This document shows, piece after piece, positions 1-57,993 of a stretch of DNA of 57,993 nucleotides. Below the pieces are notes generated by a model. It was not told where the DNA came from and did no database searches. It saw only the letters and a program-made list of their open reading frames with translations. Both the position numbers and the translations under genes were made by a program. Origin of the DNA: Olivibacter sitiensis DSM 17696. GTDB lineage: Bacteria; Bacteroidota; Bacteroidia; Sphingobacteriales; Sphingobacteriaceae. The stretch covers positions 1 to 57,993 of the forward strand of contig NZ_ATZA01000040.1 of NCBI RefSeq assembly GCF_000427965.1, written 5' to 3'. Within the stretch, counting starts at the first letter, position 1. The number at the start of each line of letters is the position of its first letter.

Positions 1-62
1 ATGTACACGTAGAACATAGAATAAAATGATAAATGGAAAAGGCGCCCGATGGGATGCCTCGT

Positions 63-136
63 GGGAGCTACTGGATTCGAACCAGTGACCCTCTGCTTGT
101 AAGGCAGATGCTCTGAACCAGCTGAGCTAAGCTCCC
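63..136 (-). tRNA. tRNA-Val (anticodon UAC)
   Basis: Read on the minus strand, these 74 nt fold as a cloverleaf. The acceptor strand GGGAGCT pairs with AGCTCCC, the anticodon stem TCTGC/GCAGA encloses the loop CTTACAA, and the T-arm GGTTCGAATCC is canonical. Anticodon UAC reads valine GUA codons. CCA is not encoded. A Bacteroidota-type promoter lies 18 nt upstream. Confidence 0.95.
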
Positions 137-154
137 TATTACTGAATTATGGCG

Positions 155-184
155 CAAAGATACTTGTCTGTTTGGAATTGTCAA
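155..184 (-). promoter_or_regulatory. Promoter of tRNA-Val
   Basis: On the minus strand a -33 TTG (182-184) is followed after 19 bp by TATCTTTG (155-162). This matches the Bacteroidota housekeeping consensus TTG-N17-23-TAnnTTTG. The tRNA begins 18 nt downstream. Confidence 0.75.
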
Positions 185-300
185 GTGACTTTTGTAGCCT
201 ATCTTTTAAATAGCTGTCTACTAGTTTCATATTTTTTGGCATGCGTTTCCTCAGCGATACTTTCCGAAGGAAAAAATATGTGGAGCCAAAAAATAAATTA

Positions 301-343
301 AATCATCACGGAAAGCGATTTTGGGTTGCTTTCCGTGATGATT
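301..343 (-). terminator. Intrinsic terminator after the aldehyde dehydrogenase gene
   Basis: A perfect 16-bp stem (301-316 with 328-343) has an 11-nt loop. On the minus strand it is followed by a T-rich run and lies just past the stop codon at 365. Confidence 0.8.
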
Positions 344-364
344 GCAACAACAATTAAAATTAAA

Positions 365-1768
365 CTAGTATGGGTTGGATGGTTCTGTCACGCGAATGAG
401 TTTTGCATTGACGAACTCGTAGATGCCCAACTTGCCCTGTTCTCTTCCATAGCCAGATTTTTTCACGCCACCAAAGGGTAGTTGCGGCGCATTGCTGGTT
501 TCATGATTGATGTAGACAATGCCCGATTCTATTTTCCTGGCCACTTTAACGGCGTGTGCCTTATCGCTGCTGAAAACAGTGGCTCCTAGACCGTACTTGG
601 TATCATTGGCCAGTTTTATGGCCTCATCTTCATTTTTTACTACATAAAGCATGAAAACGGGACCAAAGATCTCCTCGTGATAGGCATCCATATCGGGTGT
701 AATATCCGTGATGAAGGTAGGTTCCATAAATTCTCCCGAACCTTCTATTTTATGGCCTCCGATGACAATATTGGCACCTTGTTCGGCTGCCTTTTGCACT
801 TGTTCAATAACGGTCTCTAGGGCTTTTTTCGAACTCATTGGGCCCATATCCGTTCCCGATTCCAATGGATTGCCTACCTTGATGTTTCTGAATGTTTCTT
901 TTGCCTTTTCGATAAAGATATCGGCTATCGCTTCCACCACGATGATGCGTTTGGGTGAGGTACACACTTGTCCCGCATTGGCTATCCTGCCGAGCACGGC
1001 CCGCTCTACGGCATCGTCTACGTTGGCATCTTCCAATACGATGAAAGGATCGCTGCCGCCAAGTTCGATGACCGTTTTTTTGATATGTTTTCCCGCCAAA
1101 GCAGCCACGCTAGATCCAGCACGTTCGGAACCGGTCAAGGTGATGGCCTGGATGCGTTCGTCGGCAATGACGTCCTCTATATGATCCACGTGGAGGAAGA
1201 GATTGGTATAAACCCCATCTGGAGCTCCAGCTTCCTTAAAGAGATCTTCCATCAATTGGGCTATTTGGGGGACTATCTCAGCATGCTTGAGTACAACCGT
1301 ATTGCCAGCTAGGACATTGGGGGCGGCGGAGCGCGCTATTTGATAATAAGGGAAATTCCAAGGCTGGATACTTAATATAGTACCTATCGGCTCATAACTG
1401 ATGAAAGCTTCGCCCGTTTCCGTTTCTATGCTGTCATCTGCCAGGAGGCTTTGACCATGTTGGGCATAATAGTCGAAAATACCTGCAGACAGTGTCACCT
1501 CTTCAATCCCTTGTGCAAGCGGCTTTCCCATTTCTTCGGCCTCCAATCGTGCCAGTTCCTCCTTGCGTTCCAACATAATGGAAGCAAGCTTGCTCAGCAC
1601 GCCTGCACGTGCTTCAAAGGATTCATCCTTCCATGTTGAATAAGCATTGGCCGCTGCTTCCAATTTCCGGTCGAGTGCAGCACTGGTCAGTTCCTCAAAT
1701 TCTTTGTTTAATTGACCATTGGATGGATTGACGGATTTAAACGTCGTTGTTTTTGTCGTTTCTTTCAT
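365..1768 (-). CDS. NAD(P)-dependent succinate-semialdehyde dehydrogenase family protein (Sad/YneI-like)
   Basis: A full-length aldehyde dehydrogenase of 467 aa. It has the PWNFP substrate/cofactor motif, the ELGGSDPF motif with the general-base Glu, and GQVCTSPKR with the catalytic Cys. The order and wording of these motifs (ELGGSDPFIVL, FGGVKKSGYGRE) resemble E. coli Sad/YneI, which oxidises succinate semialdehyde to succinate in the cytoplasm. No gab or put genes are next to it, so the physiological aldehyde is uncertain. It is a single-gene unit ending in a strong hairpin and divergent from folK. Family assignment is firm; substrate is inferred. Confidence 0.88.
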   Translation of the reverse strand: MKETTKTTTFKSVNPSNGQLNKEFEELTSAALDRKLEAAANAYSTWKDESFEARAGVLSKLASIMLERKEELARLEAEEMGKPLAQGIEEVTLSAGIFDYYAQHGQSLLADDSIETETGEAFISYEPIGTILSIQPWNFPYYQIARSAAPNVLAGNTVVLKHAEIVPQIAQLMEDLFKEAGAPDGVYTNLFLHVDHIEDVIADERIQAITLTGSERAGSSVAALAGKHIKKTVIELGGSDPFIVLEDANVDDAVERAVLGRIANAGQVCTSPKRIIVVEAIADIFIEKAKETFRNIKVGNPLESGTDMGPMSSKKALETVIEQVQKAAEQGANIVIGGHKIEGSGEFMEPTFITDITPDMDAYHEEIFGPVFMLYVVKNEDEAIKLANDTKYGLGATVFSSDKAHAVKVARKIESGIVYINHETSNAPQLPFGGVKKSGYGREQGKLGIYEFVNAKLIRVTEPSNPY

Positions 1769-1893
1769 GGTAGTATGTTTTTGGGTATTTAATAATAGAT
1801 GTACTAATGATACAAGATGAATCCATAATTGTTCATTTTTTTTGATAATGGGGAAAATAGCCGTTGCTTTGTCTGTATTAAAAGGATTTTACC

Positions 1894-2394
1894 ATGCATC
1901 AAGTTTTTTTACTACTGGGGGCCAACTTGGGAGATAGGTGTGCTACACTGGAAAAAGCAAGAACAGCTATAGACAATGAAGTTGGAACCATAATAAAAAA
2001 GAGCTACCTGTATGAAACGCAAGCATGGGGCACACAAGGGGAGGAGCAACCTTCTTATTTAAATCAGGTACTGGAGCTGACTACTTTACTTGGCCCAGAA
2101 CAATTATTGGAAACTACGATGCATATTGAGGACAAGCTGGGGAGAACGAGAAAAAAAAAGTGGGAATCCAGATTGATTGATATCGATATTTTGTTTTACG
2201 ATGATTTGATGATGCAATCCGATACTCTAACGATTCCACATCCTTTGCTGCATAAAAGAAAGTTTACTCTCATGCCCTTGGTAGAAATTGCACCTGACCT
2301 AGTTCATCCAAAATTTAGGAAGAACATTACACAGCTACTTTGCTTATTGGACGATGACCTTGAGGTGCGTATGCTTGACTCTTCGACAAGCTAA
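1894..2394 (+). CDS. folK: 2-amino-4-hydroxy-6-hydroxymethyldihydropteridine diphosphokinase
   Basis: HPPK of 166 aa, the usual size. It begins with the typical FLLLGANLGDR segment. The central RTRKKKWESRLIDIDILFYDD block carries the metal- and ATP-binding acidic residues and the conserved Arg, and IPHPLLHKRKFTLMPLVEIAP closes the family signature. It transfers pyrophosphate from ATP to the pterin in folate synthesis. It stands alone, with no other fol gene nearby, and converges with pssA across a 12-bp gap. Confidence 0.94.
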   Translation: MHQVFLLLGANLGDRCATLEKARTAIDNEVGTIIKKSYLYETQAWGTQGEEQPSYLNQVLELTTLLGPEQLLETTMHIEDKLGRTRKKKWESRLIDIDILFYDDLMMQSDTLTIPHPLLHKRKFTLMPLVEIAPDLVHPKFRKNITQLLCLLDDDLEVRMLDSSTS

Positions 2395-2406
2395 AATCTA
2401 CAGCTT

Positions 2407-3105
2407 CTATTTCAATTGACTGAACTGAACTGCCGATAAAACGATGTATAAGATAACAATGAGCGGAATAGCACTGAATTGCCATAGCAGTATCAAAACC
2501 AAGGAGCAGAGTAATAAAAGATACCTATAAGCATTATTTTTTAGACCGAAGTCGGTGAATTTCAAAGACATAAGCGGTATTTCCGCCACCAGTAAAAAGC
2601 TAAGGGCTAAAGTTAGGATGATGAGTATGACAGGATTTTGAATATAAGCACTGACGAGTAAGCTAGGGCTCATGGCTATATGGGGCAAACCCAATATAAA
2701 AAGCGCGCAAGCAGGTGTAGGTAGACCGATAAATATGGTAGTTTGGCGAGTGTCTAGGTTAAACTTAGCCAATCGGAGGGCAGAGAAGATGGTAATCAGA
2801 AAAGCAATGTATTTAAGCCATTCGTCACCGAACATCAAAGCAGGGCTTTCATGCAACATCACGTATATGATGACGGAAGGTAGTAAGCCAAAGCTTACCA
2901 TATCTGCCAAAGAATCCAACTCTTTGCCCATTGGCGAAGAAACATTCAATAGGCGAGCCGCCAGGCCATCAAAAAAATCGAATATAGCAGCGGCAATGAT
3001 GGCATATCCCGCATCGATAAGCTGCCCGTTGAAAGCTAAAGAGATACCTATACATCCACTGAATAAGTTGAGGCATGTAATAACATTGGGTATTTGTCTT
3101 TTCAT
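2407..3105 (-). CDS. pssA: CDP-diacylglycerol--serine O-phosphatidyltransferase
   Basis: Integral membrane enzyme of 232 aa that joins CDP-diacylglycerol and serine to make phosphatidylserine, the precursor of phosphatidylethanolamine. The CDP-alcohol phosphatidyltransferase signature DG-x2-AR-x8-G-x3-D-x3-D is visible (FDFFDGLAARLL...GKELDSLAD), followed by several hydrophobic helices. The frame stays open to 3270, but that extension would cross both the rho terminator and a TAnnTTTG box at 3139-3146. MKRQIPNVITCLNLFSG at 3105 is also where the family normally begins. Confidence 0.92.
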   Translation of the reverse strand: MKRQIPNVITCLNLFSGCIGISLAFNGQLIDAGYAIIAAAIFDFFDGLAARLLNVSSPMGKELDSLADMVSFGLLPSVIIYVMLHESPALMFGDEWLKYIAFLITIFSALRLAKFNLDTRQTTIFIGLPTPACALFILGLPHIAMSPSLLVSAYIQNPVILIILTLALSFLLVAEIPLMSLKFTDFGLKNNAYRYLLLLCSLVLILLWQFSAIPLIVILYIVLSAVQFSQLK

Positions 3106-3138
3106 GTATTGGATATCGTAAACTTGATGAAATCTGGC

Positions 3139-3146
3139 CAAAGGTA
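3139..3146 (-). promoter_or_regulatory. Candidate -7 box of pssA
   Basis: TACCTTTG on the minus strand predicts a start about 28 nt before the pssA ATG. No convincing -33 element is seen. Confidence 0.5.
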
Positions 3147-3215
3147 TGCAAAATTTTGATGCTAGTGGACTTTTACTATTAGTTAAAAAAAACAGAGAAA
3201 ACACCAAAAATAAAA

Positions 3216-3248
3216 AGACGGTTGGCGATATTAATTCACCAACCGTCT
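3216..3248 (-). terminator. Intrinsic terminator of rho
   Basis: The 10-bp stem AGACGGTTGG/CCAACCGTCT has a 13-nt loop and is followed on the minus strand by TTTTTATTTTT. It lies 39 bp past the rho stop codon and separates rho from pssA. Confidence 0.85.
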
Positions 3249-3286
3249 TAAAGTAACTTCCTGAATACACGGAAGCTTATACGATT

Positions 3287-4822
3287 CTAGCCGTTCATGC
3301 TAATGAGAAATTCCTCATTGGAACGTGTTCCCTGCATCTGTTTGAGCAGGAACTCCATGGATTCGTTGGAGTTCATGTCGGCAAGGTGGTTGCGCAATAT
3401 CCATATCCGTTGCAAGGTTTCCTTATCGTTCAACAGGTCGTCTCTACGCGTGCTGGATGCCGTAAGGTCTATAGCAGGGAATACGCGCTTATTGGCCAAC
3501 TTACGATCCAGTTGAAGTTCCATATTGCCCGTACCTTTAAATTCTTCGAAGATTACCTCGTCCATTTTAGATCCTGTATCTGTCAAGGCAGTAGCTAAAA
3601 TGGTAAGGGAACCACCATGTTCTATATTACGTGCCGCACCAAAGAAACGTTTCGGCTTATGCAAAGCATTGGCATCCACACCACCGGAAAGGATTTTTCC
3701 GGAAGCAGGAGCTACCGTATTATATGCACGTGCCAATCGGGTAATAGAGTCTAGCAGGATGACCACGTCGTGGCCGCACTCTACCATGCGTTTTGCTTTT
3801 TCCAGTACAATATTGGCTATTTTCACGTGCCGTTCCGCAGGCTCGTCAAAGGTGGACGATACCACTTCAGCCCTTACGCTCCTGGCCATGTCGGTTACTT
3901 CCTCCGGACGTTCATCTATCAGTAATATGATCAAATATACTTCGGGGTGATTCTTGGCTATGGCATTTGCCACATCCTTCAACAACATGGTCTTTCCCGT
4001 CTTGGGCTGCGCTACGATAAGTCCGCGCTGGCCCTTACCGATAGGAGTAAAGAGGTCCATAATGCGTGTAGAATAGTGGTTGGGGCCGGTAAACAGCTTC
4101 AGTCTCTCGGTGGGGAAGAGCGGTGTCAAAAAGTCAAATGGCACCCGGTCTCTCACTTCGGCAGGCACATGGCCATTAATGGCTTCCACACGTACAAGGG
4201 GGAAATATTTTTCGCCTTCTTTCGGTGGGCGTATGCTTCCCCGCACGGTATCTCCAGTTTTTAGTCCGAAAAGTTTGATTTGCGATTGGGAAACATATAT
4301 ATCGTCTGGCGAAGTCAGGTAATTGTAGTCCGAAGAGCGTAAAAAACCATAGCCATCAGGCATGATTTCCAGTACACCCTCATTAACGATCACATTGTCA
4401 AAGTCGAGATTGCTGGCCGGGGTTTGAGAAGCAGTAGCAGCTACGCTTTCGTTGCCTGTAGGCTGACTGCTCGCTGCCTTTCTTTCGCTAGCTGGACTAC
4501 GATAATCTGCTGTACTACTTTTCCGATCGGCATAGGCAGTTGCAGTATCTAAAGGAGATCTTCCTTCGTCCTGCTTGCGATGCATGCCGACGGGTTCGGC
4601 TTCTTTGACCGTTCTCACTCTTTTTCTAGGGCGCGATTCCGAAGACTCTTCAGCTGCTACTGTAACTGGCTCTTCTTCTTTCTCTTGTGTTTCTGCATCG
4701 GTAGACATGATGTGGTTAATGAGCTCTTGCTTCCGCATTTTTTCGACATCCTTGATGCCAATCAACTTGGCAATCTCACGTAGCTCGGACACGAGCTTTG
4801 CGTTCAATTCGTTTGTATTCAT
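3287..4822 (-). CDS. rho: Transcription termination factor Rho
   Basis: Hexameric RNA-dependent ATPase that ends transcription, 511 aa. Order: Rho_N-like helical region (about 1-45), a low-complexity charged and Ser/Ala-rich insertion (about 46-140), the cold-shock-type RNA-binding domain (about 145-215, with PDGYGFLRS), then the RecA-like motor with P-loop AQPKTGKT (271-278), the [13 protein letters not shown] segment, [13 protein letters not shown], and the C-terminal [34 protein letters not shown] block. The insertion makes it about 90 aa longer than E. coli Rho; such insertions are known in Bacteroidota. No clear promoter box was found in the long upstream gap. Confidence 0.97.
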
Positions 4823-5404
4823 TTAGAAATTCTTGTTCTTTTTTGCAGGTCATAAGACGTGCCAATCACGGATAAACTATTTTACCATTTTGTACTGACT
4901 GTAAATAAATCTCCCCAGGACTGGTATATCATCAATAAAACCTTATTTTGAAAAATATGTATAGGATTTAAATTTGATTTTTAAATACAGAAACTCGCTA
5001 CACTATAAATTGTCGTAATTATCTGCGTCCTCAGCAGTGCCTTACAAAACATATTATCAGAACTATTAGCGTATGCAACAACTTCTAGATGCGAAGCGAG
5101 TTTTGAGATAACGGTGCAATTGTAGGCATTTAATTTGAATTATCAAAGGAATTGTGAAATTTTTCAGCTTAGATGAATGACGTTATTTACTTTCGGCAAT
5201 CAGCAGTTAGCCATCAGCTCAGGGAAAAATTTACGGAAACTTAAGCTTTCGGCTATTTAGTCCCTTTACGAGCTCAAGACAAACCTGTAATGTCAAGGGT
5301 CTATAATGCACCGCCAGATCTGTGCAAAGGCAAAAACAATTGTCAAAAGAAATTGTATTTTTGCAGCCGTTTGGACACCGTTATTTTTTTATCATAGATA
5401 TCCC
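4823..5404. other. Long intergenic region between divergent rho and pyrF
   Basis: About 580 bp, AT-rich, with no credible coding frame. It holds the pyrF -7 box near its right end. I see no tRNA, riboswitch-like fold or convincing terminator. Promoters for rho should lie here but do not match TAnnTTTG clearly. Confidence 0.6.
5356..5363 (+). promoter_or_regulatory. -7 box of pyrF
   Basis: TATTTTTG predicts a start near 5369, about 36 nt before the pyrF ATG at 5405. It lies inside the upstream extension of the frame, so it argues against a start at 5306. No well-spaced -33 box is visible. Confidence 0.55.
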
Positions 5405-6238
5405 ATGAGGCGCGACGAACTAATAGCTCAAATAAAACGCAAAAGATCATTCCTATGTGTAGGCTTAGATACGGACTTGGAAAAAATACCCGATTTTTTG
5501 CTGGATGAGGAAGATCCTATCTTCAGTTTCAATAAAGCGATTGTGGAAGCCACGGCCGACTTGTGCGTTGCCTATAAGCCCAATATCGCATTCTATGAAT
5601 GCTATGGTGCAAAGGGATGGGAAACCCTGCGGAAAACGTGGGAGATACTGCCCAAGGATTGCCTGAGCATTGCCGATGCCAAGCGGGGAGACATAGGCAA
5701 TACTGCGGAGCGCTACGCCAGGGCCTTCTTTGATGAGAAGCAAGCAGGTCTAGGCTTCGACGCCATTACGATAGCGCCTTATATGGGCGAGGATTCTGTA
5801 AAGCCATTTCTAACCTTTGCTGGGAGATGGGGTATCGTGCTCGCCCTCACTTCCAATTCCGGTAGTTTCGATTTCCAACTGTTCGAAGATTCTGTCGGCA
5901 CGCACCTGTTTGAGCAGGTCATAGAAAAGGTGAATGAGTGGGGCAGTACGGATAATTTGATGTACGTGGTAGGTGCTACACGGGGCGAAGCCTTTGAGAC
6001 CATAAGAAAGCATGCACCGGCACATTTTCTGCTGGTGCCTGGGGTAGGTGCCCAAGGTGGCGATCTGGCCGAAGTATGCCGCTATGGCATGAACGACGAC
6101 TGCGGCTTGCTAGTTAACGCCACACGTTCTATCATTTATGCTAGTAAAGGCAGGGATTTTGCGGAAAAGGCTAGGGAGGAGGCTTTGAAGCTACAAGGCG
6201 AGATGGAAACGGAACTGCAACGCTACGGTATTATATGA
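5405..6238 (+). CDS. pyrF: Orotidine 5'-phosphate decarboxylase (type 2, long form)
   Basis: Last step of UMP synthesis: decarboxylates OMP to UMP. It is 277 aa, the size of the long bacterial family. The N-terminal [14 protein letters not shown], the catalytic [16 protein letters not shown] block with its Lys/Asp pair, and the phosphate-binding [12 protein letters not shown] loop are present. The frame is open from 5306, but the -7 box at 5356-5363 and alignment to the family favour ATG at 5405. It is a single gene with no other pyr gene nearby. Confidence 0.94.
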
Positions 6239-6404
6239 GATCGGTAAGGCTATCAGCTTTCGGGAATTTTTAATCTCACGTCTCATATCGTAAAAATAAC
6301 CAAAATCATTTTTTTTTATGAAAGAGGACATTCCATTGCATTAAAATTGTGTCATATTAAAGAAAGACGTGCCTAAAATAATCGTTAATCTCATGCCCAA
6401 ATCG

Positions 6405-6412
6405 TACATTTG
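6405..6412 (+). promoter_or_regulatory. -7 box of the suf operon
   Basis: TACATTTG predicts a start near 6418 and, with ATG at 6509, a leader of about 90 nt. No good -33 match is visible. No IscR/SufR gene lies next to the operon. Confidence 0.55.
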
Positions 6413-6508
6413 CAGATAATTTAAAGGGCCTAGCATGTTATGCGCAAAGGCATGGTGCTGGTAGGCAGTAATGGGGTGAAAAAGCCCCGCCTAAAACAAG
6501 GACGAGGA

Positions 6509-7960
6509 ATGAGTGCCAATAACGACGAAATATTAAAAGAACTAGCTGTAGAGGAATACAAATATGGGTTCACTACGGATATAGAGATGGACATTGCCAA
6601 AGTGGGGTTGTCCGAAGAAACCGTGCGGTTTATTTCTGCCAAGAAAGGTGAACCAGAATGGTTGTTGGAATGGAGACTGAAGGCTTTCAGGCATTTTCAA
6701 AAAATGCAGCTGCCTCAATGGCAAAACTTTAAGCATCCGGATGTGGATTTTCAAAGTATTTCCTATTATGCTGCCCCCAAGGCGAAGCCACAGGTGGACA
6801 GCTTGGAAGATGTAGATCCCGAGCTATTGGAGACCTTTGCTAAGCTAGGTATCCCACTAAACGAGCAAAAAGTGCTGGCAGGAGTGGTAGCGGTGGATGC
6901 TGTATTTGACAGCGTGTCCGTAAAGACCACTTTCCGTGAAAAGTTGAAGGAACAGGGGGTTATTTTTTGTTCTTTCGGCGAAGCAGTAAAAGAACATCCC
7001 GAACTGGTAAAACAATATTTGGGAACGGTGGTGCCGCAAACGGACAATATCTATGCCGCGTTGAATGCTGCCGTTTTTTCGGATGGCTCTTTCGTATATA
7101 TACCGAAGGGCGTTCACTGCCCCATGGAGCTATCCACTTATTTCAGGATAAACGCGCAGAATACCGGGCAGTTTGAGCGTACGCTCATCGTAGCAGATGA
7201 AGGTGCATATGTGAGCTATTTGGAGGGCTGTACCGCTCCTATGCGCGATGAGAACCAGCTGCACGCGGCGGTGGTAGAACTGATAGCCATGGAAAATGCC
7301 GAAATCAAGTACAGTACCGTACAGAACTGGTATCCTGGTGATAAGGACGGCAAAGGTGGTATTTATAATTTCGTTACAAAAAGGGGCATTTGCAAGGGAA
7401 ACAACAGTAAAATTTCCTGGACACAGGTAGAGACAGGTTCTTCCATCACCTGGAAGTACCCATCTGTTATCCTGAAAGGGGACAATTCGGTAGGCGAGTT
7501 TTATTCCGTTGCCCTGACGCGCAATCACCAAATTGCCGACACGGGCACCAAAATGTTCCACATCGGTAAGAATACACGGAGCAAGATTATATCTAAGGGA
7601 ATTTCGGCAGGGGTGAGCCAAAACAGTTATCGTGGCATGGTGCAGATAGGCAAAGGTGCCGATAAGGCACGGAACTTCACGCAATGTGATTCATTGCTAA
7701 TAGGCGATCGCTGTGGAGCACATACGTTTCCCTATATCGAAGCGAAAAATAAGTCGGCCATGCTAGAGCATGAAGCTACGACATCAAAGATTGGGGAAGA
7801 CCAGATTTTCTATCTCAATCAGCGAGGCATAGACCCTGAAAAGGCAGTTGGGCTTATCGTAAACGGTTACGCCAAAGAAGTGTTGAACCAGCTACCGATG
7901 GAGTTTGCCGTGGAAGCTCAAAAATTGCTTTCCATCAGTCTGGAAGGTAGTGTAGGCTAA
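6509..7960 (+). CDS. sufB: Fe-S cluster assembly protein SufB
   Basis: Scaffold subunit of the SufBCD complex, 483 aa. SufB-specific blocks include [20 protein letters not shown], the [14 protein letters not shown] segment with the conserved Cys, and [14 protein letters not shown] near the C terminus. The frame is open from 6440, but family members start like [12 protein letters not shown], so ATG 6509 (after GGACGAGG) is chosen. The alternative ATG at 6440 would leave only a 22-nt leader and cannot be ruled out. First gene of sufBCDSE. Confidence 0.95.
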
Positions 7961-8023
7961 AAGGTTAGTATCAATAAAGTAAATTATTAGTAGAGGATGC
8001 ATGCGCATCCGTGATAGCGAAAT

Positions 8024-8794
8024 ATGTTAAGTATCAAAAATTTGCACGCCTCGATAGATGGCAAAGAAATTTTAAAGGGATTGAGCCTGGACGTAAAAGC
8101 AGGAGAGGTACATGCGATTATGGGGCCTAATGGCTCTGGCAAGAGTACTTTGGCTTCCGTTTTGGCCGGTCGCGAGGATTATGAAGTCACCGAAGGTGAG
8201 GTGACATTGGACGGCGTAAACCTATTGGAAATGGCCCCAGAAGATAGGGCAAGAGAGGGAGTCTTCTTGGCTTTCCAATATCCCATAGAGATTCCTGGGG
8301 TATCCAATATCAACTTTCTGAAAACTGCGGTTAACGAAATTCGTGCTTACAAAGGATTACCCCCAATGGAGGCAAAGGAATTTTTGCAGCGTGTGAAAGA
8401 AAAGCAAAAACTAGTGGAGTTTGACGCCAAATTGGCCAACCGTTCCCTGAACGAAGGTTTTTCTGGAGGAGAAAAAAAGCGTAATGAGATATTCCAATTG
8501 GCCATGTTGGAACCAAAATTGTCTATCTTGGATGAGACAGACTCTGGTTTGGATATAGATGCCTTGCGTATCGTGGCCAATGGTGTGAATACACTTCGTT
8601 CGCAGAACAATGCCTTTGTGGTCATTACGCACTATCAAAGACTGCTGGACTATATTGTTCCAGATTATGTTCATGTACTGTACAAAGGTAAAATCGTACG
8701 CTCAGGAACAAAAGAATTGGCCCTAGAGCTGGAAGAGAAAGGCTACGATTGGTTGAAGCAAAGTGTCGACGCAGCCGAAAATGCTACGATATAA
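8024..8794 (+). CDS. sufC: Fe-S cluster assembly ATPase SufC
   Basis: Cytoplasmic ABC-type ATPase, 256 aa, that powers SufB-SufD. It has Walker A GPNGSGKST, the SufC-type signature FSGGEKKRNE and Walker B LSILDETDSGLDIDAL, with no membrane part. It lies 63 bp after sufB and 25 bp before sufD, on the same strand, so one transcript is likely. Confidence 0.97.
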   Translation: MLSIKNLHASIDGKEILKGLSLDVKAGEVHAIMGPNGSGKSTLASVLAGREDYEVTEGEVTLDGVNLLEMAPEDRAREGVFLAFQYPIEIPGVSNINFLKTAVNEIRAYKGLPPMEAKEFLQRVKEKQKLVEFDAKLANRSLNEGFSGGEKKRNEIFQLAMLEPKLSILDETDSGLDIDALRIVANGVNTLRSQNNAFVVITHYQRLLDYIVPDYVHVLYKGKIVRSGTKELALELEEKGYDWLKQSVDAAENATI

Positions 8795-8819
8795 AACGAC
8801 CTTTAGAATTTTTATTTAA

Positions 8820-10130
8820 ATGATAACACAAGTTTCAAGTTCATTATATCAACAGATAGTTGCCAACTTTGAGGAGGGGCTAATGGTTGGTGCACAGGTA
8901 CCAAGCTTGGACACTGTACGTAAGGATGCGTTCGAACGCTTTAAGCGCACGGGCTTTCCTACCACAAAGATGGAAGATTGGAAATATACCAATCTGCAGC
9001 CTTTGCTCAATGAAAGCTATATGTTGGAAGATACATTGCCAGAGCGTAATGTGGGTCTAGAGGACGCAGTGATATCTGGTTTGGATGCCTATCGTATTGT
9101 GCTCGTCAATGGCGAGTACAGGGCGGACTTGTCAGATGTTATAGCTGAGCATGGGGTGCAAGTATTGCCATTCTTAGAGGCAGTGAACAATCCTATTTTT
9201 CAAAAGCATTTCGCTCAATATGCTGATAAGACCGACAATCCATTGGTGGCATTGAATACGGCATCCAATAAAGGTGGGGTTTTTATTTCACTTTCTGATG
9301 GAACTGTACTTAGTAAGGCAATTCAGCTGGTACACATTATGGCTTCATCGGAAACCTTGTTCAGTCAGTCCCGTAACCTGATGGTATTGAGCAAAAACAC
9401 GAAGGCTCAATTGGTAGAGTCATTCATCACTTCAGATGGATCGGCTAAGTCGTTGAGCAATAATGTGTCGGAAATAGTAGTGGAGGAAAATGCGCAGCTG
9501 TACCATTATTATATCCAAGTAGCTGGCGAGCAAAGCAATTTCCTCAATCATATAGAAGTGCATCAAAAGAAGCACAGCCTGTATAACAACTATAACTGTT
9601 CCTTTCCGGGGGCCAGCTTTGTGCGCAACAATATCAATGTCCGACTGGATGACAGTGCCGTGGAAAGCCATTTGTACGGCATCGTACTAGGCGCAAGGAA
9701 GCAGTTTGTGGACAACCACACTATCGTGGATCATAGCATGCCGCATTGTGAAAGTTACGAATGGTACAAAAACATCATGCAGGATGAGGCTACTGCTGTC
9801 TTCAACGGTAAGATATTTGTACAATTGGATGCACAAAAGACCAATGCATTCCAGCAGAACAACAATATGCTGATAGGTGACAAAGCGGTAGTCTATAGTA
9901 AGCCACAGTTGGAAATATTTGCAGATGATGTAAAATGCAGCCACGGATGTACTATTGGCCAGTTTGACGACGATGCACTGTTCTACCTGCGAGCTAGGGC
10001 CATTGGCGAGCAACAAGCCAGGACATTGCTGGTACATGCCTTTGCCTACGATGTCACCGAGAAATTTGACAATTCGGCAGTACGGGATTACGTAGATCGG
10101 CTCATTGAAAGAGGATTGAATATAGCATAA
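8820..10130 (+). CDS. sufD: Fe-S cluster assembly protein SufD
   Basis: SufB paralogue that forms the SufBC2D complex, 436 aa. The C-terminal half holds the family block VKCSHGCTIGQFDDDALFYLRARAIGEQQAR, with the conserved Cys and His. The N-terminal TKMEDWKYTNLQPLL is typical of SufD. The gap to sufS (123 bp) contains a -7 box, so sufS may also be transcribed separately. Confidence 0.95.
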   Translation: MITQVSSSLYQQIVANFEEGLMVGAQVPSLDTVRKDAFERFKRTGFPTTKMEDWKYTNLQPLLNESYMLEDTLPERNVGLEDAVISGLDAYRIVLVNGEYRADLSDVIAEHGVQVLPFLEAVNNPIFQKHFAQYADKTDNPLVALNTASNKGGVFISLSDGTVLSKAIQLVHIMASSETLFSQSRNLMVLSKNTKAQLVESFITSDGSAKSLSNNVSEIVVEENAQLYHYYIQVAGEQSNFLNHIEVHQKKHSLYNNYNCSFPGASFVRNNINVRLDDSAVESHLYGIVLGARKQFVDNHTIVDHSMPHCESYEWYKNIMQDEATAVFNGKIFVQLDAQKTNAFQQNNNMLIGDKAVVYSKPQLEIFADDVKCSHGCTIGQFDDDALFYLRARAIGEQQARTLLVHAFAYDVTEKFDNSAVRDYVDRLIERGLNIA

Positions 10131-10224
10131 GCATATTCAACAAATTTAAAGTTATGAAAATGTAAAAGAATCCATCCCAAGCGGTGGATTTTTTTATTTC
10201 TTCACTTATTTGGTTATTATAATT

Positions 10225-10232
10225 TATCTTTG
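10225..10232 (+). promoter_or_regulatory. Candidate internal -7 box before sufS
   Basis: TATCTTTG overlaps a TTG codon at 10230 that could otherwise open the sufS frame. If the box is used, transcription starts near 10238 and translation must begin at the GTG at 10254. Confidence 0.5.
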
Positions 10233-10253
10233 TTATATACAAAGCAAAAGAAA

Positions 10254-11486
10254 GTGAAAGTTTTGACACCATATGATATAGCGGCCGTGAGAGCCGATTT
10301 TCCTTTGTTAAGAACAACTGTCAATGGCAAGCCGTTGATTTATCTCGATAATGGGGCAACGACTCAAAAGCCCCGATTTGTCATCGATGCCATACAGCAA
10401 TACTATACGCTCCAAAACAGTAATATCCATAGGGGGGTGCACCATCTCAGCCAGTTGGCCACGGATGCCTATGAGGTAACCAGAAATAAGCTGAAAGATT
10501 TTATCCATGCCGAGCACGGACATGAAATTATCTTAACGGCAGGAACTACGCATAGCATCAACCTGGTATCTACCTGTTTTGGCAAGGCGTTTGTGAAGGA
10601 AGGGGATGAGGTAATCATTTCGGCCATGGAGCACCATAGCAACATTGTGCCCTGGCAGATGATGTGCGAAGAGCGGGGAGCCAAGTTGAAAGTGGTCCCC
10701 ATTGATGATGACGGCGTACTGGATATGGATGCCTATGCGCGTTTGCTCAATGATCGGGTAAAATTGGTCTCCATGACCTACGTATCCAATACGTTGGGAA
10801 CGATCAATCCCGTACAGCAGATTATTCAAATGGCACATGAAAACGGTAGTCCTGTACTGTTGGATGCGGCACAAGCCGTACAACATATGGCTATTGACGT
10901 GCAGGCACTTGATGTGGATTTCCTTGCTTTTTCCGGACACAAGATGTACGGACCAACAGGGGTGGGGGTGCTATATGGGAAAGAGAAGTGGCTCAATGCC
11001 ATGCCGCCCTATCAAGGTGGAGGCGATATGATAAAGGACGTGACCTTTGAAAAAACGACCTACAACGACCTGCCCTTCAAATTTGAGGCAGGTACTCCCA
11101 ATATCGAGGCTGGCATTTGCTTAGGAGCCTCTATAGATTATATCAATCAGATTGGATTGGACCATATCGCTGAGTACGAAGCCGAATTATTGCACTATGC
11201 CCTTGAGGCTCTTGCCGAAATAGAAGGCATTCGCTTTATTGGCAAGGCCAGGGAAAGGTCAAGTGTGATTTCGTTTTTGATAGAGGGTACGCATCCATAT
11301 GACGTAGGGGTAATATTGGATAAATTGGGGATTGCCGTGCGGACGGGACACCATTGTACGCAACCATTGATGGATCGATTCGGTATACCGGGCACAGTGA
11401 GGGCTTCCATTGCTATGTACAACACACAGGAAGACATAGATGGTTTGGTGGCTGGAGTGAAGCGTGCGGCCCGCATGTTATTATAA
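10254..11486 (+). CDS. sufS: Cysteine desulfurase SufS
   Basis: PLP enzyme that removes sulfur from cysteine for Fe-S assembly, about 410 aa. The PLP lysine lies in FSGHKMYGPTGVGVLYG and the catalytic Cys in VRTGHHCTQPLMDRF, the group II (SufS) context. The start is not certain: no ATG is available near the expected N terminus, so GTG 10254 (MKVLTPYDIAAVRADFPLL) is preferred over TTG 10230, which overlaps a promoter box. It is followed after 18 bp by its partner sufE. Confidence 0.94.
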   Translation: MKVLTPYDIAAVRADFPLLRTTVNGKPLIYLDNGATTQKPRFVIDAIQQYYTLQNSNIHRGVHHLSQLATDAYEVTRNKLKDFIHAEHGHEIILTAGTTHSINLVSTCFGKAFVKEGDEVIISAMEHHSNIVPWQMMCEERGAKLKVVPIDDDGVLDMDAYARLLNDRVKLVSMTYVSNTLGTINPVQQIIQMAHENGSPVLLDAAQAVQHMAIDVQALDVDFLAFSGHKMYGPTGVGVLYGKEKWLNAMPPYQGGGDMIKDVTFEKTTYNDLPFKFEAGTPNIEAGICLGASIDYINQIGLDHIAEYEAELLHYALEALAEIEGIRFIGKARERSSVISFLIEGTHPYDVGVILDKLGIAVRTGHHCTQPLMDRFGIPGTVRASIAMYNTQEDIDGLVAGVKRAARMLL

Positions 11487-11504
11487 TAATTTGTACCTTT
11501 AAAA

Positions 11505-11921
11505 ATGACGATAAACGAAATACAGGATGAACTGATAGCCGATTTTGCTTTCTTTGAAGACTGGATGGAAAAATACGAATACATTATCCAACTGGGCAAG
11601 GAACTGCCTTTGATAGAAGAAAGCAAAAAATCGGATGACTTACTTATAAAAGGCTGCCAATCTAGGGTGTGGTTGCTGGCAGAGGAAAAGGACGGAAGGA
11701 TATACTTCACCGCCGATAGCGATGCCATCATCACCAAGGGACTCGTAAGTCTAATGGTAAAGGTACTATCTGGCCAGTTGGCAGAAGACATTGCCACTGC
11801 CGATCTGTATTTCATAGATAAGATAGGATTGAAAGACCACTTATCGCCCACACGAGCCAATGGTCTATTGGCTATGGTAAAACAAATGCGACTCTTTGCT
11901 TTGGCTCTTCAAGCCAAATAA
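11505..11921 (+). CDS. sufE: Sulfur acceptor protein SufE
   Basis: SufE takes persulfide sulfur from SufS and passes it to SufB. 138 aa, standard length. The acceptor Cys sits in LLIKGCQSRVWL, and the N-terminal IQDELIADFAFFEDWMEKYEYIIQLGKELP is typical. It completes the sufBCDSE order. Confidence 0.95.
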   Translation: MTINEIQDELIADFAFFEDWMEKYEYIIQLGKELPLIEESKKSDDLLIKGCQSRVWLLAEEKDGRIYFTADSDAIITKGLVSLMVKVLSGQLAEDIATADLYFIDKIGLKDHLSPTRANGLLAMVKQMRLFALALQAK

Positions 11922-11947
11922 AAACAATACTAGATGATATAATCAAG

Positions 11948-13027
11948 ATGAAGCTATTTAAATGCACGCAATGTGAAAACCCTGTCTATTTTGAAAATAC
12001 AAGCTGCGACAGGTGTAAGTATCAATTGGGTTTTGAAGTAAATAGCATGTCACTTTTTGCCATCAAGACGGAGGCCGATGGCAGCTATTCATTGGTGAAG
12101 CACGATGACGTTCCAAATTCGGGCTATCGTTATTGTGCCAATCATCAATATCAGGTGTGCAATTGGCTCGTAGCAGAAGGCGCAAAAAGCGACTATTGTG
12201 TCGCTTGCAATCTAAACAGGACCATACCCGACCTTGCCGTTGACGATAATTTGCGCAAATGGAGCAAGATAGAGATTGCAAAACATAGGCTTATTTACGC
12301 ACTTCTGCGTTTCAACCTACCCGTAAACAGGAAAACAAGTGATGCTGTTCATGGCATCTTATTTGATTTTCTTGCTGATACGGAAGGCCAGCCACGTGTA
12401 CTCACAGGCCATGCGAATGGCCTGGTGACCTTGAATATAGCAGAGGCCGATGACATAGAACGAGAAATGATGCGCAAGCAGATGGATGAAATCTATCGTA
12501 CTTTGCTTGGGCATTTCCGCCACGAGATTGGCCATTACTATTGGGAGGTCTTTTTTCTCGACCACCCTGAAAGGCTTTCTCTTTTTCGTAAGATATTTGG
12601 TGATGAAAGAGCGGATTATGGCGAGTCACTTCAAAGGCATTATGAACAGGGAACACCTAAAGACTGGGAGGAGCACTATATCAGTGCCTATGCAGCGGCC
12701 CATCCATGGGAAGACTGGGCGGAAACATGGGCGCATTACCTGCATATGGTAGGAACGTTGGAAACGGCATATGCTTTTGGAGTAACAATAGATCCGCTTA
12801 TACATGCCGATAAAAGGGGAATGAGTACAAGGATAGACAAAGATCCTTACCTGGAAATGGACTTTGAAGAGATCATTGGAAAATGGCTGCCACTAACCTT
12901 TGCCATGAATTCCCTCAATCGAAGTATGGGCCTAAAAGATCCATATCCATTTATCATTACGCCAAGTGTATTGGGAAAACTTCAGTTTATCCATAACGCA
13001 ATACACCAACAATGGGCTAGTGTATAG
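11948..13027 (+). CDS. Putative zinc-binding metallopeptidase with N-terminal zinc ribbon (Peptidase_Mx type)
   Basis: 359 aa. Two Cys-rich modules come first (C6, C9, C20, C23, then C63, H66, C71, C84, C87), matching a zinc ribbon plus a second metal knuckle. A HEIGH motif follows (H192, E193, H196), with DWAETWAHYLHM further downstream as likely third-ligand region, as in the putative zinc-binding metallopeptidase family. No signal peptide is seen, so it should be cytoplasmic. It follows sufE by 26 bp and is probably co-transcribed, but no role in Fe-S assembly is known to me. Substrate unknown. Confidence 0.85.
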   Translation: MKLFKCTQCENPVYFENTSCDRCKYQLGFEVNSMSLFAIKTEADGSYSLVKHDDVPNSGYRYCANHQYQVCNWLVAEGAKSDYCVACNLNRTIPDLAVDDNLRKWSKIEIAKHRLIYALLRFNLPVNRKTSDAVHGILFDFLADTEGQPRVLTGHANGLVTLNIAEADDIEREMMRKQMDEIYRTLLGHFRHEIGHYYWEVFFLDHPERLSLFRKIFGDERADYGESLQRHYEQGTPKDWEEHYISAYAAAHPWEDWAETWAHYLHMVGTLETAYAFGVTIDPLIHADKRGMSTRIDKDPYLEMDFEEIIGKWLPLTFAMNSLNRSMGLKDPYPFIITPSVLGKLQFIHNAIHQQWASV

Positions 13028-13091
13028 TTGTGGATTATGAGTTGCGGGTCGGAACAAGCGGTTTGCTTTTTTTATTTTCATTTTTACTTTA

Positions 13092-13099
13092 TACTTTTG
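13092..13099 (+). promoter_or_regulatory. -7 box abutting the Lrp-type gene
   Basis: TACTTTTG ends 3 nt before the ATG at 13103, which would make the transcript leaderless. No -33 box at normal spacing, so this is weaker than the others. Confidence 0.4.
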
Positions 13100-13102
13100 A
13101 GC

Positions 13103-13573
13103 ATGGCCTTTGAACCTGATAAAATAGATCTTCAAATCCTGAAGCTACTGCAAGAGAACGGACGGATTACCAATCTCCAACTGTCTTCCAATATTGGACT
13201 TTCGCCAGCGCCCACATTAGAACGGGTACGTAAATTGGAGAATGCCGGCTATATCAAAAGTTACCATGCCTTGGTAGACGAGGAAAAGCTTGGAATAGGC
13301 ATTAAAACTTTTATACAAATCCAATTGGATTTTCATACGCACAATGCCATTCCAGAATTTGTGGAGGCCATCAGGGCGATACAAGAAGTGACGGAATGCC
13401 ATCACGTAACCGGGCCATGTGATTTTATCCTCAAGGCTTATGTGAAGGATATAAAGGGCTATGAAAAGCTCATCATGGAAAAGATCAGCAAGATACCCTA
13501 TGTGAAGACTTTCCAGACGATGATGATCATGTCTACTTCAAAAAAGGAGCCTATTGTGCCCATGGAGTATTAA
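13103..13573 (+). CDS. Lrp/AsnC family transcriptional regulator
   Basis: 156 aa. An N-terminal winged helix (DLQILKLLQENGRITNLQLSSNIGLSPAPTLERVRKLENAGYI) is followed by the RAM/AsnC_trans ligand-binding domain (HHVTGPCDFILKAYVKDIKGYEKLI). Members bind amino acids and regulate their metabolism or transport. The ligand cannot be read here. An open frame extends upstream to 13028, but that translation is low-complexity; ATG 13103 gives the family N terminus. Confidence 0.92.
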   Translation: MAFEPDKIDLQILKLLQENGRITNLQLSSNIGLSPAPTLERVRKLENAGYIKSYHALVDEEKLGIGIKTFIQIQLDFHTHNAIPEFVEAIRAIQEVTECHHVTGPCDFILKAYVKDIKGYEKLIMEKISKIPYVKTFQTMMIMSTSKKEPIVPMEY

Positions 13574-13588
13574 ATTGGCAATAAGTAC

Positions 13589-14260
13589 TCATACCTGCCA
13601 GTCTATTGGAGTCTTCCCTTTCGATATGAGGTAAGCATTGGCTTTGGAAAAGGGCTTGCTGCCGAAAAAGCCGTTGTGGGCTGAAAGTGGAGAGGGGTGA
13701 GCTGAGGTGATTACACAGTGTTTGCTCGTATCTATCAGCGCCATTTTTTTTCTGGCATAGGCCCCCCATAAAATGAAAACCAAACCCTCGCGGAGTTGGG
13801 ATAACTTCGTTATCGCTTCGTCCGTAAACTGCTCCCAACCCTTTTTTTGATGGGAACCTGCCTGGTGCGCTCTCACGGTAAGCGTGGCATTCAGCAAGAG
13901 TACGCCCTGATCTGCCCACTTGGTCAAATTGCCGTGACGTGGTATGGTGAATCCATCGATATCGTTACTCAATTCTTTGTACATGTTCTGTAGTGAGGGA
14001 GGAATGGCTATGCCCTCGGGGACCGAAAAAGATAGGCCATGTGCCTGTCCTACATTGTGGTAGGGGTCTTGGCCCAATATGACGACCTTTACCTTGTCAA
14101 AAGGTGTATGCTGGAAAGCATTAAATATTAGCTTATTAGGAGGGTAAATTTGATGATTGGCCTTTTCTTCCGTCAGAAAGGATTTAAGGGATTTCATGTA
14201 TGGCTTTTCAAACTCATCGGCGAGCACGTCGAGCCAGCTTTTTTCCAATGCAATACTCAT
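13589..14260 (-). CDS. ung: Uracil-DNA glycosylase
   Basis: Family 1 UDG, 223 aa, that excises uracil from DNA. The water-activating motif GQDPYHNVGQAHGLSFSV and the DNA-intercalation loop HPSPLSAHNGFFG are intact. The frame opens with TTG at 14266, but ATG 14260 (MSIALEKSW) is more likely because TATGTTTG (14264-14271) overlaps the TTG codon. It is convergent with the Lrp-type gene, with a 15-bp gap. Confidence 0.95.
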   Translation of the reverse strand: MSIALEKSWLDVLADEFEKPYMKSLKSFLTEEKANHQIYPPNKLIFNAFQHTPFDKVKVVILGQDPYHNVGQAHGLSFSVPEGIAIPPSLQNMYKELSNDIDGFTIPRHGNLTKWADQGVLLLNATLTVRAHQAGSHQKKGWEQFTDEAITKLSQLREGLVFILWGAYARKKMALIDTSKHCVITSAHPSPLSAHNGFFGSKPFSKANAYLISKGKTPIDWQV

Positions 14261-14263
14261 ACT

Positions 14264-14271
14264 CAAACATA
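14264..14271 (-). promoter_or_regulatory. -7 box abutting ung
   Basis: TATGTTTG on the minus strand ends 3 nt before the ATG at 14260, predicting a leaderless message. No clear -33 box. Confidence 0.45.
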
Positions 14272-14409
14272 GCTAAAATCGGTCTTAAAGTCATAACGCA
14301 ATTGAAAAAATTTGATTTGGCCACCCCGCAGTAATAATAAGCTTTACAATTGCTAATTCCATTAAATAAACAGATATTTGCAGTTTAATCTCAAATAAGC
14401 AAATTACAT

Positions 14410-14955
14410 ATGCCTAATTTTATTCGAATCATACTAGCTTTCGCACTATTGGGTGCCTCTGTCACTTTAATGGTATTTGGTCATTGGGGATGGGGTATTA
14501 CGGTGCTCTTATTATCGATATTGGTTTTTGTCACCTTTTTCTTTAATGAAAATATGCTGATAGCTCAGTTTTATCTGCGTAAAGAAAATATGGATAAAGC
14601 TAAACAGTTTTTGGATAGGATTACCAATTATGAGAAACAATTGATTCGCGCACAACATGGATACTACCATTTGCTGATAGGATTGATTGAGTCCCGTAAA
14701 TCGCCCCTACAGTCTGAAAAGTATTTCAAGAAGGCCTTATCTTTGGGCATGCAGATGGATCACAACATCGCTTTGGCCAAACTGAGTCTAGCTGGTATTG
14801 CCATGTCCAAAAGGAACAAAAGGGAGGCGCTGCAATTGTTGCAAGAGGCTAAGCGAGCTGATAAGAACAAGTTGTTGGCCGATCAAATAAAAATGATGAA
14901 AGACCAAATGTCACTCATCGATAAGCAGCAACATCAACAGATGAGGTATAGGTAG
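14410..14955 (+). CDS. Membrane-anchored helical (TPR-like) protein of unknown function
   Basis: 181 aa. Residues about 3-45 form two hydrophobic helices separated by a short GHWGW turn. The rest is helical, with TPR-like segments (YLRKENMDKAKQFLDRITNYEKQ; SEKYFKKALSLGMQMDHNIALAKLSLAGIAMSKRNKREALQLLQEAKRAD). This suggests a small inner-membrane scaffold facing the cytoplasm. A promoter-like TTG (14350-14352)-N20-GATATTTG (14373-14380) lies upstream. It converges with the ABC exporter with a 3-bp gap. No specific family recognised. Confidence 0.8.
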   Translation: MPNFIRIILAFALLGASVTLMVFGHWGWGITVLLLSILVFVTFFFNENMLIAQFYLRKENMDKAKQFLDRITNYEKQLIRAQHGYYHLLIGLIESRKSPLQSEKYFKKALSLGMQMDHNIALAKLSLAGIAMSKRNKREALQLLQEAKRADKNKLLADQIKMMKDQMSLIDKQQHQQMRYR

Positions 14956-14958
14956 GCT

Positions 14959-16743
14959 TTAGCTTTCTTGCTCCTCTAGCAGTTGTTTCTGATATAGATC
15001 AAAATATGCACCGCCTTGTGCTATCAGGTCATCGTGTGTTCCCTGCTCTATGATACTTTCCTTATCCAAAAGGAGAATATGATCTGCATTTTTGATGCTG
15101 GAAATGCGGTGGGCTATGAATAATGCACTTTTGCCTCGCAATACGGGGCGGAGGTTTTGCAATATTTCCTCTTCTGTCTTGGTGTCTACTGCAGAAAGGC
15201 AATCGTCGAAAACGAGTACCTGCGGTTGTATAGCCAAAGCTCTCGCAATGGATAGGCGCTGTTTTTGCCCACCTGATAACGTGAGGCCACGTTCGCCGAT
15301 TTCCGTTTCAAACTGGTGTTCAAAACGCATGATGTTTTCGTATAAGGCGGCTTGCTTGGCGGCCTTTTCCACAACGGCCATATCCAAAGTGTCTAAGCCA
15401 AAGGCGATATTGCGCCCTATGGTGTCTGAGAAGAGAAAAACCTCTTGTGGCACAAAGCCAACTTGACTTCTATAATCATGCAAATTGATCGTTTTTATGT
15501 CCTGACCATCAATCATTACTTTTCCTTCGTCAGTATCGTACATGCGCATAAGTAAGCGTGCGATAGTCGATTTGCCACTGCCCGTCCGACCGATGACGGC
15601 CAATAGCTGATCGGGTTTGACATGAAAGGAAACATTCTTAAGTGCCGTGATGCCTGTATTGGGATAAGTGAAGCTGACTTCTTGGAACTCAAGGTGGCCT
15701 TGTAGCTTAAAGTCGGCAGTGGTGGGAGAGAGGATGGTGGGCGTGGTCTTCAAAAACTCATTGATGCGCTTCTGCGAAGCTGCAGCACGTTGTACCAATG
15801 AGGTTATCCAGGCAATGGACATAACCGGAAAAGTCAATTGATTGACGTACACAATAAATTCGGCAATATTTCCCGAAGTAATACTACCTTTCATCACCTC
15901 TATCCCTCCAATATAAATGGTTATGACCGTACTTAGCCCGGTAAGTAATACGATAAGTGGAAAGAAAAAGGCTTGCACTTTTATCAAGGATATGGAAGCA
16001 TCTTTATATGCTACGCTTTCTTCCTCAAAGGCATTCTGTTTGTTGCTTTCCCTGTTGTACGATTTAATGACCCGAATACCAGAAAACGTTTCTTGGACAA
16101 ACGAACTCATAGAGGAAAGTCGTTCCTGTATTACTTGACTGCGTTGGTTGATTATCTTGTTGACATACAAGACGATGATGGATAGAATGGGGATAGGGAG
16201 TAAGGCATAAACGGCCAAATGTGCATTGACATTGAACATTGCGGTAATTACCATGACGAAAATAACCAAGATGTTAACGCTATGCATTAAGGCAGGACCC
16301 AAATAGCCTCTCACACGGCTTACATCTTCTGTTACCCTGTTCATCAAATCACCCGTATTGTTGGCTCGGAAGAATGCCATATCCAGTTTTTGGTAATGGC
16401 TGTATATTTCGTTTTTCAGATCATATTCTATATGGCGTGATGTCAGGATGATGGTCTGCCGCATCAGAAATAAGAACAGCCCCCTGATGAGGGCTAGCAG
16501 CAAAACCAGGGCACCAAATAGCAGCAAGCTATAGCCAAAAACTTGGTACACCAATGCCTGCCTATCAAAGCCAGCGAAAAGCTGGTACAGTCCGATGTTT
16601 TCTTTCACCAAGTCAAAAGCTATGCGGATGACTTGTGCGGGCAGAACCCCGAAATAGTTGGATATAACGACGAATATAAATCCGGGAATAAGTCGCCATC
16701 GGTACTTGTACAGGTATTTATTTAGATATGCTAAATGCTTCAT
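14959..16743 (-). CDS. ABC transporter, fused permease and ATP-binding protein (MsbA/MDR type)
   Basis: 594-aa half-transporter. Six membrane helices lie in the first ~320 residues, followed by an ATPase with Walker A GRTGSGKST, signature LSGGQKQR, Walker B VLVFDDCLSAVD and the switch His in FIAHRIS. It resembles lipid or drug exporters that work as homodimers in the inner membrane. Cargo cannot be read. It follows the thioesterase gene by 40 bp and is the last gene of the queG run. Confidence 0.93.
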   Translation of the reverse strand: MKHLAYLNKYLYKYRWRLIPGFIFVVISNYFGVLPAQVIRIAFDLVKENIGLYQLFAGFDRQALVYQVFGYSLLLFGALVLLLALIRGLFLFLMRQTIILTSRHIEYDLKNEIYSHYQKLDMAFFRANNTGDLMNRVTEDVSRVRGYLGPALMHSVNILVIFVMVITAMFNVNAHLAVYALLPIPILSIIVLYVNKIINQRSQVIQERLSSMSSFVQETFSGIRVIKSYNRESNKQNAFEEESVAYKDASISLIKVQAFFFPLIVLLTGLSTVITIYIGGIEVMKGSITSGNIAEFIVYVNQLTFPVMSIAWITSLVQRAAASQKRINEFLKTTPTILSPTTADFKLQGHLEFQEVSFTYPNTGITALKNVSFHVKPDQLLAVIGRTGSGKSTIARLLMRMYDTDEGKVMIDGQDIKTINLHDYRSQVGFVPQEVFLFSDTIGRNIAFGLDTLDMAVVEKAAKQAALYENIMRFEHQFETEIGERGLTLSGGQKQRLSIARALAIQPQVLVFDDCLSAVDTKTEEEILQNLRPVLRGKSALFIAHRISSIKNADHILLLDKESIIEQGTHDDLIAQGGAYFDLYQKQLLEEQES

Positions 16744-16783
16744 TTGGTCTTATTGTATGTTCAATGCCTGTGATACACTCGAT

Positions 16784-17227
16784 TTAATCTTTTTTTGGCA
16801 CAAACATCATGTTGCTAATACCTCTCACCAGCAACCTAGTTCTAGTGTCATTCCATAGCTCGCATTGTACGTGACTGAGTTGCTTGCCTTTTTTGATCAA
16901 GCTGGTGCTGGCGACGATTTTGGTACCTAGAAATGCTGGCGCAAAGTAGTCTATCACATTGTTGACCGTTACGTAGAAACCTGATTCTCCCTTGACGGTC
17001 ACCATCGTGAAGCCGATGATATCGTCAATAATGGCAGCAGATATTCCTCCGTGTAGGGACGAGATGCTATTGAGCATGTCTTCTCTTACTATATAGGAAA
17101 ACTCCAAATGTCCTGGCTCCACCTTGAGGACTTCTGGCGCTAGCCACCTTGTCAATGGTGAACCAAAGTCGCTAATCGTTTTTCCTATGTATGTCTCTAA
17201 TATTTCAAGTTTACTGTTTTTTTCCAT
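16784..17227 (-). CDS. PaaI-family hotdog-fold thioesterase
   Basis: 147 aa. The central LHGGISAAIIDDIIGFTMVTV segment is the PaaI-type hotdog signature (HGG...D). Such enzymes hydrolyse acyl-CoA thioesters; the substrate is not predictable. It sits 13 bp after queG and 40 bp before the ABC exporter, likely in one transcript. Confidence 0.88.
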   Translation of the reverse strand: MEKNSKLEILETYIGKTISDFGSPLTRWLAPEVLKVEPGHLEFSYIVREDMLNSISSLHGGISAAIIDDIIGFTMVTVKGESGFYVTVNNVIDYFAPAFLGTKIVASTSLIKKGKQLSHVQCELWNDTRTRLLVRGISNMMFVPKKD

Positions 17228-17240
17228 AAATAATCTTCTG

Positions 17241-18170
17241 TCAGCTCAAAAATTTAATGTTCCTTGTTAATCCTTCATATTTGGCCCGTTTTACGGCCGA
17301 TTTCTTAAATACCTTCTTAAAGGTATCTTCCGTCAACTCTTCCCAGTCTTGCTTGGTCATATCCAACAAGCTTTCATGCGGTGTAAATGCGGCCTCCTCA
17401 TGTGGCTTGGAAAACTTGTTCCAAGGACATACATCTTGGCAAATGTCGCAACCAAACATCCAATTATCTAATTTATGCTTAAAATAGCTTGGCGTTTCCT
17501 CTTTCAATTCTATGGTGAGGTAGGATATGCACTTACTTCCGTCCACTATTTTTGGGCCAACGATCGCTTCGGTAGGGCAGGCATCAATGCATTTGGTGCA
17601 TGTGCCACAATAATCTTTTGTGGGAGCAACGTCGTATTCCAGTTGTATATCGACCACCAATTCACAGAGAAAGAAAAATGAACCGTGTTGTCTGTTCAGT
17701 AAATTGGAATGTTTTCCTATCCAGCCAAGACCTGCTCTTGTTGCCCATGCCTTATCCAATACAGGCGCAGAATCGACAAATGCCCGTCCACCAATTTCGC
17801 CAATTTCTGCTTTCATAAAGCTAAGTAATCTCTTTAGCTTATCCTTTATAACGTGATGATAATCTTCGCCATATGCGTATTTTGAAATTTTAGGGGCATT
17901 GGTGTCCTTTTGTGATTGTGCAGTGTAATAATTGAGCGACAAGGAAATAACGGATTTGGCATCATCAACGAGCAACCTTGGATCCAAACGCTTGTCAAAA
18001 TGGTTCTCCATATAAGCCATCTTGCCATGCATGCCACCTTTAAGCCATTTTTCCAATCTGGGCGCCTCTTCCTCCAAAAACGTCGCCCTCGATATGCCGC
18101 AAGACAAGAATCCCAACCTCTTGGCCTCTTCCTTTATCATGCGGCTATACCTTGATCTTTCCAATGACAT
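17241..18170 (-). CDS. queG: Epoxyqueuosine reductase
   Basis: Cobalamin- and Fe-S-dependent enzyme for the last step of queuosine synthesis on tRNA, 309 aa. Two 4Fe-4S clusters are evident: [16 protein letters not shown] and [13 protein letters not shown]. The N-terminal [25 protein letters not shown] is typical. The frame runs to 18215, but TATCTTTG at 18178-18185 lies inside that extension, so ATG 18170 ([11 protein letters not shown]) is preferred. queE, for an early step of the same pathway, lies about 2 kb away. Confidence 0.95.
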
Positions 18171-18177
18171 ATTGAGG

Positions 18178-18185
18178 CAAAGATA
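18178..18185 (-). promoter_or_regulatory. -7 box just upstream of queG
   Basis: TATCTTTG on the minus strand ends 7 nt before ATG 18170, predicting a leader of about 2 nt. No normal -33 match. Confidence 0.45.
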
Positions 18186-18237
18186 CAGCTTTGTATATGT
18201 TTTTTGATGATTCAAAGTAGATGTTGTCTGTGTTAAC

Positions 18238-18269
18238 TTTGAATTTTGCTAATAAAATTATTATTTTTG
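18238..18269 (+). promoter_or_regulatory. Promoter of the Uma2-like gene
   Basis: TTTG (18238-18241), 20-bp spacer, TATTTTTG (18262-18269): a full match to the Bacteroidota consensus. Start near 18275, 21 nt before the ATG. Confidence 0.75.
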
Positions 18270-18295
18270 TGGGTAGTTAAGAAAGCAGAGCATAT

Positions 18296-18940
18296 ATGGG
18301 AGCGCTACGTCCATACAAAGAATACGGCAAAGACGATGCACAGGAGGAGGTTAATTGTTTCAACGACCTGGATCCCGCTGCTTATTATTCTTATTCCGAT
18401 TATTTGCGCTGGACTTTCGAGGATCGAGTAGAACTAATAAAAGGCAAGCTGTTCAAAATGAGTCCTGCTCCAAGCAGGATTCATCAGGATATTTCCAAAA
18501 ATCTTTTTCTCCTCTTAGGCAATTTTCTCAGGCACAAGCCTTGTAAGGTATATTCGGCTCCTTTTGATGTTCGTCTCCCCACAAAACAAAAATCGACAGA
18601 TGATAAACTTATATACAATGTATTACAGCCTGATATCATTGTCGTGTGCGATTCGGAAAAATTGGATGATAGAGGTTGTTTAGGTGCTCCCGATATTGTT
18701 GTAGAGATATTATCTCCAGGTAATAATAGTAGGGAACTTCGTTATAAGTACGATGTCTATGAAATGGCGGGAGTGAAAGAATATTGGATAGTATGGCCGG
18801 AAAGTAAATCGCTTATGCGCTATATCTTGGGGCTGGATGGCAGGTACGTTCCCACCAAGATGCTTACGCTGGGTGAGCGGTTCGATACAGCTGTCCTTCC
18901 AGGTCTTGTAATAGACATTGATGCCGTCTTCGAAGAATAA
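18296..18940 (+). CDS. Uma2-family (DUF820) putative restriction-endonuclease-like protein
   Basis: 214 aa. The PD-(D/E)XK-type core of Uma2 proteins is recognisable: VELIKGKLFKMSPAPSRIHQDIS, then LQPDIIVVCD...DDRGCLGAPDIVVEILSPGNNSRELRYKYDVYEMAGVKEYWIVWPESK. The D-I-V-V-E-I-L-S-P-x(n)-K block supplies the presumed catalytic acid and lysine. These proteins are very common in some bacteria and largely uncharacterised. It stands alone behind its own consensus promoter. Confidence 0.9.
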   Translation: MGALRPYKEYGKDDAQEEVNCFNDLDPAAYYSYSDYLRWTFEDRVELIKGKLFKMSPAPSRIHQDISKNLFLLLGNFLRHKPCKVYSAPFDVRLPTKQKSTDDKLIYNVLQPDIIVVCDSEKLDDRGCLGAPDIVVEILSPGNNSRELRYKYDVYEMAGVKEYWIVWPESKSLMRYILGLDGRYVPTKMLTLGERFDTAVLPGLVIDIDAVFEE

Positions 18941-19011
18941 TAAATCGGGATTGCTATTCCGTTATCTCAATGTCAAACACTAATAGAATTGATTACAAGG
19001 GCTCAATAAGA

Positions 19012-19042
19012 TTGGTTTTGAGCAGCTAACAACCTATATTTG
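19012..19042 (+). promoter_or_regulatory. Promoter of trxB
   Basis: TTG (19012-19014), 20-bp spacer, TATATTTG (19035-19042). Start near 19048. It overlaps a TTG at 19040 that could otherwise be mistaken for the start codon. Confidence 0.75.
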
Positions 19043-19093
19043 CACTATATTTTATGCTCACCTTTCGTACAGGGGAATAAACTAAATAGTATC

Positions 19094-20098
19094 ATGGAAG
19101 AACAAGTTATAGAACATATCAAATGTCTTATCATAGGATCTGGACCCGCAGGTTATACAGCGGCTATTTATGCCGCACGTGCAGATCTCAAACCTGTAAT
19201 GTACACTGGTTTTGTACCCGGTGGACAATTGACCCAAACCACGGATGTCGATAATTTCCCGGGCTATCCAGATGGTATCATGGGGCCTGTTATGATGGAA
19301 GATTTCAGAAAACAGGCTGAACGTTTCGGTACCGAAATCAGGTTTGGTTATGCCACTTCCGTTGATTTTACCGGCCCAAAGCACAGTGTTACCATAGATG
19401 AGGTCAAGCAGATAACGGCCGATACGGTGATTATTGCTACGGGCGCCACGGCAAAATGGCTGGGTTTGGAAAGTGAACAGAAATACAATGGGTTTGGTGT
19501 ATCGGCTTGTGCCGTTTGCGATGGGTTTTTCTTCAAAGGACAAGACGTGGCTATAGTTGGGGCTGGCGATACCGCCGCTGAAGAAGCTACTTACTTGGCC
19601 AAATTGGCAAATAAAGTACATATGTTGGTAAGGCGTGATGAGTTTAGGGCATCCAAAGCCATGCAAAACAGGGTACTCAATACCCCTAATATCGTCATCC
19701 ACTATAATACCGAAGCCTTAGAGGTGCTAGGAGACGACCAAGCTGTAAATGGCTTGCGCGTTGTAAACAACAAAACGAATGATGAAAGCACGTTGGACAT
19801 CACTGGCTTTTTTGTAGCTATAGGGCACAAGCCCAATACGGAAATATTCCAAGGGTGGCTAGACCTAGACGACAATGGCTACATCATCACTAAAGCAGAT
19901 TCCACTCAAACCAATATCAAGGGGATTTTTGCTGCGGGAGATGTCCAAGACCATATCTACCGTCAAGCCGTAACGGCAGCGGGGAGTGGCTGTATGGCAG
20001 CGCTGGAAGCAGAGCGTTATCTGGCAGCAAAAGAGGGGGATGAAACATTCATTGAAGAGGATCTATATATCGCTACTCCTAATAGGAGTAAGGTATAG
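19094..20098 (+). CDS. trxB: Thioredoxin-disulfide reductase
   Basis: FAD/NADPH enzyme that reduces thioredoxin, 334 aa. It has the FAD-binding GSGPAGYTAA, the redox-active CAVCDG, the NADPH-binding GAGDTAAEEA and the C-terminal GIFAAGDVQDHIYRQAVTAAGSGCMAALEAE. ATG 19094 (MEEQVIEHIKCLIIG) follows the promoter by about 46 nt; the frame opening at 19040 overlaps the -7 box. Monocistronic. Confidence 0.96.
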   Translation: MEEQVIEHIKCLIIGSGPAGYTAAIYAARADLKPVMYTGFVPGGQLTQTTDVDNFPGYPDGIMGPVMMEDFRKQAERFGTEIRFGYATSVDFTGPKHSVTIDEVKQITADTVIIATGATAKWLGLESEQKYNGFGVSACAVCDGFFFKGQDVAIVGAGDTAAEEATYLAKLANKVHMLVRRDEFRASKAMQNRVLNTPNIVIHYNTEALEVLGDDQAVNGLRVVNNKTNDESTLDITGFFVAIGHKPNTEIFQGWLDLDDNGYIITKADSTQTNIKGIFAAGDVQDHIYRQAVTAAGSGCMAALEAERYLAAKEGDETFIEEDLYIATPNRSKV

Positions 20099-20231
20099 GG
20101 TAGAAGGCGGCATGGTTCCAAAGGCATAGGATTTTAGTGTGTAAAGTTTTGTCATACATGAAAGATAAAACCCTATGCCTATTACATTCCTTATACCTCA
20201 TAAACCTTATGCCTTATAACTTTTTACCCGT

Positions 20232-20855
20232 TTAAGGGATATTCAGATATTTATGCGTTTGTAGAGAGATTTCCCACTTGGGATTTTCCATGACGTAATC
20301 CACAATCAAAGGAGTCATTTCTTTGGCTCTAGACCATTCGGGCTGTAGGTAAAGCTTTACGTGCGGTGCCACCATGGCGGCATGGGTTTCCGCCCAGTCA
20401 AAATCACTTTTATTGAATACAATAACCTTCAGTTCGCCAGCAGCAGCCATAACGTCCGCTCTTGGAGCCTTAAACTTTTTGGGAGAAAGGCAAATCCAAT
20501 CCCATGAACCACTCAAAGGGTAGGCGCCTGATGTTTCCATGAATGTCTTTATACCGGCTTGCTGCAATCCTTTCGTCAAATAGTCCAGGTTATAGATCAG
20601 CGGCTCACCGCCGGTGACTACTACCGTCTTGGAAGGGAATTGCTTGGCGTGTTCAATAATGGTGTCTGCGTGGGTGAGGGGATGAAGCGCAGCATCCCAG
20701 CTTTCTTTCACATCGCACCAATGGCAGCCTACGTCGCACCCCCCCAAACGGATGAAATAGGCCGCTTTGCCGGTATGATAGCCCTCACCTTGAATAGTGT
20801 AAAACTCTTCCATCAAAGGAAGTAAAGTGCCGTCTTCGGGGACTGATGTAGACAT
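20232..20855 (-). CDS. queE: 7-carboxy-7-deazaguanine synthase
   Basis: Radical-SAM enzyme of the 7-deazaguanine (preQ0/queuosine) pathway, 207 aa. The signature cluster is GGCDVGCHWCDVKESW, the shortened CxxxCxxC loop typical of QueE, preceded by LMEEFYTIQGEGYHTGKAAYFIRLGGC. The frame runs to 20885, but TACCTTTG on the minus strand (20883-20890) overlaps that start, so ATG 20855 (MSTSVPEDG) is preferred. queG is nearby; queC and queD are not seen. Confidence 0.94.
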   Translation of the reverse strand: MSTSVPEDGTLLPLMEEFYTIQGEGYHTGKAAYFIRLGGCDVGCHWCDVKESWDAALHPLTHADTIIEHAKQFPSKTVVVTGGEPLIYNLDYLTKGLQQAGIKTFMETSGAYPLSGSWDWICLSPKKFKAPRADVMAAAGELKVIVFNKSDFDWAETHAAMVAPHVKLYLQPEWSRAKEMTPLIVDYVMENPKWEISLQTHKYLNIP

Positions 20856-20882
20856 TGTATGCTTTGAAGTATTTTTAAAGCG

Positions 20883-20890
20883 CAAAGGTA
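20883..20890 (-). promoter_or_regulatory. -7 box of queE
   Basis: TACCTTTG on the minus strand; predicted start near 20877, 22 nt before ATG 20855. No -33 at standard spacing. Confidence 0.5.
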
Positions 20891-20946
20891 ATGTTTTTAT
20901 GCCAATGTCTTGGTTTCATGATGTCATCCCTTGGTAAAGGCAGGGA

Positions 20947-22062
20947 TTATTCGTCCTCGAGCCTCTGCTCGTCTTCCTGTACCTGTTGGACGGCCGACTT
21001 ATTATGTTTGTCAATATCGTCTTCGCCTATCAACATACCCCAAGGCTTTAGCTCGTCCACTCGATCAAAAATCACCTTAAATATAGCGATAACAGGCAAG
21101 GATAGGAACATACCCATAATGCCCCATAGCATTTCTCCTAATACCAATCCCACTAAGGCGATTAAGGTATTGATCTGTACCTTAGACCCGACGATCTTGG
21201 GCATAATATAATTTCCATCTATGGCATGGATGACTATATAAGCCAATAATACAAAAAACAAATGTCCGGTACTGGCAGTGGCGAAGGTGATGAGCATGGC
21301 CAGTAGGGCAGCGGTAATGATGCCTATATAAGGTATGACGTTGAACACACCCGTGATGAGGCTAAGTAATAGGGCGTATTTCACACCGATAATACTGAAT
21401 GCAATGAACGTGAGGGTACTGACGATGATCATTTGCAATAGCAGGCCCAAGATATAACGCTTTACAATATATTCCACTTGATTCACGATGGCATATACGG
21501 TCACACTATGCTGCTCGGGGAACAGGGAGACGATGAACCTGAGCAAAAGCCGACGATGCAAGAGGATGAAAAAGGTGAATAAAAAAGTAAACATCAAAAA
21601 CAATAATAGGGAGGACAGGGACAATAAAGTGTGGCTCAATATCGTAGTTCCCGTATTAATGGATTTGCTTGCCGCATCTGTCAAATACTCTATTTGTGCT
21701 TGATTGGTGACATGAAAGGTGTTTGAAATCCATTCTTGCAAGTGCCTGCTGGAATAGATGACCTGATCCTTAAAAGCGGGCCAATCTTCAGAGAGATTGG
21801 TCATTTGGCTGCCTATGGCGTAACCAATCAGCACAATGCAGACCACCAATGTAATCAAGGATAAAAAGGAGGAGAAAGCACGAGGAATTTTACATTTGCG
21901 CTCCAGGAAATTTGAAAGGGGCAACAATACCATTGAGCACAAAAAAGCAAAAATGAATGGAGCCAAAATTGTCCTCCCTAAAATAGCGAGATAGCCCAAG
22001 GAAATGATGCTGACCAACACGCATGCCAGCTTGATATAAAATGGATATTTCTTGTTAACCAT
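20947..22062 (-). CDS. AI-2E family permease
   Basis: 371 aa with about eight hydrophobic segments in the family arrangement: three near the N terminus, a central soluble part, then a cluster including GVKYALLLSLITGVFNVIPYIGIITAALLAML and LVLGEMLWGIMGMFLSLPVIAIFKVIFD. The family includes antiporters and possible AI-2 exporters; the substrate here is unknown. A charged tail (EDDIDKHNKSAVQQVQEDEQRLEDE) follows the last helix. TAGCTTTG on the minus strand (22121-22128) may be its -7 box. Confidence 0.9.
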   Translation of the reverse strand: MVNKKYPFYIKLACVLVSIISLGYLAILGRTILAPFIFAFLCSMVLLPLSNFLERKCKIPRAFSSFLSLITLVVCIVLIGYAIGSQMTNLSEDWPAFKDQVIYSSRHLQEWISNTFHVTNQAQIEYLTDAASKSINTGTTILSHTLLSLSSLLLFLMFTFLFTFFILLHRRLLLRFIVSLFPEQHSVTVYAIVNQVEYIVKRYILGLLLQMIIVSTLTFIAFSIIGVKYALLLSLITGVFNVIPYIGIITAALLAMLITFATASTGHLFFVLLAYIVIHAIDGNYIMPKIVGSKVQINTLIALVGLVLGEMLWGIMGMFLSLPVIAIFKVIFDRVDELKPWGMLIGEDDIDKHNKSAVQQVQEDEQRLEDE

Positions 22063-22389
22063 AGGAGATGTATTTACCAGTTAATTGAGATAAAAACAAT
22101 GCATGCAGAAAATAGTTAATCAAAGCTATCGATATTTTCATTAACCATTATTTTGCACAATTGTGTAACGCAAAAAACGAAATATTTTTCTTATTTTCAT
22201 CCGAATAATTATTTATTTACGAGTGCAAGTATTCAATGGTATAAATGAGCTCGTTACACTCGGTTTGTTTTTTTAATGGTGATGAAGCTTGCATGAGCTG
22301 TTTTTTGAGGACAGGCCCAGATAGATTTTACCTCTACAAATGAAAATAACTTGATGCCTATGCGTACTTTAATGTGTGTTTCCAATGCT
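22063..22389. other. Intergenic region between AI-2E permease and fucosidase
   Basis: About 330 bp and AT-rich. It holds a candidate -7 box for the permease on the minus strand (22121-22128). No clean TAnnTTTG for the fucosidase gene was found and no structured RNA was recognised. Confidence 0.5.
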
Positions 22390-24255
22390 ATGAAGTTTTA
22401 TGTACTGTGTTGTTTGTTTTGCTTCTTGTTCTTGCCAACTGTAAGGGCACAGGACAATAAAGCTGGAATGATACACGAAGAAAGAAAAATGGAATGGTTT
22501 CGAGATGCTAAATTTGGTGTTTTCGTGCACTGGGGGATATATTCGGTCAGGGGTATATCGGAATCTTGGTCATTTTATAACAACTATATCAATCACGAAA
22601 ACTACATGTCCCAACTGAACGGTTTCACAGCCTCAGCTTATGACGCCACGCAGTGGGCTGCCTTAATTGAAGCTAGCGGAGCAAAGTACAGTGTCATTAC
22701 CAGCAAACACCATGACGGTGTGTCTCTTTGGCCTAGCAGTGCACCTAGGGCCATTACTGCAGTGAAAGATGCTGCTGCGAAAAGTGATTTGCTGAGCCCC
22801 TTTGTAAAGGCCTTGAGAGAAAAGGAACTCAAAGTGGGGATTTATTATTCATTGCCGGACTGGAGTCATCCAGATTATGATGTTTTCACCAGATATCGCA
22901 AGAGATACGAGCTAAAAGACGATGCCACTCGATGGAACAGGTTTATTCGCTATCAACAACAACAGCTTCGAGAACTCGGTGCAGCCTACCACCCGGATCT
23001 CATGTGGTTTGATGGTGATTGGGAGCATAGTGACGCAGAATGGCGTGCTCCTGTCATTGCATCCATCTTAAGGGAAGAAAATCCGGATATTGTGATTAAT
23101 TCTAGATTGGGGAGTTACGGAGACTATGATACTCCCGAGCAGGGTGTACCTATAGTAAGACCTCAAGCATCCTATTGGGAACTTTGTTATACCATAAACG
23201 ACTCGTGGGGCTATCAGCCTTTTGACAGGAAATATAAGTCAGCCAATATGTTGATCAGGACATTGGTCGACTGTATCGCTATGGGGGGAAACTTGCTGTT
23301 GGATATAGGACCTAAGGCAGATGGTAGCATTCCCCAGGAACAGGTGGATGTTCTCAAGGCAATAGGAAAATGGACTAAGAAACACCAACATGCTATCTAT
23401 GGTACGAGGGCAGGTTTGGAGGGACTCGATTTTAATGGTAGGAATGCACTGAGCAAAGACGGCAAAACCTTATACCTGTATTGGGAGAAACACGGTGTGA
23501 AAAATATGGCTATTCGCGGGCTGGCTTCCAGGGTTCTGGAGGCATACGTCGTTTCTGAATCCAACAGGCCAATAGCATTTAAACAAGAAGGTGGCAGGCT
23601 ATTATTGGAATTGCCAGAACATGATGAAGACGAAGATGTAACGGTAGTGGCCCTGCAACTGGAAGAAGCGGCACGCACGGTTGCGGCAGATGCTATGGGG
23701 CAGTGGCCTGACGAACCAATTGAAAGCATTGCTAGTGAAGAACGTGCGAACCTGCAGATAGATGAGCTCATTTACCGACTTAACGGCGGTAACAACTTGT
23801 TGGATCAATCTGGATTGACCATCGATGGGCTTGATTTTAACATAAGCCAGATCTCGGGCATAAGTGAAAATAGCCGTTTTTTTGAATGGATAAAAAAACA
23901 TGCCGAGGCATTGTACAAAACAGGGAGGGCCTTGCCGAAGGGACATTACAATGGCTATAGTGCTCTTTCGGCAGATAAAATGACCTTGTTTCTTTTTGTG
24001 GAAGGCATGCCAACGGGCCCAATAGCTCTGAAAGGTCTGAAGAATACCGTGCAACGCGTGCGAATAGTGGGAGAGGGCAGTATGATAGACTATGGCTTGT
24101 ATAATAAACTGTACTGGAGCAATGTTCCGGGATTGGTGTACATCGATATTCCTAAGGATAGACTGGACAACAGTATGACCGTAATAGCCATCTTATTGGA
24201 TAAGCCCTTGGAATTGTATAGGGAATCTATCCAAGTAATTGACGATAACAAGTAA
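22390..24255 (+). CDS. Secreted GH29 alpha-L-fucosidase with duplicated C-terminal module
   Basis: About 621 aa. An N-terminal signal peptide (MKFYVLCCLFCFLFLPTVRA|QDN) indicates export. The GH29 catalytic domain covers roughly residues 25-350: FGVFVHWGIYSVRGISESW, the TSKHHDGVSLWPS motif, and HPDLMWFDGDWEH with the likely nucleophile Asp. The enzyme hydrolyses alpha-fucosyl linkages of glycans. After the catalytic domain come two related modules of about 100 aa, each beginning with W-x-KKH and containing NG-x-x-ALS-x-D. Earlier in-frame starts exist (TTG 22351, ATG 22354, ATG 22360); ATG 22390 places the signal peptide first. The gene is not in a visible polysaccharide-utilisation locus: no SusC/SusD nearby. 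Confidence 0.9.
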   Translation: MKFYVLCCLFCFLFLPTVRAQDNKAGMIHEERKMEWFRDAKFGVFVHWGIYSVRGISESWSFYNNYINHENYMSQLNGFTASAYDATQWAALIEASGAKYSVITSKHHDGVSLWPSSAPRAITAVKDAAAKSDLLSPFVKALREKELKVGIYYSLPDWSHPDYDVFTRYRKRYELKDDATRWNRFIRYQQQQLRELGAAYHPDLMWFDGDWEHSDAEWRAPVIASILREENPDIVINSRLGSYGDYDTPEQGVPIVRPQASYWELCYTINDSWGYQPFDRKYKSANMLIRTLVDCIAMGGNLLLDIGPKADGSIPQEQVDVLKAIGKWTKKHQHAIYGTRAGLEGLDFNGRNALSKDGKTLYLYWEKHGVKNMAIRGLASRVLEAYVVSESNRPIAFKQEGGRLLLELPEHDEDEDVTVVALQLEEAARTVAADAMGQWPDEPIESIASEERANLQIDELIYRLNGGNNLLDQSGLTIDGLDFNISQISGISENSRFFEWIKKHAEALYKTGRALPKGHYNGYSALSADKMTLFLFVEGMPTGPIALKGLKNTVQRVRIVGEGSMIDYGLYNKLYWSNVPGLVYIDIPKDRLDNSMTVIAILLDKPLELYRESIQVIDDNK

Positions 24256-24260
24256 GGCAT

Positions 24261-24974
24261 ATGCAAACCGGACGTTCGAAAAAGATTGTTGTATTGACAG
24301 GAGCGGGGATATCCGCTGAGAGCGGATTGCAAACTTTCCGTGGAGCCGATGGCTTATGGGAGGGCTATCATGTGGAGGACGTTGCTACGCCTGGAGCATG
24401 GCAGAGGAATCCTGAATTGGTACAACGGTTTTACAATATAAGACGAAAAGATGTATTGGCTGCCATGCCGAATGCGGCACATCAAGCGCTGGTCGAACTA
24501 GAAGATGCTTACGATGTGCGTATCATTACACAAAATATAGACGACCTTCATGAAAGGGCTGGATCCAAAAACATCCTTCATCTGCACGGACTCATCACAA
24601 AAGCGCAATCGAGTGTCGATCCAAATTTGACGTATGATATAGCAGGCTCCGAAATCTCGATGGGGGAGACCTGTAGCAAGGGCTCACAATTGCGCCCTCA
24701 CGTAGTTTGGTTCGGAGAGCAGGTACCTATGATGATACCTGCCTTACAGCTATGCCAAACTGCAGATATTTTCATTGTCGTGGGAACATCCTTACAGGTA
24801 TATCCGGCGGCAAGCCTGTTGGATTATGTACCTGAAGGAATACCCAAATACCTGATAGATCCAAATGCAGACGAAATAGCGAAAGGACATAACGATTTCC
24901 GGCTGATAAACGATTTGGCTAGCATTGGAGTAGCTGTATTGGCTAAAAAACTGCTAAATGATGCCCAAATATAA
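24261..24974 (+). CDS. cobB: Sir2-family NAD-dependent protein deacylase (CobB/SIRT5-like)
   Basis: 237 aa. NAD-binding GAGISAESGLQTFRG, QNIDDLH, catalytic His in LHLHG (H109) and VVGTSLQVYPAASL are conserved. FYNIRR supplies the Tyr58/Arg61 pair that in class III sirtuins favours succinyl- or malonyl-lysine. The zinc-binding segment between H109 and RPHVVWFGE holds only one cysteine (C138), so the usual four-Cys zinc site is absent. It follows the fucosidase by 5 bp, probably co-transcribed, although a functional link is unlikely. Confidence 0.92.
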   Translation: MQTGRSKKIVVLTGAGISAESGLQTFRGADGLWEGYHVEDVATPGAWQRNPELVQRFYNIRRKDVLAAMPNAAHQALVELEDAYDVRIITQNIDDLHERAGSKNILHLHGLITKAQSSVDPNLTYDIAGSEISMGETCSKGSQLRPHVVWFGEQVPMMIPALQLCQTADIFIVVGTSLQVYPAASLLDYVPEGIPKYLIDPNADEIAKGHNDFRLINDLASIGVAVLAKKLLNDAQI

Positions 24975-25001
24975 TTTTGTTTGTATTTTTAATAATTTAA
25001 A

Positions 25002-25023
25002 AATCAATTATTTATAATTGATT
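25002..25023. terminator. AT-rich hairpin between convergent genes
   Basis: A perfect 9-bp stem AATCAATTA/TAATTGATT with a TTTA loop lies between the cobB and 25159-25407 genes. It lacks GC pairs, so terminator function is tentative. Confidence 0.4.
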
Positions 25024-25158
25024 TGCTTACGTATTCGTTCATATGTATAACTGTGATATCATTAATTAAGCCGTACTAGACAGAATATTATTTTGTTTTA
25101 AAATTTAATAATCTGTAAATAAAGATATTGTGTAGTTTTTTATAAACAAATAATACAG

Positions 25159-25407
25159 CTACAATTCATTTCGTTGATAAGCGCTTTTAAAGTCTACACG
25201 CATTTCACTGAATCGTTTATTTACGCTATTTAGGAATTCTTCGTCCAATAATTGGAACAGATCGTTTATACCATCTAGTAAATCAATTTCCGCTATTTTG
25301 TATACTTGCTCTAATGTACCTTGTTCAATTTTGACAATGAACTTTTGATTCATGGAGAAAATGGAAATCTTAAAGTCTGGATGTGGCAGCTCTGCAATAG
25401 ATCTCAT
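25159..25407 (-). CDS. Small hypothetical protein (82 aa)
   Basis: An 82-aa soluble protein, MRSIAELPHPDFK...KSAYQRNEL, with mixed beta/alpha content and no signal peptide. The frame has coherent composition and starts with ATG. I do not recognise the family. The putative attL of the mobile element lies 61 bp upstream of its start, so the insertion has cut it off from the sequence that originally preceded it, downstream of kdsA. No TAnnTTTG box is seen in the remaining upstream stretch. Confidence 0.65.
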   Translation of the reverse strand: MRSIAELPHPDFKISIFSMNQKFIVKIEQGTLEQVYKIAEIDLLDGINDLFQLLDEEFLNSVNKRFSEMRVDFKSAYQRNEL

Positions 25408-25467
25408 GAATTATATGGTTTGTGAATATCATTTAAAGTAGGGAGTGGCTAGGAAATTTCAACTTAA

Positions 25468-25484
25468 CATAATATAAATTATAA
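25468..25484. repeat. Putative attL: 17-bp direct repeat
   Basis: CATAATATAAATTATAA, identical to 34953-34969. The core ATAAT-ATAA-ATTAT has 5-bp inverted arms around a 4-bp centre, as expected for a tyrosine-recombinase crossover site. It lies 26 bp before the first gene of the element. Confidence 0.7.
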
Positions 25485-25509
25485 CACAAAATACCCTAGG
25501 ATATTTTAT

Positions 25510-26133
25510 ATGCGTTTCGTATGCGCATTTTTCGCCTTTTCCATTTGTACAATATTTTTTACTAAAGTTAGTGCGCAAGATACAAAAATCATTCTCAACA
25601 ACTATATCAAATTCCGTACTCGACAATTAGATACTTTGTACAATTATCTTGTACAATCCCGAAAATCCGACTGGCTCGCAAAAATCCCATCGCCCACATA
25701 TTCCACACGCACGGGTTTCGGGCTTTCGTTCAGCCTGCAGTCCATCGCCAGCTACCGCCAAACAAAGCAGCGCAACCAAATCGAGCTAGAGCGCCTAAAG
25801 TTCCAGATGCAATCAGAACTCGACAAAGAAATCCAACAGCTGGAAATCCAGATAGACCAACTATTTGCCGATGCAGACAAACTCAAAATCGCCATTAAAA
25901 ACTTCGAAACCTACGAAAACCAAATACACGACATCGAGCAAGGAAAATACCAAAACAACCAGTCCACGCTCAAGGAATGGCTCACGTACAAAAAATCTTA
26001 TGAAGAAAGAAAAAACAACCTACAGGCCGAACGCACCGCCATCATCAACAAATTATCGGCTATGGCCACAAAAACAAAAAGCCCCGAAGAGTTTCAGGGC
26101 TTAATTAAAATCTTTACAAACCTCACATTCTAA
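25510..26133 (+). CDS. Exported coiled-coil protein of unknown function
   Basis: 207 aa. A signal peptide (MRFVCAFFAFSICTIFFTKVSA|QD) is followed by a short region containing PSPTYSTRTGFGLSFSLQS and then a long coiled coil (about residues 85-185) rich in Gln, Glu and Lys. The overall look resembles the periplasmic helical hairpins of export systems, but no family is recognised. It is the first gene inside attL; its first ~50 codons are AT-rich and the rest shifts to the C-rich codon use of the element. The next gene starts 4 bp after its stop, so the two are co-transcribed. Confidence 0.75.
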   Translation: MRFVCAFFAFSICTIFFTKVSAQDTKIILNNYIKFRTRQLDTLYNYLVQSRKSDWLAKIPSPTYSTRTGFGLSFSLQSIASYRQTKQRNQIELERLKFQMQSELDKEIQQLEIQIDQLFADADKLKIAIKNFETYENQIHDIEQGKYQNNQSTLKEWLTYKKSYEERKNNLQAERTAIINKLSAMATKTKSPEEFQGLIKIFTNLTF

Positions 26134-26137
26134 AGAC

Positions 26138-28264
26138 ATGGACAAAAGTACAGTTTTAAATTCAGTCTCCGAAAGAGAAATATTTTTCAAATTTCTGCAA
26201 ATCACACATTTGCCAAAGGGAAACATTTCCAGCCCCTTTTCATCCGACAGCAATCCATCCTTCAGGCTCTACCAAAACAACACATTCAAGTGTTTCAGCA
26301 CGGGAAAGCAAGGAGACGTTTGGCAGTTCGTGGCAGACCTAAAGGGAATAGACTGCAAGACCGAATTCCACAAGGTACTCGAAGCTATAGCACAGGAATT
26401 TGGAATCAGTACCCACAAGCATTTCAGCTACACGGCCAAAGCCTGGACCAACGAACATTACGCCTACTGGATGCAAGGAAACTGGAACGTCACAGAGGAC
26501 GTCCTGGAATATTTCAACGTTAAGCCGTTGGACAAATTCGAGTACTGGAATAGCAAAAAACAAGAAATCACCAAGATAAAGCTGTTCAAGAACGTACTCG
26601 GATTTATCTACGAGGTCAACGGAAACGCAGAAATTTACATTCCAAACCAGCCCGAAAAGAAAGCAAAGAAGTTTTTCTACAACAACCTCTCCCCTGCCGA
26701 TATTTTCGGCCTGCACATGCTGCTGGCAGACAAGCACGAGTTTATCATCATTGCAGCGGGCAAAAAAGATTGCCTTATATTGAACGCAAACGGCTTTCCA
26801 GCCGTTTCCTTCCGTTCAGAAAACCACTTCGTCACAGAAGCGCAAATAGCGCAATTGCGACAAAAGACAGACCATCTAATTATCTGCTACGACAACGACG
26901 CCCCTGGCAAGGAAGCCCAATCCAAGATTGCAGCAGAGTACAACCTATTGCAAATCCATCTTGCGGGCAATCAGATTAACGACATCGCCGATTATTTCCA
27001 GGCCCACACCAAGGAAAATTTCAGGGAACTCGTAGAAGAATCCCTCGCAGGGGCGCAAGATTTTGCGCCCGAAACGCAAACCATCTTCCACGTCACCGAA
27101 TCGTACCTATCAAAACGCTACAAGTTCCGTTACAACAATATCGCACTCGCTATCGAATATTGCCGCAAAGGCTCCACCGCATGGCAGCCGCTCAACGAAA
27201 ATTCGCTTTTCATCGAGCTGCAAAAGAACAACGTCAAGGTCTCCATCAACAACCTGTTGGCCATTCTCAAATCCGATTTCGTACCCGAGTACAATCCCAT
27301 TCAGGACTACTTTGCGCACCTGCCCAAATGGGACGGCATCGAGATTATAGAAAAACTCGCCTACTACGTACAGGCCAAAGACCCCATCACCTTTGCCTAC
27401 CATTTCAAGAAATGGCTCGTGCGCACCGTCAAGTGTGCCCTCATTCCAGACTATTTCAATAAGCAAGCTTTCGTACTCGTTCACAAGGGACAGAACAGCG
27501 GCAAGTCCACGTTTTGCCGCTTTCTTTGCCCGCCCACCCTCGCAGACTACATAGCAGAGGACATCAGCAACGACAAGGACGCACGTGTACTCTTATGCAA
27601 GAATTTCCTAATAAACCTCGACGAGCTGGCCGTGCTTTCTCGGAAAGAAATCAACTCCCTCAAATCCTATTTCTCCAAGACAACCGTAAACGAACGCTTG
27701 CCATACGACAGGAAAAACACCATCCTGCCAAGGGTATGCAGCTTCATCGGCAGCACCAATATGGACACATTTCTAGCGGACGAAACGGGAAGCGTCCGCT
27801 GGCTATGCTTCGAGATAACGGGCATCAATTGGGCCTACAAGACCGACATCAACATAGACAAGGTTTGGGCGCAAGCCCTGCACCTTGCGCAAAACGGATT
27901 TGATTGCGAAATGTCCCTTTCCGACATCGCAGACAACGAACGCCGCAACCAGCAATACCAAATACTCTCAACAGAGCAGGAACTCATAAACAAGTATTTC
28001 AAGCCCACTATCGAGACCAATCCGCAAGCCGATTTCCTTACCAGTACAGAGATTATGCTGCACCTGCAACCGCTGGGCATCAACCTCAACAAGATACAGA
28101 TAGGCAAGGCACTCTCCGCCCTGGGCTACGAGCGCATCAAGCACAAGGAAAAACAAGTCTACGGCTATTTCTGCATCGTCTCCGAGCTCTACCCCATATC
28201 AGGCAGCACGGGCGTATCGCATACGCCCCAAAAGTCCCCATTGTCACACCCTCAAATCTTTTAG
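26138..28264 (+). CDS. Toprim/VirE-type primase-helicase of the mobile element
   Basis: 708 aa. Residues about 20-90 look like a DnaG-type zinc-finger fold that has lost its ligands (SSPFSSDSNPSFRLYQNNTFKCFSTGKQGDVWQFVADLKG). Residues about 198-285 are Toprim-like: IIAAGKKD in place of the usual EGxxD, then CYDNDAPG. Residues about 385-600 are a VirE-family superfamily-3-like helicase: Walker A GQNSGKST (451-458), Walker B FLINLDEL (490-497) and GSVRW with the likely Arg finger. Such proteins start replication of Bacteroidota mobile elements. The catalytic Glu of Toprim is Ala here, so primase activity is doubtful. Confidence 0.88.
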   Translation: MDKSTVLNSVSEREIFFKFLQITHLPKGNISSPFSSDSNPSFRLYQNNTFKCFSTGKQGDVWQFVADLKGIDCKTEFHKVLEAIAQEFGISTHKHFSYTAKAWTNEHYAYWMQGNWNVTEDVLEYFNVKPLDKFEYWNSKKQEITKIKLFKNVLGFIYEVNGNAEIYIPNQPEKKAKKFFYNNLSPADIFGLHMLLADKHEFIIIAAGKKDCLILNANGFPAVSFRSENHFVTEAQIAQLRQKTDHLIICYDNDAPGKEAQSKIAAEYNLLQIHLAGNQINDIADYFQAHTKENFRELVEESLAGAQDFAPETQTIFHVTESYLSKRYKFRYNNIALAIEYCRKGSTAWQPLNENSLFIELQKNNVKVSINNLLAILKSDFVPEYNPIQDYFAHLPKWDGIEIIEKLAYYVQAKDPITFAYHFKKWLVRTVKCALIPDYFNKQAFVLVHKGQNSGKSTFCRFLCPPTLADYIAEDISNDKDARVLLCKNFLINLDELAVLSRKEINSLKSYFSKTTVNERLPYDRKNTILPRVCSFIGSTNMDTFLADETGSVRWLCFEITGINWAYKTDINIDKVWAQALHLAQNGFDCEMSLSDIADNERRNQQYQILSTEQELINKYFKPTIETNPQADFLTSTEIMLHLQPLGINLNKIQIGKALSALGYERIKHKEKQVYGYFCIVSELYPISGSTGVSHTPQKSPLSHPQIF

Positions 28265-28268
28265 TACC

Positions 28269-28511
28269 ATGAAAGAAAACTTCACCATCACCATCGAGGT
28301 CACCGCCCAGGGCGGTTACTACCACATCACCACAACAATGCAAGGCGGCATGCCCGCCGTGGCCGTACTGGACATACTGGCCAGTTCAGCAGACAACCTC
28401 AAAAAAGCCATTCAGCACAAAGCAGCCTACTACACCGAATACTACAGGCTATCAAACCAAGAAACCGCCGAAATGATAAAATCCATCAACATCAAAGAAC
28501 TAGTGCCATGA
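28269..28511 (+). CDS. Small hypothetical protein (80 aa)
   Basis: Begins 4 bp after the primase-helicase stop and overlaps the next gene by 4 bp (ATGA), which supports translation. The N-terminal half is beta-like (FTITIEVTAQGGYYHITTTMQG), the C-terminal half helical. No family recognised. Confidence 0.65.
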   Translation: MKENFTITIEVTAQGGYYHITTTMQGGMPAVAVLDILASSADNLKKAIQHKAAYYTEYYRLSNQETAEMIKSINIKELVP

Positions 28512-28732
28512 AAATCAAAATCAACATGTACATCACCAGCACATTGCCATACGATATCATCCGCTACAGGCGCATAGAAAAGATAATAGACCAGCATGGC
28601 CGTGAAGTCACCGAAATAGACGTAGGGGCGACCCTTGCGGTCGACCATGGCGCACAATGCCAGCCCATCGTCATCATTGCAGACGGCCTATATCTTACCC
28701 TGTCACAGTGCCACGTTTTGCCCGTTTGGTAG
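28508..28732 (+). CDS. Small hypothetical protein (74 aa) containing an embedded palindromic repeat
   Basis: Its ATG overlaps the preceding stop. MKIKINMYITSTLPYDIIRYRRIEKIIDQHGREVTEIDVG looks like a coherent small protein. Codons 40-46 (GATLAVD) are encoded by one copy of the GGGCG...CGACC palindrome family (28625-28646), and another copy begins exactly at its stop codon. No family recognised. Confidence 0.55.
   Translation: MKIKINMYITSTLPYDIIRYRRIEKIIDQHGREVTEIDVGATLAVDHGAQCQPIVIIADGLYLTLSQCHVLPVW
28625..28646. repeat. Element palindrome, copy inside a coding region
   Basis: A GGGGCGACC-CTTGC-GGTCGACC type hairpin, the same family as the intergenic copies, here read in frame within the 74-aa gene. 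Confidence 0.6.
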
Positions 28733-28753
28733 GGCCGCACCTTGAGTGCGCCC
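28732..28753. repeat. Element palindrome copy
   Basis: GGGCCGCACC...AGTGCGCCCC hairpin starting at the stop codon of the preceding gene. Confidence 0.6.
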
Positions 28754-28790
28754 CTATCCCGTTTTCATTTGAACAGAAAAATAAAAAACA

Positions 28791-29068
28791 AGTTACCTAT
28801 CTTACCTAAAGCCACTTAACAGGTTGATAATAAGCTAGGTAACTTTAGGTAAGATGAACCAAATCAAGTTACCTATCTTACCTAAAACCGCCAAAATGGC
28901 TTCGCAACAAATTGATTTTCAATTTGTTAACCTTAGGTAAGATAACCTTATTTAGAATCATTCTTAGGTAACTTAGGTAAGTTCAGGTAACTTTAGGTAA
29001 GATGAATTTTTAATTTTAATTATTTGATTATGAACACTTTAAAACGCTTAGGTAACTTAGGTAAGATG
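28791..29068. repeat. Iteron-like array (TTAGGTAA repeats), possible replication origin
   Basis: Six exact copies of AGGTAAGAT occur: reverse at 28799 and 28874, forward near 28847, 28934, 28996 and 29058. Six copies of GGTAAC are usually placed about one helical turn away on the same strand, giving double units at 28791-28809 and 28866-28885 (reverse) and 28836-28856, 28963-28980, 28984-29004 and 29047-29068 (forward). A 10-bp perfect hairpin AACAAATTGA/TCAATTTGTT sits in the middle (28906-28928). The array lies between the replication-protein block and the recombinase gene. Function as an origin or operator is inferred. Confidence 0.75.
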
Positions 29069-29099
29069 ATTTCGAAGTTTTTGACTTTTTACAGCGTAC

Positions 29100-29121
29100 G
29101 GGCGAACCCTTGCGGACGCCC
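29100..29121. repeat. Element palindrome copy
   Basis: GGGCGAACC...GGACGCCC hairpin directly after the iteron array. Confidence 0.6.
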
Positions 29122-29176
29122 AATCTTGCCATATGCCCTTAAAACAAACTTTATGATTTTAAAATGACAAAAGTAC

Positions 29177-29228
29177 GGGCGCACCTACGTGTGCGCCCAT
29201 CAGGTAAGGGCGCATCCCGCATGCGCCC
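29177..29228. repeat. Paired element palindromes, upstream copy
   Basis: Two hairpins, GGGCGCACC...TGTGCGCCC (29177-29198) and GGGCGCATC...GCATGCGCCC (29208-29228), separated by 9 bp. The same two-hairpin composite recurs at 33431-33480. Confidence 0.7.
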
Positions 29229-29244
29229 ATAAAAGCACAAGATT

Positions 29245-30747
29245 ATGCCCGAAATTCACTACCTCTCCAAATCTGAAGCCGATTTGCTCCTCCGTTCAGC
29301 AAAGAACTACAAGCAAAAATGCCTCATACTGCTCATGCTCGATGCAGGCCTTCGTGTATCAGAAGCATGCAGCCTACGGCTGCAAAACTTCGACTTCAAG
29401 CACAATATCATCAATGTCCACTCACTCAAGAAAAGAGACAAAACAACCATACGCACCGTACCCATGTCCGATAGGTTGTACCAGGCCATAGCAAACTACC
29501 TCCCCACGCTCAAGACCACGCAGCCCGATGCCTTTCTATTCCCATCGCATTCCGCCGATGGACACATCGGCCGCAAACGGGTGTGGCGCATACTCGCAAC
29601 CAAAAAAATTGCCCTTGGCATTCCCCAGCTGCACCCACACGCCTTGCGGCATACATTCGCCACCCACCACCTCAACGAGGGAACCAAGTTGGAAGAAATC
29701 AAGACCATGCTAGGCCATTCCAGTTACGATACCACCTTGATATACGCATCCATCCCTACCGACAAGCTAAAAGAGCGTGTCAATCTCGTTACCAGCGGAA
29801 AAAGAAACTGGCTGCAAAGATTACTCGACAAAATCCGAACCCCAGCCCGCAAAATCATCAACCTAGATTTTGCGCGTGAAAGCGCCACTTTCGGACGCAA
29901 TGCCGAAATCCGCCAACTCAACGAAAACGTATCCAAGAACATCAACACCATCGTTATTGCACCCACGGGGCTGGGCAAATCACATCTCCTAAAACAAATA
30001 CAGACCCAAAAGAAAATGCTCAAGATAGATGACACCGAAAACTTCAAGGGCTCACTGGCCAACATCCTTTTGCTCCTCCACGAGAACGACAAAAACGCCG
30101 TCCTAGCGCTCATTTGGAAAGAATTCAGCAAAGACCAGATAGCAACCAAAGTCCAAAGGGAAACAGCCCTCAACCTTTGCGAACTCATAAAACAAGCCGT
30201 AGAGCCAAAGGAATACGTCTTAATGATTGATGACATCACACGCATCACCCCCAGCGGCAAAAAAGTCCTCGACAGGCTCAAAGATACATTCGTCATCGTC
30301 ACCTCCGCCCGAGAAATCAAGGCCAGCGATACCGCCTTTCTTTGGAACTTCGAGGTCATGAAGCTAAAACCCCTGGACAGGGAAAACGCCATGCGCCTCA
30401 TACACCACCACGCCACGGGCATGGAAGTCGAAAACCCCGAACTGTTCCGAAACCATATCTATGACCAGACTGGCGGAAACCCTCGTGCCATAACAGAAAT
30501 GATAGAGCGGTACAGGGCAGAGCCGTTCCTCACCAACGAAGCCGTGCTAAAGCACCGCCACGTAGGTGCATTGCAGGAAATAGACATGTCATTTGCCCTC
30601 GTATTGCTCATAGCCATCATGACCGCCATGCGCTACCTCGCACGGGACCTGGAAAACCCAAACTTGCGCCTCATCGGTGCCATCGGTATGATACTATTGA
30701 TTATATCACGGCCAATATTCCGTGGCCTCAAACGTAAAAACCTGTAG
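29245..30747 (+). CDS. Tyrosine recombinase catalytic domain fused to a P-loop ATPase and two C-terminal membrane helices
   Basis: 500 aa. Residues 1-180 are a tyrosine recombinase catalytic domain: R37 (GLRVSEA), K62/K63 in the beta-hairpin region, H132-x-x-R135 (HALRHTFATHHL), H158 (MLGHSSYDTT) and Y167 (LIYAS). The usual N-terminal core-binding domain is missing. Residues 210-430 form an AAA/STAND-like ATPase: Walker A APTGLGKS (239-246), Walker B YVLMIDD (324-330), a sensor-like FVIVTSAREI, and GGNPRAI near 411-416. Two hydrophobic helices follow (about 449-465 and 474-490) with a basic tail. I know of no characterised recombinase of this layout. It should catalyse insertion or excision at the 17-bp repeats, possibly controlled by ATP and membrane attachment. 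Confidence 0.85.
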   Translation: MPEIHYLSKSEADLLLRSAKNYKQKCLILLMLDAGLRVSEACSLRLQNFDFKHNIINVHSLKKRDKTTIRTVPMSDRLYQAIANYLPTLKTTQPDAFLFPSHSADGHIGRKRVWRILATKKIALGIPQLHPHALRHTFATHHLNEGTKLEEIKTMLGHSSYDTTLIYASIPTDKLKERVNLVTSGKRNWLQRLLDKIRTPARKIINLDFARESATFGRNAEIRQLNENVSKNINTIVIAPTGLGKSHLLKQIQTQKKMLKIDDTENFKGSLANILLLLHENDKNAVLALIWKEFSKDQIATKVQRETALNLCELIKQAVEPKEYVLMIDDITRITPSGKKVLDRLKDTFVIVTSAREIKASDTAFLWNFEVMKLKPLDRENAMRLIHHHATGMEVENPELFRNHIYDQTGGNPRAITEMIERYRAEPFLTNEAVLKHRHVGALQEIDMSFALVLLIAIMTAMRYLARDLENPNLRLIGAIGMILLIISRPIFRGLKRKNL

Positions 30748-30832
30748 GGGCGCATCTTGCATGCGCCCGTCCTGTAAGGGCTTGCATGCGCCCATCAATC
30801 GCATACGTACGGGCGCGCCCTTGCGGTCGCCC
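30747..30832. repeat. Cluster of three element palindromes
   Basis: Copies at 30747-30768, 30778-30793 and 30811-30832 fill the gap between the recombinase stop codon and the next ATG at 30852. The first begins with the last base of the TAG stop. Confidence 0.65.
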
Positions 30833-30851
30833 GCTTAAAAACAAAATCAAC

Positions 30852-32141
30852 ATGACAACACCAAATCACCTCGCTGGCGGACTAGTTTTCACAGGCATTT
30901 GCGCCTCGCTTTGGAATGTTAATGTTTTCCAAGCACCCGCCTATCTAGTCATTACGGCCGTAGCTTCGCTACTGCCAGACATCGACCACACACGCTCCAT
31001 CATCGGCAAGCTCTGCTATCCCATCGCTCGCATGATAGCCAAGAAATACAGCCATCGCACCATCACGCACTCGCTACTGTTTTTGCTCGCCTCCACGCTC
31101 GCCTTTCACCTTGCAAACCGCTATTTCATCCATCTGCCATCAGCCACCCTTATTTTCTTTTTTTCTGTCCTTTCCCATTTCATACTCGACATGGTGACAA
31201 TCCAGGGCATCCCATTTTTCTATCCGTTCATCAAAAATCCTTGCGTCATCCCAGCCAAGCCCGAGTACCGTTTCAAGGCAACCGACATCAAGGCAGAGGG
31301 AATCGCCTTTTTCGTTTTCACCCTCATGCTCTTCACCTTTCAGGACTTGTTCGCAAACGGCTTTTGGATGCAGCTAAACAACGCTTTCAGCGACCTCAAG
31401 CACGTAGCCGCAGAGTTCAGGAACAACCAAAATTTTATCCAACTCGAATATGATTATAGCCACTTTCAGGAGCGCAACCAAGGCACCGCCATTGTCGTAA
31501 CCGCCAGCGACAAAAACGCCGTCCTTTATCAGGACGGCACTTTTATCAGCCTCGCCACGGACGTGGATGGCATCACCATTCACGACTTCAAGGTCAGCAA
31601 AACCCAAATCCCTAAAGAAACGCAAATCGTCAATTTCGAAAATATTAAAATCGATAGTTTAAACTCCATCTTGAATGGCCATTTCATCACCAATGCCGTC
31701 ATTTTCGCCAGCGAAAACGCCACGGCCATCATAGACGGCAAGCCCTCCGCAAACACCTATTTCAGTTTTCAGAACCAATATGGCATCATCTTTCAGGAAA
31801 CCGACAAACAGGCCACAAGGCCGAACCAGCTCGAAATTTTGCGACTACAGCGGGAAATAGAAATAGAGGAAAACCAAATACAACAGGAAAATAAAAAATA
31901 TGAGAACATGAAAACAGAACTCCAAAACCTGCAACAAAACCTCAAAAACGCAAAAAATCCCTACCAAGAAGACCACTTGCGCAACCAAATCATCAACCTC
32001 GCAAAACAGCTAGACAGCTACAGACCAAAATCAAACACCCAATTGCTCAAGCAAAAAGAAAAACTCGCCCAGCTCTCAAAGCCAACGGTACCAAACCCGA
32101 CACACTACACAGGCCAAATCACTTTTTTGATAATCCAATAA
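30852..32141 (+). CDS. DUF457/YdjM-like membrane-bound metal-dependent hydrolase with long extra C-terminal coiled-coil domain
   Basis: 429 aa. Residues 1-170 match the LexA-binding/DUF457 membrane hydrolase family: H6 (PNHLAGG), LPDIDH (41-46), HRTITHS (68-74) and SHFILD (108-113), within about four hydrophobic helices. After the last helix, about 230 residues not found in the usual ~200-aa members contain a beta-rich part (TAIVVTASDKNAVLYQDGTF) and a Gln/Glu/Asn-rich coiled coil (about 335-415). An upstream in-frame start at 30786 would translate a palindrome copy, so ATG 30852 is chosen. Role unknown. Confidence 0.82.
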   Translation: MTTPNHLAGGLVFTGICASLWNVNVFQAPAYLVITAVASLLPDIDHTRSIIGKLCYPIARMIAKKYSHRTITHSLLFLLASTLAFHLANRYFIHLPSATLIFFFSVLSHFILDMVTIQGIPFFYPFIKNPCVIPAKPEYRFKATDIKAEGIAFFVFTLMLFTFQDLFANGFWMQLNNAFSDLKHVAAEFRNNQNFIQLEYDYSHFQERNQGTAIVVTASDKNAVLYQDGTFISLATDVDGITIHDFKVSKTQIPKETQIVNFENIKIDSLNSILNGHFITNAVIFASENATAIIDGKPSANTYFSFQNQYGIIFQETDKQATRPNQLEILRLQREIEIEENQIQQENKKYENMKTELQNLQQNLKNAKNPYQEDHLRNQIINLAKQLDSYRPKSNTQLLKQKEKLAQLSKPTVPNPTHYTGQITFLIIQ

Positions 32142-32145
32142 GTAC

Positions 32146-32166
32146 GGGCGACACTTGCGGTCGCCC
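32146..32166. repeat. Element palindrome copy
   Basis: GGGCGACAC...GGTCGCCC hairpin between the DUF457-like gene and the lipoprotein gene. Confidence 0.6.
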
Positions 32167-32182
32167 ATTTATAAGCACCATC

Positions 32183-32512
32183 ATGAAAAAAACAATCATC
32201 CCCATCACCGCCATGCTCTTTCTCGCTTGCGAGAAAAGCAACTTCGACCCCGAAAAACTACACGACTTCCAAGTACACACAAACGTCTGTCATTTAGATA
32301 TTTCCATCTACCAACCCCCCAACGTCCCAAACGTCCCTGCCACGTTTATCACACGCCGCCGATTCGATTGCGACCAAGAAAAATTCGCCCTGCTAAGGCT
32401 CAAAGCGGGTAATTACAAAATAGTGGCCACAACGCCCGACGGCAAGGAAATCTCAACCGATTTTGAGGTCAAACCACGTGGGTACGACAGCATTTATCTT
32501 GATTTTTTCTGA
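32183..32512 (+). CDS. Small lipoprotein of unknown function
   Basis: 109 aa. The N terminus MKKTIIPITAMLFLAC is a lipoprotein signal with lipobox LFLA|C16. The mature part is about 94 aa and beta-rich (LKAGNYKIVATTPDGKEISTDFEVKPRGYDSIYLDFF), ending like a small carboxypeptidase-regulatory or Ig-like fold. It is element cargo and, with the two upstream exported proteins, points to an envelope role. No family recognised. Confidence 0.7.
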   Translation: MKKTIIPITAMLFLACEKSNFDPEKLHDFQVHTNVCHLDISIYQPPNVPNVPATFITRRRFDCDQEKFALLRLKAGNYKIVATTPDGKEISTDFEVKPRGYDSIYLDFF

Positions 32513-32543
32513 TTTGGGCGCACCCCTACGGGTCGGGCTGATG

Positions 32544-32619
32544 GCCATGTGCCGCCAATAGCATTTTTGCCCCTTTCCCCGCTTCGCAAAAAATGCCATT
32601 GGCGGCACTCGCACATGGC
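32544..32619. repeat. 76-bp imperfect inverted repeat
   Basis: The arms pair GCCATGTG with CACATGGC, CCGCCAAT with ATTGGCGG and GCATTTTTGC with GCAAAAAATGC, giving a long interrupted hairpin. No T-run follows, so a simple terminator is unlikely. Confidence 0.65.
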
Positions 32620-32850
32620 AAAGCCTGTCATCCATTCCGCTACGCTCCATTTCTGCAAGGCCTTGCCATCGTCCCAACGCTCAAATCGCCCTCACTTCAT
32701 ACCCCCACAAAGCAGGGGCAATCAGTTCGGGCGGTGTAGCTATTGGCGTGGGCCATTGGCGTACTTCGCACCCTGACGGGATGCGTAACCTGTCAAACGG
32801 CCTTTCAACCGTGCTAAGCAGCTATGAACGCGAACCACATCCCATCCTTA

Positions 32851-32959
32851 AACATAATGTGCTATTATAAAACTGGTCTGCAACTATCAACGTCGGTGCT
32901 CCTACCCTATCCTGCAACTATCAACGCATCCCCGCCAGTTGTTATAATCACATTATGTT
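32851..32959. repeat. 109-bp inverted repeat enclosing two copies of CTGCAACTATCAACG
   Basis: The outer arms AACATAATGTG and CACATTATGTT pair exactly, continued by TTATAA and ACTGG/CCAGT pairs. Inside, CTGCAACTATCAACG occurs at 32878-32892 and 32912-32926. The right end reads GTTAAGT, which fits the attC core-site pattern GTTRRRY, but the left end does not complement it perfectly. Confidence 0.65.
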
Positions 32960-33056
32960 AAGTTGGGCTTGGCATCTATTCGGCCTCCGCTCCCGAAAGG
33001 CCATCGCTCGGGCTTATGCAGGCCTTGAGCCATCCCAGCGGCTGGCTTCGCCCATT

Positions 33057-33222
33057 TGTGCGCATCTCCCTCCGGTCGGTCAGGCGCTGGCCTGCGGCAG
33101 CTCGGCATTTTGCTCCCGCTTGCCGCTGTCACGGTCTTTGCCTTGCTCCGCTACGCTCCGCCGCAAAAGACCCCGCCAGCAACCCGCCGCACCGTGTGCG
33201 CATCTCCCTCCGGTCGGTCAGG
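33057..33222 (+). repeat. Two 28-bp direct repeats 138 bp apart
   Basis: Identical 28-bp blocks at 33057-33084 and 33195-33222 (containing CATCTCCCTCCGGTCGGTCA), each followed by a shared GGCCTGCGGCAGC. A partial third copy, GTCGGTCAGGGCG, is near 33424. Confidence 0.7.
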
Positions 33223-33430
33223 GCGCACGGCCTGCGGCAGCACGGCTTTTTGATAAGCTTTCCCCACGCTCGTTTGCGGCTTGCGTCGCTCCGCGCACGC
33301 AGGTGCAGCGGGGCTTTCAGAATTATCACGTTTGCCTTTAGGGTGTCGCTTCCCAGCGGCAAGCGCCAGTCGGTCACCGCTGCCACAACCACCAACGGCG
33401 GTGACGGTCGTCTGCTGCCACAGTCGGTCA

Positions 33431-33480
33431 GGGCGTACCTATGTGTGCGCCCACTGTAAGGGCGCATCTCGCATGCGCCC
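33431..33480. repeat. Paired element palindromes, downstream copy
   Basis: Hairpins GGGCGTACC...TGTGCGCCC (33431-33452) and GGGCGCATC...GCATGCGCCC (33460-33480). Nearly the same composite as 29177-29228. Confidence 0.7.
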
Positions 33481-33573
33481 AAAAAAAACAAAAAAACACT
33501 TGCAAAAATCCAAAATTATTAGTATTTTTAATAAAATAAACAATTGAAAATCAGTATTTTAAAACTTAAAATC

Positions 33574-33891
33574 ATGGCCTACAACTGGAAATTTTCCCGC
33601 AAAAACAAGCAGCTTGAAATTGCGGAGTTTACGAAAATTCAAAAGGATTTGGCAAGCCTCTCCCCTGCCTCGCAACCAAAATTCAAGGTCGGGGAAAACG
33701 TGCGCATCGAAGCCCATTTTACCGGCCTTAGCCAGTCCATCCGTGCATCCGTCACCCAGTGCTATTTCAATAAAAGGTACGAATGTTACGTGTATTCTCT
33801 GCACACGTGCAACCTCGACTATTTCCGTATTTTCGGCCAGTTCACCCTCACGCTCCTGGAGCACGAGATTTCAAAATATCAATTTAATTAA
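33574..33891 (+). CDS. Small hypothetical protein (105 aa)
   Basis: MAYNWKFSRKNKQLEIAEFTKIQKDLAS begins a soluble, basic protein. A KFKVGENVRIEAHFTGLSQSIRASVTQCYFNKRYECYVYSLHTCNLDYFRIF segment looks like a small beta-barrel (SH3- or KOW-like). The frame extends 30 nt upstream, but ATG 33574 gives the more natural start. It is followed 27 bp later by the 55-aa gene. Function unknown. Confidence 0.65.
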   Translation: MAYNWKFSRKNKQLEIAEFTKIQKDLASLSPASQPKFKVGENVRIEAHFTGLSQSIRASVTQCYFNKRYECYVYSLHTCNLDYFRIFGQFTLTLLEHEISKYQFN

Positions 33892-33918
33892 ATTGTTTAA
33901 TTTTAAAGAAATATTGAT

Positions 33919-34086
33919 ATGTTTACCCGTAACGAACTATTCCTTTTGCATTCGGCCGTTGAAGAACAGATTTACAGCCTACGGAACCGCTTTGAGGAAG
34001 AAAAGGGCTACATCCATCCAGCCACAAAATACGAGCCCTTGCTAGAAAAAATCGAGGCCATACTCGACACCGATGATGACGGTTAG
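33919..34086 (+). CDS. Very small hypothetical protein (55 aa)
   Basis: MFTRNELFLLHSAVEEQIYSLRNRFEEEK... ending LLEKIEAILDTDDDG. An amphipathic, acidic, wholly helical protein with balanced composition and the C-rich codon use of the element, 27 bp after the 105-aa gene. A 38-bp palindrome begins 2 bp past its stop. No family recognised. Confidence 0.6.
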   Translation: MFTRNELFLLHSAVEEQIYSLRNRFEEEKGYIHPATKYEPLLEKIEAILDTDDDG

Positions 34087-34088
34087 CA

Positions 34089-34126
34089 CCGTTCGGAATT
34101 TTCGGAATTCCGAAAATTCCGAACGG
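34089..34126. repeat. Perfect 38-bp palindrome
   Basis: The left half CCGTTCGGAATTTTCGGAA is followed directly by its exact reverse complement, with no spacer and a GAATTC centre. It lies between the 55-aa gene and the toxin gene. Confidence 0.85.
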
Positions 34127-34165
34127 AAATAGGTAAAATTCCGTTCAGAAATTCCGATTGCGACA

Positions 34166-34216
34166 TTTGTCGCTTTTGCAAGCGACAAAAATGATGACAA
34201 AACCACAATTTTGTCA
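34166..34216. repeat. Two consecutive perfect hairpins
   Basis: TTTGTCGCTT/AAGCGACAAA with a TTGC loop (34166-34189), then TGACAAAA/TTTTGTCA (34195-34216). With the 38-bp palindrome and the terminator, four hairpins occur in 200 bp. Confidence 0.7.
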
Positions 34217-34256
34217 CCCCCCCACACCCCCCCGCTGTAAGAAAATTTCCGCACAA

Positions 34257-34286
34257 AAAGGCCGATGCACATTGCACATCGGCCTT
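34257..34286. terminator. Bidirectional terminator between the small genes and the toxin-antitoxin pair
   Basis: A GC-rich stem AAAGGCCGATG/CATCGGCCTTT with a 9-nt loop, flanked by A-runs on the left and T-runs on the right. It can end transcription from both converging units. Confidence 0.8.
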
Positions 34287-34309
34287 TTATTCATAATCTT
34301 TACCCCTAG

Positions 34310-34594
34310 TTACGGGAAGTTCCTGTAAATATCCTTACGGTGCAAAAACCTTGCTAAAGCAATTATGCGTTCTCCCTCAATTTCTTCCACAAAAAATCCC
34401 AGTCTCCAATCGCCTTGCTTATACCTGTACGTGCCCGCATGTCCAACCATATCCGTAATCTTTGGGTGAGCACGCAATTGCTCCTCGCTTTCGACAGCTA
34501 GCAATTCATTTTCGATTCCTTGTGCTATTTTCTTAAAGTTGGGCGTTAGCTTCTTTATGTCCTTTACGTATGAACTGTAATAGATTACCTGCAT
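34310..34594 (-). CDS. RelE/ParE-family toxin of a type II toxin-antitoxin system
   Basis: 94 aa. The RelE-like core is visible in TYRYKQGDWRLGFFVEEIEGERIIALARFLHRKDIYRNFP, with the GDWRLGF strand and the C-terminal R-F-x-HRKDIYR that carries the basic catalytic residues. RelE toxins cleave mRNA on ribosomes. The gene starts 3 bp after the antitoxin stop. Confidence 0.88.
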   Translation of the reverse strand: MQVIYYSSYVKDIKKLTPNFKKIAQGIENELLAVESEEQLRAHPKITDMVGHAGTYRYKQGDWRLGFFVEEIEGERIIALARFLHRKDIYRNFP

Positions 34595-34597
34595 TGG

Positions 34598-34885
34598 TTA
34601 GTTGTAGAGGTTTTTCTCTTTGTCCCTAGCTATCAACGTGCTTTCCCTCTTGGAAGTTTGCATCAGTTCAAAAAAAGCTTTGTCCTCAATATGCTCGACG
34701 TTGATTATATCAAAAAGCTTTTCCATTTCTTCCACGGTAAATCCAGCATTCTTTCTTTTGTGATAGAATGTCATTCTAGGCATGTCCAGTTTTTGAGCCA
34801 AGAACTCAACCTTGTAACCCGATTGCTTGATGAAGAAATTTATATTTTTCAAAAGCTTTTTATAATCTTCAATAATGTACAACAT
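34598..34885 (-). CDS. Antitoxin partner of the RelE-like toxin (helix-turn-helix type)
   Basis: 95 aa. The helical central part (YKVEFLAQKLDMPRMTFYHKRKNAGFTVEEMEKLFDII) reads as a helix-turn-helix DNA-binding domain, and the charged C-terminal tail (ELMQTSKRESTLIARDKEKNLYN) would wrap the toxin. The order antitoxin then toxin with a 3-bp gap is typical. TATATTTG on the minus strand (34926-34933) predicts a start near 34920. The putative attR lies 68 bp upstream, so the pair occupies the right edge of the element, where it could stabilise inheritance. Confidence 0.8.
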   Translation of the reverse strand: MLYIIEDYKKLLKNINFFIKQSGYKVEFLAQKLDMPRMTFYHKRKNAGFTVEEMEKLFDIINVEHIEDKAFFELMQTSKRESTLIARDKEKNLYN

Positions 34886-34925
34886 AATTAAACATTTTTT
34901 ATATATTTGCTACTGCAATTACGTT

Positions 34926-34933
34926 CAAATATA
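34926..34933 (-). promoter_or_regulatory. -7 box of the toxin-antitoxin operon
   Basis: TATATTTG on the minus strand, about 40 bp before the antitoxin ATG and inside the element boundary. No -33 match at normal spacing. Confidence 0.45.
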
Positions 34934-34952
34934 CGATATGTTTTTGATTTTT

Positions 34953-34969
34953 CATAATATAAATTATAA
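34953..34969. repeat. Putative attR: 17-bp direct repeat
   Basis: CATAATATAAATTATAA, identical to 25468-25484. It marks the right limit of the element; kdsA's stop codon lies 39 bp further on. Confidence 0.7.
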
Positions 34970-35007
34970 GATATATTATGGGTTTCTGAAATGAGCCAGT
35001 TCCGCCA

Positions 35008-35823
35008 TTACAAAATCGCCTCTCGAATTCGGGTAAGTTTCACCAGCAGCGTTTCCAGCAAATCTAGGTGCAGCATATTAGCGCCATCAGATTTGGCATT
35101 TGTCGGATCTGGATGTGTCTCTATAAACAAACCGTCCGCGCCCGTAGCGATGGCAGCTTTTGCAATGGTTTCTATTAAAGCGGGTTTTCCTCCTGTGACG
35201 CCCGAGCTTTGATTGGGCTGCTGCAGTGAATGTGTACAATCCATTATGACGGGAACACCAAATTGTTTCATTTCTGGGATATTGCGGAAATCGACTATCA
35301 AATCTTGGTAACCAAAAGTATTGCCACGATCGGTCAACATAACCAATGAATTGCTGGAGCCAAGTACTTTATCTACGGCGAACTTCATGGATTGTCCAGA
35401 TAAAAATTGACCTTTTTTTATATTGACGGCCTTTCCCGTTTGAGCAGCCGCAATCAACAGATCTGTCTGCCGGCATAGAAATGCCGGAATCTGAAGAACG
35501 TCTACGTAGGCTGCCGCCATCTGTGCATCGGCACTTTCATGTATATCGGTTACGGTTGGAACGTCGAATTCCCTTCCAACTTTCTCTAGTATTTTTAAGG
35601 CTTTCTCGTCTCCAATTCCAGTGAAGCTGTCCAGTTTGGAACGGTTTGCTTTACGGAAAGACCCTTTGAAAATATACGGAATATTCAATTTATCCGTAAT
35701 AATTTTTATTTTTTCAGCGATCCTGAGCGCTATTTCTTCTCCTTCTATCGCACATGGCCCCGCCATGAGGAAAAATTGCGTGGACCCAGCATGGCCAATG
35801 CCGGGCAATTGATCTATATGCAT
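35008..35823 (-). CDS. kdsA: 3-deoxy-8-phosphooctulonate synthase (Kdo-8-P synthase)
   Basis: Condenses arabinose-5-phosphate with phosphoenolpyruvate to Kdo-8-phosphate for the lipopolysaccharide core. 271 aa, standard. It has FLMAGPCAIEGEE, YIFKGSFRKANRSKLDSFTGIGDEKAL, the VPTVTDIHE segment, LTDRGNTFGY, MDCTHSLQQPN and FIETHPDPTNAKSDGANMLHL. It follows recQ by 12 bp on the same strand, so the two are likely one transcript. Its 3' flank was the insertion site of the mobile element. Confidence 0.97.
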   Translation of the reverse strand: MHIDQLPGIGHAGSTQFFLMAGPCAIEGEEIALRIAEKIKIITDKLNIPYIFKGSFRKANRSKLDSFTGIGDEKALKILEKVGREFDVPTVTDIHESADAQMAAAYVDVLQIPAFLCRQTDLLIAAAQTGKAVNIKKGQFLSGQSMKFAVDKVLGSSNSLVMLTDRGNTFGYQDLIVDFRNIPEMKQFGVPVIMDCTHSLQQPNQSSGVTGGKPALIETIAKAAIATGADGLFIETHPDPTNAKSDGANMLHLDLLETLLVKLTRIREAIL

Positions 35824-35835
35824 TTTAGATTGTTG

Positions 35836-38025
35836 TTAATTTCCTAGTTCGGACATGAATTTGATGCGCATTAATTGAATCTCTTCAAAGGTATAATCCT
35901 CGGTACCAAGGTCCTTAAGCGCCGCATCAATGGAATCTATTTCAGCAGCCCTAAAATAATCAAACACTTCATCTTGGCGTTCTTCATCAATCAATTCGTC
36001 TATGTAATAGCTCAGATTCAATTTGGTGCCCGAATTGACTATGGATTCCACTTCCTTGATGATATCTTCATAGCTCAAGCCTTTTGCATTGGCTATATCC
36101 TCTAAACCTATTTTCCTGTCGATATTTTGAATAATGGAGACCTTTAGCGCCGATTTATTGGCAGTTCCCTTTATTACCAAATCCACGGGTCTGTCAATAT
36201 CGTTCTCTTCAACGTAGTTTTTAATCAGATTAATAAACTGAGAGCCAAACTTGAGTGCTTTTCCAGCCCCCACTCCATGTATTTGCTTCAGTTCGTCCAT
36301 TGTGACGGGATAATGGATACACATCTCTTCCAAGGAAGGATCCTGAAATATTACGAAAGGTGGTAAACCCTTTGTTTTGGCAATTTTTTTGCGTAGATCC
36401 TTTAGCATGAGCAAAAGCTGCGAATCTATCGTTCCAGGTGCTTGGGCGGGATTTTCATCTACTGAATCGTCCGTTTTTGCCATCGGGTTGTTTAGGTAAA
36501 ACTTGACGGTATAGGGGTTTTCCAGAAATGATAAACCCGTTTTGGTCATTTTGAGCAAGCCATAATTGTCCACATCCTTGGAAAGGTAATTGTTAAGTAC
36601 TGCCTGTCTCAAAAGCGATTTCCAGTAAATAATGCCCTTGTCTTTACCAGAACCATAAAAAGGATGCTTGTCGTGATTATAAGATGATACAAACTGGTTG
36701 TTTTGACCAATCATCACATTGATAATGTGATTGTCATCAAATTTTTCACCTTGCTCCTGAATAAACTTAAGTACGTTAAGTAAAGATTCTTCTGCATCAA
36801 ATTGTTGACGTTGGCTATTGCAGTTATCACACATATAATTGCAGCCAGCTTCATCAAAATCCTCACCGAAATAATGTAAAATCTGCTTTCGTCTGCATAC
36901 GGACGATTCGGAATAATCTATTACTTCTTTTAGTATCTGCGTGCCTATTTCCCTTTCGGATACAGGTTTATCCTTCATGAATTTAGTCAGCTTTTCAATA
37001 TCCTTTTCTGAATAGAAAGCAACGCAAATACCCTCTCCCCCATCTCTTCCGGCCCTTCCAGTCTCCTGATAGTAGCCTTCCATACTTTTCGGGATATCGT
37101 GATGGATCACGTATCGTACATCTGGCTTGTCGATCCCCATACCGAAGGCTATGGTAGCAACGATCACCTCTACCTCTTCCATGAGAAACTTGTCTTGTGT
37201 CTCCGCCCTTGTCTTGGCGTCTAGTCCAGCATGATAAGGAAGCGACCTAATGCCATTGATATTGAGCACCTCGGCAATCTCCTCCACCTTCTTTCGGCTA
37301 AGGCAATAGATAATGCCAGATTTGCCGGTATTTTTCTTGATAAAGCGCACTATTTCCTTTACGACGTTCAATTTGGGCCTTACTTCGTAATAGAGGTTGG
37401 GCCTATTGAATGACGATTTGAAAAGTGTGGCATTATTCATATGGAGATTCTTACGAATATCCGACTGTACCTTGGGGGTAGCTGTTGCCGTCAGGGCAAT
37501 AATGGGGATGTTGTCCCCGATACCGTTTATTACTTGGCGTATTTTTCTGTATTCCGGACGAAAATCGTGCCCCCACTCAGAAATACAATGAGCCTCATCT
37601 ACGGCGACAAATGAAACTTTGATCAATTTCAAGAATTCCATGTTCTCCGTCTTGGCCAGAGACTCGGGTGCTACGTAAAGCAATTTGGTTTTTTTGTCTA
37701 TAACATCTTGCTTTACCTTGGTTATTTCACTTTTATTGAGTGATGAATTTAAAAAATGGGCTATACTATCGGAGCCGCCAAAGGCCCTCAGTTGATCAAC
37801 TTGGTTTTTCATGAGGGCAATTAAGGGGGAAATCACGATGGCTGTACCCTCGCTCATTAGCGCAGGTAGTTGATAGCAGATAGATTTTCCACCGCCAGTA
37901 GGCATTATTACAAAAGTATCCTTCTTCTGCAGAATATTGGTTATAATCGCCTCTTGTTCACCCTTAAATGTATCAAAACCAAAAAAGTTCTGTAGGTTAT
38001 CGAATAATGTTTTTTCTATATTCAT
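35836..38025 (-). CDS. recQ: ATP-dependent DNA helicase RecQ
   Basis: 729 aa. Helicase core with Walker A MPTGGGKSICYQLPAL, DEAH box VDEAHCISEWGHDFRPEYR, motif III ALTATATP and motif VI QETGRAGRDG. The RQC zinc-binding cysteines lie in CRRKQILHYFGEDFDEAGCNYMCDNC and an HRDC domain at about 535-615. About 120 extra residues follow the HRDC domain (VDLVIKGTANKSALKVSIIQNIDRK...), making it longer than E. coli RecQ. It unwinds recombination and replication intermediates. Divergent from kdsD. Confidence 0.96.
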   Translation of the reverse strand: MNIEKTLFDNLQNFFGFDTFKGEQEAIITNILQKKDTFVIMPTGGGKSICYQLPALMSEGTAIVISPLIALMKNQVDQLRAFGGSDSIAHFLNSSLNKSEITKVKQDVIDKKTKLLYVAPESLAKTENMEFLKLIKVSFVAVDEAHCISEWGHDFRPEYRKIRQVINGIGDNIPIIALTATATPKVQSDIRKNLHMNNATLFKSSFNRPNLYYEVRPKLNVVKEIVRFIKKNTGKSGIIYCLSRKKVEEIAEVLNINGIRSLPYHAGLDAKTRAETQDKFLMEEVEVIVATIAFGMGIDKPDVRYVIHHDIPKSMEGYYQETGRAGRDGGEGICVAFYSEKDIEKLTKFMKDKPVSEREIGTQILKEVIDYSESSVCRRKQILHYFGEDFDEAGCNYMCDNCNSQRQQFDAEESLLNVLKFIQEQGEKFDDNHIINVMIGQNNQFVSSYNHDKHPFYGSGKDKGIIYWKSLLRQAVLNNYLSKDVDNYGLLKMTKTGLSFLENPYTVKFYLNNPMAKTDDSVDENPAQAPGTIDSQLLLMLKDLRKKIAKTKGLPPFVIFQDPSLEEMCIHYPVTMDELKQIHGVGAGKALKFGSQFINLIKNYVEENDIDRPVDLVIKGTANKSALKVSIIQNIDRKIGLEDIANAKGLSYEDIIKEVESIVNSGTKLNLSYYIDELIDEERQDEVFDYFRAAEIDSIDAALKDLGTEDYTFEEIQLMRIKFMSELGN

Positions 38026-38082
38026 TGTCCTTTCGGAAAAAATTAAAACCTAAGGCTTAGGTAGCATTGTTTAAAAATAATA

Positions 38083-38090
38083 TATTTTTG
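38083..38090 (+). promoter_or_regulatory. -7 box of kdsD
   Basis: TATTTTTG predicts a start near 38096 and a 27-nt leader before the TTG start codon at 38123. A TTG lies only 13 bp upstream, shorter than the usual spacer. Confidence 0.5.
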
Positions 38091-38122
38091 CCTTAATTTC
38101 TACACTAATATACATATTATCC

Positions 38123-39091
38123 TTGAAAACGAAAAGCGACATAGAAAAAATTGCAATTAATGTTCTCCGTTTAGAATCGGCAGCGATAGCACAGCTGGCT
38201 ACTTTCATCAACGATGATTTTTCCAATGCGGTCGAAGCGATTATATCCATTGAAGGAAGGGTGATCATAACGGGAATCGGCAAGAGCGCCATCGTTGCGC
38301 AAAAAATCGTGGCAACCATGAACTCAACGGGTACGCCGGCGGTATTCATGCATGCTGCTGACGCCATACATGGCGATTTGGGCATTGTACAGCCGCATGA
38401 CATTGTCATCGCGATCTCAAAGAGTGGCAATACACCGGAAATCAAGGTATTGGTGCCACTTTTAAAGCATACAGGCTCCAAACTAATAGCATTGGTAGGC
38501 AATAGAGAGTCTTACCTGAGCAAGAATGCCGATTTTATTTTGGATGCCTTTGTAGAAAAGGAAGCTTGTCCTTTGAATCTCGCGCCTACTACCTCTACTA
38601 CGGCCCAATTGGCTCTTGGAGATGCCCTGGCAATCTGTCTGTTGGAATGTCGACAGTTTACCAACCAGGATTTTGCAAAATACCATCCCGGTGGAGCGTT
38701 AGGGAAAAGGTTGTACCTAAAGGTGGAAGATTTGGCTTTCCAGAACGAGAAACCCAACGTTCAAATAGATACTGACATTAGAGAAGTTCTTGTTTCTATT
38801 ACAAAGAATAGATTGGGAGCAGTTGCTGTGATGAACGGAAGCCAGGTGGTAGGCATTATAACGGATGGGGATATTAGGCGCATGCTGGAAAAAAGCAGTG
38901 ATTTCTTACAATTAAAAGCGGGTGATATAATGGGCAAACAGCCCAAGACAATCCAAAAAGGGGAACTCGCTGTCCATGCCCTGGATATGATGAAAGCAAA
39001 TAATATTACGCAGTTAATAGTGCTCGACCAAAATGCCTCCTATTTTGGCATTATTCACTTACACGATTTGCTAAAAGAGGGGATTATATAA
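38123..39091 (+). CDS. kdsD: D-arabinose-5-phosphate isomerase (KpsF/GutQ family)
   Basis: Converts ribulose-5-phosphate to arabinose-5-phosphate, the substrate of KdsA. 322 aa: SIS domain (about 20-190: ITGIGKSAIVAQKIVATMNSTGTPAVFMHAADAIHGDLG, ISKSGNTPEI, NLAPTTSTTAQLALGDALA) and two CBS domains (about 205-320). The start appears to be TTG (MKTKSDIEKIAINVLRLE); no ATG is better placed. Divergent from recQ-kdsA, so both Kdo genes lie within 4 kb. It ends at a strong terminator. Confidence 0.94.
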   Translation: MKTKSDIEKIAINVLRLESAAIAQLATFINDDFSNAVEAIISIEGRVIITGIGKSAIVAQKIVATMNSTGTPAVFMHAADAIHGDLGIVQPHDIVIAISKSGNTPEIKVLVPLLKHTGSKLIALVGNRESYLSKNADFILDAFVEKEACPLNLAPTTSTTAQLALGDALAICLLECRQFTNQDFAKYHPGGALGKRLYLKVEDLAFQNEKPNVQIDTDIREVLVSITKNRLGAVAVMNGSQVVGIITDGDIRRMLEKSSDFLQLKAGDIMGKQPKTIQKGELAVHALDMMKANNITQLIVLDQNASYFGIIHLHDLLKEGII

Positions 39092-39096
39092 AAAGC

Positions 39097-39125
39097 AAAA
39101 GGGAATCGTTTTGAGATTCCCTTTT
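39097..39125. terminator. Bidirectional terminator between kdsD and the TPR gene
   Basis: Stem AAAAGGGAATC/GATTCCCTTTT with a 7-nt loop, flanked by A- and T-rich runs, serving both convergent genes. Confidence 0.85.
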
Positions 39126-39165
39126 GTTTCTGCTTTTCAGTAAATGGGCACGTTGTCCCCTACTA

Positions 39166-40359
39166 TTACAAGTTATTGATCTTTTGCGTCAATTCTTCTG
39201 CCTTGGCATCTTCGCCTTTCAATTGGTAGTAGGCACGCATGTTGCGTAGGTTCATCTCAGAATTTGGTTCCAATTGCAATGCTTTCTCCAAGTATGGCAA
39301 TGCCTTATCGGCTTCTGCCACTGCTTCAGCTACCGCTTTGTCGTATTCGTCTTGGGTTTTTATGCTGCTCGCTTTGGCAATCTTGTCATTGGTTTGATTT
39401 AGAATAATTACAGCTGCATTGCCATAGTTTCTAACGTCTTCAGGTGCAGCCTCAATTCCTTTCTTGTAAGACTCCAATGCCTTTTCCTTATCGCCGGCCG
39501 ATTCGTAAGCGATTCCAAGGAAAAAGGGATAGTCTGAATTGCTTGGATCGGCTTTCACTTGCTCCTCAAGTTCTGATATAACCTCATTTCCTTTTCCCAC
39601 GTTGAGGTATTTGATGATCCTAGCTTGAACAATTTTGCTGCTATCTGGGAATTTTGAAGCTGCTTCATCCATTACCTTAATGGACTGTACGGTATCGCCT
39701 TTTGCCCAATATGTGTCGGATAAGCCTATGTAAGCATCGGAATTATCCCCAGGGATTAACTTTTGGAAGTTTTCTATCGATTTGTCGTAGTCCTTATTTG
39801 CCTGGGCAGCAAGGCCTCCAAAATAGTATAGGGAATTTTTCACTTCGTCGTTGTCAAAATCATATGACAGTGCTTTATCCCAGGAAGCTTGTGCCTCTGC
39901 ATATTTTCCTTCTTGGAACTCTTTTACGCCTTTATTTTGCAAGTAATAGGCCAACAGAAGTTCGGAACGTTCTTTTAAGGGGGCTATATCATCAGGAACT
40001 TTCCCTTCCAATTCATTGGATTTGCTAAGCGCTTCGTCAGCTTCTTTATATGAAGCTTCAGCCGCGTCTTGATTTCCGGATTGTTCGTTGATGAGCGTTT
40101 CCTCCGCACCTAGAACGGATGCCAATATCCAAGTTTCAGGCAATGAAGAAGTTTTCTCGTGTGCCTTGGCTTTATCTATTGAAGCCTTGGCATTGGCCAT
40201 TTCTTTCGTCGCTATATCGGGAAGGTTGGTAAACGCACCACCTGATAGCGTAGAATATTTTTCGTAACTTGACTTTGCTTTGTTCAATTCACCTTTTTGG
40301 GCAAAGGATAGGGATGTTCCCATCACCAACGCAGCAAATAAAAAAGATTTGATTTTCAT
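39166..40359 (-). CDS. Exported tetratricopeptide-repeat protein
   Basis: 397 aa. A signal peptide (MKIKSFLFAALVMGTSLSFA|QKG) directs export. The rest is at least six TPR-like units (for example AEASYKEADEALSKSNELEGKVP, YAEAQASWDKALSYDFDNDEV, NSDYPFFLGIAYESAGDKEKALESYKKGIEAAPED, ALPYLEKALQLEPNSEMNLRNMRAYYQLKGEDAKAEEL). Such proteins scaffold periplasmic complexes. It is 9 bp downstream of a second TPR gene and likely co-transcribed. Exact role unknown. Confidence 0.85.
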   Translation of the reverse strand: MKIKSFLFAALVMGTSLSFAQKGELNKAKSSYEKYSTLSGGAFTNLPDIATKEMANAKASIDKAKAHEKTSSLPETWILASVLGAEETLINEQSGNQDAAEASYKEADEALSKSNELEGKVPDDIAPLKERSELLLAYYLQNKGVKEFQEGKYAEAQASWDKALSYDFDNDEVKNSLYYFGGLAAQANKDYDKSIENFQKLIPGDNSDAYIGLSDTYWAKGDTVQSIKVMDEAASKFPDSSKIVQARIIKYLNVGKGNEVISELEEQVKADPSNSDYPFFLGIAYESAGDKEKALESYKKGIEAAPEDVRNYGNAAVIILNQTNDKIAKASSIKTQDEYDKAVAEAVAEADKALPYLEKALQLEPNSEMNLRNMRAYYQLKGEDAKAEELTQKINNL

Positions 40360-40368
40360 AATTTTCTA

Positions 40369-41478
40369 CTAATTTGATGTGATTTGATTCAATTGATTAT
40401 TCACCCTGTCCAACTGTTCGTAATTGCCAGCCTTGGCAAATAATACAGAAAGCGATTTCAATGCGTTGATCGCATTTGGGTCAATTTCATTAGCCTTTAG
40501 AAGATATTCCTGTGCCTTATATTGCTTTTCTAAATTGTCGGTATCGGCAACGAAATCCTTCAGATAAAGAAGTCCAAGCTCATAATTGCTACTATAGTCC
40601 GTAGGCTTGATTTCTATGGCGTTTTTATAGTACTTTTCTGCTTCCGTCTTGTTGCCTACCATTTCATAGCTAAATCCAGCTAAATAATTGAGATTCAAAT
40701 TTTTTGGATCTTTAGACATGGCATTGGGTATCAATGGGATAATCGATTCATAATTGCCCGTCGAGGCATATAAATTCATCAGGTCAAAAAGGATGTCCTT
40801 ATTGTCTGGAAAATAGTCCAATCCCGTCAACAACGTGTTTTTAGCTGCATTTAAATCAGAGGCATTTATGTACAGGTTAGCTAGTGTTAGAATATATTCG
40901 GGTTTGGAGGTATTTTTACTCCTTAAGAATGCCTGGTACGAGCGAATGGCATTTTGATTGTCGTTCGTTTTCTCATTCAGTACCGCGATATTGTGCTTTA
41001 CGTTGATCTCTCCTTTGCTAAGACTATCGACCATTTTAAAACTTTTTAATGCCTCATTGAACTTGTTGTTCTTCAATTCCCTATTAGCCTGCATCAGATA
41101 AGCGCCAGCCAATTTGTTGTAGGCATAAGCTATTTTTGGTTGGTTTTCATGGTTCAGGTTATCATCGCGCAGCCTGTTCAGCATATATAGACCTTCATTT
41201 ATTGGGTCTTTCTCATATTTCTGAGTTCGGTTTGAATCTACGTAAGCCAAGGTACTATACACCAAGGCACGGAGCAAGTTGTTATTATAATTTAAAGAGT
41301 CTCTACGCTCTTTAAAGGCCAAATCTGCAAACTTTCTTGCTTCGATCAGGTATTTGATGTCACCACTGCTGCTGAAAAGTGCAAAGTTATTGTTGCCTTC
41401 TTTCAGGTTTGACTGGCCGAAAGTACTTGCCGCAATCAGCGATAGGGAACAAACTAAGATGAACCTTATTTTTTTCAT
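40369..41478 (-). CDS. Exported tetratricopeptide-repeat protein
   Basis: 369 aa. Signal peptide MKKIRFILVCSLSLIAASTFG|QSN, then TPR units through most of the length (for example YKNAIEIKPTDYSSNYELGLLYLKDFVAD, QEYLLKANEIDPNAINALKSLSVLFAKAGNYEQLDRVNNQL). It lies 195 bp downstream of gyrA behind a hairpin and precedes the other TPR gene by 9 bp. Its tail-to-head pairing with a second TPR protein suggests the two act together in the periplasm. No specific family recognised. Confidence 0.85.
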   Translation of the reverse strand: MKKIRFILVCSLSLIAASTFGQSNLKEGNNNFALFSSSGDIKYLIEARKFADLAFKERRDSLNYNNNLLRALVYSTLAYVDSNRTQKYEKDPINEGLYMLNRLRDDNLNHENQPKIAYAYNKLAGAYLMQANRELKNNKFNEALKSFKMVDSLSKGEINVKHNIAVLNEKTNDNQNAIRSYQAFLRSKNTSKPEYILTLANLYINASDLNAAKNTLLTGLDYFPDNKDILFDLMNLYASTGNYESIIPLIPNAMSKDPKNLNLNYLAGFSYEMVGNKTEAEKYYKNAIEIKPTDYSSNYELGLLYLKDFVADTDNLEKQYKAQEYLLKANEIDPNAINALKSLSVLFAKAGNYEQLDRVNNQLNQITSN

Positions 41479-41577
41479 TTTGATTTAACTAACAAACCAA
41501 ACTTTTCTTTGATTTAACAACTGGCGGATTCTCCATAACAAAATGCCCTAAAGTTATTGAAAATCTATTTTTTTTTA

Positions 41578-41623
41578 AAACCATGATTGAAAATAAGAGC
41601 AAAACTCATTCCAATCATGGTTT
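41578..41623 (-). terminator. Candidate terminator of gyrA
   Basis: A 12-bp perfect stem AAACCATGATTG/CAATCATGGTTT with a 22-nt loop lies 51 bp past the gyrA stop. The loop is long and the following tract is A-rich after four Ts, so strength is uncertain. Confidence 0.55.
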
Positions 41624-41673
41624 GTTTATAACCGTTGATCCCACGTTATTCGAAAAACTTCCTTCAAACGGCT

Positions 41674-44280
41674 TTATTCCTTGTCTTCTGAACTTTCAGC
41701 GTCGCCATTCGGGTCCTCGGGTTTTCCGTCAGTGTCACTTGTATTCTGTACTTCGTCAGTTGGATGAGCAATGACTGCATCATTTTGTACATTTTCTTCC
41801 TCATCCTCATCGTGAGCTACCTTAGTAACCGACGCAATGGAGTCTCCGTTTTTCAAATTGATGAGCCGTACCCCTTGCGTGGCCCTTCCCATGACACGAA
41901 GTTGGCTGACCGCTATACGGATTACTATTCCCGATTTGTTGATGATCATGAGATCGTCATTGTCAGTCACATCGTTAATGGCTACCAGCGTGCCCGTTTT
42001 TTCCGTAACGTTTAAGGTCTTGACCCCTTTTCCTCCCCTATTGGTTATGCGGTAATCGTCTATATCGGTTCGTTTTCCATAACCGTTTTCCGAGACTACC
42101 AATACCGTGGTCTCGGGACTATTTACGCTAATCATTCCTACTACCTCATCCTCTTCCCCTGCTAGGGTCACACCTCTCACTCCAGTGGCTGTTCTGCCCA
42201 TTGGTCTTACCGTAGATTCGTTGAAACGTATTGCGCGACCTGATTTCAATGCCATCACAATTTCGCTTTTACCATCGGTCAAGCAAGCCTGAAGCAAATG
42301 ATCACCCTCATTGATATTGATGGCGTTTATACCGTTTGCCCTTGGCCTAGAGTAGGCTTCCAGCGATGTTTTCTTAATGGTACCCTTTTTGGTACACATG
42401 ATGATGAAATTATTTTCCAAGTATTCTTGGTCTTTCAAGTTGATAACCTTGATGTAGGCCTTAATCTTTTCTTCCTTGGGAATATTGACTATATTTTGGA
42501 TAGCCCTTCCACGTGACGTTCTGCTTCCTTCCGGGATTTCAAAGGCACGCAACCAGAAACAGCGGCCAGCTTCGGTGAAGAACAACATATAGTTGTGGGC
42601 TGATGCTGTAATGATGTGTTCGGTGAAGTCCTCGTCTTTCGTGCTTGATCCGAGCGATCCCTTACCTCCACGGGCTTGAATGCGGTATTCGGTAAGTGGT
42701 GTACGTTTTACATAGCCTTCATGCGAGATGGTGATGACAATCTCCTCATCGTCGATGAAGTCTTCCATACGCATATCTTCAGCCGAGTGTACTATATGCG
42801 AGCGTCGCTCGTCACCATACTTTTCTTTTATTTCGAGCAGCTCATCCTTAATGATCTGCATGCGCAAGCCCTCATCGGCCAGTATAGCCTTCAAATGCTC
42901 GATGGTTTTCATCAATTCGGCATATTCTTCCTTGATCTTATCACGTTCGAGTCCCGTGAGTCTCCTCAGTGTCATGTCCAAGATGGCTCTTGCCTGAATA
43001 TCACTGAGACCAAAGCGTTCCATCAAGCCAGTACGTGCATCCTCTGGCGTGTCGGAGGCGCGGATAAGCTGTATTACTTCATCAAGATGATCCAAGGCAA
43101 TGAGCAAACCTTCCAGAATATGCGCACGTTTCTCGGCTTCTGCAAGTTCAAATTTGGTACGGCGAATGACCACCTCATGCCTATGCTCCACGAAATGGTG
43201 GATCATATCCTTTAGGTTCAACAACATGGGCCTACCTGAAACCAGGGCTATGTTATTGATACTAAATGAGGTTTGTAGAGCCGTGTACTTGAATAAATTG
43301 TTCAGCACGACGGAGGCATTGGCATCTCGCTTTATTTCATATACAATGCGCATTCCTTGCCTGTCGGACTCATCGCGAATGGCCGAAATGCCTTCAATTT
43401 TCTTTTCGTTGACCAAGTCTGCCGTGCGCTTGATCATATCGGCCTTATTGACTTGATAAGGAATTTCGCTGACGATGATGACTTCCCGATCATTTTTGAC
43501 GGTTTCAATTTCGGCCTTTGCCCTCATCATCACTCTACCTCTACCTGTCTCAAAAGCTTCTTGGACACCTGCGTATCCATATATCAGGCCTCCTGTTGGG
43601 AAATCAGGAGCCTTTATGTGCTTCATCAACTCCGAAATTTCTATTTCCCTATTGTCTATATAGGCAATAGTACCGTCCACTACCTCGCTTAGGTTGTGCG
43701 GGGCCATATTGGTGGCCATACCCACGGCAATACCCGATGCACCGTTAACCAATAGATTGGGGATTTTCGTGGGCAATACACTCGGCTCTTCCAGCGTATC
43801 GTCAAAGTTGAGCTGGTAATCAATGGTGTCTTTGTTGATATCAGCCAGCATCTCTTCGGCTATCTTTTTAAGCCTTGCTTCCGTATAACGCATAGCCGCA
43901 GGGCTGTCGCCGTCTACGGAACCAAAGTTTCCCTGGCCATCTACCAAAGGATATCTCAGGCTCCATTCTTGTGCCAATCGTACCATCGTATCGTATACGG
44001 ATGAGTCGCCATGTGGGTGGTACTTACCTAAAACGTCCCCCACGATACGGGCCGATTTCTTGTAGGGCTTATTGCTTGTGACACCTAAGTCCAACATGCC
44101 GTAGAGCACCCTCCTGTGTACAGGTTTAAGTCCATCCCTCACATCGGGAAGGGCACGAGAAACAATGACAGACATAGAGTAATCTATGTAAGCCGATTTC
44201 ATTTCTTCTTCAATACTGATGGGGATGATCCGGTCGTTTGCCGGTATTAGGTTATCGTCGTTTTCTGTTTCGTCAGCCAT
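41674..44280 (-). CDS. gyrA: DNA gyrase subunit A
   Basis: 868 aa. The catalytic tyrosine is Y132 ([10 protein letters not shown]). The quinolone-determining region reads [19 protein letters not shown], with S93 and D97 at the positions of E. coli S83 and D87, so it looks wild-type. The GyrA box is QARGGKG in the C-terminal beta-pinwheel. About 50 residues after the pinwheel form an acidic tail (from [10 protein letters not shown] to SSEDKE). It acts with GyrB to introduce negative supercoils. It is followed by two TPR genes; hemF lies upstream on the same strand, with an 87-bp gap. Confidence 0.98.
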
Positions 44281-44367
44281 AATTAAATTTAATCAACTGG
44301 CAATCCATTCCTAGATTGCGCAGGCGAAATTAACAATTTTTTATTGATGTTGCGCACATTAATGTGC

Positions 44368-45270
44368 TTAATACACGAGCCAATCTCTCTCCTTCAGCAG
44401 CTGGCTCTGTGTTTTTTCCTCCAATGAACCGACAAGTGGTTTATAATTGTATATCCAGTTGGCCTGTGGAGGCATACTCATGAGTATTGATTCTATCCTG
44501 CCATTGGTTTCCAGCCCGAATTTGGTACCAGAATCGTATACTAAATTAAACTCCACATACCTGCTCCTCCTCACAGATTGCCACTGTTTATGCGAATCGT
44601 CATAGGATTTACCTCGGTTTCTGAACATCAATTCGGTATAGATAGGTGCAAAACTTTTGCCCAGATGAACACTGAAATCAAATAATTCCTCATAGCTCAG
44701 GTCTGTGTTCTTCGGAGTCAGCTTGTCGTAGAACACGCCTCCTATCCCCCTTGTTTCGTGCCGATGCTTGATGTAGAAATAGTCGTCTGCCCACTTCTTG
44801 AACCAAGGATAGAATTTGGGGCTTGCCGCATCGCAAACTTTTTTTAACTCGCCATGGAAATATTTGGCATCTTCGGCAATGATGTAATGTGGCGTTAGGT
44901 CGATGCCACCACCAAACCATCGGGTTTGCTCGTTCAGCTCGAAGTAACGGATATTCATGTGGATAATGGGCATCCACGGATTTAGGGGGTGTATCACAAT
45001 GGAAACGCCAGTAGCGAAAAACTGATCATCACTTACCTGAAATGCCTTCTTGATATTCTCTGGCAGCTGCCCGTGTACGGCCGAAAAGTTCACCCCTCCT
45101 TTTTCTATCACGTTTCCCTGCTGGATAATTCTGGTACGGCCTCCACCGCCTCCTTCCCTATCCCATAGCTCTTCCTCAAATTTGGCTCCCCCATCGGCGC
45201 TTTCAAGAGCTTGGCATATCTCATCTTGTATGGTTCGGTATGCCGAAGCAATTGCTTCCTTTGTTGTCAT
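44368..45270 (-). CDS. hemF: Oxygen-dependent coproporphyrinogen III oxidase
   Basis: Aerobic haem synthesis: decarboxylates coproporphyrinogen III to protoporphyrinogen IX. 300 aa. Conserved blocks include EKGGVNFSAVHG, the metal/substrate region HMNIRYFEL...RWFGGGIDLTPHYIIAEDAKYFH, and RRSRYVEFNLVYDSGTKFGLETNGRIESILMSMPP. The frame continues to 45339, but TATATTTG on the minus strand at 45275-45282 sits just before ATG 45270 (MTTKEAIASAYRTIQDEI), which also matches the family start. Confidence 0.96.
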   Translation of the reverse strand: MTTKEAIASAYRTIQDEICQALESADGGAKFEEELWDREGGGGGRTRIIQQGNVIEKGGVNFSAVHGQLPENIKKAFQVSDDQFFATGVSIVIHPLNPWMPIIHMNIRYFELNEQTRWFGGGIDLTPHYIIAEDAKYFHGELKKVCDAASPKFYPWFKKWADDYFYIKHRHETRGIGGVFYDKLTPKNTDLSYEELFDFSVHLGKSFAPIYTELMFRNRGKSYDDSHKQWQSVRRSRYVEFNLVYDSGTKFGLETNGRIESILMSMPPQANWIYNYKPLVGSLEEKTQSQLLKERDWLVY

Positions 45271-45274
45271 CCTG

Positions 45275-45282
45275 CAAATATA
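45275..45282 (-). promoter_or_regulatory. -7 box abutting hemF
   Basis: TATATTTG ends 4 nt before the ATG. A TTTC lies 19 bp upstream as a near-match to the -33 TTTG. The predicted start falls at or within 2 nt of the start codon. Confidence 0.55.
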
Positions 45283-45477
45283 AGGCAATAGGACTAAAGC
45301 TGAAAGTCCCATTCGACACACAATCGTTTGATAGTCCATTTGCGAGCAGAAATATAAAATCTATTGAGAACGAAACTGACTGCGTTCCTACTTCGTATGA
45401 CAAAGACGATGAGAACAGCAATGAGGAACGGACTTAATCGCCGAAAAGCAGGAATTACCCAGAGAAGACATATTCAA

Positions 45478-46722
45478 CTACTCTTCCCAATAGTTCAAAT
45501 CCTTGTCGAAAGTCTCTTCCAAGCGCGACAGTGCGAATATGGCGATAAGCGACAATAATACCACAACGCCCATACCAGCATGGATGATACCCCATTTTCC
45601 TACCAAGAACTCAAACAGAAAGGTGCTGGGTATCAATGCCGCTCTCACAAAATTGGGAGCGGTGGTAGCTACTGTTGCCCTTAGATTGGTGCCAAACTGC
45701 TCGGATGATATGGTAACGAAAGTAGCCCAATAGCCAACGGACAGCCCCATGAAAAAGGCCAGCCACTTGAATTGGGCTTGCGTAATGCCAGTAGAGGTAA
45801 GGTAAAGAAATGAACTTATCAGAATGAGTATCTGAAACAATAGGACGGCCTTTTTTCGCGAGCGCGTCATTTGAGCAAAGAGTCCGGCAAAGATATCGCC
45901 CAGAGAGATACCTATATAGGCAAACATAATACCCTCACCTGCGCTCAGGGTGGTCGGTGAACCCAATGCATGGCCAAACTCTGGCGCTTGGGTGATAAAG
46001 ATCCCAACCACAAACCAGATGGGCAGACCAATGAGCATGCAGTACAGGTAACGTAGGAAACGCTCTTTGTTATTGAATAACATAAGTATATTGCCCTTGC
46101 TCCATTTGGACTGTTCCTCCCCTTGCTTAAACAAATGCGATTCAAATGCTCCTAGGCGCATCAGTAGCAATAGTATGCCCATACCGCCCCCTACGAAATA
46201 AGCGTTGCGCCAATTGAAATGTTCTGCTACATAGAAAGCGACAATAGCACCCAACACGCCGATCCCTGCAATGAGCATGGTACCATAACCCCTCTTCCCT
46301 TTGTCCATACTTTCGCTCACCAAGGTAATGCCGGCACCAAGTTCGCCTGCCAATCCTATTCCGGCAATGAAACGAATCCAGGCATATTGATGGATTTCCT
46401 GTACGAGTCCATTGGCCATGTTGGCCAAGGAGTATAGCAATATCGACCCAAAAAGTACCTTGATACGGCCATACCTGTCTCCTATGATGCCCCAGATGAT
46501 GCCACCCAATAGCAGTCCGGCCATTTGCATATTCAGCACATACTCGCCATCGGTGCGCATATCCTCTGCGGGGATACCGATATCCCTGAAGCTATTGATG
46601 CGTACAATGGAAAATATGACCAAATCGTATATATCTACGAAATATCCTAGCGATGCAATGAGTACCAACAGCCAAACGCCCTTTTTGCTAGAATCAGATT
46701 TAGTTTCTTGTGACATGTTCAT
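45478..46722 (-). CDS. MFS transporter
   Basis: 414 aa with 12 predicted membrane helices. The loop between helices 2 and 3 carries the MFS signature GIIWGIIGDRYGRIKVLFGS, with a related motif (ISLGDIFAGLFAQMTRSRKKAVLL) in the second half. It resembles the metabolite:H+ symporter branch (first helix VLIASLGYFVDIYDLVIFS). Substrate unknown. Two possible starts lie three codons apart (ATG 46722 and ATG 46716). It stands alone. Confidence 0.88.
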   Translation of the reverse strand: MNMSQETKSDSSKKGVWLLVLIASLGYFVDIYDLVIFSIVRINSFRDIGIPAEDMRTDGEYVLNMQMAGLLLGGIIWGIIGDRYGRIKVLFGSILLYSLANMANGLVQEIHQYAWIRFIAGIGLAGELGAGITLVSESMDKGKRGYGTMLIAGIGVLGAIVAFYVAEHFNWRNAYFVGGGMGILLLLMRLGAFESHLFKQGEEQSKWSKGNILMLFNNKERFLRYLYCMLIGLPIWFVVGIFITQAPEFGHALGSPTTLSAGEGIMFAYIGISLGDIFAGLFAQMTRSRKKAVLLFQILILISSFLYLTSTGITQAQFKWLAFFMGLSVGYWATFVTISSEQFGTNLRATVATTAPNFVRAALIPSTFLFEFLVGKWGIIHAGMGVVVLLSLIAIFALSRLEETFDKDLNYWEE

Positions 46723-46773
46723 GAAAAATTGGGCTAAAATAAAAATAATTCGAAAGGAAAAAGCAATTGCCTT

Positions 46774-47508
46774 TTATTTATTCCTGCCTTTAAATTCTTC
46801 CCATTTGGCTCGTATATAAACGATAATATCATAATCGGATGATGAGTTTATCCAATCGTAGTCTGGAAGATAGTTTATCATGAACAAATCCAAATCCTTT
46901 CCTTCCAGTTTTGTGATGTTTGATACCAAGGCGCGATTGAAGCGTTGTTCCACCATATCGGCCTCAAAATCCTTTTGCAATGTTCTTTGAAGCCGTCTGG
47001 CATCTCTTCCTGACTTTCCCAGTGCGTTATACAATTTGGTTATATCTAATGCAAAACCTACACCTACCGTAAACATGTTCTTAGTGTCTCCTTTCGAATA
47101 GATATCCTTGTATTCCCTTCGATTCTCTTCCAATTTCTGTTGAGGCGATGTATTGCGTCTTGACGTAATGAATACTTCCGGGAGCACAATACTCATTGTT
47201 TTCAATTTTACCTGATAATAGGTGGATTCATTTACCGTCAGGGTATCCGTCAAGTGCCTAGGTGATAAAAAAACAAGCCGATCTCCTTTCCGTGCCTCCA
47301 GATGAAAGAGCCCTTGTCTATCGCTTTGAAAGATGGTATCCCTATTTATATGCTTAATAAATATGCTATTCAGCGGGATATTCGTTTCTCGGTCGGACAC
47401 CATGCCCTTTATAAGCCTGTTGGGTTGTCCCAGGCCTTCCTTAGTGAGATGAATTAAAAATACTATTACTATAGAAATGACACGAATGGACATAGCCAGT
47501 TTTTTCAC
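46774..47508 (-). CDS. Exported protein with carboxypeptidase-regulatory-like domain
   Basis: 244 aa. An N-terminal hydrophobic signal (MSIRVISIVIVFLIHLTKEGLG) is followed by a CarboxypepD_reg-like beta-sandwich (GMVSDRETNIPLNSIFIKHINRDTIFQSDRQGLFHLEARKGDRLVFLSPRHLTDTLTV). A charged helical domain ends in YDWINSSSDYDIIVYIRAKWEEFKGRNK. The frame opens with GTG 47508; ATG 47493 is an alternative that still keeps the signal. Similar proteins are common in Bacteroidota envelopes. No specific role known. Confidence 0.78.
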   Translation of the reverse strand: MKKLAMSIRVISIVIVFLIHLTKEGLGQPNRLIKGMVSDRETNIPLNSIFIKHINRDTIFQSDRQGLFHLEARKGDRLVFLSPRHLTDTLTVNESTYYQVKLKTMSIVLPEVFITSRRNTSPQQKLEENRREYKDIYSKGDTKNMFTVGVGFALDITKLYNALGKSGRDARRLQRTLQKDFEADMVEQRFNRALVSNITKLEGKDLDLFMINYLPDYDWINSSSDYDIIVYIRAKWEEFKGRNK

Positions 47509-47671
47509 TTTGAAATGTCTATGAGCTTTCTAAAATAGCTATTTAATAATTGGTTTGCCTCTGTTTAACATCATTTAACACAGAGATTGTTGATTTACTT
47601 TAATGTTATTGCGATGGTTTTAAGTCTGCACAGTAGCCTAGATGTTGTGATTTTGATTAAATAGCCCTAGC

Positions 47672-47699
47672 TTTGTATTATGCTTGCATAATAAATTTG
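47672..47699 (+). promoter_or_regulatory. Promoter abutting the DUF4442 gene
   Basis: TTTG (47672-47675), 16-bp spacer, TAAATTTG (47692-47699), then 5 nt and the ATG at 47705. With the spacing seen at rnpB, the first transcribed base is the A of the start codon. Confidence 0.6.
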
Positions 47700-47704
47700 C
47701 CGTT

Positions 47705-48193
47705 ATGAATTTATCTGAAAACAGTCTGAAATGGGTAATGCGCTTATATCCCCCACTTTTCTTCCAACGAATATGGACCAAGAAAGTCCATAAGGATTTC
47801 CTTGGGGTAGATGTAAAAATAAACCATAGCCTATGGAACAAGAACTATAACGGTTCCATTTTCGGCGGCACCATTTTCGCAGCATCTGATCCTTTCTATG
47901 CGTTGCTGTTCGATCAGATATTTAGAAAAAAAGGTTATAAGACAAGGGTTTGGCTCAAAAGCGCTGAAATTAATTACCTGAAGCCAGGTAGGCATTATCT
48001 CCACTACACTATTACCATTTCACCAGAGCTGATCGGTGAAGTACAGCAAGCGTTGGATCATCAGGGGAAATTCACAAAAAAACTTCCTATTAGTATTTTC
48101 GATAAAAATGGCTTACTTTGTGCTGAGGTGCAGAACGAAGTCTATGTTCGCAATCTGTTATATCAAGGTGAACGTCAAAGCATTTCGTACTAA
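47705..48193 (+). CDS. DUF4442 family protein (hotdog-fold, thioesterase-like)
   Basis: 162 aa. The segment NGSIFGGTIFAASDPFYALLFDQIFRKKGYKTRVWLKSAEINYLKPGRHYLHYTITIS fits the DUF4442 hotdog family, thought to act on acyl thioesters. The frame begins at 47684, upstream of the -7 box, so ATG 47705 (MNLSENSLKWVMRLYPPLFF) is preferred. No operon partners. Confidence 0.85.
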   Translation: MNLSENSLKWVMRLYPPLFFQRIWTKKVHKDFLGVDVKINHSLWNKNYNGSIFGGTIFAASDPFYALLFDQIFRKKGYKTRVWLKSAEINYLKPGRHYLHYTITISPELIGEVQQALDHQGKFTKKLPISIFDKNGLLCAEVQNEVYVRNLLYQGERQSISY

Positions 48194-48250
48194 TCTGTTT
48201 GTTTTTTTGCACCCCAAATTTGAATTGTAATCACTTAAACAAAGTCTAAG

Positions 48251-48886
48251 GTGAATATCAAGCATTTAATTCTTCAAGGAGAAGGTGAACGACTCGATTT
48301 CAAGAACAAGATAAGTAGTGAGGTGAAAATTGCCAAAACGCTAGTTGCTTTTGCCAATAACAAGGGAGGCAGGCTGCTCGTGGGTATTGCCGACGATGGT
48401 ACGATTAGAGGTGTGAAGAATGAAGAAGAAGAACGCTATACACTGAACAAGGCTGCAACTTTGTATTGCAAGCCGATAGTTGATATCCGTTTTGAAGAAG
48501 CGTTTGTCGACGATAAGGTTGTGCTTATCGCCGAGGTTTCCGAAAGTGACACCAAGCCGCATTTTGCCTTAGACGAGCAAAAAAAATGGTGGGTATATAT
48601 CCGTATCAAGGATAGAAGCCAGCTTGCGGGCAAGGTAGTGGTAGACGTCCTGAAACGATCGTCGTTGCCAGATGGCGTTTTCATTTCCTATTCCGAAAAG
48701 GAAAAGAACATGTTGGAGTACATTCAGACGCAGGAAAAGGTCCTGTTATTGGATCTCTGTAAGCATATGAAGCTATCGAGAAGGAAAACACAAAAGATAT
48801 TGGTAGACCTTATATTAGCAGGATTGATCAAGGTCAGTATGTCCGAAAAGGGCGAATATTACTCGGCCATGCCCGAAGCGGTATAA
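48251..48886 (+). CDS. AlbA_2 (Schlafen-like) domain protein with C-terminal winged helix
   Basis: 211 aa starting with GTG. The N-terminal ~115 residues are an AlbA_2 domain (EGERLDFKNKISSEVKIAKTLVAFANNKGGRLLVGIADDGTIRGVKNEEEERY), which binds nucleic acid or ATP in various regulators. The C-terminal part (MLEYIQTQEKVLLLDLCKHMKLSRRKTQKILVDLILAGLIKVSMSEKGEYY) looks like a winged helix. Probably a DNA-binding regulator; target unknown. Confidence 0.85.
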   Translation: MNIKHLILQGEGERLDFKNKISSEVKIAKTLVAFANNKGGRLLVGIADDGTIRGVKNEEEERYTLNKAATLYCKPIVDIRFEEAFVDDKVVLIAEVSESDTKPHFALDEQKKWWVYIRIKDRSQLAGKVVVDVLKRSSLPDGVFISYSEKEKNMLEYIQTQEKVLLLDLCKHMKLSRRKTQKILVDLILAGLIKVSMSEKGEYYSAMPEAV

Positions 48887-48904
48887 GCTCGGAAAAGGGA
48901 TAAA

Positions 48905-48935
48905 TTGCATATCCCTATCAATTTGTCTAAGTTTG
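48905..48935 (+). promoter_or_regulatory. Promoter of the lipoprotein-SCO-cytochrome c operon
   Basis: TTG (48905-48907), 20-bp spacer, TAAGTTTG (48928-48935): full consensus. Start near 48941, 10 nt before the ATG at 48951. Confidence 0.75.
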
Positions 48936-48950
48936 CCCAAAACAATCTTC

Positions 48951-49388
48951 ATGAAATATTGCATATATCTTTTTGTAGGGCTTTCTTTACTAGCGCTAGG
49001 GGCATGTCAGCAGCATGGTGCAAGCGAACAGGATGAATTGCTGAAGGACATCATGGCTGATCATGACAGCATTATGCCCAGGGTGGGAGTATTTGTACGT
49101 TACAATATGGCTTTGGATTCCGTACTGGACCAATTACCGGCACAAAAGTTAGCCAATCCGACATTGGATACCACTGCCAAGCGGACTAAGCTATTGGCTA
49201 TAAAAAGTGCCTTGGAAAGTGCTACGGACAGTATGAACGAATGGATGGCCAACTTTGAGCCCGATCAATCTGAAAAGACGGCTCAAGAGGCAAAGGATTA
49301 CTTAGAGGCTGAAAAGGGAAAGCTGGAAAAAATGAAAGTAGCCTTTAAAAACGTCGACTCGCTATTGCTTGCCAATCCATTAAGATAA
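48951..49388 (+). CDS. Small lipoprotein of unknown function
   Basis: 145 aa. Signal MKYCIYLFVGLSLLALGAC with lipobox LGA|C19. The mature protein is a helical coiled-coil domain with conserved-looking LLKDIMADHDSIMPRVGVFVRYNMALDSVLDQL and a Glu/Lys-rich second half. It leads an operon with a SCO protein and a cytochrome c, so a role near the respiratory chain is plausible. The frame extends 18 nt upstream, but that start overlaps the -7 box. Confidence 0.82.
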   Translation: MKYCIYLFVGLSLLALGACQQHGASEQDELLKDIMADHDSIMPRVGVFVRYNMALDSVLDQLPAQKLANPTLDTTAKRTKLLAIKSALESATDSMNEWMANFEPDQSEKTAQEAKDYLEAEKGKLEKMKVAFKNVDSLLLANPLR

Positions 49389-49407
49389 TAATTGTAAATT
49401 ATTTAAA

Positions 49408-50073
49408 ATGAAATATATAATAAATAATTCAAAGTGGTTTTATCTTCTTTCAGCACTAATGATGGCAACAGCCGCCTGCAAGCAGAACGGGAATTCGGAA
49501 AAGCTGCCTATTTTGGGAAAACGAGAAGCAGTCTCAAAAATAGTGAATGGCAATGAGCTAATAGATACGCTATATCAAACGATTCCTGCCTTTTCGTTCC
49601 TGAATCAGGACAGTACCGAGATTAATCAATCCGATTTCTCCAATTCCATTTACGTAACTGATTTCTTTTTCACTACATGTCCCAGCATATGTCCCATTAT
49701 GAGCAGAAACCTGCTACAGGTACTTGACAAATACAGGGGCAACGAAGAAGTGAAGATCCTATCTCATACCATCAATCCAAAATATGACAGACCTTCCGTA
49801 TTGAAGAAATACGCGGATAAGTTGGGCATAGAAGGCAATCAATGGGAATTTGCCTGGGGGCCGCAGGCAGATATCTATAAGATGGCCGACAGTTATATGG
49901 TCTTTGCCAAGGAAGATCCCAATGCTCCAGGTGGTTTTGAGCATCAAGGTTGGTTCATCCTAGTGGATAAGCAGGCCCGCATACGTGGCGCTTATGATGG
50001 CACTGATGCAGATCAAGTAAGTAAATTGCTGAGCGATATGGACATATTACTGGCAGAATACCATGAGCAATAG
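49408..50073 (+). CDS. SCO1/SenC family copper chaperone lipoprotein
   Basis: 221 aa. The lipoprotein signal ends at TAA|C24. The thioredoxin-like SCO fold shows the copper/redox motif TTCPSICPIM (CxxxC) and, further on, GGFEHQGWFILVDKQARIRGAYDGTD with the likely His ligand. Family members load copper into the CuA site of cytochrome oxidase or act as thiol-disulfide reductases in the periplasm. It is followed by a cytochrome c gene overlapping by 11 bp. Confidence 0.93.
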   Translation: MKYIINNSKWFYLLSALMMATAACKQNGNSEKLPILGKREAVSKIVNGNELIDTLYQTIPAFSFLNQDSTEINQSDFSNSIYVTDFFFTTCPSICPIMSRNLLQVLDKYRGNEEVKILSHTINPKYDRPSVLKKYADKLGIEGNQWEFAWGPQADIYKMADSYMVFAKEDPNAPGGFEHQGWFILVDKQARIRGAYDGTDADQVSKLLSDMDILLAEYHEQ

Positions 50074-50497
50074 ATCATTGACTGTACTAGGCACTTTGCT
50101 CGCCATCGTTGCTGTACTTTACGCCTGCCAGGGAGAAGAAGCTATCAGAAAGGCACAATACTATACCAATGGGCAAAAACTATATGCGCAAAGATGTCAA
50201 AACTGCCATGGAAGCAATGGCGAAGGCTTAGGACAGTTATATCCGCCTCTTTCGGATACGATTTATTTGGCAGGTAACCTGAACAAGGTAGCTTGCATGA
50301 TAAAATTTGGAAGCAATGAAACCATTGAGGTACTCGGGAAGATCTATGACTCGGAAATGCCTCCAAATAAGGATTTGACCGATCAGGATATTGCCTATAT
50401 CATGACCTATATCGGCAATTCATTCGGCAATGAATTGGGATGGATCAAAACAGAAGAGGTAACCAATAGTTTAGCGGCTTGCAATAAAGGTGATTAA
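50063..50497 (+). CDS. c-type cytochrome, lipid-anchored
   Basis: 144 aa. Signal with lipobox LYA|C22. A single haem site RCQNCHGSNGEGLG, followed by the axial Met in DSEMPPNKDLTDQDIAYIMTYIGNSFGNE. This is the small monohaem cytochrome c fold. Translation overlaps the SCO gene by 11 bp, so the two are translationally linked; the cytochrome is likely an electron carrier next to the oxidase the SCO protein serves. Confidence 0.93.
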   Translation: MSNRSLTVLGTLLAIVAVLYACQGEEAIRKAQYYTNGQKLYAQRCQNCHGSNGEGLGQLYPPLSDTIYLAGNLNKVACMIKFGSNETIEVLGKIYDSEMPPNKDLTDQDIAYIMTYIGNSFGNELGWIKTEEVTNSLAACNKGD

Positions 50498-50594
50498 CTA
50501 TTGACTAACAAGCGATGATTACGCTTGACGCATATTGCGGGGTTGACGAAAAGATAAAGGCTTATAAACTTGTTTTAGCCTGTCGGATTTGTAA

Positions 50595-50625
50595 TTGACT
50601 TATCGCGGTAGTAATCGTATATTTG
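50595..50625 (+). promoter_or_regulatory. Promoter of rnpB
   Basis: TTG (50595-50597), 20-bp spacer, TATATTTG (50618-50625). The RNase P RNA begins 5 nt later, which gives an internal measure of the box-to-start distance. Confidence 0.85.
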
Positions 50626-50630
50626 CGACC

Positions 50631-51020
50631 GAGTAAGCCGTTCTATCGCTGTTTCGATTTATCGGAAGAGAGGAAAGTCCGGGCAACATAGAGCATCTCG
50701 CTTCCTAACGGGAAGGATCTCGGCGTAGGTCGGGGTACGGAAAGTGCCACAGAAAACAAACCACCTCGAGCAATCGGGGAAAGGGTGAAAACGTGAGGTA
50801 AGAGCTCACGGCCTTGTATGGCGACATGCATTGCGGTAAACCCCGGGAGTTGAAAGACCAAATAGGTTCTGGATGGGGTGGCTCGTCCCAAATGACCGTC
50901 TCTGGCGGTCATAGCCAGAATGGGTAGGTCGTTTGATCCCGACAGCAATGTCGGGGCTAGATAAATGATAGAAATCCCAATGCACAATTGGGAGACAGAA
51001 CCCGGCTTATAGGCTTACTC
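50631..51020 (+). ncRNA. rnpB: RNase P RNA
   Basis: About 390 nt, catalytic RNA that trims tRNA 5' ends. The ends GAGTAAGCC (50631-50639) and GGCTTACTC (51012-51020) form helix P1. The universal blocks are present: GAGAGGAAAGTCCGGGCA near the 5' end, the CAGAAAACAAACC block, GGTAAGAGCTCACG, GGTAAACCCC, and the 3' AGACAGAACCCGGCTTA block. A T-rich tract follows. Confidence 0.97.
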
Positions 51021-51085
51021 TTTTTTACATTTTTTTCAATCAATTTGGCGGAATCCATATTGAAGGTATCGAGGCTATCGAAATT

Positions 51086-52528
51086 ATGACAAAAATATTA
51101 ATCATTGATGATGAACGTGCCATTCGTAGCACGTTGAGGGAGATTTTAGAATACGAAGATTATCAGATTGTTGATGTCGACAATGGTATAGAGGGTCTGG
51201 ATGTCATCAAGAAAGAGGCAATTGATTTGGTGCTATGCGACATTAAAATGAGTCGTATGGATGGCATGGAGGTGCTGACAGAAGCCCTTAAGATAAAGCC
51301 TGACCTACCCTTTATCATGATTTCTGGACATGGAACGATTGAAACAGCGGTGGAGGCCAGCAAAAAAGGGGCCTACGATTTTATCAGTAAACCACCCGAT
51401 CTTAATCGATTGCTCATAACGGTACGCAATGCCTTGGAAAGAGGATCGCTAGTCAGCGAAACCAAGGTGCTGAAGCGACGTGTAAGCAAAACTAGAGACA
51501 TCCTCGGCCATTCTGATGCCATCAATAGGATCAAGGAAACCATAGAGCGCGTAGCGCCTACAGAGGCTCGGGTATTGATAACCGGGGCCAACGGAAGCGG
51601 AAAGGAACTGGTCGCAAGATGGCTTCATGAAAAATCCCACCGGGCGGATGCCCCTTTAATAGAGGTCAATTGTGCAGCCATTCCCAGCGAATTGATTGAG
51701 AGTGAGTTATTTGGACATGAAAAGGGGTCGTTTACCTCCGCCGTAAAGCAACGTATCGGTAAGTTCGAACAAGCAGACAAGGGAACGTTGTTCCTCGATG
51801 AAATAGGCGACATGAGCCTTTCTGCCCAAGCCAAGGTATTGCGTGCTCTTCAAGAAAACAAGATTACGCGCGTAGGAGGCGATAAGGAGATTGAGGTAAA
51901 CGTGCGTGTTATCGCGGCTACCAACAAGGATCTCCTAAAAGAGATTGAAGACGGCAATTTTCGGATGGACCTATACCATCGCCTAAGTGTGATACTCATA
52001 CATGTACCGCCATTGAGCGAACGCAAGGACGACATTGCGATTATTGCAAATCATTTTTGCGATGAGATTTGCGGCGATTATGGTATGCCGGTAAAACAAT
52101 TTACACCTGAAGCGATACTAGCGTTGCAAAGTCTCCCTTGGACAGGCAATATCCGGGAATTGCGCAATATGGTAGAACGTTTGATCATTCTAACGGACAA
52201 GGTGATTACCGATAAGGATGTAGTTGCTTTTGCCAACCCCTCCTCTCCTGCCGTTCACTCACAGCAAACTGCTGTCACCTCGCAAGGCAAACTTTACGAA
52301 AGTGACGCGGAAGAAGAAGCAAACGGAAGGGCGGCAAATAATGCAGAAACATATAATTTCGATCAGTTTAAATCTTTTCAGGATTACAAGGATTTTGCAG
52401 AAAGGGAATATATCAAATATAAGTTGGAACACAATGCTTGGAATGTCTCTAAGACAGCCGATGATATAGATATACAACGAAGCCATCTCTATAGCAAGAT
52501 AGAGAAATATGGATTAAAGCGAAATTGA
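51086..52528 (+). CDS. NtrC-family sigma-54-dependent response regulator
   Basis: 480 aa. Receiver domain (1-120) with phosphorylation site D52, T/S position S80 and K102. AAA+ domain (about 138-375) with Walker A GANGSGKE (167-174), GSFTSA (214-219) in place of the canonical GAFTGA, Walker B GTLFLDEIGD, and an Arg-finger region RMDLYHRLSV. A variable linker is followed by a Fis-like helix-turn-helix (AWNVSKTADDIDIQRSHLYSKIEKYGL). No sensor kinase gene is adjacent. The altered loop raises doubt about sigma-54 contact. It starts 65 bp after rnpB. Confidence 0.92.
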   Translation: MTKILIIDDERAIRSTLREILEYEDYQIVDVDNGIEGLDVIKKEAIDLVLCDIKMSRMDGMEVLTEALKIKPDLPFIMISGHGTIETAVEASKKGAYDFISKPPDLNRLLITVRNALERGSLVSETKVLKRRVSKTRDILGHSDAINRIKETIERVAPTEARVLITGANGSGKELVARWLHEKSHRADAPLIEVNCAAIPSELIESELFGHEKGSFTSAVKQRIGKFEQADKGTLFLDEIGDMSLSAQAKVLRALQENKITRVGGDKEIEVNVRVIAATNKDLLKEIEDGNFRMDLYHRLSVILIHVPPLSERKDDIAIIANHFCDEICGDYGMPVKQFTPEAILALQSLPWTGNIRELRNMVERLIILTDKVITDKDVVAFANPSSPAVHSQQTAVTSQGKLYESDAEEEANGRAANNAETYNFDQFKSFQDYKDFAEREYIKYKLEHNAWNVSKTADDIDIQRSHLYSKIEKYGLKRN

Positions 52529-52565
52529 TGCTGCTTTACGATGCGTTAGCTCGTGGCGGTTTTCA

Positions 52566-53135
52566 TCAATTCCAATTGGGGTTTTGTGGAAAACTGGCGA
52601 TGTGTGCGTATCTCGGGCCAAGGCTAATGACCGCCTGCTTCCAAAGATCTTCGCTATCATTTTCATATACCATGCCTGGATTATAGCTATTGCCTACTAT
52701 CCAGGCATTTTCCTTAAGCTCTTTTTCCAATTGCCCTTTTTGCCAGCCGGAATAACCTATGAAAAATTTAATTTCATGCTCTTTTATGGCTTGTTCATCA
52801 ATGAGTAATTTCAAGGCCTCAAAATTACCTCCCCAATATAGGTCCTCCCCTATCTGTATTCCACTGTTTAATTTGTCATAGGCACGATGTACGAATTGAA
52901 TGGAGTTTTGGGCAACGGGTCCACCAATGAATAATGGGAAATGTGCTTCATCCATGCCTACCATAACATCGTTGAGTGATAGATTGCTAGGTTGATTGAT
53001 GATCAAACCGATGGTACCATCGTCATTGTGTTCGCAAAGCAAGATGACTGAGCGCGTAAAATTGGGATCGAGCATAAAGGGTTCGGAAAGTAAAATACTG
53101 CCTACCTGCGGAACAAATTGATTGTGTATTCCCAT
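52566..53135 (-). CDS. YqgE/AlgH family protein
   Basis: 189 aa. The family start is clear: GSILLSEPFMLDPNFTRSVILLCEHNDDGTIGLIINQP, followed by LFIGGPVAQNSIQFVHR and FFIGYSGWQKGQLEKELKENAWIV. The biochemical function is not established; AlgH was linked to alginate control in Pseudomonas. It is convergent with the response regulator. Confidence 0.92.
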   Translation of the reverse strand: MGIHNQFVPQVGSILLSEPFMLDPNFTRSVILLCEHNDDGTIGLIINQPSNLSLNDVMVGMDEAHFPLFIGGPVAQNSIQFVHRAYDKLNSGIQIGEDLYWGGNFEALKLLIDEQAIKEHEIKFFIGYSGWQKGQLEKELKENAWIVGNSYNPGMVYENDSEDLWKQAVISLGPRYAHIASFPQNPNWN

Positions 53136-53260
53136 GATGATAAATTTTATTCTAGTCTCTCCTTGTCAAAAACCAATTAAACATACATATTGTTGTCGTA
53201 CTTTCCAAATTTCAATAAAAGTCATAATTATCTCACACCCTATATATAAACCGACACCGA

Positions 53261-53294
53261 TTGCCGATTTTTATATTTCAATTTTTTATGTTTG
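53261..53294 (+). promoter_or_regulatory. Promoter of pdxH
   Basis: TTG (53261-53263), 23-bp spacer, TATGTTTG (53287-53294). Start near 53300, 16 nt before ATG 53316. It overlaps the TTG codon at 53292. Confidence 0.6.
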
Positions 53295-53315
53295 CAACGA
53301 ATAGGAAATATTATC

Positions 53316-53957
53316 ATGGATTTGCACCTCGAAGACATTCGGGAGGAATATAAGCAAGCTGAGCTGCATGAAAGTAGCGTTAAGGCCAATCCTCTCGAGC
53401 AGTTTGACATATGGTTTAAGGAAGCGTTGCTGGCAAAAGTGCCCGAAGTAAATGCTATGACACTAGCTACGGCAGATAGCAAGGGAATTCCCAATGCGCG
53501 CATCGTACTGTTGAAACATGCCTCCGAGGAAGGATTCAGTTTTTATACCAACTATGTGAGCGAAAAAGGTGAAGAAATGGCCAAAAATCCATTCGTAGCC
53601 CTGGTGTTTTTTTGGTCTCAATTGGAGCGGCAGGTCCGCGTGCTAGGACAAGTCGAAAAGCTATCTGTTCAAGAATCTACGGCCTATTTTCATTCCAGGC
53701 CTATTGGAAGTCAGCTGGGAGCATGGGCATCGCCACAAAGCAAGGAAATACCGAATAGAGAATATCTTCAGAAAAGAATTAAGGAACTTGAAACGGAATA
53801 TGAGGGCAATGAAGTCCCCAAACCACCGCATTGGGGTGGCTATTTGGTAAGGCCTTTTAGGGTTGAATTTTGGCAGGGACGCCCCAATAGGCTGCACGAT
53901 CGTATTCGATATGAATTGGTAGACAATAATTGGGAGATTGTTCGTTTGGCTCCTTGA
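53316..53957 (+). CDS. pdxH: Pyridoxine/pyridoxamine 5'-phosphate oxidase
   Basis: FMN enzyme that makes pyridoxal 5'-phosphate, 213 aa. Typical blocks are NAMTLATADSKGIPNARIVLLKHASEEGFSFYTNYVSEKGEEMAKNPFVALVFFWSQLERQVRVLG, SRPIGSQLGAWASPQS, PPHWGGYLVRPFRVEFWQGRPNRLHDRIRYE and the C-terminal RLAP. The frame opens at 53292 inside the -7 box; ATG 53316 (MDLHLEDIREEY) is the family start. Followed by nuoC after 18 bp. Confidence 0.96.
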   Translation: MDLHLEDIREEYKQAELHESSVKANPLEQFDIWFKEALLAKVPEVNAMTLATADSKGIPNARIVLLKHASEEGFSFYTNYVSEKGEEMAKNPFVALVFFWSQLERQVRVLGQVEKLSVQESTAYFHSRPIGSQLGAWASPQSKEIPNREYLQKRIKELETEYEGNEVPKPPHWGGYLVRPFRVEFWQGRPNRLHDRIRYELVDNNWEIVRLAP

Positions 53958-53975
53958 CTTTTTTATCTTGACTTA

Positions 53976-54482
53976 ATGATAGATTTAACGCATATAAAAA
54001 GTATCATCTCGCAGACTTGTGGCGAGCAGGCTATCCTCGGTGAGGAGCTGACTGGTCTGCAACCAACCCTTATCATCCACATGGACTACCTGGTGGCAGT
54101 ATGCGCGGCACTCAAGAAAAATCCTGATACGTGGTTTGATTTCTTATCCTGTATCAGTGCCGTGGATCTGGGCAATGAAGGTTTCGGAGTCGTTTATCAC
54201 CTTAGTTCTATTCCCAAGAAAGAACAGCTCTGCCTTAAGGTGAACGTGCCTGCAAACCGCGATGATCAGACTACCTTGCCCCTTGTACCCAGTGTAAATT
54301 CGGTTTGGAAAACGGCTGAATGGCATGAGCGCGAAGCTTATGACCTAATGGGGATATTTTTCGAAGGGCATCCAGATCTCAGGCGTATTCTGCTGCCAGA
54401 CGATTGGGATGGCTATCCTCTGCGCAAGGATTATAAGGATGCCGAAACTTACCATGGTATAGCTATAAACCCGACAAGATGA
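53976..54482 (+). CDS. nuoC: NADH-quinone oxidoreductase subunit C
   Basis: Peripheral-arm subunit of complex I, 168 aa. The 30-kDa subunit signature is [36 protein letters not shown], visible here as [39 protein letters not shown]. It overlaps nuoD by 4 bp (ATGA). No nuoA or nuoB lies upstream; pdxH does. Confidence 0.95.
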
Positions 54483-55696
54483 GCGAAACCATAAACACGA
54501 TTCCCGTCGGCCGTACGCAAGAGGCTGTAGACAAGTATCAGCAACGTATGCAAGATTTAAAGGACGGCGAGATGGTTATCAATCTGGGACCGCAGCACCC
54601 TTCTACGCACGGCGTGCTTCGGTTGGAATTGATTACTGATGGCGAAATCGTAAAGGAAATCGTACCCCACTTGGGCTATCTGCACCGTTGCTTTGAGAAA
54701 CACGCCGAATCCATGAGTTATGGCAAGGTCATACCGTTCACCGATAGGTTGGACTACCTCGCTTCAATGAACAATAGCCATGCCTATGTTATGGGAGTGG
54801 AACGGATGTTGGGCATAGAAAACAATATACCCAAGCGAATAGAGTACATCAGGGTGTTGGTGTGCGAGTTAAATCGTATAGCATCGCACCTGATTGCAGT
54901 TGGGACTTATGGTATCGACATAGGAGCCACTACCCCGTTTTTATGGTGTTTTAGGGACCGAGAGCATGTTATGAATATGCTGGAGTGGGCATCAGGTTCT
55001 CGTATGCTTTACAATTATATCTGGATTGGCGGGTTATTTTATGATCTACCTGTGGGATTTGAGGAACGTTGCACTGAATTCGTACGCTATTTCAAACCTA
55101 AGCTGGTCGAACTTGACGACTTACTTACCAATAACCAGATTTTTATCTCTCGTACCGCCAATGTGGGCGCTCTTCCGCTGAGCACGGCCATAGACTATGG
55201 ATGCTCTGGCCCCATGTTACGCGCTTCTGGGCTGAAATGGGACCTGCGCCGAGTGGACAATTACTCCGTCTATCCCGAACTGGATTTTGAGATCCCGATA
55301 GGTACGGGTGCCATGGGATCCGTGGGCGATTGTTGGGATAGGTATAAAGTGAGGATAGATGAGGTGAAGGAATCTGTAAAGATTATTGAACAATGCTTGG
55401 AAAGACTCCAGAAGGAGTTCAAACGGACACCCGATTTCGATCCACGGGCACTGGTTCCAAAAAAAGTGAATCCCAAGCCCCAAGATTATTATGTGAGAGC
55501 GGAAAATCCCAAGGGAGAATTAGGTTTTTATTTCGTAACCGATGGCAAAAACGATATTCCAAGACGTGTCAAATGCCGAGCTCCTAGCTTCCATAATCTT
55601 TCAGTACTTCCTGAAATTGGTAAGAATACTCCTATTGCCGATTTGATTGCCATTTTAGGCTCAATTGATATAGTATTGGGAGAAGTAGATCGATGA
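54479..55696 (+). CDS. nuoD: NADH-quinone oxidoreductase subunit D
   Basis: The 49-kDa subunit of complex I, 405 aa, which forms part of the quinone site. It has [43 protein letters not shown] and the C-terminal DIVLGEVDR. Its start overlaps the nuoC stop. The next gene is an unrelated membrane protein, so nuoE and the following genes must lie elsewhere if complex I is complete. Confidence 0.96.
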
Positions 55697-55712
55697 AAAA
55701 ATAAGAATATAA

Positions 55713-56150
55713 ATGCGTTATCTAATTATTTTTCAGGCAATCGTTGCCGCTGTAGCTGGACTGCTCATATCGAGTATGTCTTGGGTAGGCAAAATGGGTA
55801 TCAATATCGCGTACAAAGAGTATGCAGTGTTAAAATCATGGTGGAAAGTAGCAATTATTTTATTTGCCATCCAGCTATTGCTTATTTTAATCCAATGGTT
55901 ATTGACAAGCAATAGTGGAAAAAGGAATAAGGGATGGATGTTTCTTTTCTTAGCATTGGGAATTATGGGATTGGTCATTACCTACCATGATTTCCAAAAT
56001 ACGCTCTCTCATAAATTGCTTAAGGAAAAGTTCCGTTCAGGAGTTTATCTGTTTTGGCTCGGTTGGCTGGTATCGAGTGTCTTTTTCCTAACAAAAAGTA
56101 ATAAAATATTGGCTATTGGTAATAAAAATACGGTGGTGACAAAAATTTGA
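55713..56150 (+). CDS. Four-helix membrane protein of unknown function
   Basis: 145 aa with four hydrophobic segments (about 5-25, 42-64, 75-92, 110-127). Short charged loops; a basic C-terminal tail. It begins 16 bp after nuoD and may be transcribed with it, but there is no similarity to nuo membrane subunits that I can recognise. Confidence 0.7.
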   Translation: MRYLIIFQAIVAAVAGLLISSMSWVGKMGINIAYKEYAVLKSWWKVAIILFAIQLLLILIQWLLTSNSGKRNKGWMFLFLALGIMGLVITYHDFQNTLSHKLLKEKFRSGVYLFWLGWLVSSVFFLTKSNKILAIGNKNTVVTKI

Positions 56151-56180
56151 CAATAAAAATTAAAAATTTATGTAAAAATA

Positions 56181-56212
56181 TTTGGATTAGTGTAGTTGAA
56201 ACACTATCTTTG
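56181..56212 (+). promoter_or_regulatory. Orphan promoter in front of a terminator hairpin
   Basis: TTTG (56181-56184), 20-bp spacer, TATCTTTG (56205-56212): one of the best consensus matches in the window. No gene follows on this strand before the terminator at 56246-56283. Confidence 0.7.
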
Positions 56213-56217
56213 TATCA

Positions 56218-56285
56218 TCATAATTTAGGTTTATAATTGGTTAGTAAAGGTTCTTGGTCTCCCCGGCCAAGGACCTTTCTTTTTA
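56218..56285 (+). ncRNA. Candidate small RNA (about 65-70 nt)
   Basis: Transcription from the consensus promoter would start near 56218. A 12-bp stem (AAAGGTTCTTGG, 56246-56257, with CCAAGGACCTTT, 56267-56278) has a 9-nt loop and is followed by CTTTTTAT, a classical intrinsic terminator. The 28 nt before the stem are AT-rich and single-stranded in appearance. No reading frame of note. The convergent alpha/beta hydrolase ends at 56339. An alternative is a plain terminator for the nuoCD unit with a chance promoter. Confidence 0.55.
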
Positions 56286-56338
56286 TACGGTAGTTATGGA
56301 TTTTATAGATATTGTATGTCATTGAATCTATAGTTAAG

Positions 56339-57232
56339 CTATTTTGCTCTATTGATAATTAAACGGATAATTTCAGCAATGGCCTTCCTGGATTCTGGGA
56401 AACCAAGGATCATAAAAACGTGTGGCATTTCCTCATACTCATAATAGTTGATGTCCACGCCTTGTGATTCGCATAAGGATCTGAATTTCCGGGCATCTGC
56501 CACAAAAATATCATGCGTGCCGATGAAAACGCTAATTTTTCCAAAGTCTTTAAGCGGGCCGTGAATCGGGCTGAGCAAGTAATTGCTGACATCTGTATCG
56601 CCAGCATAGGCCCTTCCTGCCATTTGCAAACCCTGTATACCTAAAAACGCATCTTTCGGATCAATGGCTTTCATATCCGGATTGGACGTGCTGACATCCA
56701 GCCATGGAGACAGCAAGATGGTCTGTGCAGGTGGCTCGATGCCTTCGTTTTTCATTTTCTGAGACAGTGCCAATGAAAAGCCCCCACCAGCCGAGTCACC
56801 CATAACAATGAGATTTTCTGCTCCGTGTTTGGCGAGCAGATCTTTGTATAGTGGCTCGATCATGGTGAAAGAATCTTTATATGTAAACGCCGGCGCCAAT
56901 GGATAATCGGGAAAAATAACGGTGCACTTGCTCTTGATGATCAGGTCGCGAACAAACTGCCAGTGCTGCAATGCCGCAGGATGGATATATCCGCCGCCGT
57001 GCAAAAACAGCACAATGGTATCGCTTGCATCTTTCTTGGGCGACAACGTATATACATTCCGTCCGTTCGCTCGTTCGGTTTCAACATGCAGTCTATAACG
57101 TAACCATTTAGGCGGTTCGGGTCTGTAACTTTTCAGGTCGATCTGACCAGAAAGCATTTCTTTCTCCCAACTTCCTTTCGTATTCGTCAAGCGAAGGAGT
57201 TTTTGAAAAATTTTGCTTTTGATACTTGCCAT
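56339..57232 (-). CDS. Alpha/beta hydrolase (hormone-sensitive-lipase type esterase)
   Basis: 297 aa. The oxyanion motif HGGGYIHPA, nucleophile GDSAGGG, acid in GTHDIFVADA and His in MPHVF make a complete catalytic triad of the HSL esterase family. No signal peptide. Substrate unknown; short acyl esters are typical. The upstream flank consists of tandem repeats. Confidence 0.92.
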   Translation of the reverse strand: MASIKSKIFQKLLRLTNTKGSWEKEMLSGQIDLKSYRPEPPKWLRYRLHVETERANGRNVYTLSPKKDASDTIVLFLHGGGYIHPAALQHWQFVRDLIIKSKCTVIFPDYPLAPAFTYKDSFTMIEPLYKDLLAKHGAENLIVMGDSAGGGFSLALSQKMKNEGIEPPAQTILLSPWLDVSTSNPDMKAIDPKDAFLGIQGLQMAGRAYAGDTDVSNYLLSPIHGPLKDFGKISVFIGTHDIFVADARKFRSLCESQGVDINYYEYEEMPHVFMILGFPESRKAIAEIIRLIINRAK

Positions 57233-57260
57233 AATTGTATTGTTTATTTTGTGAGTTTTA

Positions 57261-57683
57261 AACTATTAAGGAACTAAGTTCCATTAAGAAAACAACCTTA
57301 ATACCCTTAACTTCTCAATGGTTCTATTTTTCTAACCATTAAGGAATGAAGTTCCATTAAGAAAACAACCTTAATACCCTTAACTTCTTAATGGTTCTAT
57401 TTTTCTAACCATTAAGGAATGAAGTTCCATTAAGAAAAGAACCTTAATATCCTTAACTTATTAATGGTTCTATTTTTCTAACCATTAAGGAATGAAGTTC
57501 CATTAAGAAAAGAACCTTAATATCCTTAACTTCTTAATGGTTTTCTCAAAAAATTTAAACCATTAAGGGATTTAAGGGACATTAAGAAAAAAACCTTAAT
57601 ATCCTTAACTTCTCAATGGTTCTATTTTTCTAACCATTAAGGAATGAAGCTCCATTAAGAAAACAGCTTAATCCCCTTAACTT
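57261..57683. repeat. Six tandem repeats of about 73 bp
   Basis: Units start at 57261, 57334, 57407, 57480, 57558 and 57632: three periods of exactly 73 bp, then 78 and 74. Each unit opens with AACCATTAAGGAATGAAGTT and closes with AACTTCTTAATGGTT, so every unit is itself an inverted repeat able to form a hairpin. Units 3 and 4 share the AAAGAACC variant, suggesting recent duplication. No coding frame. Confidence 0.9.
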
Positions 57684-57684
57684 C

Positions 57685-57704
57685 CCTGCCTACCGGCAGG
57701 TAGG
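57685..57704. repeat. GC-rich palindrome
   Basis: CCTGCCTACCGGCAGGTAGG can form two alternative stems, CCTGCC/GGCAGG or CTACC/GGTAG. It separates the tandem array from the insertion sequence. Confidence 0.6.
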
Positions 57705-57726
57705 TTGATGGTTTTTCAAGTATTTA

Positions 57727-57993
57727 GGGTCTGCTGAAAAACTCTATTCGTTTTGTTAACCAATGAATTATAGTTATTTTTAGGTTGTCAAGTGCAAGGA
57801 TTTATGAAAAAAGCATCAAAAAGGCGTGCACCTAGCCCTATTTATAGCAGTCCGAATCAGCTCATTATTGAGGGATTTGAGTCTCCTTTTGATCGTCATC
57901 TTAACCCAGAAAACCGTTGGGTTAAGTTAGCTCATCTGCTTCCCTGGGATAGTTTGTCGAACATTTATTACAAAGCATTTCCCAAGAAAGATA
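57727..57993 (+). mobile_element. Left end of an insertion sequence (truncated by window edge)
   Basis: The sequence GGGTCTGCTGAAAAACTC at 57727 looks like an IS terminal repeat, followed 60 bp later by a transposase start. The right end lies outside the window, so the exact terminus and target duplication cannot be checked. Confidence 0.6.
57804..57993 (+). CDS. Transposase, N-terminal fragment (IS5/IS1182-like, DUF772 type)
   Basis: The 63 codons visible begin MKKASKRRAPSPIYSSPNQL and continue FESPFDRHLNPENRWVKLAHLLPWDSLSNIYYKAFPKKD. The LNPENRWVxLAxxxPWDxL pattern is typical of the N-terminal domain of DUF772-containing transposases common in Bacteroidota. The frame is open to the window end. 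The family is inferred from the N terminus alone; the DDE catalytic residues are outside. Confidence 0.75.
   Translation, partial: MKKASKRRAPSPIYSSPNQLIIEGFESPFDRHLNPENRWVKLAHLLPWDSLSNIYYKAFPKKD

Follow-up and report, generated by a model that had tools for sequence, protein, structure and literature searches.

A Xer-like tyrosine recombinase fused to a membrane-anchored ATPase in a dif-inserted element of Olivibacter sitiensis, with a candidate role in an envelope module

Introduction

What could a tyrosine recombinase be doing when it is joined, within a single polypeptide, to an ATPase and a pair of membrane helices, and on what kind of DNA does such a protein travel? The question is raised by an open reading frame of Olivibacter sitiensis DSM 17696 (contig NZ_ATZA01000040.1), lying in a stretch of 57,993 nucleotides that was analysed as a whole and is referred to here as the window. 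The original prediction described a recombinase catalytic domain devoid of the N-terminal core-binding domain, followed by an ATPase and two hydrophobic helices, and proposed that ATP gating or membrane tethering could couple excision to a cell-envelope signal. A search of open-access PMC text found no description of the fusion or of the gene module around it, which does not in itself prove their absence from the literature.

Domain architecture of the fusion protein

The reading frame was confirmed as originally given, at positions 29245 to 30747 of the plus strand, with an ATG start and 500 encoded amino acids. Its product, hereafter component B, was resolved by means of the reading frame, Pfam matches, homologues, alignment and hydropathy into a tyrosine recombinase, a STAND/AAA ATPase and two membrane helices. 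The recombinase catalytic domain comprises residues 7–169 (29263 to 29751, plus strand; Pfam Phage_integrase, E 1.1e-34), the tyrosine Y167 being encoded at 29743–29745. No core-binding (SAM-like) domain was matched in Pfam up to an E-value of 1 and the reading frame starts at the catalytic domain, as had been predicted. The Xer group is the closest for this domain, the XerA model matching at 6.9e-39, yet under its cut-off, and the catalytic residues R37, K62, H132, R135, H158 and Y167 (R-K-H-R-H-Y) are kept in 11/11 aligned fusions.

The ATPase domain spans residues 217–418 (29893 to 30498, plus strand), with Walker A at 239–246, and is kept in unfused homologues. Pfam NB-ARC passes its cut-off on B (E 6.1e-8; 32.7 bits against 23.5), ATPase_2 falls slightly under its own (1.5e-7, 31.9 bits) and AAA_16 is likewise under cut-off (3.9e-4), all three matches lying inside residues 216–418. 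Walker A GK(S/T) is present in all 11 aligned fusions and the Walker B aspartate Asp329 in 10 of them, and at the level of sequence the second half is borne out as an ATPase. The two membrane helices were placed by hydropathy scan at residues 440–458 and 474–492 (30562 to 30720, plus strand), in agreement with the two helices originally proposed, and this C-terminal region can be aligned in unfused homologues. No repeat family corresponding to the C-terminal sensor repeats of the STAND type was matched in B, whose C-terminus consists of the two helices. Structure prediction, which had been suggested as a check, lends the domains weak support: the AlphaFold model, built from a three-sequence input, has a mean pLDDT of 58, and Foldseek searches with this weak model returned XerA/XerD together with the CED-4/NLR, RuvB and RFC ATPases. 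The assignment of B as a predicted Xer-like tyrosine-recombinase catalytic domain, followed by a STAND/AAA-type ATPase and two membrane helices, is well supported.

Occurrence of the fusion

The same fusion was found in the survey of homologues at ten further loci, namely five Bacteroidota plasmids, one spirochaete plasmid and four dif-bracketed loci. The plasmids are pA5BP1 of Flavobacterium (51.5% identity over 99%), two of Haliscomenobacter, one of Flammeovirga, one of Spirosoma and one of Thiospirochaeta, in which the fusion spans the start of the record; the remaining loci are a Flavobacteriaceae MAG contig and Riemerella columbina (53% identity), together with two genomes from the family to which the host belongs, a truncated copy in one case. 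This recurrence excludes chance, frameshift and misassembly, including the erroneous joining of two genes on which the original prediction could have foundered. The fusion is nonetheless rare, being present in 3/251 genomes of the host family and in the same three among 400 of the order. In a recombinase tree of 10 fusion rows and 7 others the fusions group together with a support of 88/90, which is not decisive.

A phage or phage-satellite origin was rejected, given that pattern scans of viral contigs gave no relative, that 0/414 matching phage records cover 80% of the query and that the ATPase part had no phage match among 50,697 records. A known defence system was rejected as well, the module proteins giving weak PADLOC matches of which the best (mad8, with the Methylobacter ATPase) reached 3.3e-5.

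The dif-bracketed element

In the window, B resides in an element of 9.5 kb. Its left boundary is the intact chromosomal dif (TATAATTTATATTATGTTAA; 25464 to 25483, minus strand), which has 0 mismatches and is the sole intact copy in its own genome, and its right boundary is a degenerate dif with 2 mismatches in the same orientation (34949 to 34968, minus strand). These are the only dif-like sites with up to 2 mismatches in the 5.05-Mb genome, one at each end of the element. Each of 6 related genomes has one intact dif site, and a genome of the same genus (G002) presents an empty site. All five non-plasmid fusion loci found are bracketed by dif sites, the elements being 5.6–9.9 kb long, and component A, described below, adjoins the intact dif in every one of them; the att repeats that the original prediction had proposed to look for are present, and they are dif sites. 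Within the window, a plasmid-like element occupies the chromosomal dif and shows the dif bracket by which IMEX are recognised. The sign of the GC skew changes to negative near 25 kb, in part on account of the element, and has returned to positive at 48–56 kb, an observation that adds little.

On the fusion plasmids, no dif-like site within 3 mismatches was detected in the scanned stretches (best 4 mismatches), which cover L011 whole, L014 nearly whole and parts of the larger plasmids L012, L013, L017/L046 and L018; the scan would miss a site of different sequence. A looser palindrome search on these plasmids gave scattered, unconvincing sites and was discarded.

The plasmid-like genes of the element include a replication protein with CHC2 zinc finger, Toprim and VapE-like helicase, that is, a primase-helicase (26138 to 28264, plus strand; Pfam VapE 1e-33, Zn_ribbon_DnaG 8.3e-8, Toprim_2 2.7e-6). 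In PADLOC its zinc-finger part matched a DnaG-like DRT model at 7.1e-9. An iteron array at 28802 to 29064, a probable replication origin, holds 9 exact copies of TTAGGTAA out of 11 in the window, where 1.74 would be expected. Octamers are shared by the stretches between replication gene and fusion in L001, L002 and L058, not in L057, a comparison made without chance control. A RelE/ParE-like toxin (34310 to 34594, minus strand; PHROG RelE-like toxin, 5.7e-7) adjoins a putative HTH antitoxin (34598 to 34885, minus strand) that has a homologue in L002, and HTH–RelE-like pairs were also discerned by eye in L057 and L058. No VirB4, canonical relaxase, coupling protein or type IV secretion gene was recognised among the element reading frames scanned.

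Envelope partners of the fusion

B is accompanied in the element by two genes whose products point to the cell envelope. Component A (25510 to 26133, plus strand) is a predicted secreted OEP/TolC-like hairpin protein of 207 aa with an N-terminal hydrophobic stretch. On its own it matches Pfam OEP only at E 0.026, yet its homology to A proteins from two other dif elements, L058 (phmmer 1.4e-36) and Riemerella L002 (by profile), is clear, and these themselves pass the OEP cut-off (3.3e-6 and 3.3e-5 respectively). Candidates for A were found in 20 of 24 elements that had been collected through B, the search bait for all linkage counts. The A profile yielded 16 of them, 15 being rows of the profile itself and L002 an independent match; L060 and L061 came from a profile of the L044/L045 A proteins, and the others are Nostoc L049 and its homologue in L048. 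Among the 20, 5 pass the Pfam OEP cut-off, 7 lie at E<=1e-3 and 10 have no OEP match at all. The label "TolC family protein" was given to A by the depositors of Thermus pPS18 and of Nostoc pNOS7524.01. Six-frame profile searches revealed no A in Haliscomenobacter L012 and L018, Flammeovirga L013 and Synechococcus L053. Genes upstream of the ATPase in Nostoc L049 (2122–2787) and Synechococcus L053 (6844–7863) had no OEP match and were left out of the count. The OEP/TolC-like character of A is supported by these matches and homologies.

Component C (30852 to 32141, plus strand; Pfam YdjM 1.7e-27) is a YdjM-type membrane protein in which a beta domain and a helical hairpin, an adaptor-like topology, are seen in a low-confidence AlphaFold model (pLDDT 52, three-sequence input). 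The YdjM motifs H7, P43, D44, D46, HRT(x)THS, H110 and D114 (alignment numbering) are invariant in 9/9 rows. Foldseek placed EmrAB-TolC chains and MacA at ranks 2–4 with E-values of 0.06–0.11, none significant, and a second look at the hairpin (VIA) gave many unrelated helical hairpins at equal or higher Z. In Synechocystis a separate gene, the second after C, has a match to the HlyD model TIGR01843 at 1.2e-5, and the Thermus C matches DevB-type adaptors at 1.3e-4, both below cut-off. The presence of an adaptor-like part in C is supported by the modelled topology, the partners and these sub-threshold matches in relatives. A Thermus C protein also matches Zn_dep_PLPC at 1e-4, below cut-off, and this was not taken as evidence of activity. 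By six-frame profile searches C occurs in 23 of the 24 B-baited elements, the decayed L058 being the one without it, and the linkage of B with C extends across phyla.

Unfused relatives and DNA-handling neighbours

Cyanobacteria, Thermus, gammaproteobacteria and others have plasmids that carry the ATPase in unfused form. G251 has two genuine unfused ATPases, each with two membrane helices, with C and an A-like gene nearby; it shows no recombinase of the kinds tested. The annotations of Methylobacter, Nitrosococcus and Allochromatium place no recombinase beside B, and the unfused loci L060 and L061 have A-like and C genes and neither the RadA-like gene nor the large serine recombinase that stand beside B in L044 and L045. 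Desulfocapsa has a separate tyrosine recombinase next to A-B-C.

Many cyanobacteria have a VirD4/HerA-like ATPase beside B. It lies 1.0–5.7 kb downstream on the same strand in all of the 28 best rows, several of which are near-identical plasmids, from a listing that covered 60 of 134 records; for 15 of the 43 cyanobacterial records with B there is no row among the 28, and one cyanobacterial row, of Gloeothece (25% cover), has no counterpart for B. The best NCBIfam match of this ATPase is the DNA-translocating ATPase CedD (1.1e-12, below cut-off). The Synechocystis copy passes the cut-offs of Pfam TrwB_AAD_bind and DUF87, while every named NCBIfam match of the Synechococcus copy is below cut-off. 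None of the Bacteroidota elements was seen to carry this gene. Among the first 20 neighbourhoods, 9 contain nuclease genes of secreted families, those of L002, L013 and L046 starting, by eye, with hydrophobic signal-like stretches; genes for nucleases, ParA and toxins are, however, frequent cargo of plasmids in general. The typing of B-bearing plasmids is non-mobilizable in 47/48 and 41/43 records, raw shares given without a PLSDB baseline.

Proposed function and competing explanations

As the best explanation we propose, with about an even chance of its being right, that B serves a conserved A-B-C envelope module as its membrane-anchored NTPase, and that this module would process element DNA, probably passing it through the envelope. 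B would reside in the inner membrane, with C reaching into the periplasm and the half-TolC/OEP-like A at the outer membrane. The recombinase domain would bind and cleave a site of the element through Y167, a dif-like one in integrated copies and another cognate site on plasmids; the ATPase would assemble and drive the complex; and the two helices would hold the DNA–enzyme complex at A-B-C, where element DNA would be processed and probably passed through or released. A recombinase (or relaxase) is thus pictured as tethered to an envelope-spanning complex that would handle the DNA of the element at the membrane, probably for transfer. Against this, the element may be mobilised by other means. 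Of the coupling originally envisaged, the membrane tethering and the union of ATPase and recombinase are supported, by sequence and by conservation among fusions. Nothing found favours excision governed by an envelope signal: the same fusion sits on plasmids with no dif-like site in the scanned stretches, and the TolC-like, adaptor-like, YdjM and cyanobacterial VirD4/HerA-like partners suggest an envelope-spanning machine rather than a sensor.

The dif sites could instead be taken to mean that the fusion is a self-contained Xer system tethered to the membrane, which replaces XerCD/FtsK for the element. Recombination at dif or at a plasmid resolution site, whether to resolve dimers, to integrate or to excise, would then take place nowhere but at the membrane and be powered by the protein's own ATPase, and the envelope function of A and C would be a separate one. 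The affinity of the recombinase domain to XerA/XerD models and structures with all catalytic residues kept, the dif bracket of every non-plasmid copy and the description of FtsK as a membrane DNA translocase working with XerCD speak for this reading. We nevertheless consider it rather unlikely, as the six fusion plasmids showed no dif-like site closer than 4 mismatches in the stretches scanned (some records in part), the unfused ATPase and its partner C exist where no recombinase is annotated alongside, and Xer-like recombinases are already encoded by the host; moreover, NB-ARC/STAND-type ATPases are not known to act as DNA translocases.

The TolC/OEP- and HlyD-like partners, nearby nucleases that could be cargo and the unfused ATPase of several phyla would also suit an apparatus of type I-like make-up (TolC, adaptor and NTPase), carried by plasmids, through which proteins or small molecules are secreted, expelled or excluded; the recombinase would be a resolvase that was fused to it for co-expression and plays no part in the machine. 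That appears quite unlikely to us. No ABC transporter was present among the element's main reading frames scanned, DNA-handling enzymes beside or fused to B recur in separate lineages, the recombinase catalytic residues are intact in every aligned fusion, and the nucleases of L002, L013 and L046 may not need a machine, in view of their signal-like starts. That an ordinary integrase gene was joined by accident to the gene of an ATPase, the two halves doing nothing together, would be in keeping with the rarity of the fusion and with the modular nature of tyrosine recombinases, and is most improbable, since the fusions group in the recombinase tree, albeit not decisively, and the active residues are all kept on plasmids of Bacteroidota and of a spirochaete as well as in elements integrated at dif.

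The envelope module invites a bolder proposal, which we put forward tentatively and as possible rather than likely: DNA-transfer machinery of a new class, with no relation to type IV secretion, in which a relaxase-like tyrosine recombinase, either fused to a membrane STAND/AAA ATPase or acting together with one, would feed plasmid DNA into a TolC-type channel with the YdjM-adaptor protein. If true, an overlooked means of movement would exist on plasmids that are at present typed as non-mobilizable, among them those of cyanobacteria, Thermus, gammaproteobacteria, Bacteroidota, a spirochaete, Desulfocapsa and a fusobacterium. The proposal bears on how plasmids without known mobility genes spread. 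The three-part module accompanies replication genes and DNA enzymes on such plasmids in several phyla and is also carried by minimal dif-inserted elements with little else, which makes the matter testable by single knock-outs. Even without DNA transport, the covalent union of a recombinase with a membrane ATPase would constitute a new tie of DNA rearrangement to the envelope, the nearest parallel known to us being XerCD with FtsK.

Comparison with known systems

Insertion of IMEX (the gonococcal genomic island, LME-1, TLC phage) at dif is described as leaving one intact and one modified dif, the gonococcal island having a divergent XerD arm (PMC5357621, PMC9765430). The gonococcal island also carries a type IV secretion system, which is described as used for DNA translocation (PMC12857230). 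The present element resembles them in being bracketed by one intact and one degenerate dif. It differs in that it encodes a Xer-like recombinase joined to a membrane ATPase, that no type IV secretion gene was recognised in it, and that the five dif elements measure only 5.6–9.9 kb. With the Xer recombinases (XerC, XerD, XerA) and FtsK it shares the catalytic domain and residues and the pairing with a membrane ATPase, whereas B has no core-binding domain and its ATPase, NB-ARC/ATPase_2-like rather than FtsK-like, is covalently fused. The Walker A and B motifs and NB-ARC-like domain liken B to STAND/NB-ARC-type ATPases, from which it departs in having no sensor repeats.

The tyrosine-recombinase-like relaxases MobK, TcpM and MpsA (MOBM) are described in PMC8152469 as having extra parts in place of core-binding and arm-binding domains. 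By description, and without direct sequence comparison, the catalytic domain of B, with its extra parts and no core-binding domain, resembles them; no cognate oriT, coupling protein or type IV secretion system is known for B, and nicking by B would be hypothetical. TcpM is described as able to dispense with residues that tyrosine recombinases usually need, unlike the fusions, which keep all of them, and recombination is therefore favoured. DNA pumps of the VirD4/HerA/CedD type have a homologue encoded next to B-C in cyanobacterial plasmids, in contrast to the window's element, where none was seen. Tripartite TolC systems (type I secretion, EmrAB, MacAB) combine, as the module would, an OEP/TolC-like protein (A being the candidate), an adaptor-like hairpin protein and a membrane ATPase; the module differs from them in that the ATPase of B is STAND/AAA-like with two helices and not an ABC transporter, that a YdjM domain precedes the adaptor-like part in the same protein, and that a recombinase is attached.

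The fusion protein

The original prediction, a single gene at 29245-30747 joining a tyrosine recombinase to an ATPase and two membrane helices, proved genuine. The reading frame encodes 500 amino acids, with the catalytic domain of the recombinase right from the start (Pfam Phage_integrase, residues 7-169, E 1.1e-34), matches to NB-ARC, ATPase_2 and AAA_16 (Pfam) inside residues 216-418, and membrane helices by hydropathy scan at residues 440-458 and 474-492. XerA and XerD are the closest recombinase models, both under their curated cut-offs, and among proteins of solved structure archaeal Xer recombinases match best in sequence. A survey of homologues, as had been suggested, aligned the same fusion from 11 loci: the window, L001 (a Flavobacteriaceae MAG contig), L002 (Riemerella columbina), L057 and the truncated L058 (both from the host's family), L011, L012, L013, L014 and L018 (plasmids), and the N-terminal part of the protein from a Thiospirochaeta plasmid. 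All 11 keep the six catalytic residues (R37, K62, H132, R135, H158 and Y167) and the Walker A GK[S/T]; 10 have the Walker B aspartate. Since these conserved residues recur across 11 fusions, a frameshift or assembly error is excluded as the source of the fusion.

A dif-bracketed element

The fusion gene sits between two copies of dif, the chromosomal Xer recombination site, in the same orientation and 9,485 bp apart: an intact copy at 25464, the left boundary of the element, and a degenerate copy at 34949, its right boundary. By chance, the 16-base core with one mismatch would be expected 0.00 times in the window and 0.0-0.1 times at the remaining four dif loci (20 shuffles each). The two copies are the only sites within two mismatches in the whole 5.05-Mb host genome, and exactly one site per genome, at no more than one mismatch to the intact pattern, occurs in six of the six related genomes searched. 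In the same-genus genome G002, kdsA - dif - small gene - sir2 follow one another without a break, and the window reads kdsA - dif' - element - dif - small gene - sir2. Such dif sites supply the att repeats sought around the fusion at all five non-plasmid loci (window, L001, L002, L057 and L058), the elements measuring 5.6-9.9 kb. The two copies agree in the centre and in the inner XerC arm, and in four of the five loci the second one has a different XerD arm; L001 is the exception, with more of the XerD arm retained and with differences in one central base and the outer XerC arm. The arms are named after their likeness to the E. coli site. GC skew, which goes negative at about 25 kb, adds little because the element has a strong skew of its own and values are back above zero at 48-56 kb.

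Between a primase-helicase gene for replication (26138-28264) and the fusion lie nine TTAGGTAA iterons (28802-29064; the whole window has 11 copies vs 1.74 expected), and a RelE-like toxin and its HTH partner are also encoded. These features suggest a small element that replicates and integrates at dif. Iteron octamers recur between the replication gene and the fusion in L001, L002 and L058, and none lie there in L057. A G+C-rich imperfect palindrome of 24-31 bases resembling GGGCGCACCTTGCGGTCGCCC was also seen in about 10 mostly intergenic copies at 28622-33486; the two that lie within two mismatches of the searched pattern are the sole such copies genome-wide. A perfect 19-base inverted repeat without spacer lies at 34089-34126, near the toxin gene.

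Putative envelope partners of the fusion

Twenty-four elements were gathered by match to B, the fusion or its unfused ATPase relatives (20 clustered, then L057, L058, L060 and L061), and each was searched in all six frames with one profile per component. C, the YdjM-type membrane protein (30852-32141 in the window), turned up in 23 of them; the one exception is L058, which has a truncated B. The L058 stretch (8655-14295) is a decayed dif element in which the ATPase gene ends before the membrane helices and C is lost; the replication and A genes are still there. On the named fusion plasmids a YdjM 'metal-dependent hydrolase' gene is on the same record and in most adjoins the fusion; in Thiospirochaeta an insertion sequence and other genes lie between. 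Between L012 and L018, two plasmids of one Haliscomenobacter strain, the fusion (94% DNA identity) and YdjM gene (91%) are accompanied by just two further short matches in the compared stretches: the two genes appear to travel together. Methylobacter, Nitrosococcus, Allochromatium, Thermus, cyanobacteria, Desulfocapsa and a fusobacterium have plasmids that encode unfused relatives of the ATPase with its membrane helices; plasmid records with B number 48 including fusions, and 43 using a cyanobacterial query.

In the low-confidence model, C has a beta domain as well as a helical hairpin, whose blocks have pLDDT values of 74-85, and a returning strand. Foldseek placed chains from two EmrAB-TolC entries, along with MacA, at ranks 2-4, none significant, and in a second structural look many unrelated hairpins scored equally. 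Below cut-off, the Thermus C matches DevB-type adaptors (1.3e-4) and HlyD is matched (1.2e-5) by a separate Synechocystis gene that lies two places after C. From the model and these matches of relatives, the C-terminal part of C looks adaptor-like.

Candidates for A, an OEP/TolC-like protein (25510-26133 in the window), were found in 20 of the 24 elements, and in each of the five dif elements A sits just inside the intact dif. The A profile yields 16 (15 are its own rows and L002 is an independent match, 3.5e-37), a profile of the L044/L045 A proteins adds L060 and L061 (8.3e-8 and 2e-4), and that of L049 comes from annotation plus OEP, with the L048 protein as its homologue; the six-frame profile search gave no candidate in L012, L013, L018 or L053. 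The Pfam OEP cut-off is passed by five of the 20 (L002, L044, L047, L049, L058), E <= 1e-3 is reached by these and L011 and L051 (seven), three are weak (window 0.026, L057 0.045, L060 0.22) and ten have no Pfam OEP match. Because phmmer splits the proteins into separate groups (Bacteroidota, spirochaete, gammaproteobacteria, and a Desulfocapsa/fusobacterium pair), A may not be a single family throughout.

DNA enzymes beside B

On cyanobacterial plasmids a VirD4/HerA-like ATPase follows C in 28 of the 28 best matches, some from near-identical plasmids, on the same strand and 1.0-5.7 kb downstream of B (134 records matched, 74 outside the matches listed). Fifteen of the 43 B records have no VirD4/HerA-like match among those best 28, and one cyanobacterial match (Gloeothece, 25% cover) has no B match. 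Among NCBIfam models this ATPase best matches CedD, which translocates DNA (1.1e-12, below cut-off), and the Synechocystis copy passes the Pfam TrwB_AAD_bind cut-off. The plasmids L048, L049 (Nostoc) and L053 (Synechococcus), pSYSX of Synechocystis PCC 6803 being among them, are typed non-mobilizable and show an apparent operon of ATPase, YdjM, VirD4/HerA-like ATPase and adaptor-like gene, with a TolC-like gene next in L048 and L049.

In two genomes of the host's phylum (L044, 8477-12281; L045, 9373-13187) an unfused membrane ATPase has a short RadA-like gene on one side and a large serine recombinase on the other, and YdjM and OEP-like proteins are encoded in the same clusters. Two copies of C - A-like - unfused B on different contigs of a third genome of that phylum (L060, 1822-9367; L061, 9505-16927) have neither gene of that kind in these stretches. 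Desulfocapsa has a separate tyrosine recombinase followed by the A candidate, B and C. Nine of the first 20 neighbourhoods contain, at some position, a nuclease gene from a secreted family, of staphylococcal-nuclease type in L002, L047, L048, L050, L051 and L053 (by annotation, except L002) and of DNA/RNA non-specific type in L013, L015 and L046 (by annotation).

Discussion

The minimal elements carry few genes beyond replication, A, B, C and toxin-antitoxin and occur at dif in different genera; therefore some transfer route must exist. We infer DNA transport by A, B and C: the recombinase domain would act on the element's DNA while the helices of the ATPase hold it at the inner membrane, and B would work within an A-B-C complex that reaches the outer membrane and moves the DNA or presents it for transfer. 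The main rival, a self-contained Xer system tethered to the membrane, fits the dif sites, but accounts less well for plasmids without a recognised dif and for ATPase-YdjM pairs without an adjacent recombinase. The second rival is a role in secretion of protein or solute.

Within the DNA-transport reading, a relaxase role for the recombinase domain is possible, because the core-binding domain is missing, a mark of tyrosine-recombinase-like relaxases according to section 2.1 of PMC8152469. That every one of the recombinase residues is retained favours recombination no less strongly (compare TcpM). Enrichment for dif is reported in outer membrane vesicles of Dinoroseobacter shibae (PMC7901474), a possible link to the transfer of dif elements.

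The system is rare: the fusion or an unfused relative occurs in four of 395 genomes of a phylum sample (the host's own a fusion, the other three unfused), and a profile of the fusions' ATPase finds three of 251 family genomes and the same three in 400 genomes of the order. No description of the fusion or module was found among the papers listed from the open-access text searched. No family with testable defining features accommodates the fusion protein or its envelope module. Through its dif bracket the element belongs to the IMEX kind, the integrative mobile elements exploiting Xer: like GGI and LME-1, as described in PMC5357621 and PMC9765430, it shows one intact and one modified dif.
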